Shown piece by piece: positions 1 to 64,000 of a stretch of DNA of 64,000 nucleotides. The stretch's first letter is position 1; every line of letters begins with the position of its first letter. The stretch covers positions 2,279,925 to 2,343,924 of the forward strand of contig NZ_CM002139.1 in NCBI RefSeq assembly GCF_000454545.1, written 5' to 3'. The position numbers were made by a program, and so were the translations under genes. Under the pieces are notes generated by a model that saw only the letters and a program-made list of their open reading frames with translations, searched no databases and was not told where the DNA came from. The stretch comes from Xanthomonas cassavae CFBP 4642 (lineage in GTDB: Bacteria; Pseudomonadota; Gammaproteobacteria; Xanthomonadales; Xanthomonadaceae).

Positions 1-386
1 TCGGTGCAGCCGATGGCGATATCGCAACAGGCCACCAGGCCCACGCCACCACCGAAGGCCGCGCCATTGACGCGGGCGATGGTGGGCTTGGGCAGTTCGT
101 CCAGCGTGCGCATCAGCCGCGCCAGCGTCAGTGCATCGGCGGCGTTCTCTGTTTCGCTGGCACCGGCCATGCCGCGCATCCAGTTCAGGTCCGCGCCCGC
201 GGAGAATGCATCGCCGGCACCGGTCAGCACCACCACGCGGATCTGCGGTGCGCTGCCGACGTGCTGCAAGGCCTCGGTGAGCGCGGCGATCAACGTCGCA
301 TCGAAGGCGTTGTGCACGGTAGGGCGATGCAACCGCAAGGTGCGGACCGGTCCCTGGTCCTCGACGATCAAGCCGGTGTCCTGCAT
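1..386 (-). CDS. Enoyl-CoA hydratase/isomerase family protein, N-terminal part (cut by window edge)
   Basis: The minus strand from an ATG at 386 stays open to the window edge (about 128 codons). The translation begins MQDTGLIVEDQGPVRTLRL and shows the crotonase-fold hallmarks: HRPTVHNAFD, the first oxyanion-hole segment AFSAGADLNWMRG, and the second NGAAFGGGVGLVACCDIAIG. Known members hydrate or isomerise 2-enoyl-CoA thioesters in the cytoplasm. The ADLNWM form resembles the leucine/isovalerate-pathway (methylglutaconyl-CoA hydratase) subgroup, but that assignment is inference because the C-terminal half with the second acidic residue is outside the window. The gene is divergent from feoA; the two start codons are about 115 bases apart, leaving room for both promoters and the Fur-like site. 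Confidence 0.88.
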   Translation of the reverse strand, partial: MQDTGLIVEDQGPVRTLRLHRPTVHNAFDATLIAALTEALQHVGSAPQIRVVVLTGAGDAFSAGADLNWMRGMAGASETENAADALTLARLMRTLDELPKPTIARVNGAAFGGGVGLVACCDIAIGCT

Positions 387-464
387 TGCGTACGTCCATG
401 AATGGGATGCGAACCATCATAGCGGCACGGGTCGCCAGAGCCATGACGCGGTGCGTCGATGCTA

Positions 465-485
465 GAATTGAGAACCATTCCTATC
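465..485. promoter_or_regulatory. Fur-box-like operator ahead of feoA
   Basis: The segment contains TGAGAACCATTCCTATCA, which follows the 19-bp Fur pattern (GATAATGATAATCATTATC) closely in the centre and left arm. It lies 16 bases before the GTG chosen for feoA. Ferric uptake regulator repression of ferrous iron transport under iron-replete conditions is the usual control of feoAB. The match is by eye only. Confidence 0.5.
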
Positions 486-500
486 AATCAGGCCGTCTTT

Positions 501-749
501 GTGACGTTGTCCGACATGCCCCTGCATTGCGCCGCCATCGTGGATTCCGTGGAGGATCGTCTCCCTAACGACACGATCGCCCGGCGCCTGCGTGAACTGG
601 GGTTTGTCGCGGGCGAGGAAGTCACCGTGCTGGCAATGGGGCCGGTCGGTCGCGAACCCTTGCTGGTCCAGGTCGGTTATACGCGTTTTGCCTTGCGCCG
701 TAGCGAGGCCGCACGCGTGCACGTGCGCGAAGAAGAGGTGTCGGCATGA
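501..749 (+). CDS. feoA: FeoA, ferrous iron transport accessory protein
   Basis: A small SH3-like cytoplasmic protein (82 residues from GTG 501) that works with the FeoB permease in Fe(II) uptake. The core RRLRELGFVAGEEVTVLAMGP followed by GREPLLVQVGYTRFALRRSEA is typical of FeoA. An upstream in-frame ATG at 459 would add 14 residues, but those codons overlap the Fur-like operator, and family members begin close to the MTLSDMPL segment, so GTG 501 is preferred. Neither start has a clear Shine-Dalgarno sequence. The stop overlaps the feoB start by 4 bases (ATGA), so translation is probably coupled. Confidence 0.88.
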   Translation: MTLSDMPLHCAAIVDSVEDRLPNDTIARRLRELGFVAGEEVTVLAMGPVGREPLLVQVGYTRFALRRSEAARVHVREEEVSA

Positions 750-2605
750 GCGCGGCCATCGTCCCGTTGCGTCTGGCGTTGGTGGGCAATCCCAACAGTG
801 GCAAGACCGCGCTGTTCAATCAGCTGACCGGCAGCCGCCAGAAGGTGGCCAACTACACCGGGGTCACCGTCGAGCGCAAGGAAGGCCACTTCCGCGCGCC
901 GTCCGGACGCGATTTCGCGGTGCTGGACCTGCCAGGCGCCTACAGCCTGCAACCGGCCAGCCTGGACGAGGCGATCACCCGCGACCTGTGCCGCGGGTTC
1001 TATCCGGGCGAGCCGGCACCGGATGTATTGGTGTATGTGATGGACGCGACCAATCTGCGCCTGCATCTGCGCTTTGCGCTGGAGCTGCGCGAACTGGGCC
1101 GGCCGATGATCGTGGCGCTGAACATGATGGACGCCGCACAGCGACGCGGCATCGTGATCGACCTGCCGGCACTGGAACAGGCGCTGGGCGTGCCGGTGGT
1201 GGAAACGGTGGCGGTGCGGCGCGGCGGCGCCAGGGTGCTGGTGGAACGGCTCGATGCGCAGGCGGCCAGCCTGGCCGCGCCGACGGCCACGCCCCCGGCC
1301 GATGGCAACTACCACGCGCAGGTGCGGCAGATCCTGAGCGCGGCGGTCACCATGCCCACGCGCACCTCGCGCGTGGACGATGCGCTGGACCGCTGGCTGC
1401 TGCATCCGGTCTGGGGGCTGGTGACGCTGGCGGTGGTGATGTTCCTGATCTTCCAGGCGGTGTATGCCTGGGCCACGCCGGTGATGGACCTGATCGATGT
1501 CGGCACCGCTGCGCTGGGCGAGTGGGTGGGGAGCACCATGCCGGAAGGGCCGCTCAACAGCCTGCTCAAGGATGGTGTCATCGCCGGACTGGGCGGGGTG
1601 ATCGTGTTCTTGCCGCAGATCCTGATCCTGTTCGCCTTCATCCTGGCATTGGAAGAATCCGGCTACCTGCCGCGTGCTGCGTTCCTGCTCGATCGCATGA
1701 TGGCGGCGGCCGGGTTGTCCGGGCGTTCGTTCATTCCGTTGCTGTCGAGTTTTGCGTGTGCGGTGCCGGGCATCATGTCCACCCGCAGCATCCAGGACCC
1801 GCGCGACCGGCTGGCCACCATCATGGTCGCGCCGCTGATGACCTGTTCGGCGCGGTTGCCGGTGTATGCGCTGCTGATCGGGGCCTTCATTCCGCAGAGG
1901 ACGGTATGGGGCATCTTCAACCAGCAGGGGCTGGTGTTGTTCGGGTTGTATGCCGCGGCCATCGTCAGTGCACTGCTGGTGTCGTGGACGATGAAGAAGT
2001 GGCGCCGCGACAAGAGCGAGCACCCGCTGATGCTGGAGTTGCCGTCCTACCGCGTGCCGCAGGTGCGCGACCTGGCGCTGGGGCTGTGGGAGCGCGCCTG
2101 GATCTTCCTCAAGCGCGTGGGCGGCATCATCCTGGCGCTGACCATCCTGTTGTGGTTCCTGTTGTCGTTCCCGGCGGCGCCGGCAAATGCCACCTTGCCG
2201 GCAATCGACTACAGCTTTGCCGGCCGCATCGGCCATGCGATGGCGGCGTTCTTCGCACCGCTGGGCTTCAACTGGCAGATCTGCATTGCACTGATTCCCG
2301 GCCTGGCTGCGCGCGAAGTGGCGGTGGCCTCGCTGGCCACGGTGTACGCGCTGTCGTCCGCCGACGACGATGCCGCAGCGCAGGCCCTGTCCCCGCTGAT
2401 CAGCGATGGTTGGTCGCTGGCCACCGCGCTGTCGCTGCTGGTCTGGTACATCTACGCGCCGATGTGCATCTCCACGCTGGCCACGATCAAGCGCGAAACC
2501 AATTCGTGGAAGCAGATGACCATCAGCGCGGTGTACCTGTTCGCGCTGGCCTACCTGGCCTCGCTGGTGACCTACCAGCTGGCAGTCGCGCTCGGGGCTG
2601 GCTGA
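746..2605 (+). CDS. feoB: FeoB, ferrous iron transporter with N-terminal G domain
   Basis: A 619-residue inner-membrane Fe(II) permease. The N-terminal GTPase domain shows G1 GNPNSGKT (about residues 14-21), G3 DLPGAYSL, and a G4-like ALNMMD. The C-terminal part has the paired Gate motifs with conserved cysteines (SSFACAVPGIMSTRSI and PLMTCSARLPVYALLIGAF) and about eight hydrophobic segments, including LTILLWFLLSFP. It is shorter than the E. coli protein (about 770) but normal for the short FeoB found in xanthomonads. It is translated directly after feoA with a 4-base overlap. Uptake probably serves low-oxygen or acidic plant niches (inference). Confidence 0.95.
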   Translation: MSAAIVPLRLALVGNPNSGKTALFNQLTGSRQKVANYTGVTVERKEGHFRAPSGRDFAVLDLPGAYSLQPASLDEAITRDLCRGFYPGEPAPDVLVYVMDATNLRLHLRFALELRELGRPMIVALNMMDAAQRRGIVIDLPALEQALGVPVVETVAVRRGGARVLVERLDAQAASLAAPTATPPADGNYHAQVRQILSAAVTMPTRTSRVDDALDRWLLHPVWGLVTLAVVMFLIFQAVYAWATPVMDLIDVGTAALGEWVGSTMPEGPLNSLLKDGVIAGLGGVIVFLPQILILFAFILALEESGYLPRAAFLLDRMMAAAGLSGRSFIPLLSSFACAVPGIMSTRSIQDPRDRLATIMVAPLMTCSARLPVYALLIGAFIPQRTVWGIFNQQGLVLFGLYAAAIVSALLVSWTMKKWRRDKSEHPLMLELPSYRVPQVRDLALGLWERAWIFLKRVGGIILALTILLWFLLSFPAAPANATLPAIDYSFAGRIGHAMAAFFAPLGFNWQICIALIPGLAAREVAVASLATVYALSSADDDAAAQALSPLISDGWSLATALSLLVWYIYAPMCISTLATIKRETNSWKQMTISAVYLFALAYLASLVTYQLAVALGAG

Positions 2606-2606
2606 G

Positions 2607-2861
2607 ATGGACCTGTCGCTCACCCTGCAATACCTGGTCATCGCCGTCGCGGTGCTGCTCAGCCTGTGGGTGGTGATGAAGAAGCAGTTTCCCGGTCCCT
2701 TGCGCCGCCTGCGCGGGGCGCTTGCGCTCGCTCTGCTGCGCGCCGGCCGGCCGGCCTGGATGCACGTACTCGGCCGCGGCATCGCACCGCCGGCCACGCA
2801 GGGTGGCGCGTCCTGTGGCGGTTGCGACAGTTGCGGCCCGACGCCGCCACGCAAGCACTGA
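2607..2861 (+). CDS. Small membrane protein with CGGCxxC tail, downstream of feoB
   Basis: 84 residues, starting one base after the feoB stop, so surely co-transcribed. The N-terminus YLVIAVAVLLSLWVVMKK is one membrane span. A basic middle follows, then a C-terminal SCGGCDSCGP cluster of four cysteines that could bind iron or another metal. It occupies the place of FeoC in enterobacteria but is not FeoC, which is a winged-helix protein. Similar short proteins of unknown function follow feoB in related bacteria. A helper role in iron transport is inference from context. Confidence 0.75.
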   Translation: MDLSLTLQYLVIAVAVLLSLWVVMKKQFPGPLRRLRGALALALLRAGRPAWMHVLGRGIAPPATQGGASCGGCDSCGPTPPRKH

Positions 2862-2921
2862 GGCACGCAACCTACGCTACACCTGCGCGGCCGCAGGACG
2901 CGGCATGGCAGGGGGATGGGA

Positions 2922-3131
2922 ATGCGTTTGCTGGTGTTGCTGGCGATTCTGGCCGCGGTGGCCGAGATTGCGCCCAACGAACAGTCGGCGATGGTTGAAA
3001 CGCGCGCCACGCTCGGCCTGCCGGGCATGCGCATGACCTTCCGCTCGCGTGACAAGCTGATCCGCAAACGCTGGAAAACGCTGATTGCGCGCAGCGAGGA
3101 CACCGTCTGGGTCGGGCCGGCTTACCAATAG
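2922..3131 (+). CDS. Small exported or membrane protein of unknown function
   Basis: About 69 residues starting MRLLVLLAILAAVAEIAP, which is a signal peptide or single membrane span. The rest is short and basic, ending DTVWVGPAYQ. ATG 2922 is chosen over ATG 2916 because AGGGGG at 2910-2915 then lies 6 bases ahead. I do not recognise a family. It may be the last gene of the feo unit, 60 bases after the preceding stop. Confidence 0.5.
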   Translation: MRLLVLLAILAAVAEIAPNEQSAMVETRATLGLPGMRMTFRSRDKLIRKRWKTLIARSEDTVWVGPAYQ

Positions 3132-3495
3132 CCGTGCCCGCAATAGCGGCGGAGCTGCGGATCTACGGTGTGGATCCATGCCTGCCGCTGCGGCTTGGGC
3201 GCAGGGACTTCATGCCACCTGCAGATGCGGCAGGCGGCGGTTGCTTTCACCGGATTGAATGCTTGTGCAGAAAGCCGATTCCGAGCGCAGGCAGCGCCCG
3301 TCTGGCCGCTGCGCAGCATGCTTGCAGCTATTCTTGTTCAAATCGTCGTCAGTTCAGCCATTGCAACCCGCTGACGCACATGGCCGCTGCAGACGGTGCC
3401 GAACGTTTCCCCGCTGCCGCCTGACGGGTCCGGCGATGCCAGCGCACGCTGCAGTGCACAGCATCTGCGCAGCGGCCGTTGGGTATGCTTATGCC
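3132..3495. other. Intergenic stretch, no gene seen
   Basis: About 360 bases between the feo group and the aminotransferase. The open frames here are short or are upstream extensions of the aminotransferase frame and lack ribosome binding sites and family resemblance. It presumably holds the aminotransferase promoter, but I see no clear -35/-10 pair. Confidence 0.4.
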
Positions 3496-4698
3496 ATGAC
3501 CACTTCCTTCCAGATTTCCCGACGTGCGCAGGCGCTGACCAGTTCGGCGATTCGCGAAATTCTCAAGGTGACCGAGCGCCCGGAGGTCATTTCCTTCGCC
3601 GGTGGCCTGCCATCGCCGGCCACCTTTCCGGTGGAGCGCATGCGCGCGGCCAGCGACCAGGTATTGCGCGACGCGCCGCAGGCCGCGCTGCAATACGGCC
3701 CGACCGAAGGCTATGCGCCGCTGCGCGAGTGGGTGGCTGCGCGCCTGAGCTGCGATGGCGCCAGCATCCGGCCCAGCCAGGTGCTGATCACCACCGGGTC
3801 GCAGCAGGGCCTGGACCTGCTGGGCAAGGTGTTCATCGACGAAGGCAGCAAGGTGCTGGTGGAGACGCCGAGTTACCTGGGCGCATTGCAGGCGTTTTCG
3901 CTGTTCCAGCCCAGCTTCGTCGGCATGCCCTCGGACGAGGAGGGCGTGGTGGTGGACGCGCTGGATCCGGCCCTGCTGGCCGATGCGCGCTTTCTGTATT
4001 GCCTGCCCAACTTCCAGAATCCCACCGGCCGCCGTCTGCCGCTGGCCCGGCGCCAGGCGCTGGTGGAGCGTGCTGCGCAGGCGGGTGTGCCGATTGTCGA
4101 AGACGATCCGTATGGCGAGTTGTATTACAGCGGTGAGCCGCTGCCGAGCCTGTTGTCGATGAACCCCGAAGGCGTCATCTACATGGGCTCGTTCTCCAAG
4201 GTGCTCGCGCCGGGCCTGCGGCTGGGGTACGTGGTGGCGCCGGAGGCGGTGCTGGGCAAGCTGATCCAGGCCAAGCAGGCAGCCGATCTGCATACGCCAT
4301 CGTTCACCCAGCGCGTGGTGTACCAGACCTTGCAGGACGATTTTCTCGACACCCATATCCCGCAGATTCGCGCGCTCTACGCGCGCCAGTGCAGCCTGAT
4401 GCTGGAAGCGCTGGACCTGCACTTCCCGGAACAGGTGCAATGGAACCGCCCCGAAGGCGGGATGTTCCTGTGGGTCAGCCTGCCGCCGGGGTTGGACGGC
4501 ACGGTGCTGCTAGCGCGGGCCATCGCACGCAACGTGGCCTTTGTGCCGGGTGCGCCGTTCTTCGCCACCTTGCCGCAGGCCAACACCTTGCGCCTGTCGT
4601 TCGTGACCGTGCCGGCCGAAAAGATCGATGCCGGCATCCAGGTGCTGGGCGAGGTGTTGCGCGAGGCATTGGCCGAGCTGCCGGGGCAGGGTGCATGA
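3496..4698 (+). CDS. PLP-dependent aminotransferase, 2-aminoadipate/LysN-like fold type I
   Basis: 400 residues from ATG 3496. The open frame extends further upstream, but the family N-terminus is MTTSFQISRRAQALTSSAIREI. Typical elements are FAGGLPSPATFP near the start, the aromatic-stacking segment LQYGPTEGYAPLREWVA, NFQNPTGRRLP, EDDPYGELYY, and the PLP lysine in MGSFSKVLAPGLRLGY. This subgroup contains 2-aminoadipate, valine and aromatic aminotransferases; the substrate cannot be fixed from sequence. The stop overlaps the start of the MOSC gene by 4 bases, so the two are probably one transcript. Confidence 0.88.
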   Translation: MTTSFQISRRAQALTSSAIREILKVTERPEVISFAGGLPSPATFPVERMRAASDQVLRDAPQAALQYGPTEGYAPLREWVAARLSCDGASIRPSQVLITTGSQQGLDLLGKVFIDEGSKVLVETPSYLGALQAFSLFQPSFVGMPSDEEGVVVDALDPALLADARFLYCLPNFQNPTGRRLPLARRQALVERAAQAGVPIVEDDPYGELYYSGEPLPSLLSMNPEGVIYMGSFSKVLAPGLRLGYVVAPEAVLGKLIQAKQAADLHTPSFTQRVVYQTLQDDFLDTHIPQIRALYARQCSLMLEALDLHFPEQVQWNRPEGGMFLWVSLPPGLDGTVLLARAIARNVAFVPGAPFFATLPQANTLRLSFVTVPAEKIDAGIQVLGEVLREALAELPGQGA

Positions 4699-5414
4699 CG
4701 GCATCGGCGATGACCGCGCAGATGCCATCGTCCACGCCGATCGATAGCGTGGCCATTGGCGTGGCGCGCGATTTCAGCCGCCCCGGCACGCGCAGCGCCA
4801 TCGACAAGCGTGCCGTACCCGGACCGGTACGGGTGGGTATCGACGGGCTGGATGGCGACGAGCAGGGCGACCGCCGTGTGCATGGCGGGCCGGACAAGGC
4901 CATCCACCATTATCCGCGCGAGCACTACGCCGCCTGGCGCAGCGAACTCGGTGCGCATGCCTTGCTGGAGAGCGCTGGTGCCTTCGGCGAGAACCTGAGC
5001 ACCGTCGGGCTGACCGAAGCCGATATTTGCCTGGGCGATCGCTTCGCGTTGGGCACGGCGGTGGTGGAGGTGTCGCAAGTGCGCCAGCCATGCTGGAAAC
5101 TCTCGGACCGCTTCGGCGTGCGCGACATGGCGCGCCGGGTGCAGGACACCGGCCGCACCGGCTGGTATTACCGCGTGCTGCAACCCGGCGCCGTGACTGC
5201 AGGCGATATCCTGGCCTTGCAGGCACGTCCGCATCCGCACTGGTCGCTGTCGCGCCTGCAACAACTGCTCTACGCACGCGCGGTGGACGAAACCGCCATC
5301 ACGGAGGTTCTGACGCTGCCGTTGGTGCCGTCGTGGCGCATCCTATTCGAACGCCGCCTGCAACGCAGCCAGGTCGAAAGCTGGAGCAAACGTCTGGATG
5401 GCGTGGAAGACTGA
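4695..5414 (+). CDS. MOSC domain protein, YiiM-like
   Basis: 239 residues from the ATG that overlaps the aminotransferase stop. The segment DEQGDRRVHGGPDKAIHHYPREHY and AGAFGENLSTVGL are hallmarks of the MOSC beta-barrel. The invariant cysteine is in VSQVRQPCWKLSDRFG. MOSC domains carry sulfur or bind molybdenum cofactor; the YiiM type reduces N-hydroxylated bases such as 6-hydroxylaminopurine. The exact substrate here is not known. The C-terminal extension after HPHWSLSRLQQLLY (3-alpha domain) is also YiiM-like. Confidence 0.87.
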   Translation: MTASAMTAQMPSSTPIDSVAIGVARDFSRPGTRSAIDKRAVPGPVRVGIDGLDGDEQGDRRVHGGPDKAIHHYPREHYAAWRSELGAHALLESAGAFGENLSTVGLTEADICLGDRFALGTAVVEVSQVRQPCWKLSDRFGVRDMARRVQDTGRTGWYYRVLQPGAVTAGDILALQARPHPHWSLSRLQQLLYARAVDETAITEVLTLPLVPSWRILFERRLQRSQVESWSKRLDGVED

Positions 5415-5532
5415 GTGCAGCTGACAGCACGGTGACTTGGCAGCCATGCGGGCACGGCGGCCGGCCTCATGCTTTCCGATTCCCGATTCCCGGCACCTTG
5501 TACAACCCCCGCAGCCTCGCTAGCCTGCGCGC

Positions 5533-6249
5533 ATGACAAGCTCCCCTGTAAAAGTGTTGATCCACGGCGCCTCCGGGCGGATGGGCAAGGCCTTGCTGCG
5601 CCTGTCGGCCGAAGACGAGGCCTTGCAGGTCGTCGGTGCGGTGGTGGGGCGCTCGCCTGCGCAGCGGGTGGTGGACGGCGTGCCGTTCTTCGCCGCCAGC
5701 GAGCTGGGCGGCGCGCCGGCCTTCGATGTGGCGGTCGATTTCAGTTTGCCGCAGGGCTTTGCGCCGATCCTGGCGTTGTGCGCGCAGCGCGGCAGACCGC
5801 TGGTGTCCGGCACCACCGGGCTGGACGAGGCGCAGCGGTCGGCATTGCTGCAGGCGGCACAACAGATTCCGCTGGTGTGGGCGTCCAACTTCAGCCTGGG
5901 CGTGGCGGTGCTCACCGAGCTTGTCGAGCGCGCCGCCGGTACCTTGCCGGGCTGGGATTGCGACATCGTCGAAGCGCATCACGTCCACAAGCAGGACGCG
6001 CCGTCGGGGACTGCCCTGACCCTGGGTGAAGCCGCCACCGGCAGCGGTGCGCAGCCGCGTTTTGCCAGCCTGCGTGCCGGCGATATCGTCGGCGAGCATA
6101 CGGTGCAGTTCACCGGGCTGGGCGAGCGGCTGGAGCTGGTGCATCGGGCCACCAACCGCGACATTTTCGCGCGTGGTGCGTTGCATGCTGCCAAGCGCCT
6201 GATCGGCCGGCCTGCCGGCAGTTACCGGGTGCGCGACCTGGTGTTGTAG
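5533..6249 (+). CDS. dapB: 4-hydroxy-tetrahydrodipicolinate reductase
   Basis: 238 residues, with the nicotinamide-binding motif GASGRMGKALLR at the N-terminus, VSGTTGLDEAQ, and the catalytic/substrate segment EAHHVHKQDAPSGTAL followed by ATNRDIFARGALHAA. It catalyses the NAD(P)H-dependent reduction step of the diaminopimelate/lysine pathway in the cytoplasm. The length is slightly short for the family (about 240-270) but typical of xanthomonads. It lies ahead of carA with a hairpin between them. Confidence 0.95.
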   Translation: MTSSPVKVLIHGASGRMGKALLRLSAEDEALQVVGAVVGRSPAQRVVDGVPFFAASELGGAPAFDVAVDFSLPQGFAPILALCAQRGRPLVSGTTGLDEAQRSALLQAAQQIPLVWASNFSLGVAVLTELVERAAGTLPGWDCDIVEAHHVHKQDAPSGTALTLGEAATGSGAQPRFASLRAGDIVGEHTVQFTGLGERLELVHRATNRDIFARGALHAAKRLIGRPAGSYRVRDLVL

Positions 6250-6253
6250 CGCC

Positions 6254-6287
6254 GCGCAACCGCGTGTGAACGCACGCGCGGTTGCGC
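6254..6287 (+). terminator. Hairpin downstream of dapB
   Basis: GCGCAACCGCG (6254-6264) and CGCGGTTGCGC (6277-6287) form a perfect 11-bp stem with a 12-base loop, five bases after the dapB stop. There is no T-run after it, so it is a likely but weak intrinsic terminator. Confidence 0.5.
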
Positions 6288-6483
6288 TGCGTATGCATGC
6301 GGGTGCGCCGCCGGGCATGCTCGTCTCGCTTGTCAGGCTGGCAAGCCGGAGCACTTGCCATTACAATTCTCGCTTGCCCGAACCAGCGTCGGACCGGTCC
6401 TCAGCACCGCGTCCGCGCTTTGCTGCAACCGGAATTTGGCCGGAAGCGCATCGGAGTCCCAGGCAGCCAGAGCGAGACCCCAC

Positions 6484-7611
6484 GTGACCCAACCCGCAAT
6501 CCTTGTCCTCGAAGACGGTACCGTGTTCGAGGGCGAATCCGTAGGCGCCAACGGGCTTTCCGTCGGCGAAGTGGTGTTCAACACCGCCATGACCGGTTAC
6601 CAGGAAGTCCTGACCGACCCCTCCTACGCCCGCCAGATGGTCACGCTGACCTATCCGCACATCGGTAACACCGGTTTTACCGATCAGGACGATGAGGCCC
6701 GCAAGATCTGGGCCGCCGGCCTGATCGTGCGCGATGTGCCGCGCCGTCCCAGCAGCTGGCGCAGCCAGGTGGCCTTGCCGGAATGGCTGCAGGCGCGCGG
6801 CGTGGTGGCCATTTCCGGCATCGATACCCGCAAGCTGACCCGTCTGCTGCGCGAAAAGGGCGCCCAGAACGGCGCGCTGATGGCCGGCGAGATCGACGTC
6901 GACACCGCACTGGACGCCGCGCGCAAGTTCCCCGGCCTGAAGGGCATGGACCTGGCCAAGGTGGTCTCGACCGAGACCAGCTACACCTGGCAGGAAGGCC
7001 AGCTGGACTTGGACGCCAATGCGTTCGTGCGCGCCGAGCTCAAGTACCGCGTGGTGGCGTACGACTACGGCGTGAAGCTCAACATCCTGCGCATGCTCGC
7101 CGAGCGCGGTTGCGACGTCACCGTGGTGCCGGCACAGACCCCGGTGGCCGAAGTGCTGGCGATGAATCCGGATGGCGTGTTCCTGTCCAACGGCCCGGGC
7201 GACCCGGAACCCTGCGACTACGCCATCGCCGCGATCAAGGAGCTGGTGGCGAAGAAGGTGCCGACTTTCGGCATCTGCCTGGGCCATCAGCTGCTGGCGC
7301 TGGCTGCCGGTGCGAAGACGCTGAAGATGACCACCGGCCACCACGGCGCGAATCACCCGGTGCAGGACCTGGACGGCGGCCGGGTGATGATCACCTCGCA
7401 GAACCACGGCTTTGCGGTAGACGAACGCACGCTGCCAGCCAATGTGCGCGTCACCCACCGTTCGCTGTTCGATGGCACCAACCAGGGCATCGCGCTGACC
7501 GACGCGCCGGCCTTTTCGTTCCAGGGCCACCCGGAAGCTTCGCCGGGGCCGCGCGATGTGGGGCCGTTGTTCGATCGGTTTGTGGCGTTGATGGCTGAAG
7601 TGAAAGCTTGA
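6484..7611 (+). CDS. carA: Carbamoyl phosphate synthase, small (glutaminase) subunit
   Basis: 375 residues from GTG 6484, where the family N-terminus [20 protein letters not shown] begins; the frame is open further upstream but without homology. The C-terminal class I glutamine amidotransferase domain has the nucleophile in [13 protein letters not shown] and the His/Glu pair in [11 protein letters not shown]. It releases ammonia from glutamine and channels it to CarB for pyrimidine and arginine synthesis. Normally carA and carB are adjacent; here an ATPase-PIN module of about 1.55 kb sits between them. Confidence 0.96.
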
Positions 7612-7680
7612 ACCCCGTCCAGGGCCACATGCTCGCTCTGATGACTGCATGGCATACCGTCGGCCCCAGTGGAGGTCCTA

Positions 7681-8829
7681 ATGCTTGATCGCATCGACAT
7701 CGAAGGTTTGAAGGGAGTCGGCAAGGTGGAGCTGCGGTTCGACGCAGCCTGCCGGGCGCGTGTGCTTTTTGGCGTCAATGGCGTTGGCAAAACGAAGTCT
7801 TTAGAAGCCATCTATTGCGTATTGCTTTTTACCAATGAGGAGTTCTTGCGAGTCAAGGGTGATCGGGGAATCAATCCAGACAAGTGCGTGCCCGCGTCCA
7901 ACGTCCTTATCGATGACTCGCGATATCTTATTGATGAGCCTTTGCAAAAGCTCGTGCAGGCAAGAGATGTTGCCTCACATGCTGTTCGTCATTCGCGTCC
8001 CTTGGTTTACATCGGTGCGGGTGGGCGATCGTCGATGGGAAGTCAGCCCACATCCATTGCAGCATTGGGAAATTTTGAGGAACGTAGGTCTCAGCATTTT
8101 GAGTTGCTGTTAGATAAGTGCAGAGAAGGCTCGTTGCGCTCTGCCGGCATGGATGCGGACATCCGCGTGTGGTTCATACAGCGTGCGCAGTCGGTCAACC
8201 CTTTTCAGGTTGAAAAGGACAACCTGCGCAACGAGATCGAGTCGGTATTGAAGCTGTTGCATCGCATCGATCAGCGTGTGGATGCCGAGCGCCTGCAGAT
8301 CGACGGCTCGCAGCGTGTTTACCTGAGTGTGGAGGGCCGCATGATTGAGCTGGGTGAACTCAGTTCGGGATTTGCCTCGGTAGTGAAGCTGTTTCAAGCC
8401 ATCGTCTCCGGGTACGCAGGCTTCAGTAACTCCAAGGATCTGCAGAACCTGCCAGGCGTGGTGCTGATCGACGAGATCGAAAGTCACCTCCATGTCGGTT
8501 GGCAGGTCAGCATCGTCAGACATTTGAAGGCGCTGTTCCCAAACACGCAGTTCTTCATTAGCACCCACTCGCCGCTGGTACTGACCCAGCTCGAGCAGGG
8601 AGAGGCCTATCTCCTGGAGCGCGACGCGGCAGACGGAGTCGTCAGGTCGTCTGTGATCGACTCGCCCAACATGAAGGCATTCGCGGATGTGCTTGAAGAG
8701 ACCTTTGGTGTCGATCTCAATGCACTCAAGCGCGAGGCGCTGGTCAGCGAAGACCAGTCCGCTACCAAACGTGCATTGCTGGACCTGGTCAAGCAGCGCC
8801 GCGATCGGCAGGGTGGGGAGCAAGCATGA
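7681..8829 (+). CDS. AAA/ABC-type ATPase (SMC/OLD-like) of an ATPase-PIN module
   Basis: 382 residues from ATG 7681, preceded by GGAGGT at 7671-7676, which decides this start over GTG 7669. Walker A is GVNGVGKTKS (about residues 31-40). An ABC-like signature is ELSSGFASVVKLFQAI (near 226), Walker B is VVLIDEIESHLH (near 260), and the switch histidine is in ISTHSPLVLTQ (near 294). This is the compact SMC-like ATPase seen in OLD, Septu PtuA and PARIS AriA defence proteins. No nuclease domain is fused; the C-terminal helix region after Walker B is short. The next gene, a PIN nuclease, overlaps by 4 bases (ATGA). Codons are visibly more A+T-rich than in carA or carB, which suggests transfer. A role in defence or as a toxin-antitoxin-like unit is inference. 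Confidence 0.8.
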   Translation: MLDRIDIEGLKGVGKVELRFDAACRARVLFGVNGVGKTKSLEAIYCVLLFTNEEFLRVKGDRGINPDKCVPASNVLIDDSRYLIDEPLQKLVQARDVASHAVRHSRPLVYIGAGGRSSMGSQPTSIAALGNFEERRSQHFELLLDKCREGSLRSAGMDADIRVWFIQRAQSVNPFQVEKDNLRNEIESVLKLLHRIDQRVDAERLQIDGSQRVYLSVEGRMIELGELSSGFASVVKLFQAIVSGYAGFSNSKDLQNLPGVVLIDEIESHLHVGWQVSIVRHLKALFPNTQFFISTHSPLVLTQLEQGEAYLLERDAADGVVRSSVIDSPNMKAFADVLEETFGVDLNALKREALVSEDQSATKRALLDLVKQRRDRQGGEQA

Positions 8830-9233
8830 CCCGTCTGGTACTGCTCGATGCCAACCTCTTGATCGGCGCGCTGGATGGGGAGGAGAGCAATGCTGCTCAC
8901 CAAGCGTCGCTGTCGACATTCGAGGCGCTGGTCGCCGATCCGGATGTCAAGATCGCGATCTCCCCGCTGATTCGATACGAAGTGTTGCGCGGTATGGACG
9001 AGGCGGATTTCGAGGCGGTGAACGCCATCCTCAACGACATGAAGGAGTTCGAGGTGCGGGGTCAAGAGGCCATACGTGCCGCGTAAGTCTTCCGGAAGGC
9101 TCGCCAGACCAATGTAAAGCTGGATAAGCGCAGGTTCGACGTGTTCCATTGCGTCTGCGCAGAAATCAATGATCTCGAAATCCTAAGTAAAGATGGGGAT
9201 ATCGCGAAGATTCAAGAACTCATGAAGGCCTGA
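8826..9233 (+). pseudogene. PIN-domain nuclease gene interrupted by one in-frame TAA
   Basis: The frame codes for 86 residues (TRLVLLDANLLIGALDGEE..., acidic residues D8 and E52 in IRYEVLRGM) and hits TAA at 9084-9086. The same frame then continues VFRKARQTNVKLDKRRF and [20 protein letters not shown] to TGA at 9231-9233. Read through, it is a normal-length 135-residue PIN protein whose remaining acidic residues (D105 and the D123/D125 pair of LSKDGD) lie after the stop. The truncated product should be inactive as a nuclease. A single substitution (for example CAA, GAA or AAA to TAA), recoding, or a sequencing error would explain it. It is coupled to the ATPase by a 4-base overlap and ends 8 bases before carB. 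Confidence 0.82.
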
Positions 9234-9241
9234 ATAAGACA

Positions 9242-12480
<3,239 letters not shown>

Positions 12481-12484
<4 letters not shown>

Positions 12485-12957
12485 GAGCACCCATGACATC
12501 CAAGGGCGCGCAGCGCTTGCGCGAGGAACTGGATCAACTGAAATCGGTCAAGCGTCCGGCGGTGATCGCCGCGATCGCCGAGGCGCGCGCACACGGCGAT
12601 CTGAAGGAAAACGCCGAGTATCACGCCGCGCGCGAGCAGCAGAGCTTCATCGAAGGCCGTATCAAGCAGCTGGAAGGCGAGCTCTCGCATGCCGAGATCA
12701 TCGACATCACCAAGCTGGGCGCCGGCAGCAAGATCGTGTTCGGTGCCACGGTAACGCTGGCAGACGTCGAGACCGACGAGGAAAAGCGCTACCAGATCGT
12801 CGGCGACCTGGAAGCCGACATCAAGATGGGCCTGATCGCGATTTCCTCGCCGCTGGCACGCGCGTTGATCGGCAAGCTGGAAGGCGATGCAGTGACCATC
12901 GACGCGCCGGCTGGCCAGCGCGAATACGAAGTGGTCAGCGTCGCGTATCTGGATTGA
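12481..12957 (+). CDS. greA: Transcription elongation factor GreA
   Basis: 158 residues from ATG 12481 (alternative ATG 12493). The N-terminal coiled coil carries the catalytic-tip pattern [19 protein letters not shown] with its acidic residues. The C-terminal FKBP-like part has [21 protein letters not shown]. GreA stimulates RNA cleavage by backtracked RNA polymerase. It overlaps the carB stop by 4 bases and precedes rpfE by 19 bases. Confidence 0.96.
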
Positions 12958-12976
12958 TCGCAGGCACGCCTGAGCG

Positions 12977-13897
12977 ATGACCACCGCAACGCTGCTGCTG
13001 CCGGAAAAACGCCGCCTGCCCGGGACCCTGGACAATGCGGTGGTGACGCGTGCGCTGGCGCGCGCCGACCAGCACACCGGCGAGGCGGGCGAGGTGGCGC
13101 AGCTGCAGCGCCACTTCACCCTGACCCCGTCGCACTGGCCGGTGGCCGCGTTGACGCGGCAGCTGGATACCGGCGATGCCGCCGGCGCCACCTGGGTGCG
13201 CGCCGACCCGGCCTACGTGGTGCCGGACATGCAGGGCGCGCGGCTGATGGGCTATGGCGAGGCGCTCGGCGCCACCGCCGAAGACCTGGCGATGCTGCTG
13301 CCGATCCTCAAGCCGATGTTCGGCGACGCCGGATTCCTGCTCGATGCCCCCACGCCGTCGCGCTGGTATCTGCGGCTCTCGCCCGATGCCAAGCTGCCCG
13401 AGTTCGTGCCGCCGGATGTGGCGATCGGCGACGACTTGTTCGACCATTTGCCGGCCGGCGATCTTGGCCGGCGCTGGCGCGCGCTGCTGACCGAGGCGCA
13501 GGTGATGCTGCACCAACATCCCTGGAATGAGGGGCGGGTGGCCAGCGGCAAACCGGCGATCAACTCGCTGTGGTTCTGGGGCGGCGGCGTGTTGCCGCAG
13601 GCAGTGACATCGCCGCACCGCCAGGTGCGCAGCCGCGAATCGCTGCTGCGTGCGCTGGCCCTGGCGGCGGGCGCCGATGCACAGGGCGAGCAGCGCGTGG
13701 ATGCGCTGGTGGACCTGCGCCATCTGCGCTCGTTGCAGCAATTCGGCGACGACGCAGTGGCACCGCTGCTGGCGGCGATGACCCGCGGCGAGCTGGATCG
13801 GCTGGTGCTGGATTTCCAGGACGGCGAAACGCTGTCGCTGGCACGCACGCAACGCTGGCGGTTCTGGCGGTCGCCGCGGTTGCAGCTGGCGCAATGA
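12977..13897 (+). CDS. rpfE: RpfE-type protein of the rpf cluster, function unknown
   Basis: 306 residues between greA and recJ, the position of rpfE in Xanthomonas rpf clusters. Visible segments are TWVRADPAYVVPDMQGARLMG, MLLPILKPMFGDAGFLLDAP and INSLWFWGGGVLPQ. No signal peptide or membrane span is seen, so it is probably cytoplasmic. In campestris, rpfE mutants show small changes in virulence-factor production, but the biochemical role is unknown. The same protein type accompanies recJ in other gammaproteobacteria, which hints at a nucleotide or DNA-related function (inference). Its stop overlaps the recJ start by 4 bases. Confidence 0.78.
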   Translation: MTTATLLLPEKRRLPGTLDNAVVTRALARADQHTGEAGEVAQLQRHFTLTPSHWPVAALTRQLDTGDAAGATWVRADPAYVVPDMQGARLMGYGEALGATAEDLAMLLPILKPMFGDAGFLLDAPTPSRWYLRLSPDAKLPEFVPPDVAIGDDLFDHLPAGDLGRRWRALLTEAQVMLHQHPWNEGRVASGKPAINSLWFWGGGVLPQAVTSPHRQVRSRESLLRALALAAGADAQGEQRVDALVDLRHLRSLQQFGDDAVAPLLAAMTRGELDRLVLDFQDGETLSLARTQRWRFWRSPRLQLAQ

Positions 13898-15633
13898 CGG
13901 GCAGTCCACGGATTGTCCGGCGCCCGGCAGGCCAGGTCGGAAGCTGGCCCGATGCCATGTTGCCGCTGCTGCGCCGCCTCTACGCTGCGCGTGGGGTGAC
14001 CGACGCGCAAGGCGCGCAGCCGCGGCTGGGGCAGCTGTTGTCGCCGGAGCGGCTGCACAACAGCACCGTGGCTGCGAGCCTGCTGGCCGATGCGATCGCG
14101 CAGCAAGGTCGCATCCTGGTGGTGGGCGATTTCGATTGCGATGGCGCTACCGCCTGCGCCGTGGGTGTGCGTGGCCTGCGCATGCTTGGCGCGCTGGATG
14201 TGCATCACGCCGTGCCCAATCGCATGGTGCATGGCTATGGCCTGTCGCCGGCGTTGGTGGACGAGCTGGCCGTGTTGCAGCCGGATGTATTGGTCACCGT
14301 CGATCACGGCATCGCCTGCCATGCCGGCGTGGCTGCGGCCAAGGCGCGCGGCTGGACGGTGTTGGTCACCGACCATCACCTGCCGGGCGAGGTGCTGCCG
14401 CCGGCCGATGCGATCGTGGACCCGAACCTGGCCGTTGACGATTTCCCGAGCAAATGCCTGGCCGGGGTGGGCGTGATCTTCTACGTGCTGCTGGCCTTGC
14501 GTGGCGTGCTGCGCGCGCGGGGCGCGTTCGCCGACCGCACCGAACCGGACCTGTCGACGCTGCTGGATCTGGTGGCGGTGGGCACGGTGGCCGATCTGGT
14601 GCCGCTGGACACCAACAACCGTGCGCTGGTGTCGGCCGGCCTGCGGCGCCTGCGCGAGGGGCGCGGCTGCATCGGCCTGCGCGCCTTGATCGACGCCAGT
14701 GGCCGCGATGCGGCGCGGTTGAGCGCCAGCGATATCGGGTTCGCGCTCGGCCCACGCCTGAATGCGGCCGGCCGTCTCGAAGACATGGCGCTGGGCATCG
14801 AATTGTTGCTCTGCGAGGACTGGAACCGCGCACGCGAGATCGCCGCCGCCCTTGAAGAGATCAACGCCGAACGCCGTGCGGTCCAGCAGCTGATGACCGA
14901 CGACGCCGAGCAGGCGGTGGCGAAGGTGGTGCTGGATGCCGACGGCGCCTTGCCGATCGCCGCCTGCCTGTTCGACCCGGACTGGCACCCGGGCGTGATC
15001 GGCTTGGTGGCCTCCAAACTCAAGGACCGCCTGCATCGCCCGGTGATCGCGCTGGCCCCGGCCGAGCCGGGCAGCAGCCAGTTGCGCGGTTCGGCGCGCT
15101 CGATTCCGGGCCTGCATATTCGCGATGTGCTGGCAGCGGTGGATGCCCGGCATCCCGGCGTCATCCAGAAGTTCGGCGGCCATGCGATGGCGGCCGGGCT
15201 GAGCATTGATCGTGACGCGTTGCCGACCTTCGAGCAGGCGTTTGGATCGCAGGTACAGACGATGGTGGATGCTTCGCTGCTGCATGCCGAACTGCATAGC
15301 GATGGCGAACTGGCCGCGCACGAACTCGACCACGTGCATGCCGAAGCGCTGCGCGTGGCCGGCCCATGGGGGCAGGGTTTTCCCGAGCCGCTGTTCGATG
15401 GGCAGTTCGAGGTGCTGCAATACCGCGTGCTCAAGGAGCGCCACCTCAAGCTGACCCTGCGCTGCGCCGGCCGCGCCGAGCCGCTCAATGCCATCCACTT
15501 CAACGGCTGGCACGGCAGCGAGCCGGCGCGCATGGTGCGGCTGGCCTATCGGCTGGTCAGTGATGACTATCGCGGCGGCACGGCAGTGCAGTTGATCGTC
15601 GAGCATTGCGAGCCGGCGATAGGCATGGGTTGA
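13894..15633 (+). CDS. recJ: Single-stranded-DNA-specific exonuclease RecJ
   Basis: 579 residues from ATG 13894 overlapping the rpfE stop; the frame is open upstream but inside rpfE. DHH-family motifs are GDFDCDGATACA (motif I), VTVDHGIACHAG (II), LVTDHHLPGE (DHH, III) and SDIGFALGPRLNAAGRLEDM. The DHHA1 domain is marked by HPGVIGLVASKLKDRL and KFGGHAMAAGLSID, followed by the OB fold. It is a 5'-3' exonuclease of RecFOR recombination and mismatch repair. Confidence 0.95.
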   Translation: MTGSPRIVRRPAGQVGSWPDAMLPLLRRLYAARGVTDAQGAQPRLGQLLSPERLHNSTVAASLLADAIAQQGRILVVGDFDCDGATACAVGVRGLRMLGALDVHHAVPNRMVHGYGLSPALVDELAVLQPDVLVTVDHGIACHAGVAAAKARGWTVLVTDHHLPGEVLPPADAIVDPNLAVDDFPSKCLAGVGVIFYVLLALRGVLRARGAFADRTEPDLSTLLDLVAVGTVADLVPLDTNNRALVSAGLRRLREGRGCIGLRALIDASGRDAARLSASDIGFALGPRLNAAGRLEDMALGIELLLCEDWNRAREIAAALEEINAERRAVQQLMTDDAEQAVAKVVLDADGALPIAACLFDPDWHPGVIGLVASKLKDRLHRPVIALAPAEPGSSQLRGSARSIPGLHIRDVLAAVDARHPGVIQKFGGHAMAAGLSIDRDALPTFEQAFGSQVQTMVDASLLHAELHSDGELAAHELDHVHAEALRVAGPWGQGFPEPLFDGQFEVLQYRVLKERHLKLTLRCAGRAEPLNAIHFNGWHGSEPARMVRLAYRLVSDDYRGGTAVQLIVEHCEPAIGMG

Positions 15634-15717
15634 TCTGAGAGCTTGCGCGCGTCGTCATCCAGGCACCGCAATCAGTATCGCCTGCCCTGACAAACCGACC
15701 ATCTCGCCTGGTCCTTA

Positions 15718-15809
15718 CCCGCCCACCGTCGCGGGACCCTTGGCGGCATGGATGCCGCCACGGAGCTTACAAGGACGTACTTGCAGCGTGTCCCGCGATG
15801 GTGGGCGGG
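15718..15809. repeat. Composite palindromic intergenic repeat, copy 1
   Basis: Outer arms 15718-15737 and 15790-15809 pair over 20 bp with one mismatch. Inside lies a second perfect palindrome, TGGCGGCATGGATGCCGCCA (15741-15760). A further partial copy of the inner hairpin (GGTGGCGGCATTCATGCCGCC) follows near 15899. A second copy of the whole structure is at 50161-50248. It stands after recJ, so it may also end transcription. The 15634-15985 interval otherwise has no gene. Confidence 0.75.
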
Positions 15810-15985
15810 CAAGGTCCCTGCAGCAACTGCGAAAAGCCCGAGGGTGCGACGCCCTCACCGCTCGAGGAGCACGCCATGAACCCATCCCTGGGGGCTTGGT
15901 GGCGGCATTCATGCCGCCACGCGCACCCACCAGCGCCATTGGTCCTCGCGCAAGACAGCGCAGGCATGCGCTGTGTTTGCTTCAA

Positions 15986-17023
15986 TCAAGGCGACTGCTT
16001 GACCTCGGTGACCAGGGTCGGCAGCTCCCACGCGCCGCCAGCGGCGACCAACCGGCACAGGCCGGAAGTGGAGTCGGAGGTCTGTACGAAACGTCGGCCA
16101 TCCCAGGTCCACGCGGCCTGGCGGTAGCAATCGCCCAGGCCGCGCCCCTTGTGCGAGGCCACGATGGTGGAGCCATCCAGGTCGCTGGCCTGCAGGGTGA
16201 CCAGAGTCGGGACGAACGGTGCGCGGGCATTGACCACCCAGAACCCGCTGCCAGCGTTGTAGGCCCCCGCCCAGCAGTCGGTGGAGACCAGCAGCTTGTC
16301 GCTGCTCAGGCGGGTGATGGTCAGCGGTTCGGAGGCTACGCTGGTGTCGAGTCCCTTGCACCGCTCGTCGGCGGGAAGCGTGGCACGCAGCGCCTGATAC
16401 AGCGCCGGCAACGTGCCCAGGCGCGCATCGCCTGGCTGCGCTGCGACAAGCCTGGCTTCGCGGACCTGCGGTATCGGCAATGGCGGCAGCACGGCGGATT
16501 CGTCGCGGTCGCCCTTGCGCACCAGCGCGCCGCGCGTGCCGAGCCGACCCTGGAACTCATCCATCTTCAACAGCACGGCCGACGCGCCCTTGTCGGACAG
16601 CTGCCAGCGGCGGCCATCGTTGCCGAGTGCGACGATCGTGCTGCTGCGTGGCAGCGCCGCCAGCAGTGCGGCGACCTGGGCGCTGCCCAGCGACGCGGTG
16701 CCGCTGTTGCCGTCCAGCGCCAGCTTGCCCAGGTTGCGCTGATCGATCTGCAGGCTGAGCGACGCCGGCAGCTTGACCTTGTCGTACTGCCCCAGCATCA
16801 GCTCCGCGGTAACCGCCTCACCGGCACCGGCCTTGCGGGTCAGCAACACCGATACAGGCAGGTGCTCGCCTTCGTCCGGCTGATAGCCGGCCGCGCGGCA
16901 GGTGCGGGTGTTGTCGCAGGCGATGGTCCAGTCGTCGTGGGTGAAGTCGACGCCGGTGGCCGGTGCGGCCTGGGCGATCACGGGGCTGAGCAGCAATGCC
17001 GCAGCGAGCAGGGCGGGACGCAT
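15986..17023 (-). CDS. DUF1176 family exported protein
   Basis: 345 residues from ATG at 17023, starting MRPALLAAALLLSPVIAQA, a clear Sec signal peptide with cleavage before APATG. The mature part begins FTHDDWTIACDNTRTCRAAGYQ and contains several cysteine pairs (ERCKGL, TDCWAGAYN, GDCYRQAAW, SGLCRL), fitting a periplasmic disulfide-bonded protein of the DUF1176 family. Its function is unknown. The frame stays open upstream to 17146, but those residues are not signal-like. It lies convergent to recJ and upstream of the broken acyltransferase gene on the same strand orientation. Confidence 0.8.
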   Translation of the reverse strand: MRPALLAAALLLSPVIAQAAPATGVDFTHDDWTIACDNTRTCRAAGYQPDEGEHLPVSVLLTRKAGAGEAVTAELMLGQYDKVKLPASLSLQIDQRNLGKLALDGNSGTASLGSAQVAALLAALPRSSTIVALGNDGRRWQLSDKGASAVLLKMDEFQGRLGTRGALVRKGDRDESAVLPPLPIPQVREARLVAAQPGDARLGTLPALYQALRATLPADERCKGLDTSVASEPLTITRLSSDKLLVSTDCWAGAYNAGSGFWVVNARAPFVPTLVTLQASDLDGSTIVASHKGRGLGDCYRQAAWTWDGRRFVQTSDSTSGLCRLVAAGGAWELPTLVTEVKQSP

Positions 17024-17296
17024 CGTGGTTCCTTCATTGCAGGTCGGGCTGGCATCTTGCGACGCCATCTGCAATGCGTCCAGCCAGGCCGGCGACGGAC
17101 GGCGAACACCATTCATCGTGTGGGAGCACGTCGCTTCCAGCAGCACTGGATGCGGGCGGTGGTGGCACTCGATTCATGGTGCACCACGCATGCGCATGTT
17201 CGTCGATAAGTGCTCCACCGCGCCTGATGGCCGCTGTATGCGGTGTCGCGCATGCCAACGCGTTTGCACGACGACGCAGGACAGTACCGCGCGCCA

Positions 17297-18508
17297 TTAC
17301 AACGTCATCGCTGGTGTGGTCTGGCGCGTGCGGGCCTGGGGCGCGCGCATCGGCATGCCGAACAACGGCCGCAACCAGCGCACGCGGCGGATCAGGGTTT
17401 CGTGCAACAGCAGGCAACCTGCCACGGTGGCAAGCAACACCAGCGCCGGCTCCAGCCAGGGGCCCAACTGCAGCGGTGCCAGCCAGTACAGCGCCAGAAT
17501 GATCAGGCTCTGGTGCAGGATGTACCAGGGGAACACCGCCTGGGTGCAATACGGCAGCCAGGCGAACGGGCGGTTCAGACGATGCCGTGCCCACCCCAGC
17601 AGCGCCAGCAAGGCCAGCCAGGTATAGGCTGCGCGCGCCAGCCGTTCGATCACATCCCAGCGCACGCTGGCCAGCATCGCACCGAGCTGGGCCGTATCGA
17701 GGGTACGGCCCAGGTGACGAATGCTCAGCTCGGTGGCGATCGCCAGCAGCGCGGCAAGCAGTGTCGGCCAGCGCAACTGCACCACCCACGTCCAGAACCG
17801 GGTGGCGTGGGCCAGCGCATACCCAAGCACGAACAGCGGGAACGATTCGGCATGCACGAACCAGTCGCCGACCAGGGCATGGCTCGGTGGATGACGTGGC
17901 AACACCCACAGCACACAGAAGGCTTCCCACCCGATCGGCACCAGCAGCAGGGCAGGGGTCGCCATGGAGGCGCGCAGCTGCGGCAGGGCGACCGGCAGGG
18001 CGCGGCGCAGTGCAATCATCGCCATCAACACCAGGGTATACGGCAGCAGATAGGCCAGGTACCACAGGTGGTTCCAGGTGATGCCCTGTTCCTAGCCATC
18101 GAAGCTGCCGGCCGGCCACGGCTGTACCTGCCAGTAGCGCAGCAGGAAGCTGCCAAAGCCGGCGACCACCTTGCCGTTGCTCACGCCCTGGCAGTAGGCC
18201 TGCACCGACACCACCACGAACATGCCGAACACCAGGGGCGGCAGCAAGCGCCCGCAGCGCCGCCAGGCGAACTGCCAGGGCGCACGCTCGGCACGCGCCA
18301 GGCCGATCGCGATGCCGGAGATCATGAACAGCAGCGGCATCCGCCAGCGGTTGAGCGCGATCATCGGCGGCTGCAGCCAGTCGGTGGTGTAGGCACTCTT
18401 TAAATGGAACTCCCAGCCGGCCACGTAGGCCATGCCCACGTGATAGAGGATCAGCAGAGCAAAGGCGAAGACGCGCAGGGCATCGATATCGTGGCGGCGC
18501 TCGGTCAT
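17297..18508 (-). pseudogene. Acyltransferase-3 family membrane protein, broken by one amber codon
   Basis: Start ATG at 18508: MTERRHDIDALRVFAFALLILYH, the standard acyltransferase-3 opening with H and R in DIDALR and YHVGM. After 138 codons the frame meets TAG at 18092-18094 (PAGSFDG-stop) and then continues in the same frame as EQGITWNHLWYLAYLLPYTL to the stop at 17297-17299. Read through, it is a 403-residue, roughly ten-span inner-membrane acyltransferase of the OpgC-like type, which adds acyl groups to extracytoplasmic glycans. The context GxEQGITWNHLW suggests an original Trp (TGG to TAG), which is inference. Restart from an internal codon would give only the last 245 residues or so. 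Confidence 0.82.
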
Positions 18509-18700
18509 GGTCGGCGGTTGCTGGAGGAGTGGACGCATCCTGCCCGCCAGCCCTTGCCGCAGATGGGGCCAGGGGTGGAAACCACCGCTCGCAGTGACCA
18601 GTCGCGCCCACCCAGGGACGAATGGGGACGGCTGGGGTGGCGGTTTCGCCTTGCTGCGCGGGCCTCTATGATCGGCACCTGCCAACTGCGGACGTGTGCA

Positions 18701-19615
18701 ATGGAATCGACCGGGTCGCGCCCGCCAATCGCCCGGGACGGGGCCGGACGTGCCGCTATGCGCTGGGCCGTCGTGATCTGGTCGCTGGTGTTCTACCTGA
18801 GTGCGCTGGGCAACGTCTGGACCGCCTGGCTTGCCGCGCGCCGCGACGGCCAGCCGGTCGTGCTGTGGCAGTTGCTGAGCTGGGAGCTGAGCAGCGCCAC
18901 CGCCGCGCTGTTGCTGCTGCCAGGCGTGTTGTGGCTGTGCGCACGCTGGCCGCTGCATGCCGATGCCTGGCCGCGACGTGTGCCGCTGTACCTGGCCGCG
19001 GCCCTGGGGTGGTGGCTGGCGCACGTCGCCGCCATGGTGCTGGTGCGCAAGCTGGTCTACGCACTGGCCGGCGCGCACTACGATTTTGGCGGCTGGCTGC
19101 AGTGGGTGTACGAGCTATCCAAGGACCTGCGCACCTTTGCGCTACTGGTGGCGGTGCAGCACGCGCTGGGCTGGTATGCGCGGCGGCGTCAGGGCGAGGC
19201 GCATCTGCTCGCTGCGCCGGACGAGGGGCCGCCCGTGGAGCCGCTGGATCGCCCGGAACGCTTTCTGGTGCGCAAGCTCGGCCGCGATTTTCTGGTGGCC
19301 ACCGCCGACATCGAATGGATCCAGGCCTCCGGCAACTACGTCAACCTACGCGTCCGCGGTCACGACTATCCCCTGCGCAGCACCATGGCGGCGATCGAGG
19401 CCAGGCTGGATGCGGCTGTCTTCGTACGGATCCACCGCAGCTATCTGGTCAATCTGGGCCAGGTGCAGGCGATCGAACTGGTCGATTCCGGCGACGCGCG
19501 CGTGCACCTGCGCGACGCCACGGTGCTGCCCTGCAGTCGCAGCCATCTGGCCGGCCTGCGGGCGCGTGCCGGGCAGGTGGCCGGCACGCCCAGGCCGGAC
19601 CCGGTGACGGTCTGA
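18701..19615 (+). CDS. rpfD: RpfD-type LytTR-domain membrane regulator
   Basis: About 304 residues from ATG 18701 (ATG 18668 is possible). Four hydrophobic segments come first (WAVVIWSLVFYLSALGNVW, TAALLLLPGVLWLCARW, LYLAAALGWWLAHVAAMVLV, LRTFALLVAVQHALGWYA). A C-terminal LytTR DNA-binding domain follows: RFLVRKLGRDFLVATADIEW, SGNYVNLRVRGHDYPLRSTM, VRIHRSYLVNL and LPCSRSHLAGLR. The position upstream of prfB-lysS and the domain type match RpfD of the Xanthomonas rpf cluster, whose targets are unclear. It is divergent from the broken acyltransferase gene. Confidence 0.83.
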   Translation: MESTGSRPPIARDGAGRAAMRWAVVIWSLVFYLSALGNVWTAWLAARRDGQPVVLWQLLSWELSSATAALLLLPGVLWLCARWPLHADAWPRRVPLYLAAALGWWLAHVAAMVLVRKLVYALAGAHYDFGGWLQWVYELSKDLRTFALLVAVQHALGWYARRRQGEAHLLAAPDEGPPVEPLDRPERFLVRKLGRDFLVATADIEWIQASGNYVNLRVRGHDYPLRSTMAAIEARLDAAVFVRIHRSYLVNLGQVQAIELVDSGDARVHLRDATVLPCSRSHLAGLRARAGQVAGTPRPDPVTV

Positions 19616-19781
19616 AGCAGGCGCCCGCGAGTGGCGCGGTGTTGCGCGCTGGATGAGGGGTGGATGTCGCTGCTTGGCCAATGGGATGGTGCCGGGCCAC
19701 GGCGCGCGTGCCGGCCACTGCTGCGTTCCGCGCATGCGGCCCGCTTGCTAAACTAGCCAGCTTGTTTGCCGGAAATCCGTC

Positions 19782-20907
19782 ATGATCGAAACCAATCCGA
19801 TCCGCCAGCGCATCACCGATCTCAACGATCGCGTGCTCTCGCTCAGGGGGTATCTTTGACTACGACGCCAAGAAAGAGCGTCTAGAGGAAGTCAGCCGGG
19901 AGCTCGAGAGCCCGGACGTGTGGAACGACGCCGAGCGTGCCCAGGCCCTGGGGCGTGAACGGTCCATGCTCGAGAAAACCGTCATCGGCATCGCCGATGT
20001 GCTGGCCGGCCTGGCCGATGCCGGCGATCTGCTGGAGCTGGCCGACAGCGAGCAGGACGAAGACACCGCAGTGGCGGTGATCGCCGATCTGGACAAGTAC
20101 CAGGCGCACGTAGAAAAGCTGGAATTCCAGCGCATGTTCTCCGGGCAGATGGACGGCGCCAATGCGTTCGTCGACATCCAGGCCGGCGCCGGTGGTACCG
20201 AGGCGCAGGACTGGGCCGAAATCCTGTTGCGCATGTACCTGCGCTGGGCCGAGTCGCGTGGGTGGAAAACCGAGCTGATGGAAGTCTCCGGCGGCGAAGT
20301 CGCGGGCATCAAGTCGGCCACGGTGCGCATCGAGGGCGAGTACGCCTATGGCTGGTTGAAGACCGAGATCGGCGTGCACCGGCTGGTGCGCAAGTCGCCG
20401 TTCGACTCGGACAACCGCCGGCATACCAGCTTCACCTCGGTATTCGTGTCGCCGGAAGTGGACGACAACATCGAGATCGACATCAACCCGGCGGACCTGC
20501 GCACCGACGTGTATCGCTCCTCCGGCGCCGGTGGTCAGCACGTCAACAAGACCGAATCGGCGGTGCGCATCACGCACATCCCGACCAACACGGTGGTGGC
20601 CTGCCAGACCGGCCGCAGCCAGCACCAGAACCGCGACAACGCGATGAAGATGCTGGCCGCCAAGTTGTACGAGCTGGAAGTGCAGAAGCGCAATGTCGAA
20701 CGCGACGCGCTGGAAGCGACCAAGTCCGACATCGGCTGGGGCAGCCAGATCCGCAACTACGTGCTCGACCAGAGCCGCATCAAGGATCTGCGCACCGGCA
20801 TCGAGCGCAGCGACACCCAGAAAGTGCTCGACGGCGACCTGGACGACTTCGTCGAGGCCAGCCTGAAGGCCGGCCTGGCGGCAGGCTCCAAACGCCTGGA
20901 CGCCTGA
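19782..20907 (+). CDS. prfB: Peptide chain release factor 2, programmed +1 frameshift
   Basis: Start ATG 19782 gives 25 codons ([21 protein letters not shown]...RGYL) ending at an in-frame TGA at 19857-19859. The +1 frame then continues [22 protein letters not shown] to the stop at 20907, so the CDS is join(19782..19856,19858..20907), 374 residues. The peptidyl-tRNA hydrolysis motif is [22 protein letters not shown]2 reads UGA and UAA. The frameshift lets RF2 control its own level: when RF2 is scarce, the slow TGA favours slipping. Confidence 0.96.
19844..19860 (+). promoter_or_regulatory. prfB recoding site
   Basis: The sequence CAGGGGGTATCTTTGAC holds the internal Shine-Dalgarno-like AGGGGG, the slippery CTT codon and the TGA followed by C (a poor termination context). 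This is the classical arrangement for autoregulated +1 shifting on RF2 mRNA. Confidence 0.93.
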
Positions 20908-21113
20908 CCGCCGCGCCAGGCGGCCGTCGCTGAGACGGCATCCTGGCGCACCGCTGCGGTGCCTGTATCGCAGCGGCGGCAATGCACGCAGCCCCGGGCG
21001 ATCCGGGCACAGCGTGCGTTCGTCACACCGCCGACGTAAAAGAGAGTGCCGGCGCTGCCGGTTGTTCACTTCCCACCGGGCACCGCCCGACCTATTGCAG
21101 ACCGATTCCCGCC

Positions 21114-22631
<1,518 letters not shown>

Positions 22632-22639
22632 TCTTTTTT

Positions 22640-22663
22640 GTGCCGTCGGCGTGCCGACGGCAC
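22640..22663. terminator. GC-rich hairpin after lysS
   Basis: GTGCCGTCGGC (22640-22650) pairs perfectly with GCCGACGGCAC (22653-22663), 8 bases after the lysS stop. A run of six T precedes rather than follows it, so it is not a textbook intrinsic terminator; it may still end lysS transcription. Confidence 0.4.
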
Positions 22664-22771
22664 AGATACTGCATATGCTAGAGCGGAGCCCCGAATGGCG
22701 TATCGTCGGGGGAGTCGGCACAGCGGCTGGCGTCATCGCTTTTCCGTTCTCGGGATAGAGGAGCAACGGCT

Positions 22772-23908
22772 ATGCAGGATGTTTTGGGTAATCTTGCCGG
22801 CGTATCGTCGGCGGATCCATCGGGAAGCTGGTCGGAAAAGGCGGATCTGGGATTGAACATCGTCATTGTCGATGACCAGATGTCTGCGCGGACGATGCTG
22901 CGCCACGTCATCGAAGACATCGCACCGGAGTTGAAAGTCTACGATTTCGGTGACCCGCTCGACGCGCTGGCGTGGTGCGAGGCCGGACGGGTGGATCTGT
23001 TGCTGCTCGACTACCGCATGCCCGGCATGGATGGGCTGGAGTTCGCCCGGCGTCTGCGCCGGCTGCCCAGCCATCGCGATATTCCGATCATCCTGATCAC
23101 CATCGTCGGCGACGAGCCGATCCGCCAGGCGGCGCTGGAAGCGGGCGTGATCGATTTCCTGGTCAAGCCGATCCGCCCGCGCGAACTGCGTGCGCGCTGC
23201 GCCAATTTGCTGCAGCTTCGTCAGCAGAGCGAAAGCGTCAAGCAACGCGCACTGTCGCTGGAGCAGCGTCTGCTGGCCAGCATGAACGAGGTCGAGGAGC
23301 GCGAACGCGAGACGCTGTCACGGCTGGCGCGCGCCATCGAGTACCGCGACTCGGGCACCAGCGCCTTCCTGGAGCGCATGTCGCACGTGGCCGGCCTGAT
23401 CGCCGAGCAGCTCGGCTTGTCGGAAGAAGAAGTGCGCATCATCGAGATGGCCGCACCGCTGCACGACATGGGCAAGATCGCCATTCCCGATGCGGTGCTG
23501 CTCAAGCCGGGCAAGCTCACCGACGACGAGATGAGCATCATGAAGCGGCATCCGCGGATCGGCTACGAGCTGCTCAGCGGCAGCCAGAACCGCTTCATCC
23601 AGGTCGGCGCCCTGATCGCGCTGCGTCACCACGAGCGCTACGACGGCACCGGCTATCCGGATGGACTGGTGGGCGAGGCGATTCCGCTGGAAGCGCGCAT
23701 CGTGGCGGTGGCCGACGTCTTCGACGCACTGTTGTCGCCGCGCCCGTACAAGGAGGCCTGGACCATGGACGCCGCGCTGGCTTATCTCTACGCACAACGC
23801 GGTCGCCTGTTCGACCCACGCTGTGTGGATGCGCTGCTGCGCGGCCGCGCGCAGCTGGACCAGATCTGCGGCGAATTCTCGACCGCATCGGCACGACCCG
23901 GGGTGTAA
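22772..23908 (+). CDS. rpfG: RpfG, DSF-pathway response regulator with HD-GYP phosphodiesterase
   Basis: 378 residues. The receiver domain has the phospho-acceptor D80 in VDLLLLDYRMPGMDG and FLVKPIRPRELR after it. The HD-GYP domain has H231-D232 in HDMGKIAIPD, RHHERYDGTGYPDGL (GYP at 294-296) and VADVFDALLSPRPYKEAW. It degrades cyclic di-GMP when phosphorylated by RpfC, turning on extracellular enzyme and dispersal genes. From memory the sequence is nearly the same as the campestris protein. The stop is 4 bases before rpfC, with no rpfH in between. Confidence 0.96.
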   Translation: MQDVLGNLAGVSSADPSGSWSEKADLGLNIVIVDDQMSARTMLRHVIEDIAPELKVYDFGDPLDALAWCEAGRVDLLLLDYRMPGMDGLEFARRLRRLPSHRDIPIILITIVGDEPIRQAALEAGVIDFLVKPIRPRELRARCANLLQLRQQSESVKQRALSLEQRLLASMNEVEERERETLSRLARAIEYRDSGTSAFLERMSHVAGLIAEQLGLSEEEVRIIEMAAPLHDMGKIAIPDAVLLKPGKLTDDEMSIMKRHPRIGYELLSGSQNRFIQVGALIALRHHERYDGTGYPDGLVGEAIPLEARIVAVADVFDALLSPRPYKEAWTMDAALAYLYAQRGRLFDPRCVDALLRGRAQLDQICGEFSTASARPGV

Positions 23909-23912
23909 GGCT

Positions 23913-26093
23913 ATGAATCCGTTCGGAAGGATCCGGCAGCGGTTGATGAATCGACCTGACAGCGAACATGGCCAGGCGATCGTCCGCATCGTTCTGATCA
24001 GCCTGATCCTGTCGTATGTCCTCGTGCCGAGTGTCCGGCATAGTTTGCCGCTGCACCAGCACACCGGTGTCTTGGTGATCGTGCTGACAGGTCTCGGGCT
24101 TGGCCTGGCGTTGTTTGGATGGCTGCTGTGGCGACCCGACCGCTCGGATGCGCGTCGCATCCTGGGCATGCTGGCCGATTACGGGTTGATGGCGGCCGGC
24201 ATGATCCAGATGGGCGAGCCGCTGGCCTGGGTCTATGTCGTGGTGATGTGGGTCACCGTCGGTAACGGCCTGCGCTACGGCAACCGCTATCTGTATCTTG
24301 CGGTGGCAATGGCGGTGGTGAGCTTTTCCACGACGCTGTCGATGACCGAATACTGGCAACGCAACCAGCGCCTTGGGGTCGGGCTTGCGGTTGGTCTGGC
24401 CGCCGTTCCGCTGTATTTCTCCAGTCTGCTGCGGCAGTTGACCCGTGCAACCGCCGAGGCGCGCCGCGCCAGCGAGGCCAAGAGCCGCTTTCTGGCCAAC
24501 ATGAGTCACGAGTTTCGGACACCGTTGAACGGTCTGTCCGGCATGACCGAGGTATTGGCAACGACGCAGCTGGACGATGAGCAGCGCGAATGCCTGAAAA
24601 CCATTCAAGCCTCCACACGCAGTCTGCTGGCGCTGGTGGAGGAGGTGCTGGACATCTCGGCCATCGAAGCTGGCAAGCTCTGCATCAATGCGTCCGACTT
24701 TGCTGTGCATGACACCTTGCAGGCAATCGGTCTGATCCTGGAGCCGCAGGCCAAGGCCAAGGGCTTGCGTTATCAGGCAACTATCGCCGCAGATGTCCCT
24801 CCCCGTGTGCACGGGGATGCGGGACATCTGCAGCAGATCCTACTCAATCTGGTCGGCAATGCGGTCAAGTTCACCGACCACGGCAGTGTCCAGTTGAAGG
24901 TGGCGGCCACCGAGGCCAGTGGCCGCGCTGGTGTGCTGCTCCGTTTTGAAGTGCTCGATACCGGGATCGGTGTGCCGGTCGATATGCGTCCGCGTTTGTT
25001 CGAGGCGTTCGAACAGGCGGACACCGGACTGGCGCGCCGCTTCGAAGGCAGCGGCCTCGGAACGACGATCGCCAGGGGGCTGGTGCAGTCGATGGGTGGC
25101 GCGATCGGGTTTGAGGAAAATCCCGAAGGCGGCAGCTTGTTCTGGTTTGAACTGCCGTTCGGCCTGGCGACCGCCAAGCCTGCAGCAACTCCGCCGCCTG
25201 TGCTGCATGAGACGGAGTCCACCACGATACCGGGCAACGTGATTGCGTTTGCCGATCCGTTCCTACGTCACCGTGCCCGCGTGCGTAGCATGCAGATCCT
25301 GGTGGCAGACGACCATCTGGCAAATCGCCTCGTGCTGCAGCGGCTGCTGCAAAAAGCAGGGCATCGCGTCACCTGTGTTGATGGCGGCGAAGCCGTCCTG
25401 GATGCGTTGGCCGAAGCCGACTACGACGCGGCCATCGTCGACCTGCATATGCCTGGTGTCAGCGGTCTGGACATGCTGAAGCAGCTGAGGGTCATGCAGG
25501 CCGGTGGTAAGCCGGGAACCCCGATCGTGGTATTGAGCGCTGATGTCACCCCCGAGTCGATTCGCAGCTGCGAACAAGCGGGCGCCTATGCATTCCTGGC
25601 CAAGCCGGTGGCGGCGATCAAGTTGCTGGATACGCTGGCCGAAATCGCGGTCAACCAGAAGCTGCGTCAGACCGATCTGAGCATTGGTACCCGTAGCGCG
25701 GCGCCAAGCGGCGCAGTCCTCGATCCTGCCGTGCTCGACGAGCTGGCGGAACTGGGGATGGGAAATGAGTTCGAACGCGAGTTCATTCAACAATGTCTCA
25801 GCGATGCTGCAGCATGTGTTGTCCAGCTCGGTAAGGCGGCGGCGGACGGAGACTGGGCACGTCTACGCGAGCATGCTCACGCGGTCAAAGGTGTTTCCAG
25901 CAATCTCGGGCTGGTGATGTTGGCCGAACAGGGTGGTGAGTTAATGCGCCTGCCGGAAGCGCAGCTGCGAGCAGAATGGAGTCAAAGACTGGAGCAGCTG
26001 AAGAATGGTTTGAAGCTTGGGCGCGAGGCGCTCGCCCAGCGTGCTCAAAATAAGTCCGACGGAGGCGTCAGCGGGAATGGCGACCGTGGGTAA
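23913..26093 (+). CDS. rpfC: RpfC, hybrid sensor kinase for DSF (diverged sensor region)
   Basis: 726 residues from ATG 23913, the usual RpfC length. About five membrane spans fall within residues 22-173. The kinase core follows: H199 in MSHEFRTPLNG, N box NLVGNAVKFTDHG, G boxes DTGIGVP and GSGLGTTIARG. The receiver has D510 in AAIVDLHMPGVSG, and the C-terminal HPt domain has H656 in EHAHAVKGVSSNLG. It senses DSF, passes phosphate to RpfG and restrains RpfF. Compared with the campestris RpfC as I remember it, the membrane part (MNPFGRIRQRLMNRPDSEHG, then RIVLISLILSYVLVP) is very different while the kinase core is moderately changed. Base composition is more A+T-rich than in rpfG. Confidence 0.94.
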   Translation: MNPFGRIRQRLMNRPDSEHGQAIVRIVLISLILSYVLVPSVRHSLPLHQHTGVLVIVLTGLGLGLALFGWLLWRPDRSDARRILGMLADYGLMAAGMIQMGEPLAWVYVVVMWVTVGNGLRYGNRYLYLAVAMAVVSFSTTLSMTEYWQRNQRLGVGLAVGLAAVPLYFSSLLRQLTRATAEARRASEAKSRFLANMSHEFRTPLNGLSGMTEVLATTQLDDEQRECLKTIQASTRSLLALVEEVLDISAIEAGKLCINASDFAVHDTLQAIGLILEPQAKAKGLRYQATIAADVPPRVHGDAGHLQQILLNLVGNAVKFTDHGSVQLKVAATEASGRAGVLLRFEVLDTGIGVPVDMRPRLFEAFEQADTGLARRFEGSGLGTTIARGLVQSMGGAIGFEENPEGGSLFWFELPFGLATAKPAATPPPVLHETESTTIPGNVIAFADPFLRHRARVRSMQILVADDHLANRLVLQRLLQKAGHRVTCVDGGEAVLDALAEADYDAAIVDLHMPGVSGLDMLKQLRVMQAGGKPGTPIVVLSADVTPESIRSCEQAGAYAFLAKPVAAIKLLDTLAEIAVNQKLRQTDLSIGTRSAAPSGAVLDPAVLDELAELGMGNEFEREFIQQCLSDAAACVVQLGKAAADGDWARLREHAHAVKGVSSNLGLVMLAEQGGELMRLPEAQLRAEWSQRLEQLKNGLKLGREALAQRAQNKSDGGVSGNGDRG

Positions 26094-26146
26094 GCGAAGC
26101 CCGGCAATAGGCCGGGCCTGATTCCCCAGTATTGGATCCACCAAAA

Positions 26147-27016
26147 TCAGGCGACACCCGCGCCTGCGCGGCGGTTCTGTGCTTTGACCAAACGGTCCAT
26201 CGTGCGCAGTGATTTCTCACTGAGTGCCAGGGCCGTGTCTACCCAGACTTCGGTGATGCGCAGCAATTCCTCGTAAGGCACCGCCTGCGCGAGGTTGCGT
26301 GCGGCGTTCATCGCCAGATAGGAGTGGGAGATGCGCTTTTGCTGGCGAATCAGCGTTTCTGTGGCAACCACGCCTTGGCCCTTCGGTACGAGTACGTCCA
26401 CGATCCCCATCGCATGCATTTCTTCGCTGCTGTAAATGCGTCCATCGAGAATGATTTTTTCCGCCAGATGGGGCGAAACGCGGCGGCACAGGAAGGAATA
26501 CGCGCCCATGCCCGGAAACAGGCCGAACAGGACCTCGGGCAGTCCCATGCCGATGCCTTCCTCGGCCACGATGGTATGGCAGGCCAGGGCCATCTCCAGC
26601 CCGCCTCCCAATGCATCGCCCTGCAGCAGCGCAATGCTGCGCACGTCCCCACCGAAGCCGGTATGCAGGTGATGGACGCCTTCCACGCAGCGAATCGCAT
26701 ACCGCATGAGTTGCTCGCGATTCTGTTCGCGGATCAAGCGTGCGAACAGGTCCAGATCGCCACCGAGATTGAAGGCGTCCGCGTCGGAGGCGAGTACGAA
26801 ATGGCGCAGTTCCCCGCTGCGTCGCTCATGCGGGGCGCGGGTGATGGAGCCCATGACATCCCAGATGTCTTCCAGTAACTCAGGACTGCAGCAGGGACGT
26901 ATGCCAAAAGGCGCATCGGCATGCATGAACAACCAGTGGGTGCCGTCAGCAGCCGAAGAATCGACCCGAATGGTGGAGTGGGGACGACCGAGGGAAATCT
27001 TTTCAATCGTGTTCAT
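26147..27016 (-). CDS. rpfF: RpfF, DSF synthase (diverged allele)
   Basis: 289 residues, the exact family length. It is a crotonase-fold enzyme that makes the cis-2-unsaturated fatty acid signal from 3-hydroxyacyl-ACP by dehydration and thioester cleavage. The two catalytic glutamates are in place: E141 in GDALGGGLEMALACH and E161 in MGLPEVLFGLFPGMGAYSFL. The C-terminus EKSLRTMDRLVKAQNRRAG is family-like. The N-terminal third (MNTIEKISLGRPHSTIRVDS...) and many later positions differ strongly from the campestris enzyme as I recall it. It converges on rpfC (53 bases between stops) and lies downstream of rpfB on the same strand. Its ATG is at 27016. Confidence 0.93.
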   Translation of the reverse strand: MNTIEKISLGRPHSTIRVDSSAADGTHWLFMHADAPFGIRPCCSPELLEDIWDVMGSITRAPHERRSGELRHFVLASDADAFNLGGDLDLFARLIREQNREQLMRYAIRCVEGVHHLHTGFGGDVRSIALLQGDALGGGLEMALACHTIVAEEGIGMGLPEVLFGLFPGMGAYSFLCRRVSPHLAEKIILDGRIYSSEEMHAMGIVDVLVPKGQGVVATETLIRQQKRISHSYLAMNAARNLAQAVPYEELLRITEVWVDTALALSEKSLRTMDRLVKAQNRRAGAGVA

Positions 27017-27490
27017 GGGCGTGATCCTGGAAAAGCCCGCAGTGGGAGAGTGAACGCCGGCGGGCGCGCGCGATCCACTCCGAATCGATGCTACACCGGC
27101 ACTATCTCCATGAACGCAGAGGCCTTCCTTTCTATCCGGTGAGCCCTATGACCTGAATCTTTCAGTGAATTTCCGCAAGCAAAAGTAGTTTATTGTGAAT
27201 TGCACATTCTTGAAATTATGTGTTCCGTGATTCTGCGTTCCGGTTCCACCGAAGTACTCCCTGGGGGACTGTCATGAGCTTTAAAAACGCATGGTATTTC
27301 CATGCATCGGAACGGCGCAGATAACCAAGTGCAAATCGGCCCTTATTCCGGCGCGCGCGTCGTCGCACGCTGGCCGTCCGAAACGAACGTTCCGTCCGAA
27401 GCGTGCAAAAACAAACGCCCGCAAGCCTGGCGGCAGTACGGGCATCGGATGACAGCCGGGTGGCTGTCGATCTGCGCTGGCGTAGGTGGA
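27017..27490. other. Long A+T-rich rpfB-rpfF spacer
   Basis: 474 bases with no family-like gene, with a noticeably A+T-rich stretch at about 27130-27320 that probably holds an rpfF promoter on the minus strand. A 16-codon plus-strand frame at 27274-27324 starts MSFKNAWYFHAS and follows CTGGGGGAC; it is too short to call. A small stem GACAGCC/GGCTGTC (27451-27457 with 27462-27468) sits just after the rpfB stop as a possible terminator. Confidence 0.5.
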
Positions 27491-29173
27491 TTAGCCCTTG
27501 GGCGTATCCCGCAATTCGCGGCGCAGGATCTTGCCGACGTTGGTTTTCGGCAGTTCCTTGCGGAATTCGATCACTCGCGGCTGCTTGTAGCCGGTCAGGT
27601 TGGCGCGGCAGTGCGCCTTGACGGCGTCGGCGGTCAGGGCAGGGTCCTTCTTCACGATGACGGCTTTGACGATCTCGCCGGACTTCTCGTCCGGTACACC
27701 GACGGCGGCCACTTCCAGCACGCCGGGCATCTCGGCAATCACGTCCTCGATCTCGTTCGGATACACGTTGAAGCCGGACACCAGGATCATGTCCTTCTTG
27801 CGGTCGACGATGTAGACGAAGCCCTGTTCGTCCATGCGTGCGATGTCGCCGGTGTGCAGCCAGCCTTCGGCATCCATCACCTTGGCGGTCTCGTCGGCCT
27901 TCTTCCAGTAGCCCTTCATCACCTGCGGGCCCTTGATGCACAACTCGCCGATCTCGCCGATCGGCAGGACGGCGCCGGCGTCGTCCTTGATGCAGGCATC
28001 GGTGGAGGGAATCGGCAGGCCGATCGAGCCGTTGTAGTCCTTCAGGTCCATCGGGTTGATGCAGGCGGCCGGCGAGGTTTCGGTCAGGCCGTAGGCTTCG
28101 ACCAGGGTGCGCCCGGTGACCTTCTTCCAGCGCTCGGCCACCGAACGCTGCACGGCCATGCCGCCGCCCAGGGTCATCTTGAGCGAGGAGAAGTCGATCT
28201 GGTCGAAGCCGGGCGCGTTGAGCAGGCCGTTGAACAGCGTATTGACGCCGGTGAACGCGGTGAAGCGTGTCTTCTTCAGTTCCTTGATGAAGCCGGGCAT
28301 GTCGCGCGGATTGCTGATCAGATGATTGCAGCCGCCGATCTTCATGAAGACCAGACCGTTGGCCGTCAATGCGAAGATGTGGTATAGCGGCAGCGCCGTG
28401 ATCACCACCTCCTTGCCTTCTTCCAGCTCGCCGGTGCCGGCCAGCCATTGGTGCGCCTGCTGCATGTTGGCGACCAGGTTGCGGTGGGTCAGCATCGCGC
28501 CCTTGGCCACGCCGGTGGTGCCGCCGGTGTATTGCAGGAAGGCGATGTCGTCGGATTCCACCTGTACCGTGGGCAGCGTGTGCTTGCTTCCCAGCGCCAA
28601 CGCCTCGCCGAAGCGGATCGCGCCGCTGATGCGATAGTCGGGCACCAACTTCTTGATGTACTTGACCACGAAGTTGATCAGCGTTCCCTTGGGGAAACCG
28701 AGCATGTCGCCCAGGCCGGTGGTGATCACCTGCTTGACCGGCGTATCGGCGATGACCTGCTGCACGGTGGTGCCGAAGTTATCGATGACCACCAGCACGC
28801 TGGCGCCGGAATCGATCAATTGGTGTTTCAGTTCGCGCGGGGTGTACAGCGGGTTGACGTTGACCACCGCCAGCCCGGCACGCAGCACGCCGAAGGTGGC
28901 GATCGGATACTGCAGGCAGTTGGGCATCATCAGCGCAACGCGGTCGCCCTTCTTCAATCGCAGCTCGCCCAGCAGGTAGGCGGCGAATTGTTCGACCAGT
29001 TGGTCGGCTTGCCGATAGGTGATGGTCTTGCCGAAGCTGTGATATGCAGGACGATCGGCAAAGCGCGCGACGGAGGTGGCGAATACCTCGGCCACGGTGC
29101 GGAACTGCTCCAGATCGATCTCGGCAGCTACGCCGGCCGGATAACTTTGCAACCAAGGACGTGCCTGATTCAT
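27491..29173 (-). CDS. rpfB: RpfB, long-chain fatty acyl-CoA ligase (FadD type)
   Basis: 560 residues from ATG at 29173, preceded on its strand by GGAGGGGGG-like purines. AMP-binding motifs are YTGGTTGVAKGAMLTHRN, VEAYGLTETSP, GWLHTGDIARMDEQGFVYIVDRKKD and the C-terminal lysine in PKTNVGKILRREL. It activates free fatty acids to acyl-CoA; in xanthomonads RpfB turns over DSF-family signals late in growth. rpfB normally precedes rpfF in one transcript; here a 474-base spacer separates them. Confidence 0.94.
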   Translation of the reverse strand: MNQARPWLQSYPAGVAAEIDLEQFRTVAEVFATSVARFADRPAYHSFGKTITYRQADQLVEQFAAYLLGELRLKKGDRVALMMPNCLQYPIATFGVLRAGLAVVNVNPLYTPRELKHQLIDSGASVLVVIDNFGTTVQQVIADTPVKQVITTGLGDMLGFPKGTLINFVVKYIKKLVPDYRISGAIRFGEALALGSKHTLPTVQVESDDIAFLQYTGGTTGVAKGAMLTHRNLVANMQQAHQWLAGTGELEEGKEVVITALPLYHIFALTANGLVFMKIGGCNHLISNPRDMPGFIKELKKTRFTAFTGVNTLFNGLLNAPGFDQIDFSSLKMTLGGGMAVQRSVAERWKKVTGRTLVEAYGLTETSPAACINPMDLKDYNGSIGLPIPSTDACIKDDAGAVLPIGEIGELCIKGPQVMKGYWKKADETAKVMDAEGWLHTGDIARMDEQGFVYIVDRKKDMILVSGFNVYPNEIEDVIAEMPGVLEVAAVGVPDEKSGEIVKAVIVKKDPALTADAVKAHCRANLTGYKQPRVIEFRKELPKTNVGKILRRELRDTPKG

Positions 29174-29270
29174 CTGCCCCCCTCCAGGGTGTTCTCGACG
29201 CGCCGCAGTGTGTTCCACGGCGCTACAACAGCTGGCAGCATACCGTCATGAATGGAAAAGGCGAAGCGTG

Positions 29271-29717
29271 ATGCAAGGCAATATTCGTTGGCAGTGGCGG
29301 GGATTCGCATGGCTGTTGATGGCGCTGCTCGTCGCCTGCGGACGCCCTGCGCCCGAGCAGCGCCTGCGGCAGACGGTCGCGCAGATGCAGGAGGCGATCG
29401 AGGCGCGCGATGTGGGCGCGGCGATGCAACCGGTGGCTGCCGATTTCGTGGGCGAACAAGGCCTGGACGCCAACGGCCTGCGCCGTTTGCTGCAGCTGCA
29501 GCTATTGGGCAATCGCAGGCTCGGGGTCACCCTGGGGCCGATGGAGGTGCAGCTGCGCGGCGCGACGGCCACGGCCAGGTTCACCGCGCTGGCCACCGGC
29601 GGCGACGGGCGCTGGCTGCCGGAGCAGGCGCAGACCTACCAACTGGTCACCGCATGGCGGCTGCAGGATGGCGATTGGCAGCTGTACCACGCGCAGTGGA
29701 CGCCGGTAGGGCAGTGA
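29271..29717 (+). CDS. Putative lipoprotein of unknown function
   Basis: 148 residues from ATG 29271 with AAGCGTG just ahead. A basic start, hydrophobic WLLMALLVAC and lipobox cysteine (VAC-GRP) predict a lipoprotein anchored in the outer or inner membrane. The mature part has LRQTVAQMQEAIEARDVGAAMQPVA and AWRLQDGDWQLYHAQW, like NTF2-fold or DUF4440-like nuclear-transport-factor proteins (inference from the closing strand pattern). It is divergent from rpfB. Confidence 0.75.
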   Translation: MQGNIRWQWRGFAWLLMALLVACGRPAPEQRLRQTVAQMQEAIEARDVGAAMQPVAADFVGEQGLDANGLRRLLQLQLLGNRRLGVTLGPMEVQLRGATATARFTALATGGDGRWLPEQAQTYQLVTAWRLQDGDWQLYHAQWTPVGQ

Positions 29718-29937
29718 GCCAACGCGGGTCGAGCGGGACGCTTGCGACGCCACACCGGGTGTGCCTTGCGACTGTCTGAGAGAAAAGGCTGCTTTCGGCT
29801 GCGCGGCCGAGTTCTCTGCCCGTACCGGCGTGGCGAGCAGCGGTGCCGTGCCCAGGACGGCGCTGGCGTCTCCATGCTGCGAAGGGTCCCGCCTGCTGGG
29901 TAGGGCGACGTGCCGGCGTCGCCGGCCCTGGACACGG

Positions 29938-29961
29938 CATTCCCGCCAGCTGGCGGGAATG
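29938..29961. terminator. Perfect 24-bp palindrome between two converging genes
   Basis: CATTCCCGCCAG followed directly by CTGGCGGGAATG, a 12-bp perfect inverted repeat with no spacer. It lies 25 bases beyond the acnA stop on the minus strand and 220 bases after the lipoprotein gene. It probably acts as a bidirectional transcription stop, although no T-run is attached. Confidence 0.5.
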
Positions 29962-29986
29962 TCGGCAGCCAACCCCGCTGGCGCGG

Positions 29987-32755
<2,769 letters not shown>

Positions 32756-32902
32756 GCATCACTCCTATGGCGTCGAAGGCTTTAGGTAGGCCTTCATTCT
32801 GAGCGATTCAGTGTGTACGCACGGTGTGTCTGTCTCGATCTGCCGGCTTGAGTACGACGGTCGAAGTACGTATCATGCGCGCATACTTTCTGGAGCATGC
32901 TC

Positions 32903-33151
32903 ATGGAAGCCACCGTTGCCGAACGCGGACAGATCACCCTGCCCAAGGCCGTGCGCGATGCCCTGGGTCTGACCAAGGGCACCACGCTCAAGATCGAACT
33001 CGATGGTGGGCGCATCATCTTGCGGAAAGATGTCAGCGAGGCGCTGCGCAAGGTGCGCGGCAAATTCAAGCTGGTCGATGGCCTGACCAGCACCGACGCC
33101 GCCATGCGCGTCATCCGCGGCCGCGCGCCCGGGGATCCGTTCGACCCATGA
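32903..33151 (+). CDS. vapB: AbrB/MazE-type antitoxin (VapB)
   Basis: 82 residues: MEATVAERGQITLPKAVRDALG followed by GTTLKIELDGGRIILRK is the SpoVT/AbrB swapped-hairpin DNA-binding fold. The acidic C-terminus should bind the toxin. ATG 32903 is preferred over 32897 because CTGGAG then lies at a good distance. It is followed after 10 bases by a PIN toxin gene. Such antitoxins repress their own promoter and neutralise the toxin. Confidence 0.86.
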   Translation: MEATVAERGQITLPKAVRDALGLTKGTTLKIELDGGRIILRKDVSEALRKVRGKFKLVDGLTSTDAAMRVIRGRAPGDPFDP

Positions 33152-33161
33152 TTGCCAACCT

Positions 33162-33572
33162 ATGATTGCCCTGGATTCTTCGGTGCTGCTGGACATCCTG
33201 ATCGGCGATGCGGTCTACGGCGAAGTGTCGGAGATCTGCATCGGCGACGCCCTGGCGCGCGACGAAGTCGTGGTCTGCGACGCCGTGGTGGCCGAGGTGC
33301 TGGCCATGCTGGACACCCAGGTCGACCTGATGGAAACCCTGGCCTCGATCGGGGTGCGTTACGAAGCCACCCAGGAAGCGGCGGCGGTGCGTGCTGGTCA
33401 TATGAACAAGCGCTTCCGTGCACGTGGCGGCAAGCGCGAACGGGTGGTGGCGGATTTTTTGATCGGCGCCCACGCGATGCTCCAGTGCGATGGGTTGATC
33501 ACCCGCGACGAGGGCTTCTTCCGCGATTACTTCAAGGGTTTGAAGATCACCGTGCCCAAGCCCGCACCCTGA
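33162..33572 (+). CDS. vapC: PIN-domain toxin (VapC)
   Basis: 136 residues: [16 protein letters not shown] carries the first acidic residue. [12 protein letters not shown] supplies the conserved Glu, and [30 protein letters not shown] the last two Asp residues, so all the metal-binding residues of a PIN ribonuclease are present. VapC toxins usually cleave initiator tRNA or rRNA. Unlike the PIN gene at 8826, this frame is intact. It is 50 bases upstream of acnB, transcribed the same way. Confidence 0.87.
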
Positions 33573-33622
33573 TCCACGTTTCGCGTTTTTACCTTCACCG
33601 CTGTCTTTTTTGGAGAACCCGC

Positions 33623-36214
33623 ATGTTGGAAGCCTATCGCCACCACGTTGCAGAGCGCGCCGTGCTCGGTATCCCGCCGCTGCCGCTGACCGCGCAGCAG
33701 ACCGCCGAGGTCATCGAGCTGCTGAAGGCTCCGCCGGCCGGCGAAGAAGAATTCCTGGTCGAGCTGCTCAGCCAGCGCGTGCCGGCCGGCGTCGACGATG
33801 CCGCCAAGGTCAAGGCTTCGTACCTGGCTGCGGTGGCCTTCGGCACCGAGACCACCGCGCTGATCAGCCCCACCCGTGCAACCGAGCTGCTCGGCACCAT
33901 GCTGGGTGGCTACAACATCCAGCCGCTGATCGACCTGCTCGACAATGCCGAGCTGGGCGCCACTGCCGCCGAAGCGCTCAAGCACACCTTACTGGTGTTC
34001 GATGCCTTCCACGACGTGCAGGAAAAGGCGCAAGCCGGCAACGCGCACGCCAAGGCCGTGCTGCAGAGCTGGGCCGACGCCGAGTGGTTCACCAGCAAGC
34101 CGGAAGTGCCGCAGAGCATGACCGTCACCGTGTTCAAGGTGCCGGGCGAGACCAACACCGACGACCTGTCGCCGGCCCCGGATGCCACCACTCGCCCGGA
34201 TATCCCGCTGCACGCGCTGGCGATGCTGAAGAACAAGCGCGACGGCGCCGCGTTCGTGCCGGAAGAAGACGGCAAGCGCGGCCCGATCCAGGCCATCGCC
34301 GATCTCAAGGACAAGGGCCATCTGGTCGCCTACGTGGGCGACGTGGTCGGTACCGGGTCCTCGCGCAAGTCGGCCACCAACTCGGTGCTGTGGTGGACCG
34401 GCGAAGACATTCCATACATCCCGAACAAGCGCTTCGGCGGCGTGTGCCTGGGCAGCAAGATCGCCCCGATCTTCTACAACACGATGGAAGACGCCGGCGC
34501 GTTGCCGATCGAGCTGGACGTGTCGCAGATGGAGCACGGCGATGTGGTCGAACTGCGTCCGTACGACGGCAAGGCGCTGAAGAACGGGCAGGTGATCGCC
34601 GAGTTCGCGATGAAGTCGGACGTGCTGTTCGACGAAGTGCGCGCCGGTGGCCGCATTCCGCTGATCGTCGGCCGCGGCTTGACCGCCAAGGCGCGCGAGC
34701 TCCTGGGCCTGCCGGCCTCGGACCTGTTCCGCCTGCCGATGGACCCGCCGGACACCGGCAAGGGCTTCTCGCTGGCGCAGAAGATGGTCGGCCGCGCCTG
34801 CGGCTTGCCGGAAGGCCAGGGCATGCGCCCGGGTACCTATTGCGAGCCGAAGATGACCTCGGTGGGATCGCAGGACACCACCGGCCCGATGACCCGCGAC
34901 GAGCTCAAGGACCTGGCCTGCCTGGGCTTCTCGGCCGACCTGGTGATGCAGTCGTTCTGCCACACCGCGGCCTACCCGAAGCCGGTCGACGTCAAGACCC
35001 ACCACACCTTGCCGGAGTTCATCTCCACCCGAGGCGGCGTGTCGCTGCGCCCGGGCGATGGCGTGATCCACAGCTGGCTCAATCGCATGCTGCTGCCCGA
35101 CACCGTCGGTACCGGTGGCGACTCGCACACGCGTTTTCCGATCGGCATTTCGTTCCCGGCCGGCTCCGGCCTGGTGGCCTTCGCCGCCGCCACCGGCGTG
35201 ATGCCTCTGGACATGCCCGAGAGCGTGCTGGTGCGCTTCAAGGGTGAGATGCAGCCGGGCGTGACCCTGCGTGACCTGGTCAACGCGATCCCGCTGTACG
35301 CGATCAAGGACGGTCTGCTGACCGTGGCCAAGCAGGGCAAGAAGAACATCTTCTCCGGCCGCATCCTGGAAATCGAAGGCCTGCCGAACCTGAAGGTGGA
35401 ACAGGCGTTCGAGCTGTCCGATGCCTCGGCCGAGCGCTCGGCGGCCGGTTGCACCGTGCACCTGGACAAGGCGCCGATCATCGAATACCTGACCAGCAAC
35501 ATCACCCTGCTGCGCTGGATGATTGCCGAAGGCTATGCCGATGCGCGCACGCTGGGCCGCCGCATCAAGAAGATGGAAGAGTGGCTGGCCGATCCGCAGC
35601 TGCTGCAGCCCGATGCCGACGCCGAGTACGCCGCCGTCATCGAGATCGACCTGGCCGACATCGTTGAACCGATCGTGGCGTGCCCGAACGACCCGGACGA
35701 CGTCAAGACGCTGTCCGACGTGGCCGGTGCGGCGATCGACGAGGTGTTCATCGGTTCGTGCATGACCAACATCGGTCACTTCCGTGCCGCTGCCAAGTTG
35801 CTGGAAGGCAAGCGCGATATCCCGACCCGGCTGTGGGTTGCGCCGCCGACCAAGATGGACGCCTCCGAGCTGACCAAGGAAGGCCATTACGGCACCTTCG
35901 GCGCGGCCGGCGCGCGCATGGAAATGCCGGGCTGCTCGCTGTGCATGGGCAACCAGGCGCAGGCACGCGAGGGCGCCACGGTGTTCTCCACCTCCACGCG
36001 CAACTTCCCGAACCGCCTGGGCCGCAACACCAACGTGTACCTGGGGTCGGCGGAACTGGCGGCGATCTGCTCGCGTCTGGGCCGCATCCCGACCAAGGAC
36101 GAGTACATGGCCGATGTGGGCGTGATCAAGACCAGTGGCGATCAGATCTACCGCTACATGAACTTCGATCAGATCCAGGAATATCAGGACGTGGCCGAGA
36201 CCGCGGCGGCCTGA
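33623..36214 (+). CDS. acnB: Aconitate hydratase B
   Basis: 863 residues from ATG 33623 with TGGAGA about 8 bases ahead; the frame is open upstream over the vapC region but without homology. The N-terminal HEAT-like region ([20 protein letters not shown]) is AcnB-specific. Domain 4 appears as [20 protein letters not shown], and cluster cysteines are in [16 protein letters not shown] and [16 protein letters not shown]. It is the main TCA-cycle aconitase and can also convert 2-methyl-cis-aconitate. Confidence 0.97.
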
Positions 36215-36241
36215 TCCGCTGCTGCAGTCAAGCGTGGAACG

Positions 36242-36272
36242 AATGCCCGGCACTGCCGGGCATTTCGCTTTT
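36242..36272 (+). terminator. Intrinsic terminator of acnB
   Basis: AATGCCCGGCA (36242-36252) pairs with TGCCGGGCATT (36254-36264), and the T-rich TTCGCTTTT follows. It is 27 bases after the acnB stop. Confidence 0.75.
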
Positions 36273-36402
36273 CGAGAGATAACTTCGTTTTGAATGCAGG
36301 ATCGTTGGCGTTAAAGCAACTATCAGTTAACTGACGTGTGGCGTTGCAACAAAAATCTGAGGTGAAGAGGACTAGATTGCGCCGCTTCCCCACTTTCGCT
36401 CG

Positions 36403-37254
36403 ATGCCGATGCCCACTTGCACGATCGCTGGTCAAACACTGCACTACACCCGACACGGCCAAGGCTTTCCGGTGCTGCTTGGCCACAGTTACCTCTGGGA
36501 CGCGGCCATGTGGGAGCCGCAGATCCAGGCCCTGTCGCGGCACTACCAGGTCATCGTTCCCGAGCTCTGGGGACACGGGCAGTCAGGTTCGTTGCCGCAC
36601 GGCACGCAGCAGATCGGCGATCTTGCCCGGCAGATGCTGGCGCTGCTGGACGCACTGGCGTTGCCGCAGTGCACGGTGGTCGGTCTGTCGGTGGGAGGCA
36701 TGTGGGCCGCCGAGCTCGCCCTGATGGCGCCCGAACGCGTGTATAGCCTGGTGTTGATGGACACCTTCCTGGGCGCCGAGCCAACCGCCACGCGTGCGCG
36801 CTACTTCGGCCTGCTCGATGCGATCGAGGCGGCCGGGCAGGTGACGCCTGCGCTGATCGAGGCGATCGTGCCGATCTTCTTCCGCCCCGGTATCGATCTG
36901 AGCTCGGCGTTGCCGGCTGCCTTTGCGCAGCGTCTGGCGGCGATGTCGGCCGAGCAGTTGCGCGCATCCATCGTGCCACTGGGCCGGCTGATCTTCGGCC
37001 GAGCCGATCGACTGGACGCCCTGTCTGCGCTGGATCCGGCCAACACCTTCCTGCTCGGTGGCACCGAGGACATCCCGCGCCCGCCCGAAGAGGTGTGGAT
37101 GATGGCCGAGGCAATCTGCTGCGATTATGAGCTGATCCCGGACGCAGGCCATATCGCCTCGCTGGAGAATCCGGCCTTCGTCAATGCGCAGTTGCTGGGA
37201 TGGCTGAAGCGGACGGTGGGAGAGACCGAGGTGGAACTGATGCGTGCGGGATGA
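36403..37254 (+). CDS. Alpha/beta-fold hydrolase
   Basis: 283 residues. The nucleophile elbow is VVGLSVGGMWAAEL (Ser), the oxyanion region LLGHSYLWDAAMWEPQ, the acid candidate in NTFLLGGTEDIPRP and the catalytic His in IPDAGHIASLENP. The family includes esterases, dehalogenases and lactonases; the substrate is unknown. The start codon could also be ATG 36409. It is the last gene before the Tn3-type cassette. Confidence 0.85.
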   Translation: MPMPTCTIAGQTLHYTRHGQGFPVLLGHSYLWDAAMWEPQIQALSRHYQVIVPELWGHGQSGSLPHGTQQIGDLARQMLALLDALALPQCTVVGLSVGGMWAAELALMAPERVYSLVLMDTFLGAEPTATRARYFGLLDAIEAAGQVTPALIEAIVPIFFRPGIDLSSALPAAFAQRLAAMSAEQLRASIVPLGRLIFGRADRLDALSALDPANTFLLGGTEDIPRPPEEVWMMAEAICCDYELIPDAGHIASLENPAFVNAQLLGWLKRTVGETEVELMRAG

Positions 37255-37323
37255 AGGCATGGCCTCATCTGACGTGGGATGAGGTGCGTGGTTCCCTACC
37301 AGCTCCTCTCTTCCTTTACTGAC

Positions 37324-37380
37324 AGGAGAGGGGCTTGAAGCACTCTCGCGCAGGCGAGGGGTTTGAAGCGCTCTCTCGCG
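37324..37380. repeat. Two-unit direct repeat
   Basis: Units 37324-37351 and 37352-37380 share the pattern AGGnGAGGGGnTTGAAGCnCTCTC. They lie in the 245-base gap between the hydrolase gene and the cassette end; no gene is seen there. Confidence 0.5.
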
Positions 37381-37499
37381 GGGGAGCGCTTGCAGCGCTG
37401 TTTCCCCGCAGGAGGGAGGCTCATCGCGTGCCACGCTATGGTCTGCCTTCCTGGCCGGAAAAAAGCTCGATGCTGTGATCGTTCGGCGCATGCGTTATT

Positions 37500-37533
37500 G
37501 GGGTTGTACGCCGGAACCCCAGAAATTTCCGTC
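37500..37533 (+). repeat. Left terminal inverted repeat
   Basis: Begins GGGGTTGTACGCCGGAACCC and ends TTTCCGTC. It differs from the right end at one base (G versus A in the GCCGGA/GCCAGA segment). Confidence 0.93.
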
Positions 37534-37635
37534 ACCTCCATATCCCCAGTCTGGCCACGAGCGCATTCAAGTCGGGAGTCGGTAGGCATCGTCAAAACAG
37601 CCAGGAATTTTCGCAGGTTGCTGCCGATCCTCGAC

Positions 37636-37640
37636 TTCGC
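37636..37640 (+). promoter_or_regulatory. Weak PIP-box-like half site upstream of the effector
   Basis: TTCGC occurs at 37610-37614 and 37636-37640, separated by 21 bases, not the 15 of the plant-inducible promoter box bound by HrpX. TTCGG at 37684 followed after 15 bases by TTTCC is another poor match. HrpX control is plausible for an effector but not shown by this sequence. Confidence 0.2.
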
Positions 37641-37820
37641 ATGAATCCCTGCTGGCCCTCGGATCGCGGTACTGCTGCATTGCTTCGGTTTAACGTCCAC
37701 ATCTTTCCAAATCGGTTCATCGCCAGCGGCGTGCAGGCGAAAATAAACGGGCAGGAGTGGGCGACCCCCGTTATTTTTAAGTTGGCCACTTTAAGTTTCC
37801 TTGATAAAAAGTGAGCAGAT

Positions 37821-38924
37821 ATGGGACTTTGCTTTTCCAAATCCTCCGAATCGACTCAACATGCGGCACTTGCTCCAGGCGCCGCATATGACAGGGGAGA
37901 GTCGCCGCGAGCCTCCACTGTTTCCAGCTTTCAAAGCGTCACGCCGCCGCAATCGCCAGAGCTATTAGCCCTGAGGGTCTCCCTGGGGACGCGTCCGGAC
38001 CGGTTGCGAAGGGGCGGAGATGAATCTCTGGAGCAGCATCAGATCCAGCAGGCCGCTTACCACATGGGAGCATATGTCGTCGGTGACGAAGTCACCAGTC
38101 CGACAAGACTCGCGACAGCCGGACAAACTGTTAACGATGTTCGCCTGATGCTCAAGCATGGCAGAGGAAACGTTAAAGCGGACGACATTCCCTCCGAAGG
38201 CCATAACGGCATCGGATCGTCAGTTGCAAAATCGGCAGCGGACGCCCACAGCAAGCTTGCCGTGGGCGTCGCAATGGGGGCAGCGGCCTGCGATCAGTCT
38301 GCTCCCCTTTGCGCCATCCTCCATGCTCCCCATATGGCGGCCAACGAGAGGAGTGTGACTTCTGGTGCTTCCGTACCAATGAAAGAGATAACCGACGACG
38401 GGGATGAGATGCCAGTCAAAGCGGGGCACACCTGGAACGAACTGAGGCGCGGAAGCCGCGACCCGAGGTCAACGGTGGTCATGGATGCCTGGGCCAACGG
38501 TCCGGCTGTTCGATTGAAAGACAGCGCATGGAGCGGAGAGCCAGCCGAGGAAGGTCGTTGGTCGATGGAAAAAAGCAGCGCCGAATTTCTGAAAAACCGT
38601 CTTGAAAGGTTAATTCCGTTAGTGCATCCGGACGAAGATGTAAACACTGCCAAACGCCTTGAATATTACCAAAAAAACCCCACAGCGTGGGAAAAATATG
38701 CAGAACCACAAGTGATCTCATCCGCTTTTGCCGATGAGGTACGCAACGCACTGGCCGATGTTCCTGAAAGCCAACAGAGGGATATCGCATCCCGGATGAT
38801 TCAAGAGACCTACGGAATCAATCCTCAATCGCACGCGCACCAAGACGCAGTGGAATCAGTTCTGGAGGCAGTCAACCAACTGGACTCGCTGCCCCGGCCT
38901 CCTGTCGTGCCGCCTGGATACTGA
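37821..38924 (+). CDS. xopE: XopE/HopX (AvrPphE) family type III effector
   Basis: 367 residues. MGLCFSKSS at the start is an N-myristoylation (G2) and possible S-acylation (C4) signal, as in XopE proteins that go to the host plasma membrane. The Ser/Pro/Thr-rich first 50 residues suit type III export. The papain/transglutaminase-like triad is visible as C157 (GAAACDQSAP), H203 (KAGHTWNELRRG) and D222 (TVVMDAWANGPAV). The codon use is poorer in G+C than in neighbours. It lies in the cassette 288 bases inside the left repeat. Which XopE subgroup it is cannot be decided without alignment. Confidence 0.82.
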   Translation: MGLCFSKSSESTQHAALAPGAAYDRGESPRASTVSSFQSVTPPQSPELLALRVSLGTRPDRLRRGGDESLEQHQIQQAAYHMGAYVVGDEVTSPTRLATAGQTVNDVRLMLKHGRGNVKADDIPSEGHNGIGSSVAKSAADAHSKLAVGVAMGAAACDQSAPLCAILHAPHMAANERSVTSGASVPMKEITDDGDEMPVKAGHTWNELRRGSRDPRSTVVMDAWANGPAVRLKDSAWSGEPAEEGRWSMEKSSAEFLKNRLERLIPLVHPDEDVNTAKRLEYYQKNPTAWEKYAEPQVISSAFADEVRNALADVPESQQRDIASRMIQETYGINPQSHAHQDAVESVLEAVNQLDSLPRPPVVPPGY

Positions 38925-39012
38925 ACAGCAATGCGCCTCATCGAAACGTTTTGATCTGATCCCCTGGACACCCTCGATAGGGCTGAAGCCAAAGCCCCCA
39001 AAATGCCGTCCT

Positions 39013-39333
39013 TCATTTCCACCCGCCGTCGCATTCGTCCCAGTACAAGCCGCTGGACTGGTTCTTGATGCTTATGTCGTCGACCACGCAGTTGCGCTGA
39101 TCGGCAGAGTAACAGATCTCGTGTAATAACCTGTCGCGTTGCTCTTTCAGATCGGCAGCATTGGTGTATGGAATCACCAATCGGTATTCCGCATCGTTGA
39201 GCTTGGAGCCCTCGTAGGAGAGGGCGACCAAGTCGTCGATGTTTTCGCGCCCCCGCTTCTTCCCGCGGGTGAAATTGCTGCCGTTCTCGATATGGGGCCA
39301 GAAAATCACGGTCACGGAGAGCTGTACAGGCAT
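39013..39333 (-). CDS. Unidentified protein fragment in the cassette
   Basis: 106 residues starting MPVQLSVTVIFWPHIENGSN and ending SSGLYWDECDGGWK. No family recognised. There is no ribosome binding site before the ATG, and its 5' end lies only a few bases from where TnpA homology begins on the other strand, so it is probably the 3' part of a longer gene cut at the junction. The high A+T content compared with the chromosome supports foreign origin. Confidence 0.4.
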   Translation of the reverse strand: MPVQLSVTVIFWPHIENGSNFTRGKKRGRENIDDLVALSYEGSKLNDAEYRLVIPYTNAADLKEQRDRLLHEICYSADQRNCVVDDISIKNQSSGLYWDECDGGWK

Positions 39334-39337
39334 ATAG

Positions 39338-40312
39338 TACTTCGGGCGCGGGAAAGGCGTGGTCGCCTACACGCTGCTGTGCAACCACGTGCCGCTCAAC
39401 GGCTACCTGATCGGCACGCACGATTACCAGGCCCATCACGTATTCGACATCTGGTATCAGAACACGTCGGATGTCGTACCAACCGCGATCACCGGCGACA
39501 TGCACAGCGTCAACAAGGCCAGTTTCGCCATCCTGCACTGGTTCGGTCCGCGCTTCGAGCCACGCTTCGCCAGCCTCGACGACCAGTTGAAGGAACTGTA
39601 CTGCGCCGACGACCTTGCACAATACGAGAACTGCCTGATCCGACCGATCGGGAAAATCGACCGCGATCTCATCATCGACGAAAAGCCAAACATCGACCGG
39701 ATCGTCGCCACGCTCGGGCTGAAGGAGATGACGCAGGGCACGCTGATCCGCAAGCTGTGCACCTATACCGCGCAAAACCCGACGCGGCGCGCGATATTCG
39801 AGTTCGACAAGCTCGTCCGCAGCATCTACACGCTGCGCTACCTGCGCGACCCTCAACTGGAGCGCAACGTGCACCGCTCCCAGAACCGCATCGGGTCTTA
39901 CCACCAGCTACGCTCAACCGTTGCCCAGGTCGGTGGCAAGAAGGAACTGACCGGACGCACCGACATCGAGATCGAAATCAGCAACCAGTGTGCGCGCCTG
40001 ATCGCCAACGCGGTCATTTACTACAACTCGGCCATCCTGTCGCGGCTGCTGACGAAGTATGAGGCGAGCGGCAACGCCAACGCGCTGGCGCTCATCACCC
40101 AGATGTCACCGGCAGCCTGGCGGCGCATCCTGCTGAACGAGCATTACACCTTCCAGAGCGACGGCAAGATACTCGACCTAGACGCGCTCGTGGCCGAACT
40201 GGAGCTGGGACGACGGAAATTTCTGGGGTTCTGGCGTACAACCCCTGATTACGGTTGCGCGCCTAGCCAGGCTTCCAGTGCCGGCGCTGGTAGGGGCCGC
40301 GAGAACAGATAG
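39338..40312 (+). pseudogene. tnpA: Tn3-family transposase TnpA, C-terminal fragment
   Basis: The open frame after TAG at 39335 reads YFGRGKGVVAYTLLCNHVPL, then VITGDMHSVNKASFAILHWFG, a Tn3 DDE-domain segment with its second Asp. Toward the end come RYLRDPQLERNVHRSQNRIG and LIANAVIYYNSAILSRL. About 290 residues of a protein that normally has about 990 are left, so it is inactive alone. The frame has no stop before the right inverted repeat (GRRKFLGFWRTTP is encoded by the repeat) and runs on to 40312 outside the cassette. Only GTG 39359 could start it. Confidence 0.88.
40212..40245 (-). repeat. Right terminal inverted repeat
   Basis: Reads GACGGAAATTTCTGGGGTTC and ends GTACAACCCC on the plus strand, the reverse complement of the left end except for one base. 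The stop codon of the adjacent minus-strand gene lies 4 bases beyond it. Confidence 0.93.
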
Positions 40313-42576
40313 CCTTGCAGCACTTCGCAGCCCAGGTCGGCCAGGAACAGGCGCTGGGCCTCGTTCTCGACGCCTTCGGCCACCACGTGCTTGCGCAGGT
40401 GTTCGCCGATGCGCAGCACCGAGGTGGTGAGTGCGCGCGCGTCTTCGCTGTGTTCGATATCGCGTACGAAACTCATGTCCAGCTTCAGTTCGTCGATCGG
40501 CAGGCGATGCAGATGGCTGAGGCTGGAATAGCCGGTGCCGAAGTCGTCCAGCGACAACGAAATGCCGGCTTCGCGAATCGCATGCAGGTTTTCCAGCACG
40601 CCCGGCTGTCCGGAGAGCATCACGCTTTCAGTCAGTTCCAGGGTGAGATCGGACGGCTGCACGCCCAGTTCGGCGATCAGCTGGAGCAGGTCGGGAAGCA
40701 TGCGCGGGCTTTCGAAGCCGCTTGCCGACAGATTCACCGACACGCGCGCTATCGGCACGCCACGCTGGCGCCAGTCCGCGACCTGTTCGCAGGCACGTCG
40801 CAGCACCCAGGCGTTGAGCTGCGGCATCATGCCTTGCTCTTCGGCCACCGGCAGAAACCGCGCCGGCGACACCGCGCCCAGTTGCGGGTGATTCCAGCGC
40901 AGCAGCGCTTCCACGCCATACAGGGCATGCGGCGCGGCGCTGTGCATCTGCGGCTGGTAGTGCAGCTGTAATTGGTCGCGGCCAATGGCCTGGCGCAGTT
41001 CGGCCTCCAGAGCCACGCGTTCCTGCGCCATGCGGTTCATGTCGGAACTGAAAAAGCGGAAGCGTCCGCCGCCTTCCTTCTTGGCGCGGTTCATCGCCAG
41101 GTCCGCATGCCGCAGCAGGATATTGATGTCGCGACCGTCCTCGGGAAACATCGCCACGCCGATGCTGGCCGAGGAATGCACGGTCATGTGGCCCACGCTC
41201 AGTGGGCCGGCGATGGTGCCCAGTACGCGCTCGGCCGCAGCGCTGGCCTGTTCGGCGCTGCATTGCGGCAGCGCCAGGGCGAATTCGTCGCCGGCCACAC
41301 GCGCCAGCATGGCGGTGGCGGCCAACTGGTCGGTGATACGCAGCGCGATGTCGCGCAGCAGGCCATCGCCGGCCGCATGTCCCTGGCTGTCGTTGATCAG
41401 CTTGAAGCGATCGATGTTGATGAACATCAACGCTGCGGGCTCTCCGGCATATTCGGCCTGGGTGAGCGCCTGCTCGGCGCGCGCGCTGAACATGATGCGG
41501 TTGGGCAGGCCGGTCAATGCATCGTAGAAGGCAAGCTGATGCACGCGCTGGCGGATCTGTTCGCGCTCCAGCGCCAGCGTGCACAGCTGCTGGCACAGTT
41601 CGGTCAGCCGGACATGCCAGGCATCGGCGCGTTGCGGCCTGCGGTAATACAGCGCGAAGGTCCCCAGCACGCGCGCGCTGTTGGAGCGGATCGGCACGCT
41701 CCAGCAGGCGTGCAGGCCCATCGGCAGCAATTGATCGCGATACTGCGCAAACAAGGAGTCGGTGGCGATGTCTTCCACCATCACCGGGCGACCGCGCCAG
41801 GCCGCGGTACCGCAGGCGCCGGCACCCGGCGCGATCTTCAGGCCGTTGACCGCATCGGCGTATTCGGGCGGCAGGCTGGGTGCGGCCAGCGACTGCAGGC
41901 GGCCCTGGTTGTCGGCGCTCATCACCGTGGCAAGTACATCCGGTGCGATGCGCTCCACTTCGCTGCAGATCAGCGTCATCACCTCGATCAGCGGGCGTTC
42001 CTGCACTAGGGCTTCGAGCACGCGGTGCTGCAGTACCTCGTGCATCTTGGTATCGGTGATGTCGGTCAGCACCGCCACGTAATGCGAGGGGTGATGCCGG
42101 GCATCGTAGATCGGATTGAAATTGAGCGAGATCCACAGCGGCGAGCCGTCCTTGCGATACACCAGCAGATCGGCGCGGGTCTGCTGCAGGGCATCGGCGC
42201 GGTCGCGGATGCGGGCAACCTCGGTCGGGTCGCTTTGCGCGCGGGTCAGGACGTCCGAGGGACGCTGGCCCACCAGTTCGGCCTCGGTGTAGCCGAACAT
42301 GCGCTGGAAGCCATCGTTGGCATACAACAGGCGCGATTGCAGGTCGCAGATCAGGATGGCGCTGCTACTGCCGTCCAAGGCTTCGGCCAGCAGCCGCGAA
42401 CGCCTGTCCTGTGGGCTTTCGCCCTGCATGCGCATGCCTGCCGTGAGCGGGCCGGGCACGATGGCCACGTTCTCCGAAGTGCGTCCGGCCGCGCCCGCCG
42501 CAGCGAGGAGCGGCGCGGCATCGACGGCGCCGGATGCCTCCGCCGGGTCGTTCGGATGCGGGGGGAGCGCTGGCAT
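40249..42576 (-). CDS. PAS-GAF-GGDEF-EAL protein (c-di-GMP turnover)
   Basis: 775 residues. A proline/alanine-rich start is followed by a PAS domain (SSAILICDLQSRLLYANDGFQ to WISLNFNPIYD) and a PAC segment (YVAVLTDITD). A GAF domain follows (about 190-340, with GACGTAAWRGRPVMVEDI). The GGDEF domain has AGDEF at 428-432 in place of GGDEF. The EAL domain keeps YGVEALLRWNHP, LELTESVM, LDDFGTGYSSLSHL, KLDMSFVRDI and AEGVENEAQ, so phosphodiesterase activity is likely and cyclase activity doubtful (inference). It follows cheB by 6 bases on the same strand. Its stop codon is next to the inserted cassette. Confidence 0.92.
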   Translation of the reverse strand: MPALPPHPNDPAEASGAVDAAPLLAAAGAAGRTSENVAIVPGPLTAGMRMQGESPQDRRSRLLAEALDGSSSAILICDLQSRLLYANDGFQRMFGYTEAELVGQRPSDVLTRAQSDPTEVARIRDRADALQQTRADLLVYRKDGSPLWISLNFNPIYDARHHPSHYVAVLTDITDTKMHEVLQHRVLEALVQERPLIEVMTLICSEVERIAPDVLATVMSADNQGRLQSLAAPSLPPEYADAVNGLKIAPGAGACGTAAWRGRPVMVEDIATDSLFAQYRDQLLPMGLHACWSVPIRSNSARVLGTFALYYRRPQRADAWHVRLTELCQQLCTLALEREQIRQRVHQLAFYDALTGLPNRIMFSARAEQALTQAEYAGEPAALMFINIDRFKLINDSQGHAAGDGLLRDIALRITDQLAATAMLARVAGDEFALALPQCSAEQASAAAERVLGTIAGPLSVGHMTVHSSASIGVAMFPEDGRDINILLRHADLAMNRAKKEGGGRFRFFSSDMNRMAQERVALEAELRQAIGRDQLQLHYQPQMHSAAPHALYGVEALLRWNHPQLGAVSPARFLPVAEEQGMMPQLNAWVLRRACEQVADWRQRGVPIARVSVNLSASGFESPRMLPDLLQLIAELGVQPSDLTLELTESVMLSGQPGVLENLHAIREAGISLSLDDFGTGYSSLSHLHRLPIDELKLDMSFVRDIEHSEDARALTTSVLRIGEHLRKHVVAEGVENEAQRLFLADLGCEVLQGYLFSRPLPAPALEAWLGAQP

Positions 42577-42582
42577 GGGCGA

Positions 42583-43659
42583 TCAGCGCGCCTGGGCCGA
42601 CAAGGCGATCAGGCGCTCGGCCACGCGATCCAGCGGCACCACTTCCTGCGCGGCGCCGAGTTTGTAGGCAGCGCCGGGCATGCCCCAGACCACGCTGCTG
42701 GCTTCGTCCTGCACCAGTGTGGGCGCACCGGCCTGCAGCATTTCCAGCAGGCCGCGTGCGCCGTCGTCGCCCATGCCGGTGAGGATGGCACCGACCGCAT
42801 TGGGCCCGGCATTGGCGGCGACCGAACGAAACAGCACGTCCACCGCGGGCTTGTGGCGGTTGACCGGCGGGCCGTCGTCGATGCGGCAGCGCCAGCGCGC
42901 ACCGTCGCGGATGATGCGCAGATGTTGGCCGCCCGGCGGCAGATAGGCATGGCCGGGCAGGATCGCCTCGCCATCGCTGGCCTCGCGTACCGACATCGCC
43001 GAGTGGCGGTTGAGGCGTTCGGCAAATGCGGTGCTGAAGCTCGCCGGCAGATGCTGGGTCATCACCACTGCCGGTGCGTCGGCTGGCATGTGCTCGAGCA
43101 CCACGCGCAGCGCTTCGGTGCCGCCGGCGGAAGCGCCGATGGCGATCAGGCGGTCGGTGGTACGGAAGCGCAGCGCGCTGCCCGGCACGGGCGCGGACTG
43201 CATGTCCAGGGTGACCTTGGGCGTGCTGGGGCGGTGCAGGGCGCTGACCCTGGCCTTGGCGGCCATCTTGACCTTGCTGACGATCTCTTCCGCATAGCCT
43301 TCCAGCCCGCGAGCGACGTCGATCTTGGGCTTGGACACGAAGTCCACCGCGCCCAGCGACAAGGCCTGCAAGGTGGTATCGGCACCGCGTTCGGTCAGCG
43401 ACGAAATCATCACCACCGGCGTGGGGCGCAGGCGCATCAGGTTTTCCAGGAACACCAGGCCGTCCATGCGCGGCATTTCCACATCCAGCGTGATCACGTC
43501 CGGATTGAGGCGCTTGATCTTCTCGCGTGCCAGCAACGGATCGGCGGCGGAGCCGACCACTTCGATGCCGGCATCGCGCGAGAGGATCTCGGTGAGCATC
43601 TGACGCACGACCGCCGAATCGTCGACGATCAACACACGCACAGGAGTTTCCAGCGTCAT
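42583..43659 (-). CDS. cheB: CheB, chemoreceptor methylesterase/glutamine deamidase
   Basis: 358 residues from ATG at 43659, which overlaps the cheD stop by 4 bases. The receiver domain begins [15 protein letters not shown] with phospho-acceptor in [15 protein letters not shown]. The methylesterase domain has the Ser in [14 protein letters not shown], His in [11 protein letters not shown] and Asp in [14 protein letters not shown]. Phosphorylated by CheA, it removes methyl groups from the receptors encoded next to it, giving adaptation. Confidence 0.96.
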
Positions 43660-44252
43660 TCGAACAACTCCACTCCACCGGTGACCGGTGCTTTGGATAG
43701 ACGGGCGCGCACGGCCGATTCGGCAGCGGCGACTTCGGCTTCGTGTGCGTGCGGCAAACGCTGCACGACCACCCGGCCGGTCGTCGGGAAGAACCACACC
43801 TTGCGCGGATGGATGCCGCACAGATCTTCGGCAATGATGGGAATGTGTTCGGCCTGCAGGTACTGGCGCACGAACTCGGCGTTGCGGGTGCCGACCGGGT
43901 TGCTGGTGAAGCCCTTGAGCACGTTGGCGCCGCCGAACACCTTGGCTTCGATGCGTTTGCGATGCGCGCCGCGCTTGAGCATGTCGTTGATCAGCAACTC
44001 CATCGCATAACTGCCGTAGCGCGCGGGTGCGCCGTCGCCGACCTGGCCTTCCGGCAACAGAAAATGGTTCATGCCGCCGATCTTGAGCACCGGATCGCGC
44101 AAGCAGGCTGCAACGCACGATCCCAAGGTGGTCGTCAACGCGGTGTCGTCGTCCACCACCAGGTACTGGGTGGGCAACAGCTTGGCGGTGATGGTCTGGA
44201 ACCGCGAATCGCGGTAGCGCATGACATCGTCGATCTGCACGGCGGTACTCAT
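43656..44252 (-). CDS. cheD: CheD, chemoreceptor glutamine deamidase
   Basis: 198 residues. The catalytic Cys is in [18 protein letters not shown] and the His in [14 protein letters not shown], followed by Thr/Ser-containing segments typical of CheD. It deamidates receptor glutamines and can interact with CheC-type proteins. It overlaps cheB (4 bases) and cheR (4 bases), so cheR-cheD-cheB are translationally coupled. Confidence 0.95.
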
Positions 44253-45115
44253 GCAGAGGCTCCCGCACGCGGAGCGCGCCGATACAGCGTGCGCCCGCAC
44301 GGCTGGATCAGATCGGCCGCGTGCAGGTAGTTCTCCGAATGCCCGGTGTAGAGCAGGCCGTCGTCGCCCATGTGGCTGACCAGACGCGACAGGATGCCGC
44401 GTTGGGTGGGCTTGTCGAAGTAGATCATCACGTTGCGGCAGAACAGCGCCGCATACGGGCCGCCGACGTCGTATCGCGGTGTCAGCAGATTCAACTGGCG
44501 GTATTCGATGAGCTGGCGCAATGCCGGGATCACCCGGCACTTGCCCTCGTTGGGGCCGCTGCCGCGCTGGAAGTACTTGCGCTTGATCGCCGCGTCCAGC
44601 GAGGCGACCCGGTCGATGGCATAGACGCCGCGCGAGGCGGCTTCCAGCACCTGGGTGTCCACGTCGGTGGCGACGATGCTTACCGGCGGGGTCAGCGTGC
44701 CGAAGGCTTCGCAGGCGGTGATGGCGATGGAGTAGGGCTCCTCGCCGGTGGACGCGGCGCACGACCAGATCTTCAACGGCGCCTGCGCCGCACGTTTTTG
44801 CAGTTCTTCGCGCAGCTTGTCGAAGTGATGCGGCTCGCGGAAGAACGAGGTGAGGTTGGTGGTCAGCGCGTTGGTGAACGCCTGCCATTCTTCCTCGTCG
44901 TTGCCGGCTTCCAGCTGGTCAAGGTAGTCGCGGAACGAGCGCAGGCCGAGGACGCGCAGACGACGCGACAGCCGGCCGTACACCATGTCGCGCTTGGCCG
45001 GGGCCAGGGCGATGCCAACACGCTGGTAGATCAGGTCGCAAACGCGTTTGAAGTCGCGGTCGCCGAAATCGAATTCGCGTGTGTCAGAAGCGGGAGTGGT
45101 AGTCGTCATATCCAT
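44249..45115 (-). CDS. cheR: CheR, chemoreceptor methyltransferase
   Basis: 288 residues. The N-terminal helical domain ([23 protein letters not shown]) recognises receptors. The SAM-binding motif is [18 protein letters not shown], with FFREPHHF and [14 protein letters not shown] further on. It methylates glutamates on MCPs. The W-x-E-F tails on four neighbouring receptors are probable docking points for its beta-subdomain (inference). The start is MDMTTTTP at 45115. Confidence 0.96.
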
Positions 45116-45137
45116 ACGCGTGGTGAGCTATGACTGG

Positions 45138-45165
45138 ATATCGGCCGTGGGGCCGTGCAACTGAA
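45138..45165 (-). promoter_or_regulatory. FliA-type promoter candidate before cheR
   Basis: On the minus strand TTCAGTTG (45158-45165) is followed after 12 bases by GCCGATAT (45138-45145). The -10 box matches GCCGATAA at 7 of 8; the -35 match is fair. It ends 23 bases before the cheR ATG. Confidence 0.4.
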
Positions 45166-45283
45166 GCGCCAATCCGTCGATTGGTGGCGGTCGCTCCGTG
45201 CCGTTGCGTGGAAGATGCCGTGCTGGGACCTACCTGTCGCGCTGCGTCACCGCAGGAAGGCAGCAATCGCAACAGGCATAAAC

Positions 45284-45312
45284 ACAACGCCCCGGCAGGG
45301 CCGGGGCGTTGT
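45284..45312 (-). terminator. Terminator after the first receptor gene
   Basis: ACAACGCCCCGGC (45284-45296) pairs perfectly with GCCGGGGCGTTGT (45300-45312), 13 bp with a 3-base loop, starting 17 bases past the receptor stop. GTTTATG follows on the minus strand. It separates the receptor from cheR. Confidence 0.7.
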
Positions 45313-45328
45313 GGGTGACAGCGGTGAC

Positions 45329-47707
45329 TCAGAACTCTTGCCAGTTTCCGTCGGCCAGTGCGGCCTGCGACTTGCCAGGGCGCGCCGGGGTTGCCGCTGC
45401 GCGGACCGCCTGCTTGGCGGAGGTCTTGACTGCCACCGGACGCGAGGCCACCGGGCGCAGGCGTGCCTGCGTGGCGAGGGCGGCCGACTCGTCCAGCTTG
45501 AACACCGATACCGCTTCGGCCAGATGGCCGGCCTGTTCTTCCATCGAACGGGCGGCGGCGGTGGCTTCTTCCACCAGCGCCGCGTTCTGCTGGGTGGTTT
45601 CATCCATCTGGGTGATGGTCTGGTTGACCTGCTCGATACCGGCAGACTGTTCCTGCGAGGCCGCGGAGATCTCGCCCATGATGTCGGTCACGCGCTGCAC
45701 GCTGGCGACGATGTCGGCCATGGTAGCGCCGGCCTTGCGCACCAGCGCCGAGCCTTCGGCCACCTTGTGCACGGAATCGTCGATCAGGCCCTTGATCTCC
45801 TTGGCGGCACCGGCCGAACGCTGTGCGAGCGTGCGCACTTCCGAGGCAACCACGGCGAAGCCACGACCCTGCTCACCGGCACGTGCCGCTTCCACGGCCG
45901 CATTCAAGGCCAGGATGTTGGTCTGGAACGCAATGCCATCGATGACCGAGATAATGTCTGCGATCTTTTTGGACGAGGCTTCGATGCCGGACATGGTGGT
46001 GACCACCTGCGACACCACTTCGCCGCCCTGCGAGGCCACGCCGGTGGCGCCGATGGCCAGCTGATTGGCCTGGCGCGCGCTTTCGGCGTTCTGCCGGACG
46101 GTGGAGGTGAGTTCTTCCATCGACGCGGCAGTCTCTTCCAGGTTGGCGGCCTGCTGCTCGGTGCGCTGCGACAGGTCGGTATTGCCGGAAGCGATTTCGC
46201 CGGCCGCCGCATTGATCGCGGTGGACGAGGACTTGATGCGACCGACGATATCGGCCAGCTGTTCGGCGGTGGCATTGGCATCGTCGCGCATCTGCGCAAA
46301 TACGCCACTGAACTGGCCGTGCATGCGCACGGTCAGGTCGCCGCGCGACAGCGCCGACAACAGCGTGGAGATCTGCTCGATGCTGGCGGCGTTGGCGTCC
46401 AGCAAGCCGTTGAGCTGCTGGGCCAGCTGCAGGAAGAAGCCCTGCTTGCCGTCGGTTTCCACCCGGCCGCTCATGTCGCCGCTGGCGGCGGCGCGCACGA
46501 TGCGGGCCACCTCTTCTTCGACCTGCACTTCGATGGTGCGGTCGCGCCACTCGCAGACTTCGCCGGTGGTTTCGCCCTGCTCGTTCTTGATCCCTGTGAC
46601 GGTCTGCGCGAGCACCACTTCACCGAAGCGCTCTTCGAAGCTGGTGACGCCATCGCGTTCCAGTATGGCAATGGCCTTGCGCACGGTGGCATCGGACAGG
46701 CCCAGGTAGCTGATGTGCCGGCCGATGACCTTGCTGGCATCGAACTCCGGCGATGCCAGGCGGATGCTGCTTTCGTACTGCGCCACGATCTTCTTGAAGG
46801 CGTCGTTGGCGTAGATCATGACCCGCTCGGGGTCGGTGATGAACGTGCCGGTGGAGGACTTGTCCAGCGCGGTGCGGATGCGCAGGTTCTCGTCAGCGAT
46901 GGTGCGATCGCGTTCGATGCGCTCCTTGAGGTCGCGCTGCATGCGCTGCATGGAGCGCATCAGTTCGCCCACTTCGTCCTGGCCCTGCACGTTGATCTGG
47001 CCATCCAGCTTGCCGCCGGCGATTTCGGTGGCGGTGGTGACTGCGCCGCGCATGCTCTTGACGATGGAACGGGCGAACAGGAATGCCAGGCCGAGGCCGC
47101 CGGCGATGCCGATCAGCAGCACCATCACGGTCAGCGAGACGGAGGTGGCGTGGACCTTCTCGGCCTTGGTCTTGGCAGCCTGCGCGAGCAGGTTGTCTTC
47201 GGCGATCAACGCGGCCAGCGAATCCTTGGCCTTGTTGTGCAGGGTGCGCGTTTCACCGACGAAGGTGTTGATGGCGTCGTCCGGGAGATTGAGCTCGATC
47301 ATTTCGTCGACGCTGGCGTAGGAGGCCGAAGCCTTCTTCCAGTCCGCCACGAACACGTCGAACAGCTTCTTTTGTTGCGCGCTTTCGATCAGGCGGGGGT
47401 AGCCCTTGATCGTTGCCTCGATTTCGCCGTTGAGCCTCTTGGCGCGGACCTTGGCTTCCTGCTTGACCGCATCGCTGGCGCGCACCAGGTTTTGATAGGA
47501 CGCATTGCGGTATTCGCCAAGCATGCCGCGCAGGTCGCCGGCTTCGCGGACGCTGGACATGGTGTTGCCGGCCAGGTCGCGGGTGACGTTGTTGAGCGAT
47601 GCCAGGCCCGAATACGCGATGATTCCCTGCACCAGCATGACCAGCAGCACGATGCCGAACGCCAGCATCAGCCGCGGCATCAATTTCAGATTATTGATCC
47701 ATTGCAT
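45329..47707 (-). CDS. Methyl-accepting chemotaxis protein 1 (4HB-HAMP-PAS-MA)
   Basis: 792 residues from ATG at 47707, with GGGGGAATT ahead; a longer frame begins at 47740. Membrane span 1 is [21 protein letters not shown] and span 2 [21 protein letters not shown], bounding a four-helix periplasmic domain. HAMP is followed by a PAS-like segment ([20 protein letters not shown]) and the signalling hairpin [20 protein letters not shown]. The last residues are DGNWQEF, a CheR-type docking tail. It senses an unknown ligand and controls CheA through CheW. It is the receptor nearest cheR. Confidence 0.93.
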
Positions 47708-47749
47708 TGACACAATTCCCCCGTAGAAGTCAGTCCGCATAATCCAGAC

Positions 47750-47783
47750 AGCACATCGCCACGCATGGGCGTGGCGATGTGCT
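47750..47783 (-). terminator. Hairpin after the small exported protein gene
   Basis: AGCACATCGCCACGC (47750-47764) and GCGTGGCGATGTGCT (47769-47783) form a perfect 15-bp stem with a 4-base loop, 7 bases past the stop on the minus strand. Confidence 0.6.
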
Positions 47784-47789
47784 TTACGA

Positions 47790-48173
47790 TTACTTGATGG
47801 TGGCGAGCTTCAGGCTGGCCGGCGAGCTGACTTCGATTTCGGCACGCGAACTGTCGCGCTGGATCTTGCCGAGGACGCAGACGTCCTTGCCTTCCAGCGA
47901 TTCCGGGGCAAAACTGAACTTGCCGCGGTTGGCGCCGTCGATACGGGCCGAGAAGGTGTGGCGCGGGAACATGCCGCCCATGTACAGGAAGGTGGGCTCA
48001 CCCTCCGAGCTCTGTGCATACTTGGCCTTTTCGACCTTGCCGCACACCATGCCGTCCTTGCCGACGAAACGGGTGGCCATCTCCGGCGGAATCATTTCCT
48101 GCGACTGGGCCGACAGCGTGGGAGCAACAATCACGAGAGCAGCGACGGGGAGGAGCGAGAGCAGGAACTTCAT
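47790..48173 (-). CDS. Small exported protein of unknown function in the chemotaxis cluster
   Basis: 127 residues, [22 protein letters not shown] forming a signal peptide. The mature part ends in [23 protein letters not shown] and contains [13 protein letters not shown]; it resembles an OB-fold or DUF of the YgiW type by the VCVxGKI pattern (weak inference). A FliA-type promoter at 48236-48262 places it in the flagellar regulon, 63 bases upstream of the start. Confidence 0.72.
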
Positions 48174-48479
48174 ATGGATTCTCCAGAATCGAAAGTCGAA
48201 CGGTGACCCGTTTGTGTACGCGGGCTTCCATTCAGCTATCGGCGAGCTCTGGTTCAACTTGAATGCAAAAAACGTGAATCTCATCGCACTTCGATCCGGC
48301 TGTGCGTCGCGTGTCGGGACGCTCCTGACACCGGATGGTCGCAACATCGTTGCCCGGACATGGCTGCGGCCGTCAGACGGAGGGCGGATCGCCGGCTTGC
48401 GATGCGCACCCGCACCTCGCACCCCTGACGTACCCGCCCTCCCTCTGACGGCCGCGCGTACCGCGCTGCCCGCGTTGAA
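48174..48479. other. Intergenic stretch with a sigma-28 promoter
   Basis: About 300 bases; holds the FliA-like promoter of the small exported protein gene. No other gene seen. Confidence 0.4.
48236..48262 (-). promoter_or_regulatory. FliA-type promoter of the small exported protein gene
   Basis: On the minus strand TCAAGTTG, 11 bases, GCCGATAG. Against TAAAGTTT-N11-GCCGATAA this is 6 of 8 and 7 of 8 with exact spacing. Confidence 0.65.
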
Positions 48480-48965
48480 TCAGGCGGCTTCTTCGGTCAG
48501 CTGCTGCTGGCCCAGTTCAGTGCTGTCCAGCAGGGTCTCGATGTCCAGCAGGATCAGCATGCGATCGTCCTGGGTGCCGATGCCGGAAATGAAGCGGGTG
48601 TCGACCGAGGCGCCGAACTCGGGGGTCGGGCGGATCTGGTCGTCGTTGAGCGGGATCACGTCCGAGACGCTGTCCACCACGATGCCGACCACGCGGTCTT
48701 CGACATTGAGCACGATCATCACGGTGAAGGCGTCGTAGCGCGCTTCCTTCAGGCGCAGCTTCAGGCGCAGGTCGATCACCGGCACGATGGTGCCGCGCAG
48801 GTTGATCACACCCTTGATGTAGTCGGGCGCGTCCGGCAGCCGGGTGACCGAGTCGTAGCCGCGGATTTCCTGCACTTTCAGGATGTCCACGCCGTAGTGC
48901 TCTTCGCCCAGGGCGAAGCTGAGGAATTCACCACCGGTGCCGGTGGTCGTGCTTTTGTCGTTCAT
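48480..48965 (-). CDS. cheW: CheW, chemotaxis coupling protein
   Basis: 161 residues from ATG at 48965. EFLSFALGEEHYGVDILKVQEI, NLRGTIVPVIDLRLKLRL and VGIVVDSVSDVIPL are the CheW SH3-like signature blocks. It links receptors to CheA. The gene for CheA is not in this window, so other cluster members lie elsewhere. Confidence 0.95.
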   Translation of the reverse strand: MNDKSTTTGTGGEFLSFALGEEHYGVDILKVQEIRGYDSVTRLPDAPDYIKGVINLRGTIVPVIDLRLKLRLKEARYDAFTVMIVLNVEDRVVGIVVDSVSDVIPLNDDQIRPTPEFGASVDTRFISGIGTQDDRMLILLDIETLLDSTELGQQQLTEEAA

Positions 48966-49087
48966 GGAAACTCCGGGCGTTGCGGCTGAGTGTCGGGTGC
49001 GGCACAAGGTTGAAAGAGGGTTGCCATAGCAACATCGGCGCAGCGCTCGGCAACTTTAGGGATGCGCTGGGCATGGTGCGGGAGGGT

Positions 49088-49876
49088 TCAGAACACGCCG
49101 CTCTTGCGTGCGTTGCGCTGGCGGTCCACCCGGAAGATGTAGCGCTGGATGGTTTCGTCGGCGCCGCGCGGCAGGTCGCTGAACTGCATGCCCACGCGAA
49201 AGCCTTCGCTGCCGTTGGGCAGGGTCTGCTTGTGCTGGCTGCACACGGTGAGCGGCAGCGAGATCGGTGCGGTGTCGGGCAGCTGCAGGGTGCAGTCGCG
49301 GTAGGTGCGTTGCGGTTCCAGCAGGGGCATGCCGGCGGTGAGCGAGACGGCCAGGCCGCCACTGCTGATATCGATCACGCGCAGCTGCAGGTTGAGATTG
49401 CCGCCCTGGGCCTGGTCCTGGCGGATGGTGCAGATGGGCGAGTCGGTGATCGGCGTTTCCAGCCGGTACGACTCGCGCCGCTGCATGTGGTACATGGCCT
49501 CGGGCAGGTCGGCGCGGAAGGCGACGTGGATGTCGCGCTCGATACGCTCGGCCCGTTCCAGCCGGAAGCGGACATTGACCCGCTCCAGCTGCGCATAGCA
49601 CAGCAGGTACTTGGCATCTTCGATGGCGCGGTTGGAGGTGTCGTTGTGGCTGCCGTCCAGGACCACGCAATCGTCGTCTTCGTCCACTTCCAGCACGGCG
49701 GTGGGCACGGCCATGTCGCGGCCGGCCACGTGCATGGTGACCACGGCGCGCTGGTCCAGCAGCTGGCGCAGCAAGCTGCGGATCTGCCGCTTGTTGCGCA
49801 GCAGATAGCGCTCGTCACCTTCGGCGAGGTGATCGTGGTGGTCCAGCTCTGACGCTGAGGTATCGCCTTGGGACAT
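49088..49876 (-). CDS. ycgR: YcgR-type flagellar brake protein (PilZ)
   Basis: 262 residues from ATG at 49876 (MSQGDTS; an upstream ATG 49888 is possible). The N-terminal YcgR domain (about 20-130) is followed by a PilZ domain with the c-di-GMP motifs RRESYR (RxxxR) and DISSGG (D/NxSxxG). When bound to c-di-GMP such proteins act on the flagellar motor and slow swimming. Preceded by a good FliA-type promoter. It links RpfG- and GGDEF-EAL-controlled c-di-GMP levels to motility. Confidence 0.92.
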   Translation of the reverse strand: MSQGDTSASELDHHDHLAEGDERYLLRNKRQIRSLLRQLLDQRAVVTMHVAGRDMAVPTAVLEVDEDDDCVVLDGSHNDTSNRAIEDAKYLLCYAQLERVNVRFRLERAERIERDIHVAFRADLPEAMYHMQRRESYRLETPITDSPICTIRQDQAQGGNLNLQLRVIDISSGGLAVSLTAGMPLLEPQRTYRDCTLQLPDTAPISLPLTVCSQHKQTLPNGSEGFRVGMQFSDLPRGADETIQRYIFRVDRQRNARKSGVF

Positions 49877-49934
49877 GGGCACAAGCACAGTGGAAGCGGG
49901 ATGACGCCCGGCGGGTTGTCCCGGCGTCGCCTTG

Positions 49935-49960
49935 ATATCGGCGGCAAACCCAAATCTTTA
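49935..49960 (-). promoter_or_regulatory. FliA-type promoter of the PilZ gene
   Basis: Minus strand TAAAGATT (7 of 8), spacer of 10, GCCGATAT (7 of 8). It lies 59 bases before the ATG at 49876. Confidence 0.7.
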
Positions 49961-50160
49961 AGAACCGTCGCCCAATATCGTCTGCCTGGCGGTCGTTGTG
50001 CGCAGCTGGCCTTGTGGCTTCCGCCAGCGCGCGACGGCCTGGCGGCGCCCCTTCCTCACGACGCACTGGATGCGGTGACCTCGTAGAGGTTGCTACGTTG
50101 CGTGGACCGTGGCTTGCTGGTTTTTCAACAGAACCATCAGCCAACGGCCTGGCGTGGTGT

Positions 50161-50248
50161 CCTCGCCGCTCGCGGGACCGTTGGCGGCATGGATGCCACC
50201 ATCGAGCCCGCATGGATGGGTCTACGGCGTGTCCTGCGAGCGGTGAGG
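50161..50248. repeat. Composite palindromic intergenic repeat, copy 2
   Basis: Arms 50161-50178 and 50231-50248 pair with few mismatches around an inner near-palindrome TTGGCGGCATGGATGCCACC (from 50181). The sequence parallels copy 1 (15718-15809). The rest of the 49961-50302 interval has no gene. Confidence 0.7.
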
Positions 50249-50302
50249 GCACCGCGCCCTCGATGCTGTGATTTTGCTGCAAGCAATCGCGGTTGTGCCG
50301 TC

Positions 50303-52975
50303 TCAGGGATAGGCGTGACGTGCGTTGGCCAGCAAGGTGCTCAGGCGGTCTTGCTGTTCGAGGCGGAACACCGCCACCGCATCGACCAGCTGTGCGGCCT
50401 GGTCTTCCATCGCGCGTGCGGCGGCAGTGGCTTCTTCCACCAGCGCCGCGTTCTGCTGGGTGCTTTCGTCCATCTGGGTCACGGTCTGGTTGACCTGGGT
50501 GATGCCGGCGGCCTGCTCGCGCGAGGCGCTGGTGATCTCGCCCATGATGTCGGTGACACGCTGCACCGAGCTGACCACCTGCTGCATGGTGCTGCCGGCT
50601 TCGGAGGCCAGCGCGGCGCCATTGCCGATACGTGCGACCGAGTCTTCGATGAGGTGCTTGATCTCCTTGGCGGCACCGGCCGAGCGCTGGGCGAGGGTGC
50701 GCACTTCGCTGGCCACCACGGCAAAGCCGCGGCCTTGCTCGCCGGCACGCGCCGCTTCCACCGCGGCGTTCAACGCCAGGATGTTGGTCTGGAAGGCGAT
50801 GCCGTCGATGACGGAGATGATCTCGGCGATCTTCTTGGACGAGGTGTCGATGTCGGCCATGGTAGTGACCACGCGGCCGACCACATCGCCGCCCTGGGCG
50901 GCGACACCGGCGGCGTCGAGCACCAGGCGGTTGGCCTGGTCGGCGTTGTCGGCATTCTGCTTGACGGTGGCGGTGAGCTCTTCCATCGAGGCGGCGGTTT
51001 CTTCCAGCGCGGCGGCCTGTTGCTCGGTGCGGCGCGACAGGTCGCCGTTGCCGGTGGCGATTTCGGTGGCGGCCGAATTGATCGCCAGCGAGGAATCCTT
51101 GATCCGGCGCACGATGCCGGCCAGCTGGTCGGCAGTGGCGTTGGCGTCGTCGCGGATGCTGGCAAACACGCCCTGCAGGTCGCCGTCCATGCGCGCGGTG
51201 AGATCGCCTTGCGACAGCGAGGACAGCAGTGCCGACACGCGCGACAGGCCGTCGGCATTGTTGTCCAGCAAGGCGTTCAGTTGCTGGGCGAGCAGCAGCG
51301 GGAAGCCCTGCTTGCCGTCGAGGCCGACCCGTTCGCTCAGGTCGCCGGCGGCGGCAGCCTGCACGATGCGCGCGACTTCCTGTTCCACCTGTACTTCCTG
51401 GGTACGGTCGGTCCACTCGACCACGAAGCCCATGCGTTCGCCGGCCGCGCCGATCACCGGGCTGACCACCAGCCGCATGGTGCGGCCACCGACGTGGATC
51501 TGTGCGGTGTGGGTACCGGTGAGTTGGTCGAGCATGCGCGCCTGGTGTTCGGGCTTGCGGTGGAACTGGTCGATGCTGGCGTCGATCAGCGCATCGGCAT
51601 CGAAATGCGGAAGGTCGCGGCGCAGCTCGTCCTGCACGCTCTTGAGCATGCGCTGCAGCGGGCGGTTGACGTAGATGATGCGGCGATCGGCATCGGCGAT
51701 CATCACGTTGGTGCTGACATCGTCGAGCGCGGTGCGCACGCGCAGCGCTTCGCTGGCGATCAGGTGATCGCGCTCCAGGCGCGCGCGCAGGTCGTCGCGC
51801 ATGGTGCGGGCGTTGCGCAGCAGGCGGCCCAGTTCGTCGTGGCGGTCGATCTCGATCGGGTTGTCCAGGCGGCCGGCAGCCACATCGCCAAGCACGCGTT
51901 CCACGGCCAGCAACGGACGGGTGACCATCATGCGCGCAGCGACGAACACCACCGCGATGCACAGCGCCAGCACCACCAGCGAGAACAGCAGCATGCTGCC
52001 CATCAGCTCGTCCAGCGGGCCGTCGATGGCGCTGCGCGGCTGGGTGCCGACCACCGCCCACTGCCACGGCGCATAGCGCTGGGCGGTGACTTCGAACGCC
52101 AGGCTATTGCCCTTGGCATCACGCAGCTGCAGGTTGGCGCTGGGCTGCTTGCCGTCCAGCACGGCCTGCAGCGTGGCCTGCTGGTCGGCCGCTACCAGCG
52201 CCGACAGGGTTGCCGGGGTGCCCGGCGGCGCGGCGACGACCTGGCCCTGGCGCTCGCCTGGTGCCATGTCGACGATGACGAAGTAGCCGTCCTGGCCCAG
52301 CTTGGTGGTGCTGACCTGTGCCTTGAGCGCAGCCAGGCCCTGGGTGTAATTGCGACCGACGAACAGCGCGCCGATCACTTCGCCGGCAGCGTTGCGCAGC
52401 GGCGCGTAGTAGGTCATGTACTGCTCGCCGAACAACTGCGCCTGGCCGGTGAAGGGCTTGCCTTCGGACAGCGCGGCATAGGCCTTGCCCTTGCGTTCGA
52501 GCAGGGTGCCGATCACGCGCTCGTTCTGCTTGTTGCGCAGCGAGGTGGTGATGCGCACGAAGTCGTCGCCGGTGCGCACGAAGATGGTCGCCACGCCGCC
52601 GGTGGCCTGCGCAAAGCGATCCACCGCGTCGAAGTTCAGATTCAGTGCCTGATCGCCGACGCGCAACGACGGCGTGGCCTGCTCGCCGATGGTGACGGTG
52701 TCGGTGGTGTCCAGTTCGCGTGCGCCGCGCGGCAGCATGTCGTCGAAGACGCTGCCCAGACGCTCGGTGCCTTCGGTCAGGGTGACGTCGTACATCGCCA
52801 CCGATTGCTGCATCAGTCGTGTGCTCGAGCGCAGTTCGGCCTTGACCTGCGATGCGATGTCTCCGGCCGATTGCCGGTAGATGGTCAGGGCCAGCAGGCC
52901 CAGCGAGATCGCGATGATCAGGGTCAGAAGTGCGGACAGCCGAGTGCCGACAGACAGTCGGTTGAAGAGATGCAT
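50303..52975 (-). CDS. Methyl-accepting chemotaxis protein 2 (Cache-HAMP-PAS-MA)
   Basis: 890 residues. Span 1 is [21 protein letters not shown]. The large extracytoplasmic domain is of the Cache type (segments [42 protein letters not shown] and [16 protein letters not shown]). Span 2 is [22 protein letters not shown], then HAMP, a PAS segment ([14 protein letters not shown]) and the signalling hairpin [20 protein letters not shown]. The C-terminus is [10 protein letters not shown] and lacks a CheR tail. A FliA-type promoter precedes it. Confidence 0.93.
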
Positions 52976-53023
52976 GAGGGATCGACCTTGCCCGGGGGAG
53001 GGCGTTACGGATGCGTGAATGCG

Positions 53024-53050
53024 TTAGCGGCCGCCTATGCTCCAAATTGA
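53024..53050 (-). promoter_or_regulatory. FliA-type promoter candidate of receptor 2
   Basis: Minus strand TCAATTTG, 11 bases, GCCGCTAA (7 of 8). It lies 48 bases before the ATG. Confidence 0.5.
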
Positions 53051-53589
53051 TCCGTTATGCTGAAATCTGCATGAAAACGTGCGATGTGTTCAGCTTCGGG
53101 GTGGTGAAAGCTTTTTAGGAGCGGATGTCTCGGCCATAATTTGTAAATTCGATGTGAAAGTGGCGCGGGCAGCTGGTGTAGCCGTGACCTCGCACCAGTC
53201 GTCAGATCGGCAAGGAAGCAATAAAAAAGCCGCGTCCCTCGCTCAAGGGAAGCAGCTGAGAAATCAACCGAGTGCGGATCGAAGACCTGCGCATGGCGGC
53301 GCTGATAAGCGTGTGGTCCGTGCGCTGCGACATTGCGCGCAGCGGCTAGTTCATGCCCTGTGCAACGCAGGCAGGCAAACAGGGCACCGTGATCGATGCC
53401 CACGGTCCGTTCACCGTGGGCAGAGCTGGTAGGCACGGACGCGACTTGGAGCGGGAGACAGGACTACTGCGCAGTCGTCAGGTGGACGCGGCCGGCGCCC
53501 GATCCGGCATGTACCCCTCGTACGTTCCGGTTCCGAGTGCGCCGCTCACACCCACCTGACGATTGCTTGCTACGTCCCGTGAGCCGCTC
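53051..53589. other. Intergenic stretch, no gene seen
   Basis: About 540 bases between receptors 3 and 2. Frames on both strands look like composition shadows without binding sites or resemblance; no structured repeat noticed. Confidence 0.4.
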
Positions 53590-55839
53590 TTAGAACTCCT
53601 GCCAATCGGCTGCATCGGTGGCCGGTACGGACGCACCCGCCAGTGAGCGAGTTGCGCTTGCCGGCATGGCGAAGGCGCGCGGTGTCTTGCGCGCATGGCC
53701 GGGTGCATTGGCGATGGCAGCAAGCTGGCGCGCCACCGGTACCTGCGTGTCGACCTTGAACACCGCCACCGCGGCAGTGAGTTGCTGCGCCTGGTCTTCC
53801 ATCGCGCGGGCAGCGGCGGTGGCTTCTTCCACCAGTGCGGCGTTCTGCTGGGTGGTCTCGTCCATCTGGGTGACGGTCTGGTTGACCTGTTCGATACCGG
53901 CGTACTGCTCCTGCGATGCGGAGGAGATCTCGCCCATGATGTCGGTCACGCGCTGCACACTGGCGACGATCTCGGCCATGGTGGTGCCGGCCTGATCGAC
54001 CAGGGTTGCGCCTTGCGCGACCTTGTCCACCGAATCGTCGATGAGGTGCTTGATTTCCTTGGCGGCGCCGGCCGAGCGCTGTGCCAGCGTACGCACTTCC
54101 GACGCCACCACGGCAAACCCGCGGCCCTGTTCACCGGCACGTGCCGCTTCCACGGCCGCATTCAGTGCCAGGATATTGGTCTGGAAGGCGATGCCGTCGA
54201 TGACGGAGATGATCTCGGCGATCTTTTTCGACGAGGCCTGGATGTCGGACATGGTGGTGACCACATCGGCCACCACGTTGCCACCTTGCGAGGCCACTGC
54301 CGCGGCGCCGATGGCGAGCTGGTTGGCCTGGCTGGCGTGGTCTGCGTTCTGCCTGACCGTGGAGGTGAGCTCCTCCATGGAAGCGGCGGTTTCTTCCAGG
54401 TTGGCGGCCTGCTGCTCGGTACGCTGCGACAGGTCCTGGTTGCCGGAGGCGATCTCGCCCGACGCCAGGCCGATCGCATCGGCAGCCTGCTGGATGCGGC
54501 CGACGATGCTGGCCAGCTGCTCTGCGGTGGCGTTGGCGTCGTCGCGCATCTGCGCAAACACGCCCTGATACTGGCCGCTCATGCGCGCGGTGAGGTCGCC
54601 GGCGGCTATCGACTGCAACAGGCTGGAAAGCGAGGCGAGATTGCCGTCGGCGGTGGCCATCAGGTGGTTGAGGCTTTCGACCATGAGGCGGAAGTCGTAC
54701 TGGAACTGCTCGGCGTTGCCGCGTGCGGTGAAATCGCCATTGGCCGCCGCCTGCGCCAGATGCTTGATTTCGCGATTCATCGTGGACAGGTTGTGCTTGA
54801 CCTGATGCATCGCGGTGGTGATCGCGGCCTTCTCGCCAGGCAGTTGCGCCATGTCTTCGCTCAGGTCGCCGATGGCGTAGCGTTCCACCAGATGGATGGT
54901 CTGCATCTTGACCTTGATGTGGGCGGCCACCAGTTCGTTGGTGTCGCGCGCCATGCGGCCGAAATCGCCGGGAAACACGCTGGCGTCCATGCGGAAACTG
55001 ATCTGGCCTTCGTCATGGCGCCTGGCCATGTCCAGCTGCGCGCTGATGAGCGTGCGGACCTGGTCCTGCATCTTGTCCATGGCCTGCAACAGGCGGCCGG
55101 TTTCGTCGTTGGCCCGGGTGCGCACGTCGTTGTCGAGATGGCCGTTGGCGATGGCTTCGGCGGCGCGGGTCGCCTGGGTCAGTGGACGCACCAGGCTGCG
55201 GGTGATGGCCCAGCCCAGCAGGGCGCTGATCAGCACCACCGCCAGACCGCCGCCGATCAGCATGGCACGGCCGCGCGCTATGGCCGCGGTGGCGGCTTCA
55301 TAGGCTTCGGTGGCACGCCGGCGCTGCAATGCCGAATAGTCGGCCAGGGCGTTCTGCCATTGTTCGGTGGCCGGCGCGGCTTTTTGCAACAGCAGCGCCA
55401 GCGCTTCGTCGGGCCTGGCGTTCACGCCAAGATCGGCGACCTGCGCGTTGAGCTTGCCGGCGGTTTCGCTGGCCTGGTCGATCTTCTGCCGCAGCGCGGC
55501 GGCTTCCGGCGATGCCGAAAACACGTACAGGGTGCGCCGGGTGTCTTCGTAGGCCGCGAGCTTGTCCTTGATGATGCCGGCAAAGCGCAGATTGTCTTGC
55601 TGTGAGGTGGGCAGCACGATGTTGCGCAACTGCACGGCAACCACGGAGCTGGCATTGGTCATGTCCTCCAGGTGCTGCATGATCGCGATGTTGCGATTGA
55701 CCACGGTGTCGATGCGCTCGCGCGCCTGGGCCACGGTGTACAGGCCGGCGGCAACCAGCCCGCAGGACAGCAGGATCAGCGTGCCGAAGGCGAAGGTCAG
55801 CCGCTTGCCGACGTTGTACCGTTGTAGAAGAGCGATCAT
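53590..55839 (-). CDS. Methyl-accepting chemotaxis protein 3 (4HB-HAMP-MA)
   Basis: 749 residues from ATG at 55839 ([19 protein letters not shown]); the longer frame to 56037 crosses a C-run. Span 1 is [20 protein letters not shown], followed by a four-helix ligand domain ([10 protein letters not shown]). Span 2 is [21 protein letters not shown], then HAMP repeats ([20 protein letters not shown]), and the signalling hairpin [20 protein letters not shown]. The tail [10 protein letters not shown] fits CheR docking. A 10-base poly-C run stands upstream. Confidence 0.93.
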
Positions 55840-55866
55840 GTTGGTCTCGAAAGCGATGGGCGTAAA

Positions 55867-55876
55867 GGGGGGGGGG
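55867..55876 (-). repeat. Homopolymer of ten C upstream of receptor 3
   Basis: Ten consecutive G on the plus strand (C on the coding strand), separated from the ATG by 27 bases. Such runs slip easily during replication and can alter spacing in a promoter or leader. Confidence 0.9.
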
Positions 55877-56480
55877 CAGCGGTGCGTCGCGTAGTCCCTA
55901 CGTCGAGCGGGCCGTGCAGGCAGGCATCCGGCCGATCCATCGCGTCCACCGACCGTTGGTCGTGCGGGGCGTGATTGCAGGGCAGGTCTGCATGCTTGTG
56001 GTCGGTAACGGCGCTGCCGTTGACCACTGAACGCCACTGCCGGGCCGCGTATGGGCGGCCGTCACCGAGGTGACGCGGATGTGCACAGGCGCCTGGAAGT
56101 GTCTTGTAGGAGCACCATCAGCGATTCGCCACGACGCGTGGGCTTCACTGGTCGATCACGTACCAAGGCGTGACGGCTGCGTGTGCATGGCGACCGAACA
56201 CGAGAGTGTTGCGAATCCGCCGGAGCACCCGCGATGGGCGATTGGTGTGATTGGCATGGCAATCGCGGCGCCAGGATCGGACATGGCGCGGGATCGGTGT
56301 TGCAGGCTCTCGTGCCGCATGTCACATGCAGGCATGCCGCAATGCGTGGCGTGGCGGCAGCGCAAGCAGCGCGGTCAGCTTGGCAATGGGCGATGCGCGC
56401 CATTGCAGTGTCGCAGCGGCTGCGCCGTTGTCCGCCTGCGGGCTGCGCCGCAGACGGATGCATTCAAGACGCTCTGGCGA
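55877..56480. other. Intergenic stretch before receptor 4, no gene seen
   Basis: About 600 bases. Several overlapping frames exist on both strands, all arginine- and alanine-rich composition shadows. No promoter of the FliA type found for receptor 3. Confidence 0.4.
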
Positions 56481-58952
56481 TCAGGCGGCCTGGCCGAAAC
56501 GGGCCGGTGCCGCGGGCTGCAGCTGGAAGACCGAGACCGCATCGCGCAGTTGCTGCGCCTGTTCTTCCATCGCACGCGCTGCAGCGGTGGCTTCTTCCAC
56601 CAAGGCGGCATTCTGCTGGGTGGCCTGGTCCATCTGCGCCACGGTCTGACCCACCTGCTCGATGCCTTGCGATTGCTGCTGCGAGGCCTCGCTGATCTCC
56701 TGCATGATGGTGGTGACGTTTTTTACTGAATCGACGATGTCCTGCATGGTGCGGCCGGCCTGGCCGACCAGCTGGTTGCCGTGTTCGACCCGGCTGACCG
56801 AGTCGTCGATCAGGTGCTTGATTTCCTTGGCCGCACCGGCCGAGCGCTGGGCGAGGGTGCGCACTTCCGATGCCACCACCGCAAAGCCGCGCCCCTGCTC
56901 ACCGGCACGCGCCGCTTCCACCGCCGCATTCAAGGCCAGGATATTGGTCTGGAAGGCGATACCGTCGATCACGCCGATGATGTCGGCGATCTTGCGCGAC
57001 GCGGCCTGGATGCCGGCCATGGTGCCGACCACCTGGCCCACCACTTCGCCGCCCTGCGAGGCTACGCTGGCGGCGCCCACCACCAGCTGGTTGGCGCGGC
57101 GGGCATGGTTGGCATTGTTGCGCACGGTGGAGGTGAGCTCTTCCATCGAGGCGGCGGTTTCTTCCAGGTTGGCTGCCTGCTGTTCGGTGCGTTGCGACAG
57201 ATCCTGGTTGCCGGCAGCAATTTCGCTGGCCGCATCGTTGATGGCATCGGTGGCCTGCTGGATGCGCCCGACAATATCGGCCAGCTGCGCCACCGTGGCG
57301 TTGGCGTCGTCGCGCATGCGTGCAAACACGCCATGGAACTTGCCCTGCATGCGGGTGGTGAGATCGCCCGCGGCAATCGCCTGCAACACCGTGGACAGTG
57401 CGTGCAGGTTGGCATCGGCGGTGGACATCAGGTGGTTGAGGCTGTCCACCATCGCGCGGAAATCGTACTGGAAGCGCTGCGCATCGCCACGCACGCTGAA
57501 GTCGCCGTTGGCCGCGGCCTGTGCGAGCAGTTTGATCTCGCTGTTCATCGCCGACAGATTGGCCTTGACGGTGTCCATGGTGTCGCTGAGCACGGCCTTT
57601 TCGCCGGGCAGGCGTTCCATTTCCTGGCTCAGGTCGCCGATGGCATAGCGCGACATGATCTGCGCCAGCTGCATCTTCACCGCGATATGCGAGCCAACCA
57701 GGGCATTGGTGTCGCGCACCATCCTCGCGTAGGCGCCAGGGAAACTCTCGGCCTGCATGCGGAAACTGATCTGGCCGGCGTCGTGGCGCTGCGCCATCTC
57801 GCTCTGTGCCGCCAGCACGCGCTGCAACTGCTCCTGCATCTGGTGCATGTTGTCCAGCAGCTGGCCGGTTTCATCGCGGCAAGGCGGAAGAATGTGGTCG
57901 TCCAGCGCGCCTTGCGCGATGTTGGCGGCCACCGCGGCGGCACGCCGCACATTGCGGGTGAGCCTGGACAGGGTGTACCAGCACAATGCGGCAATCAGCA
58001 CTGCCAGCAGCGACAGCCCGGCGATGGCCTGCCAGACGGCGTTGCGTGCAGCCACCAGGTGCCGTTCGGACTGGCGCTGCAAGGCCTGCAGCGATATGCG
58101 GCTGAGGTCCTGCATGGCCTGGCCCAGCGTGTCGAGCGCGGCGTTCCACTGCGTATCGGCCTGCGCATCGCTGCCTTCCAGGGCGGTGCCAAGCGCGGCC
58201 AGTGCCGCATTTGCGCGCGTGGATTCGGTGGCGGCCGCCTCGGCCAGCGCGGGGTCGGGCTGTTCGAGCAGGCCCATGGCCTTGTCCAGCTCATGCCGGA
58301 AGCGCACGTGGTTGCGCTGCAGTTGACTGAGCTGCTCGCGCAGCGTGGCGCGGCTGTCGCCGGCCTGCGATGGGTCGTTGGCGGCATCCAGGCGGGTCAG
58401 CGACTCGGTGGCGTCGGGGCTGTAGATCAGCGTGGCCACCACCAGGTGGTAGCTTTCGATATAGGGCGTATAGACCAACTGGCTGTCGTCGCGCAGTGCA
58501 TCGAGCGCGGCGAATGCCTGTTCGCTCACACCGGCGTGGTCCTTGGCACTGGCACCGGCTACGTGGCGCTGCTGCAACGCGAGCAGTTGTTTCTGGCTGC
58601 GTTCGAAGCCGGGCAGGGTGGCGGTGGCGGCAAGCAGCTGCTGCAGATCGCGTTCTGCACGCTGGGCCGCTGCGCTGGCGGCGCTGCCGCTGTCGACATG
58701 GGCCGCGTGCAGGTCGGCGATCAGGCCCAGCATTTGCCCGAGCGGCGCATAGCTGCGCAACTCGTTGCTGCTGATGGCCACGCTCTCATTGAGCTTGCCG
58801 CGGTACAGCAGCACCGGAACGACCAGCCCGACCAGTGCAAGCACGCCGATCGCACCGAGTTTCCTGGCAATGCCCAGGTTGTCCCAGCGGCGGGTCCAGC
58901 GGCGCGGGGCGGACGGAGCAGAATGCGGCGGCAGCACGGGCGAAAGGGTCAT
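56481..58952 (-). CDS. Methyl-accepting chemotaxis protein 4 (nitrate/nitrite-sensing-like N-terminus, HAMP, MA)
   Basis: 823 residues. Span 1 is [21 protein letters not shown]. The long helical extracytoplasmic domain includes [22 protein letters not shown] and [18 protein letters not shown]. Span 2 is [20 protein letters not shown], then HAMP and the signalling hairpin [20 protein letters not shown]. The C-terminus [11 protein letters not shown] has no CheR tail. The FliA-type -10 sits 27 bases ahead of the ATG. Confidence 0.92.
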
Positions 58953-58978
58953 CGTAGCGTCTCATGGGCGTACGCGGA

Positions 58979-59005
58979 CTATCGGCCGGTATCTGTTATG
59001 CCTTG
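58979..59005 (-). promoter_or_regulatory. FliA-type promoter candidate of receptor 4
   Basis: Minus strand CAAGGCAT (4 of 8), 11 bases, GCCGATAG (7 of 8). The -35 overlaps the edge of the terminator of receptor 5. Confidence 0.4.
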
Positions 59006-59034
59006 AGCCGGTCGGCATCGCTGCCGACCGGCTC
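59005..59034 (-). terminator. Terminator of receptor 5
   Basis: GAGCCGGTCGGCA (59005-59017) and TGCCGACCGGCTC (59022-59034) form a perfect 13-bp stem with 4-base loop, 27 bases after the stop. No T-run. Confidence 0.6.
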
Positions 59035-59060
59035 CATTCAGCTTGTTGTGCCTGCTTGGC

Positions 59061-61310
59061 TCAGAACTCCTGCCAGCTGGTGTCGTTGCTGGAGGCAGTA
59101 ATCACCGCGCGTGGCCTGGAGGCGGCGGTACGGCCGGCTGCCGCCACCTGTGCCTTGAGCGCGGACGTCACCGCCGGCTGCGGCGCGGCGACGCGCACCG
59201 CTGGCTGCACACGGCCGGCGTCGGTCTTGAACACCGCCACCGCCTCGGTCAGCCCAACCGCCTGGTCTTCCAGCGCCCGCGCTGCGGCAGTGGCTTCTTC
59301 CACCAGCGCTGCATTCTGCTGGGTGGTTTCGTCCATCTGGGTCACGGTCTGGTTGACCTGTTCGATGCCGGCCGACTGCTCCTGCGAGGCGGCGGAGATC
59401 TCGCCCATGATGTCGGTGACGCGCTGCACGCTGGAGACGATCTCGCCCATGGTCTTGCCGGCGCTGTGCACCAGTACCGAGCCATCGGCCACGCGCTGCA
59501 CCGAGTCGTCGATGAGTTCCTTGATCTCCTTGGCCGCGCCCGAGGAGCGCTGCGCCAGGGTGCGCACTTCGGAAGCCACCACCGCAAAGCCACGGCCCTG
59601 CTCGCCGGCGCGTGCCGCTTCCACCGCCGCGTTCAAGGCCAGGATGTTGGTCTGGAAGGCGATGCCGTCGATGACCGAGATGATGTCGGCGATCTTCTTC
59701 GATGAGGCTTCGATACCGCTCATGGTCTCGACCACCTTGCTGACGATCTCGCCGCCCTGCGAAGCCACACCGGCAGCGCCGATCGCCAGCTGATTTGCCT
59801 GACGCGCGCTTTCGGCATTCTGCCTGACGGTGGAGGTGAGCTCTTCCATCGAGGCGGCGGTTTCTTCGAGATTGGCCGCCTGCTGCTCGGTGCGCTGCGA
59901 CAGATCCTGATTGCCGGCGGCGATTTCGCTGGCGGCGCCCTTGATCGACACGGCCGACTGTTTGATGCCGGTGACGATGTCGGCCAGCTGGGTCGCGGTG
60001 GCATTGGCATCGTCGCGCATCTGTGCGAACACGCCGCGGAACTCGCCGCTCATGCGTGCGGTGAGGTCGCCGGCCGCGATCGACTGCAACAGGCCCGACA
60101 GCGACTGCAGATTGCCATCGGCGGTGGCCATCAAGGTGTTGAGGCTTTCCACCATCACCCGGAAGTCGTACTGGAAGCGCTCGGCATCGCCGCGCGCACT
60201 GAAGTCGCCGTTGGCAGCGGCCTGCGCCAGGTGCTTGATCTCGGTGTTCATCGCGCCGAGGTTGAGCTTGACCTGCGCCATGGTGTCGGTGAGTACGGCC
60301 TTTTCGCCGGGCAGCTTGTCCATGTCTTGGCTGAGATCGCCAATGGCATAGCGTCCCATGATCTGCGCCAACTTCATCTTCACCGCGATATGTGAGGCCA
60401 CCAGGTTGTTGGTGTCGTTGGCCATGCGGCCATAGTCGCCGGGGAACGCATCGGCATCGATGCGGAAGCTGATCTGGCCTTCGTCATGGCGACGCGCCAT
60501 GTCGGTCTGCGCGGCCAGCAGGTTGCGCAACTGCGACTGCATCTTGTGCATGGCCTTGAGCAGGCGGCCGGCTTCGTCGTTGAACGGGGTATCGACATCG
60601 TTATCCAGCTTGCCGCCGGCGATCGATTCTGCAGCGCGGGTGGCGCGGCCGAGCGGCTGGGTGAGGCTGCGCGTGATCAGCAGGCCCAGCGCAGTGCTCA
60701 GCAGGATCACCAGCACGGTGCCGGCGACCAGCAGCTTGCGCGAATCGTTCATCGATTTCAGCGCGACCGCCGATGCATCGGCTGCCAATTTGTCCTGCAA
60801 CGCGATGTTTTCGGCGATCTTGTCCTGCCAGCCCTGCATGGCCGGTGCGGCCTTGGTGAGCAGCAAGGGCAGGGCTTCATCGCTGTGGCCGGTCATCACC
60901 AGATCCAACACCTTGTCGTTCAACACCTTGACCTCGGCACGGCGTGCGTCGATTTCTCCGCGCAGCACCTTGCCCTGCTCCGAGGGCGGCATTGCATACA
61001 GCGCTTCGCGGGCTTTGTTGTAGTCGGCGCGCGCAGACTGAATCTGCGCAATGAACGTGCGGTTTTCTTCGTCGGTAGTAGGCAGCACGACATTGCGTAT
61101 CTGCATGGCGATAATGAAGTTGGCATTGATCATGTCGTTGGACAAGCGAATCTTGACCATGTTCTCGTGCACGATGGCGTCCACCAGCTCGCGCGCCGAG
61201 GACAGGCCGCGGTATCCGATGACCGCGATTGCGGCAGACAGGACGATCAGGACGGCAAACGCAGCGGCAAGCCGCGGGCCGACGTTGTAGCGTTGCAGTA
61301 GGGCATTCAT
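59061..61310 (-). CDS. Methyl-accepting chemotaxis protein 5 (4HB-HAMP-MA)
   Basis: 749 residues from ATG at 61310 ([20 protein letters not shown]), the same length and architecture as receptors 3 and 6. Span 1 is [21 protein letters not shown]; the ligand domain has [19 protein letters not shown]; span 2 is [21 protein letters not shown]. The signalling hairpin matches its neighbours except for RSSGAAKEI. The tail is [11 protein letters not shown] FliA-type -10 (GCCGCTAA) lies 80 bases ahead. Confidence 0.93.
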
Positions 61311-61390
61311 GACGGGCCTTCGCTCAGGGTGAGGTAGGTGACTTCCGATGGGTCGCGCGGCGCTTGACATGATCCATGCGACTATCGTAA

Positions 61391-61417
61391 TTAGCGGCGC
61401 TTGGCCTGCCTTCTTGA
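61391..61417 (-). promoter_or_regulatory. FliA-type promoter candidate of receptor 5
   Basis: Minus strand TCAAGAAG (4 of 8), 11 bases, GCCGCTAA (7 of 8); the -10 is identical to that of receptor 2. Confidence 0.4.
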
Positions 61418-61520
61418 ATACCTCTTTGCAAAAATCGCATAGCGTGACACAGTTCGGAAAATTGACGGGTTCGCTTTTACGCAATCCCGCCGCACTGCAG
61501 CGGCGTGCGCCACCTTCAGC

Positions 61521-61562
61521 AACGACGAAGCCGCGCGAGGTGCATCGCGCGGCTTCGTCGTT
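61521..61562 (-). terminator. Long hairpin terminator of receptor 6
   Basis: An 18-bp perfect stem (61521-61538 with 61545-61562, beginning AACGACGAAGCCGCGCGA) with a 6-base loop, 27 bases after the stop. Confidence 0.7.
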
Positions 61563-61589
61563 AGCCAGTCATCGGTTTGCAGCGAGCGC

Positions 61590-63838
61590 TCAGAACTCTG
61601 CCCAATCCGATTCGTTGGACACCGCCGCGGCCACGGCCGAACGCGGCGCCGGCCGGCTGACCGGCCTGGCCGCCTTGCTGGCCGCAACAGGCTTGCTGGC
61701 CGTGATCTGACGCACCACCGGAGTGGCGCCGGTCACCGACTCCAGCTCGGCCGACAGACGGAACAGCGCCACCGCTTCGGTGAGCTGCTGTGCCTGGTCT
61801 TCCATCGAGCGGGCCGCGGCAGTAGCTTCTTCCACCAACGCCGCATTCTGCTGGGTGGCTTCATCCATGTGGGTCACGGTCTGGTTGACCTGCTCGATGC
61901 CGGCCGACTGTTCCTGCGAGGCAGCAGAGATTTCGCTCATGATGTCGGTGACGCGTTGCACCGAGGAGACGATCTCGCTCATGGTGCTGCCGGCCTGGTT
62001 CACCAGCGCCGAGCCTTCGGCCACCTTGCTGACCGAATCGTCGATCAGGCCCTTGATCTCCTTGGCGGCACCGGCCGAACGCTGGGCCAGCGTGCGCACT
62101 TCCGAGGCCACCACGGCAAAGCCGCGGCCCTGCTCGCCGGCACGTGCCGCTTCCACGGCCGCATTCAAGGCCAGGATGTTGGTCTGGAAGGCGATGCCGT
62201 CGATGACGCTGATGATCTCGGCGATCTTCTTGGAGGAGGTTTCGATGCCGGACATGGTGGTGACCACCTGGCCGACCACCGCGCCGCCATGCGAGGCCAC
62301 GCCGGCCGCGCCGATGGCGAGCTGGTTGGCCTGGCGTGCGTGCTCGGCGTTCTGCTTGACGGTGGAGGTGAGCTCTTCCATCGAGGCGGCAGTTTCTTCC
62401 AGGTTGGCCGCCTGCTGCTCGGTACGCTGCGACAGATCCTGGTTGCCGGCGGCGATTTCGCCGGCGGCCGTGTTGATGGCCAGGGTGGAATGCTTGATGC
62501 GGCCAACGATGTCGGTCAGGCGCTGCACGGTGGCATTGGCATCGTCACGCAAACGCGCGAACACGCCGTGGAAGTGTCCGTCCATGCGGGCGGTCAGGTC
62601 GCCATCGGCCACGGCGCCCAGCAATTGCGAGAGCTTGCCCAGGTTGCGGTCGCTGACTTCCATCATCGAATTCAGGTCGGCCACCATCACTGCGAAGTCG
62701 TACTTGAAGCGTGCGGCATCGCCACGTGCGCTGAAGTCGCCCGCAGCGGCGGCCTGCGCCAGCTGCTTGATCTCGGTATTGATCGCCAGCAGGCTGGCCT
62801 TGGCCGCGTCCATGGCTTCGTGCAGCACGGCGCGGCTGCCGGGCAGGCGGCGCGCATCCTGGGTCAGGTCGCCCTGGGCGTACTGGTTGAGGATGGCGAC
62901 CGAATCGACGATGGCATCCAGGTGCTCGAAGATCATCGTGTTGATGCCGGCGGCCAGATTGCCGTACACGCCGGGGAAATCCTCCGGCATGCGATGGGTG
63001 ATGTCTTCGGCCGCGTGCAGGTGCGACATGCGCGCGGTCTCGTCGGAGAAGCGACGCAGCAGCTGGGTCATGTCGCCGGTGGCCTGCAGCATCTGGCCGA
63101 TTTCGTCCTTGCTGGTCTTGCCGATCTGCGCGCCGAGATCGCCACGCGAGACGGCCTGGATGGCGCCCAGCGCCTTGGACAGCGGCGTGGTGATGCTGCG
63201 AGCGATCAACCAGCCGAAGGTGACCGACAGGGCCGCCATCAGCAGCGTGCCGATCAACAGCACCGCACTGGTCATCTTGAACGAGGCGCTGCTGGCCGCA
63301 ACCATGTTGGCCAGTGCGGTGGATTGCTCGGCATACATCTTGTCGATGGTCTGGAACAGCACCTTGCGGATGTGCCGGATTGCTTGTTCGCACGCACCGC
63401 GGCCGCGTAGTCGGGATCCTTGTAGAGCGCGCGCAAGGTCTTGTTGGCTTCGAAGTAACTGGCGCTTTCCTTGGCGAGCTTGTCGTAGCCGGCCTTCAGT
63501 GACGAGCCGGCAGCGATCTTGGCTTCCAGCGCCTTCTGCGTTTGCGCGTACTTGCCCTGGATCTCGTCCATGCGGGTCAGGAAGTAGTCGTAGCGTTCCT
63601 GGTCCTGCAGATTGACGAACTGGCCCGATTCGTAGATACGGAATTCGCCGCCGAACGCGCGCAACTCCGAGAGCCGGCTCAGCACCGGAACCACCTCTTC
63701 GTTGATCAGCACGGCCTGCTGCTGCATCTGCTTCATGCGCGAGAAGCCCAGCCCGCCAAGCAGGGCAGTGAGCACGGCACTGAGGCAGAACGCAAACATC
63801 AGTTTGCGGCGGATGGGCCAATCGTTGAACTTGTTCAT
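61590..63838 (-). pseudogene. Methyl-accepting chemotaxis protein 6, 1-base frameshift
   Basis: The frame from ATG 63838 ([20 protein letters not shown], span 1, then [20 protein letters not shown]) runs to about 63390 and would end after a wrong-frame tail. The remainder, from [20 protein letters not shown] through span 2 ([21 protein letters not shown]), HAMP and signalling domain to NESDWAEF, is in the -1 frame. Adding one base in the GTGCGTGC/GAACAA segment restores a 749-residue protein, the same length as receptors 3 and 5, so a single-base deletion (or read error) is the simplest explanation. The tail DWAEF fits CheR docking. Confidence 0.85.
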
Positions 63839-63880
63839 CAAATACTCCAGGGGTGTCGCGTCGCGATGTTGTCCTGCACG

Positions 63881-63907
63881 CTAACGGCCTTGGGCCTGGA
63901 TACTTTA
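63881..63907 (-). promoter_or_regulatory. FliA-type promoter of receptor 6, beside an IS end
   Basis: Minus strand TAAAGTAT (7 of 8, 63900-63907), 11 bases, GCCGTTAG (6 of 8, 63881-63888). The next base upstream, 63908, is where the IS-like terminal sequence begins. Confidence 0.65.
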
Positions 63908-64000
63908 GGAAACTCTGAACAACTCCCCCTGATCCTGCGACAATCGCACAGAGGCACCAGGACGATGACGATGCAACTGACCTTCGGCGACGCGGAGTAC
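63908..64000 (+). mobile_element. IS5-family insertion sequence, left end (cut by window edge)
   Basis: GGAAACTCTGAACAACTCCC at 63908 resembles terminal repeats of Xanthomonas IS5-family elements (from memory), and a transposase start follows 57 bases later. The other end lies outside the window. Confidence 0.65.
63965..64000 (+). CDS. IS5-family transposase, first 12 codons
   Basis: ATG 63965 (or 63971) gives [12 protein letters not shown], the opening seen in Xanthomonas IS5-type transposases that continue with a basic K/R stretch. Too short for certainty. Preceded by GAGGCACCAGGACG, which can supply a ribosome binding site. Confidence 0.6.

What the first reader, a model, noticed from the sequence alone, without database searches (positions are those of the whole stretch)
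23913..27016. RpfC sensor and RpfF synthase look like a diverged, possibly swapped pair beside an ordinary RpfG
RpfG appears nearly the same as the campestris protein. Yet RpfC starts MNPFGRIRQRLMNRPDSEHG with membrane segments unlike the campestris sensor (which I recall starting MKSPLPWLKRRLSGRADSEH), and RpfF differs over much of its length while keeping E141 and E161. The change begins right at the rpfG-rpfC junction, and the block is more A+T-rich. Joint divergence of signal synthase and sensor suggests replacement by recombination, as with rpf-1/rpf-2 alleles in Stenotrophomonas, and may mean altered signal length or specificity.
Basis: partly seen in the sequence, partly recalled or inferred. 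Interest (0 to 1): 0.72.

Follow-up and report, generated by a model that had tools for sequence, protein, structure and literature searches.

The report
Swapped quorum-sensing sensor and synthase cassette
A Xanthomonas bacterium carries a predicted chemical-signal maker and sensor from a different lineage than the pair in its closest relatives, likely swapped in as a unit, and the puzzling gene rpfH in those relatives is likely the antenna of a sensor that an older swap displaced.

Summary
Confirmed and widened. The window's RpfC and RpfF ("class A") differ in lineage from the campestris-like pair ("class D") of the species nearest by flanking genes. In 35 Xanthomonas genomes RpfF and RpfC fall into four classes, matched in 35 of 35, while RpfG stays 95-100% identical. 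On a flank tree of 24 loci the class labels look shuffled (9 changes; shuffled mean 9.4). Classes A and B sit with Stenotrophomonas rpf-2 types, C and D with rpf-1. The pair is likely an exchangeable cassette. Exchange of rpf-1/rpf-2 in Stenotrophomonas and a divergent X. citri pair were already published. Not found in print: RpfH, present in 20 of 21 class D genomes, is an input domain of the opposite type to the RpfC beside it (11 rows in a tree), and so is the extra domain in 23 of 23 tandem cases in a Stenotrophomonas-like genus, 2 in mirror order. These are many genomes but at least three origins. Such domains are likely leftovers of displaced receptors, under purifying selection. Changed signal specificity is untested.

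The parts
23913..26093 (+). rpfC, class A: hybrid sensor kinase with HisKA, HATPase, REC and Hpt domains
   Evidence: Pfam; class A; starts 4 bases after the rpfG stop, no rpfH between
23913..24419 (+). RpfC N-terminal sensor region plus membrane input domain (residues 1-169), rpf-2 type; keeps R-x-D-S-E-H-x-Q
   Evidence: groups with Stenotrophomonas rpf-2 input domains (96/93); mean 40% identity to class D over residues 23-168
26147..27016 (-). rpfF, class A: predicted DSF synthase of the crotonase family, convergent with rpfC
   Evidence: matches solved RpfF 3m6m; L136, E141, E161, W258 invariant in the 52 rows of the six groups printed; rpf-2 side of the RpfF tree
22772..23908 (+). rpfG: HD-GYP response regulator, conserved in all classes but arboricola-like in this window
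   Evidence: dS 0.18 to L009 against 0.50 to L018
22430..22770 (.). Approximate left end of the imported tract by site counts
   Evidence: block 22300-22499 3 arb/6 flor, block 22500-22699 17 arb/1 flor; but the single-changepoint fit of the same call gave 21338-21374
23909..23912 (.). Left class boundary, directly after the rpfG stop codon; the 14 class D loci carry 602-638 bp with rpfH or its remains here
27017..27490 (.). 474-bp rpfF-rpfB intergenic stretch; class-specific up to about 27400, then the conserved rpfB 3' end; no rpfF relic found
   Evidence: hairpin at 27385-27460 not stronger than shuffles (z -0.70)
27491..29176 (-). rpfB: fatty acyl-CoA ligase, outside the class-specific block, floridensis-like from about 27700 on
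21114..22631 (+). lysS, conserved left flank used as control

Best explanation
The window's rpfC and rpfF form a matched cassette of a different lineage from the pair in its nearest relatives, likely brought in together by homologous recombination through the conserved rpfG and rpfB sides. Shown: four classes of the pair in Xanthomonas, matched in 35 of 35 genomes and uncoupled from the flank tree; class A has an rpf-2-type input domain and synthase. Inferred: input domain and synthase travel together because the sensor must fit the signal and bind its own synthase; class A RpfC, like S. maltophilia RpfC-2, would hold RpfF in check until DSF-family signal from outside is bound, then signal through RpfG. 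Shown: upstream of class D RpfC and in ten-helix RpfC an extra input domain of the opposite type is found. Inferred: that domain is the antenna of the displaced receptor, left at the crossover and kept because it still binds signal or tunes the response.
For: Class match of RpfF and RpfC 35 of 35, RpfG 95-100%. RpfF tree: A with 18 Stenotrophomonas-type rows (97/90), D and C with rpf-1 rows (100/100); one Xanthomonas clade rejected, p-AU 1.7e-6. Flank DNA tree of 24 loci: labels need 9 changes, shuffled mean 9.4, 95 of 200 shuffles as low; window lies with three class D loci (99/98). Three records titled X. arboricola (L009, L010, L014; each a separate species cluster in a one-per-species collection), 94-100% identical to the window in the five flanking proteins, hold classes A, B and C. 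dS to the window 0.18-0.38 in lysS but 1.1-2.1 (one pair saturated) in rpfC and rpfF of B, C, D. Chimera L012: first 20 aligned codons class A, then class B. Class A input domain groups with Stenotrophomonas rpf-2 (A+B rejected, p 5.6e-5), RpfF rejects A+B (p 8e-8), but the kinase core groups with B (A+rpf-2 rejected, p 0.0065). Extra domains: opposite type in 20 of 20 rows; duplication of the own domain rejected, p 3.7e-6, 4.9e-18, 6.5e-45; 23 of 23 tandems in genus g29 opposite, 2 in mirror order. RpfH omega 0.226 (0.165-0.295), 11 rows.
Against: The imported tract likely includes rpfG and its left end is not sharp (21350 by changepoint fit, 22500 by counts). The kinase core of RpfC shows a weaker rpf-1/rpf-2 split and A+B has support 92 only; groups for those tests were named after seeing trees. 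RpfF with A plus Stenotrophomonas rpf-2 is not a clade in the quick tree, though not rejected (p 0.45). The G+C shift is ordinary. RpfH is broken in 3 of 20 genomes and missing in 1 of 21 class D genomes, and its deletion in X. campestris changed only 4 genes (PMC3744752, passages), so retained function is doubtful. Listed catalytic residues are the same in the classes, so a different signal is not implied by them. rpf-2-like repression is carried over from S. maltophilia papers.
Confidence: 0.85

Rival explanations
1. Vertical descent with fast divergence: rpfC and rpfF simply evolve faster than their neighbours in this lineage.
For: [quoted passage not shown]
Against: Single Xanthomonas clade rejected for RpfF (p 1.7e-6) and the RpfC kinase part (p 1.3e-5); synonymous divergence jumps as well, from 0.2-0.4 to 1.1 or more for classes B, C and D; three classes among three records titled X. 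arboricola.
Confidence: 0.02
2. Ancient two-antenna or two-cassette ancestor with differential loss: both types were present side by side in the family ancestor and lineages kept one or the other.
For: Both types occur within at least seven genera of the family sample (g1, g3, g4, g28, g29, g38, g45; read), and two-domain forms exist in two genera.
Against: Extra domains nest in different places: RpfH beside Xanthomonas class B and group 1, the one of S. maltophilia-type loci beside rpf-2 RpfC of that genus; one clade of both rejected, p 1.3e-4; two genomes have the reverse order; class differences among very close relatives need exchange anyway.
Confidence: 0.08
3. RpfH and ten-helix RpfC arose by tandem duplication of the receptor's own input domain (the reading suggested when they are called a repetitive region).
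For: RpfH is described as similar to the RpfC input domain (PMC4504480 and PMC3744752, passages); Huedo 2015 speaks of a repetitive region (section 18 read).
Against: Own-domain clade rejected in all three groups (p 3.7e-6, 4.9e-18, 6.5e-45); in L051 the first domain is 75% identical to the rpf-2 RpfC of S. maltophilia L046 but 38% to its own second domain; no same-type pair among 23 tandems.
Confidence: 0.03
4. RpfH is a functionless scar of the swap, decaying neutrally.
For: Broken in 3 of 20 and gone in 1 of 21 class D genomes; L022 reads through but with an altered N-terminal stretch; omega three times that of the neighbouring RpfC domain; deletion changed 4 genes.
Against: Omega 0.226 (0.165-0.295) over 11 intact rows is far below 1, 17 of 20 are open over the match, and R-x-D-S-E-H-x-Q is kept in the 11 rows printed. 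Rows with frameshifts were left out of omega, which favours constraint.
Confidence: 0.4

Closest known systems
rpf-1 and rpf-2 cluster variants of Stenotrophomonas maltophilia (Huedo and colleagues; PMC4517397 passages and section 18, PMC5928129 and PMC7283896 passages)
   Same: Same locus, same pair of genes, fixed rpfF-rpfC pairing, horizontal exchange proposed; classes A and B fall on the rpf-2 side, C and D on the rpf-1 side
   Different: Here four classes in Xanthomonas at one site, scattered against the flank tree; the passages seen do not say that the first half of ten-helix RpfC-1 is of rpf-2 type
Divergent RpfF and RpfC of X. citri (Xac) noted by Lu et al. 2008 (PMC2585010, passages)
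   Same: Highly distinct RpfF and RpfC, no rpfH, no gap between rpfG and rpfC; lateral substitution suggested
   Different: Seen there in one strain; whether Xac is class A, B or C was not determined here. Another paper ascribes the lack of rpfH in Xac to transposition elements (PMC2883993, passages)
X. campestris rpfGHC cluster with RpfH, 'role enigmatic' (PMC3744752, passages)
   Same: Class D arrangement in 21 of 35 genomes, RpfH or its remains in 20 of these 21
   Different: Window has no rpfH; RpfH is here placed in the opposite receptor lineage
Exchangeable signal-receptor pairs (pherotypes) such as agr or ComQXPA (recalled, from no call)
   Same: Linked maker and receptor replaced together and polymorphic among close relatives
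   Different: DSF signals are fatty acids thought to cross-activate widely; specificity groups are not shown here

Membership tests
RpfC hybrid sensor kinase | HisKA, HATPase_c, REC and Hpt domains in one protein | tested here: met
   all four above Pfam cut-offs
RpfC hybrid sensor kinase | N-terminal sensor region with R15, D17, S18, E19, Q22 (numbering of X. campestris, PMC5391125 passages) | tested here: met
   RPDSEHGQ at residues 14-21 of the window protein
RpfC hybrid sensor kinase | Five membrane helices in the input domain | not tested
   No helix predictor or structure was run; homology to the X. campestris domain only
RpfC hybrid sensor kinase | Binding of DSF and phosphorelay to RpfG | not testable with these tools
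   No assay possible
RpfF DSF synthase | Crotonase family with E141 and E161 | tested here: met
RpfF DSF synthase | Makes DSF-family signal | not testable with these tools
   No assay possible
rpf-2 variant group | RpfF and RpfC input domain in the rpf-2 clade | tested here: met
   RpfF 100/100 split and 97/90; input domain 100/100 and 96/93
rpf-2 variant group | Single input domain, no rpfH | tested here: met
   4 bases between rpfG and rpfC; one match in G000
rpf-2 variant group | RpfC kinase core also of Stenotrophomonas rpf-2 ancestry | tested here: not met
   Core groups with Xanthomonas class B (92), A+rpf-2 rejected p 0.0065; so a mosaic relative, not a copy, of the Stenotrophomonas rpf-2 cluster
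rpf-2 variant group | No DSF in pure culture unless DSF is added | not testable with these tools
   Reported for S. maltophilia (PMC5928129 passages)
RpfH | Separate input-domain gene between rpfG and rpfC | tested here: not met
   Absent from the window; present in 20 of 21 class D genomes, 0 of 14 others

The most novel reading that the evidence does not exclude
DSF signalling in Xanthomonadaceae is a system of exchangeable 'dialects': sensor domain and synthase are swapped as a matched pair across species and genera, and receptors with two antennae of opposite type (ten-helix RpfC, or RpfC plus RpfH) are bilingual receivers that keep hearing the dialect they gave up. RpfH, a gene still called enigmatic, is the retained old antenna.
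Probability: 0.3. Interest if true: 0.87.

Novelty: new variant of a known kind. Interest (0 to 1): 0.7.

Why it matters
DSF controls virulence, biofilm and dispersal in many plant-associated and some human-associated bacteria. If the maker-sensor pair is swapped so often that its class carries no more phylogenetic signal than shuffled labels, results from X. campestris cannot be carried over to neighbours by species name. The opposite-type pattern also gives RpfH and the ten-helix RpfC a likely origin and a direct test: does the second antenna bind the other class's signal?

Tried and rejected
Looked for an rpfF relic in the rpfF-rpfB gap of eight loci, as a right-hand scar (tblastn, E up to 0.01, six rows shown per gap): none; only a weak match to rpfC in L014 and short matches to rpfG in L018. 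Looked for a strong terminator hairpin at the right boundary: not better than shuffles. A+T richness as proof of import: too weak. Expected the whole of RpfC to have one history: rejected by the kinase-core tree. A single changepoint for the left end gave about 21350, not the 22500 that block counts suggest. Asked whether catalytic or listed pocket residues explain class differences: invariant in the six groups printed except position 142; the choice of positions 136-142, 258 and 276 was recalled. Type-diagnostic positions (at least 95% on each side): 6 in RpfF (27, 81, 134, 165, 189, 209) and 6 in RpfC; no mechanism was read from them. Searched for papers on DSF pherotypes: none.

Rows left out: RpfF tree 67 of 81 (13 left out by choice, mostly Pseudoxanthomonas; L040 rpfF broken). 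Input-domain tree 59 of 91 domain rows, thinned by choice and without the three frameshifted upstream pieces L022, L023, L028. RpfC kinase-core tree 32 of 34 (L014 and L021 lacked the anchor motif). Omega: 11 of 14 class D loci, 7 S. maltophilia-type loci. Flank tree: four rows with under half of the columns filled (L012, L015, L024, L026).
Full report
WHAT IS THERE. The window lies in a genome of 5.27 Mb in 7 contigs, a Xanthomonas by its matches. Gene order is prfB, lysS, rpfG, rpfC (+) and rpfF, rpfB, acnA (-). RpfC has HisKA, HATPase, REC and Hpt domains and RpfF is a crotonase that matches the solved RpfF 3m6m with E141 and E161 kept. There is no rpfH: 4 bases separate rpfG and rpfC.

FOUR CLASSES. 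Eighty named loci were fetched with RpfG as query. In the Xanthomonas loci close to the window, prfB, lysS, rpfG, rpfB and acnA are 90-100% identical where present, but RpfC/RpfF fall into steps: class A 87-95/89-96%, B 67/63-65%, C 52/49%, D 57-60/54-57%. In the 35 genomes of the genus held here, RpfF classes are A 7, B 5, C 2, D 21 (G027 matched over 176 residues only) and RpfC gives the same class in 35 of 35; RpfG is 95-100% in all 35. The 14 named class D loci carry 602-638 bp with rpfH or its remains between rpfG and rpfC.

TREES. RpfF splits deeply (100/100): D, C and S. maltophilia rpf-1 types against A, B, other Xanthomonas, Stenotrophomonas rpf-2 types and Pseudoxanthomonas/Lysobacter. 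Holding Xanthomonas RpfF as one clade costs 260.9 log-likelihood units (p-AU 1.7e-6), while LysS+RpfG+RpfB unite the same 21 rows. On a DNA tree of prfB+lysS+acnA for 24 loci the class labels need 9 changes; shuffled labels need 9.4 on average and 95 of 200 shuffles do as well. The window sits with L015, L018 and L024, all class D (99/98). Thus its lineage likely changed from D to A.

BREAKPOINTS. The window is 92-98% identical to L018 in the blocks from 19500 to 22500; then its rpfG is arboricola-like (96-98% to L009 in 22500-23750), and identity to L018 of 95-97% returns after about 27750, with one block at 88%. Informative sites agree from 22500 on, but they are mixed between 21374 and 22500 and a single-changepoint fit gave 21338-21374. 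Synonymous divergence to L018 is 0.20 in lysS, 0.50 in rpfG, 1.31 in rpfC, 1.67 in rpfF and 0.23 in rpfB. So this import likely runs from 21.4-22.5 kb to about 27.6 kb, wider than the class-specific block (23909 to about 27400). L012 is a chimera: the first 20 aligned codons match class A (54 of 57 bases, against 33 of 57 to class B L029), the rest class B.

MODULES. Among the folded domains of RpfC the membrane part is the least alike between classes (40% to D, 56% to B) and HisKA and REC the most (83 and 78% to D); linkers vary as much. The class A input domain shares ancestry with Stenotrophomonas rpf-2 and RpfF rejects a grouping with class B, but the kinase core between them groups with class B. 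So two ends share a history that the middle does not; this hints at selection for a fitting sensor and synthase rather than mere linkage. The hint is moderate: the trees are quick ones, A+B support in the core is 92, p is 0.0065, the RpfF grouping of A with Stenotrophomonas rpf-2 is only not rejected there (p 0.45), and groups were chosen after seeing trees.

THE OPPOSITE-TYPE PATTERN. Reading the rpfG-rpfC gaps showed that RpfH resembles rpf-2 input domains although the RpfC after it is rpf-1. In a tree of 59 input domains the two types part at 100/100. RpfH (11 rows) lies on the rpf-2 side beside class B and Xanthomonas group 1 (95/87); the first half of ten-helix RpfC in S. maltophilia-type loci (7 rows) lies with Stenotrophomonas rpf-2 RpfC (99/96); the extra domain of L043 and L072 lies on the rpf-1 side while their RpfC is rpf-2. 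Duplication of the own domain is rejected in all three (p 3.7e-6, 4.9e-18, 6.5e-45) and one common clade of the first two as well (p 1.3e-4), which makes at least three origins. In genus g29 (unnamed; Stenotrophomonas by inference) 79 of 91 genomes match: 23 have tandem domains and 56 one domain (55 rpf-2, 1 rpf-1). The tandems are of opposite type in 23 of 23: 21 rpf-2 then rpf-1 (in G243 the second domain is frameshifted), 2 in reverse order within one long frame (G255, G257). In a family sample of 159 genomes, 114 match and 4 have adjacent tandems, 4 of 4 opposite; three of these are among the 23 and one (G008) among the Xanthomonas below. In Xanthomonas 20 of 21 class D genomes keep RpfH or its remains, 17 open over the match; 0 of 14 others do.

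MECHANISM. Inferred: recombination with DNA of another strain replaces the pair; where the crossover falls behind the resident's membrane domain, that domain stays upstream, as a separate gene (rpfH) or fused to the newcomer. It is not simply dying: omega is 0.226 (0.165-0.295) for RpfH and 0.131 (0.090-0.183) for the S. maltophilia-type first domain, against 0.070 and 0.061 for the working domains, and R-x-D-S-E-H-x-Q is kept in the 11 RpfH rows; residues of that motif were found needed for DSF sensing in X. campestris RpfC (PMC5391125, passages). Against function: breakage in 3 of 20, loss in 1 of 21, and the small effect of rpfH deletion (PMC3744752, passages). For the window itself I infer rpf-2-like control, by analogy with S. 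maltophilia, where RpfC-2 is said to repress RpfF-2 until outside DSF arrives (PMC5928129, passages).

WHAT IS KNOWN. Exchange of rpf-1 and rpf-2, and ten-helix RpfC resembling RpfH, are published (PMC4517397, passages and section 18; PMC7283896, passages), as is the odd X. citri pair (PMC2585010, passages) and the patchy presence of rpfH (PMC3071791, PMC3838355, PMC3826837, PMC2883993, passages), the last ascribing its lack in X. citri to transposition elements. Passages of PMC7160680, PMC9513982, PMC7432306 and PMC4504480 added nothing on class exchange. I found no statement that RpfH or the first RpfC-1 domain is of the opposite receptor type, nor of four swapped classes across Xanthomonas, in searches; most listed papers were seen only as listings, supplements were not open to me, and most subscription papers are not held.

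VERDICT. Signal specificity remains open.

Noticed in passing
L012 14685-20918, L015 15282-20617, L024 15291-17405: A full rpfB is not next to rpfF in these three loci; several unrelated reading frames occupy the place, an island inserted or rearranged beside the cassette.
   Followed up: partly
L040 about 13900-14800: rpfF of this X. phaseoli record is broken into different frames, while the rpfC frame beside it reads longer than in the others (833 aa).
   Followed up: no
L043: Record titled Bacillus subtilis SK7B5 carries a Stenotrophomonas-like rpf region with 79-89% identity to the window's flanking proteins: likely mislabelled or contaminated.
   Followed up: no
window 30080-30680 and 31880-32755: Within acnA the window turns arboricola-like again (30 of 39 and 30 of 37 informative sites), so recombination is not confined to the cassette.
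   Followed up: partly
L014 and L021, last codons of rpfG: In class C the 3' end of rpfG itself differs and overlaps rpfC by 4 bases, so that crossover likely lies inside rpfG.
   Followed up: no
RpfF residue 142 (window 26591-26593): The residue after catalytic E141 is M in classes A, B and Stenotrophomonas rpf-2, A in D and rpf-1, V in C; a candidate for substrate preference.
   Followed up: no
L014 and L021 rpfF-rpfB gap (952 and 972 bp), L016 (1089 bp): Long stretches of 51-53% G+C without a clear gene between rpfF and rpfB.
   Followed up: partly
G132 C1: One genome of genus g38 has two separate RpfC-like input domains far apart, one nearer each type.
   Followed up: no
window 7501-9500 and 37501-39500: G+C falls to 53-60% in these stretches, lower than in the cassette.
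   Followed up: no
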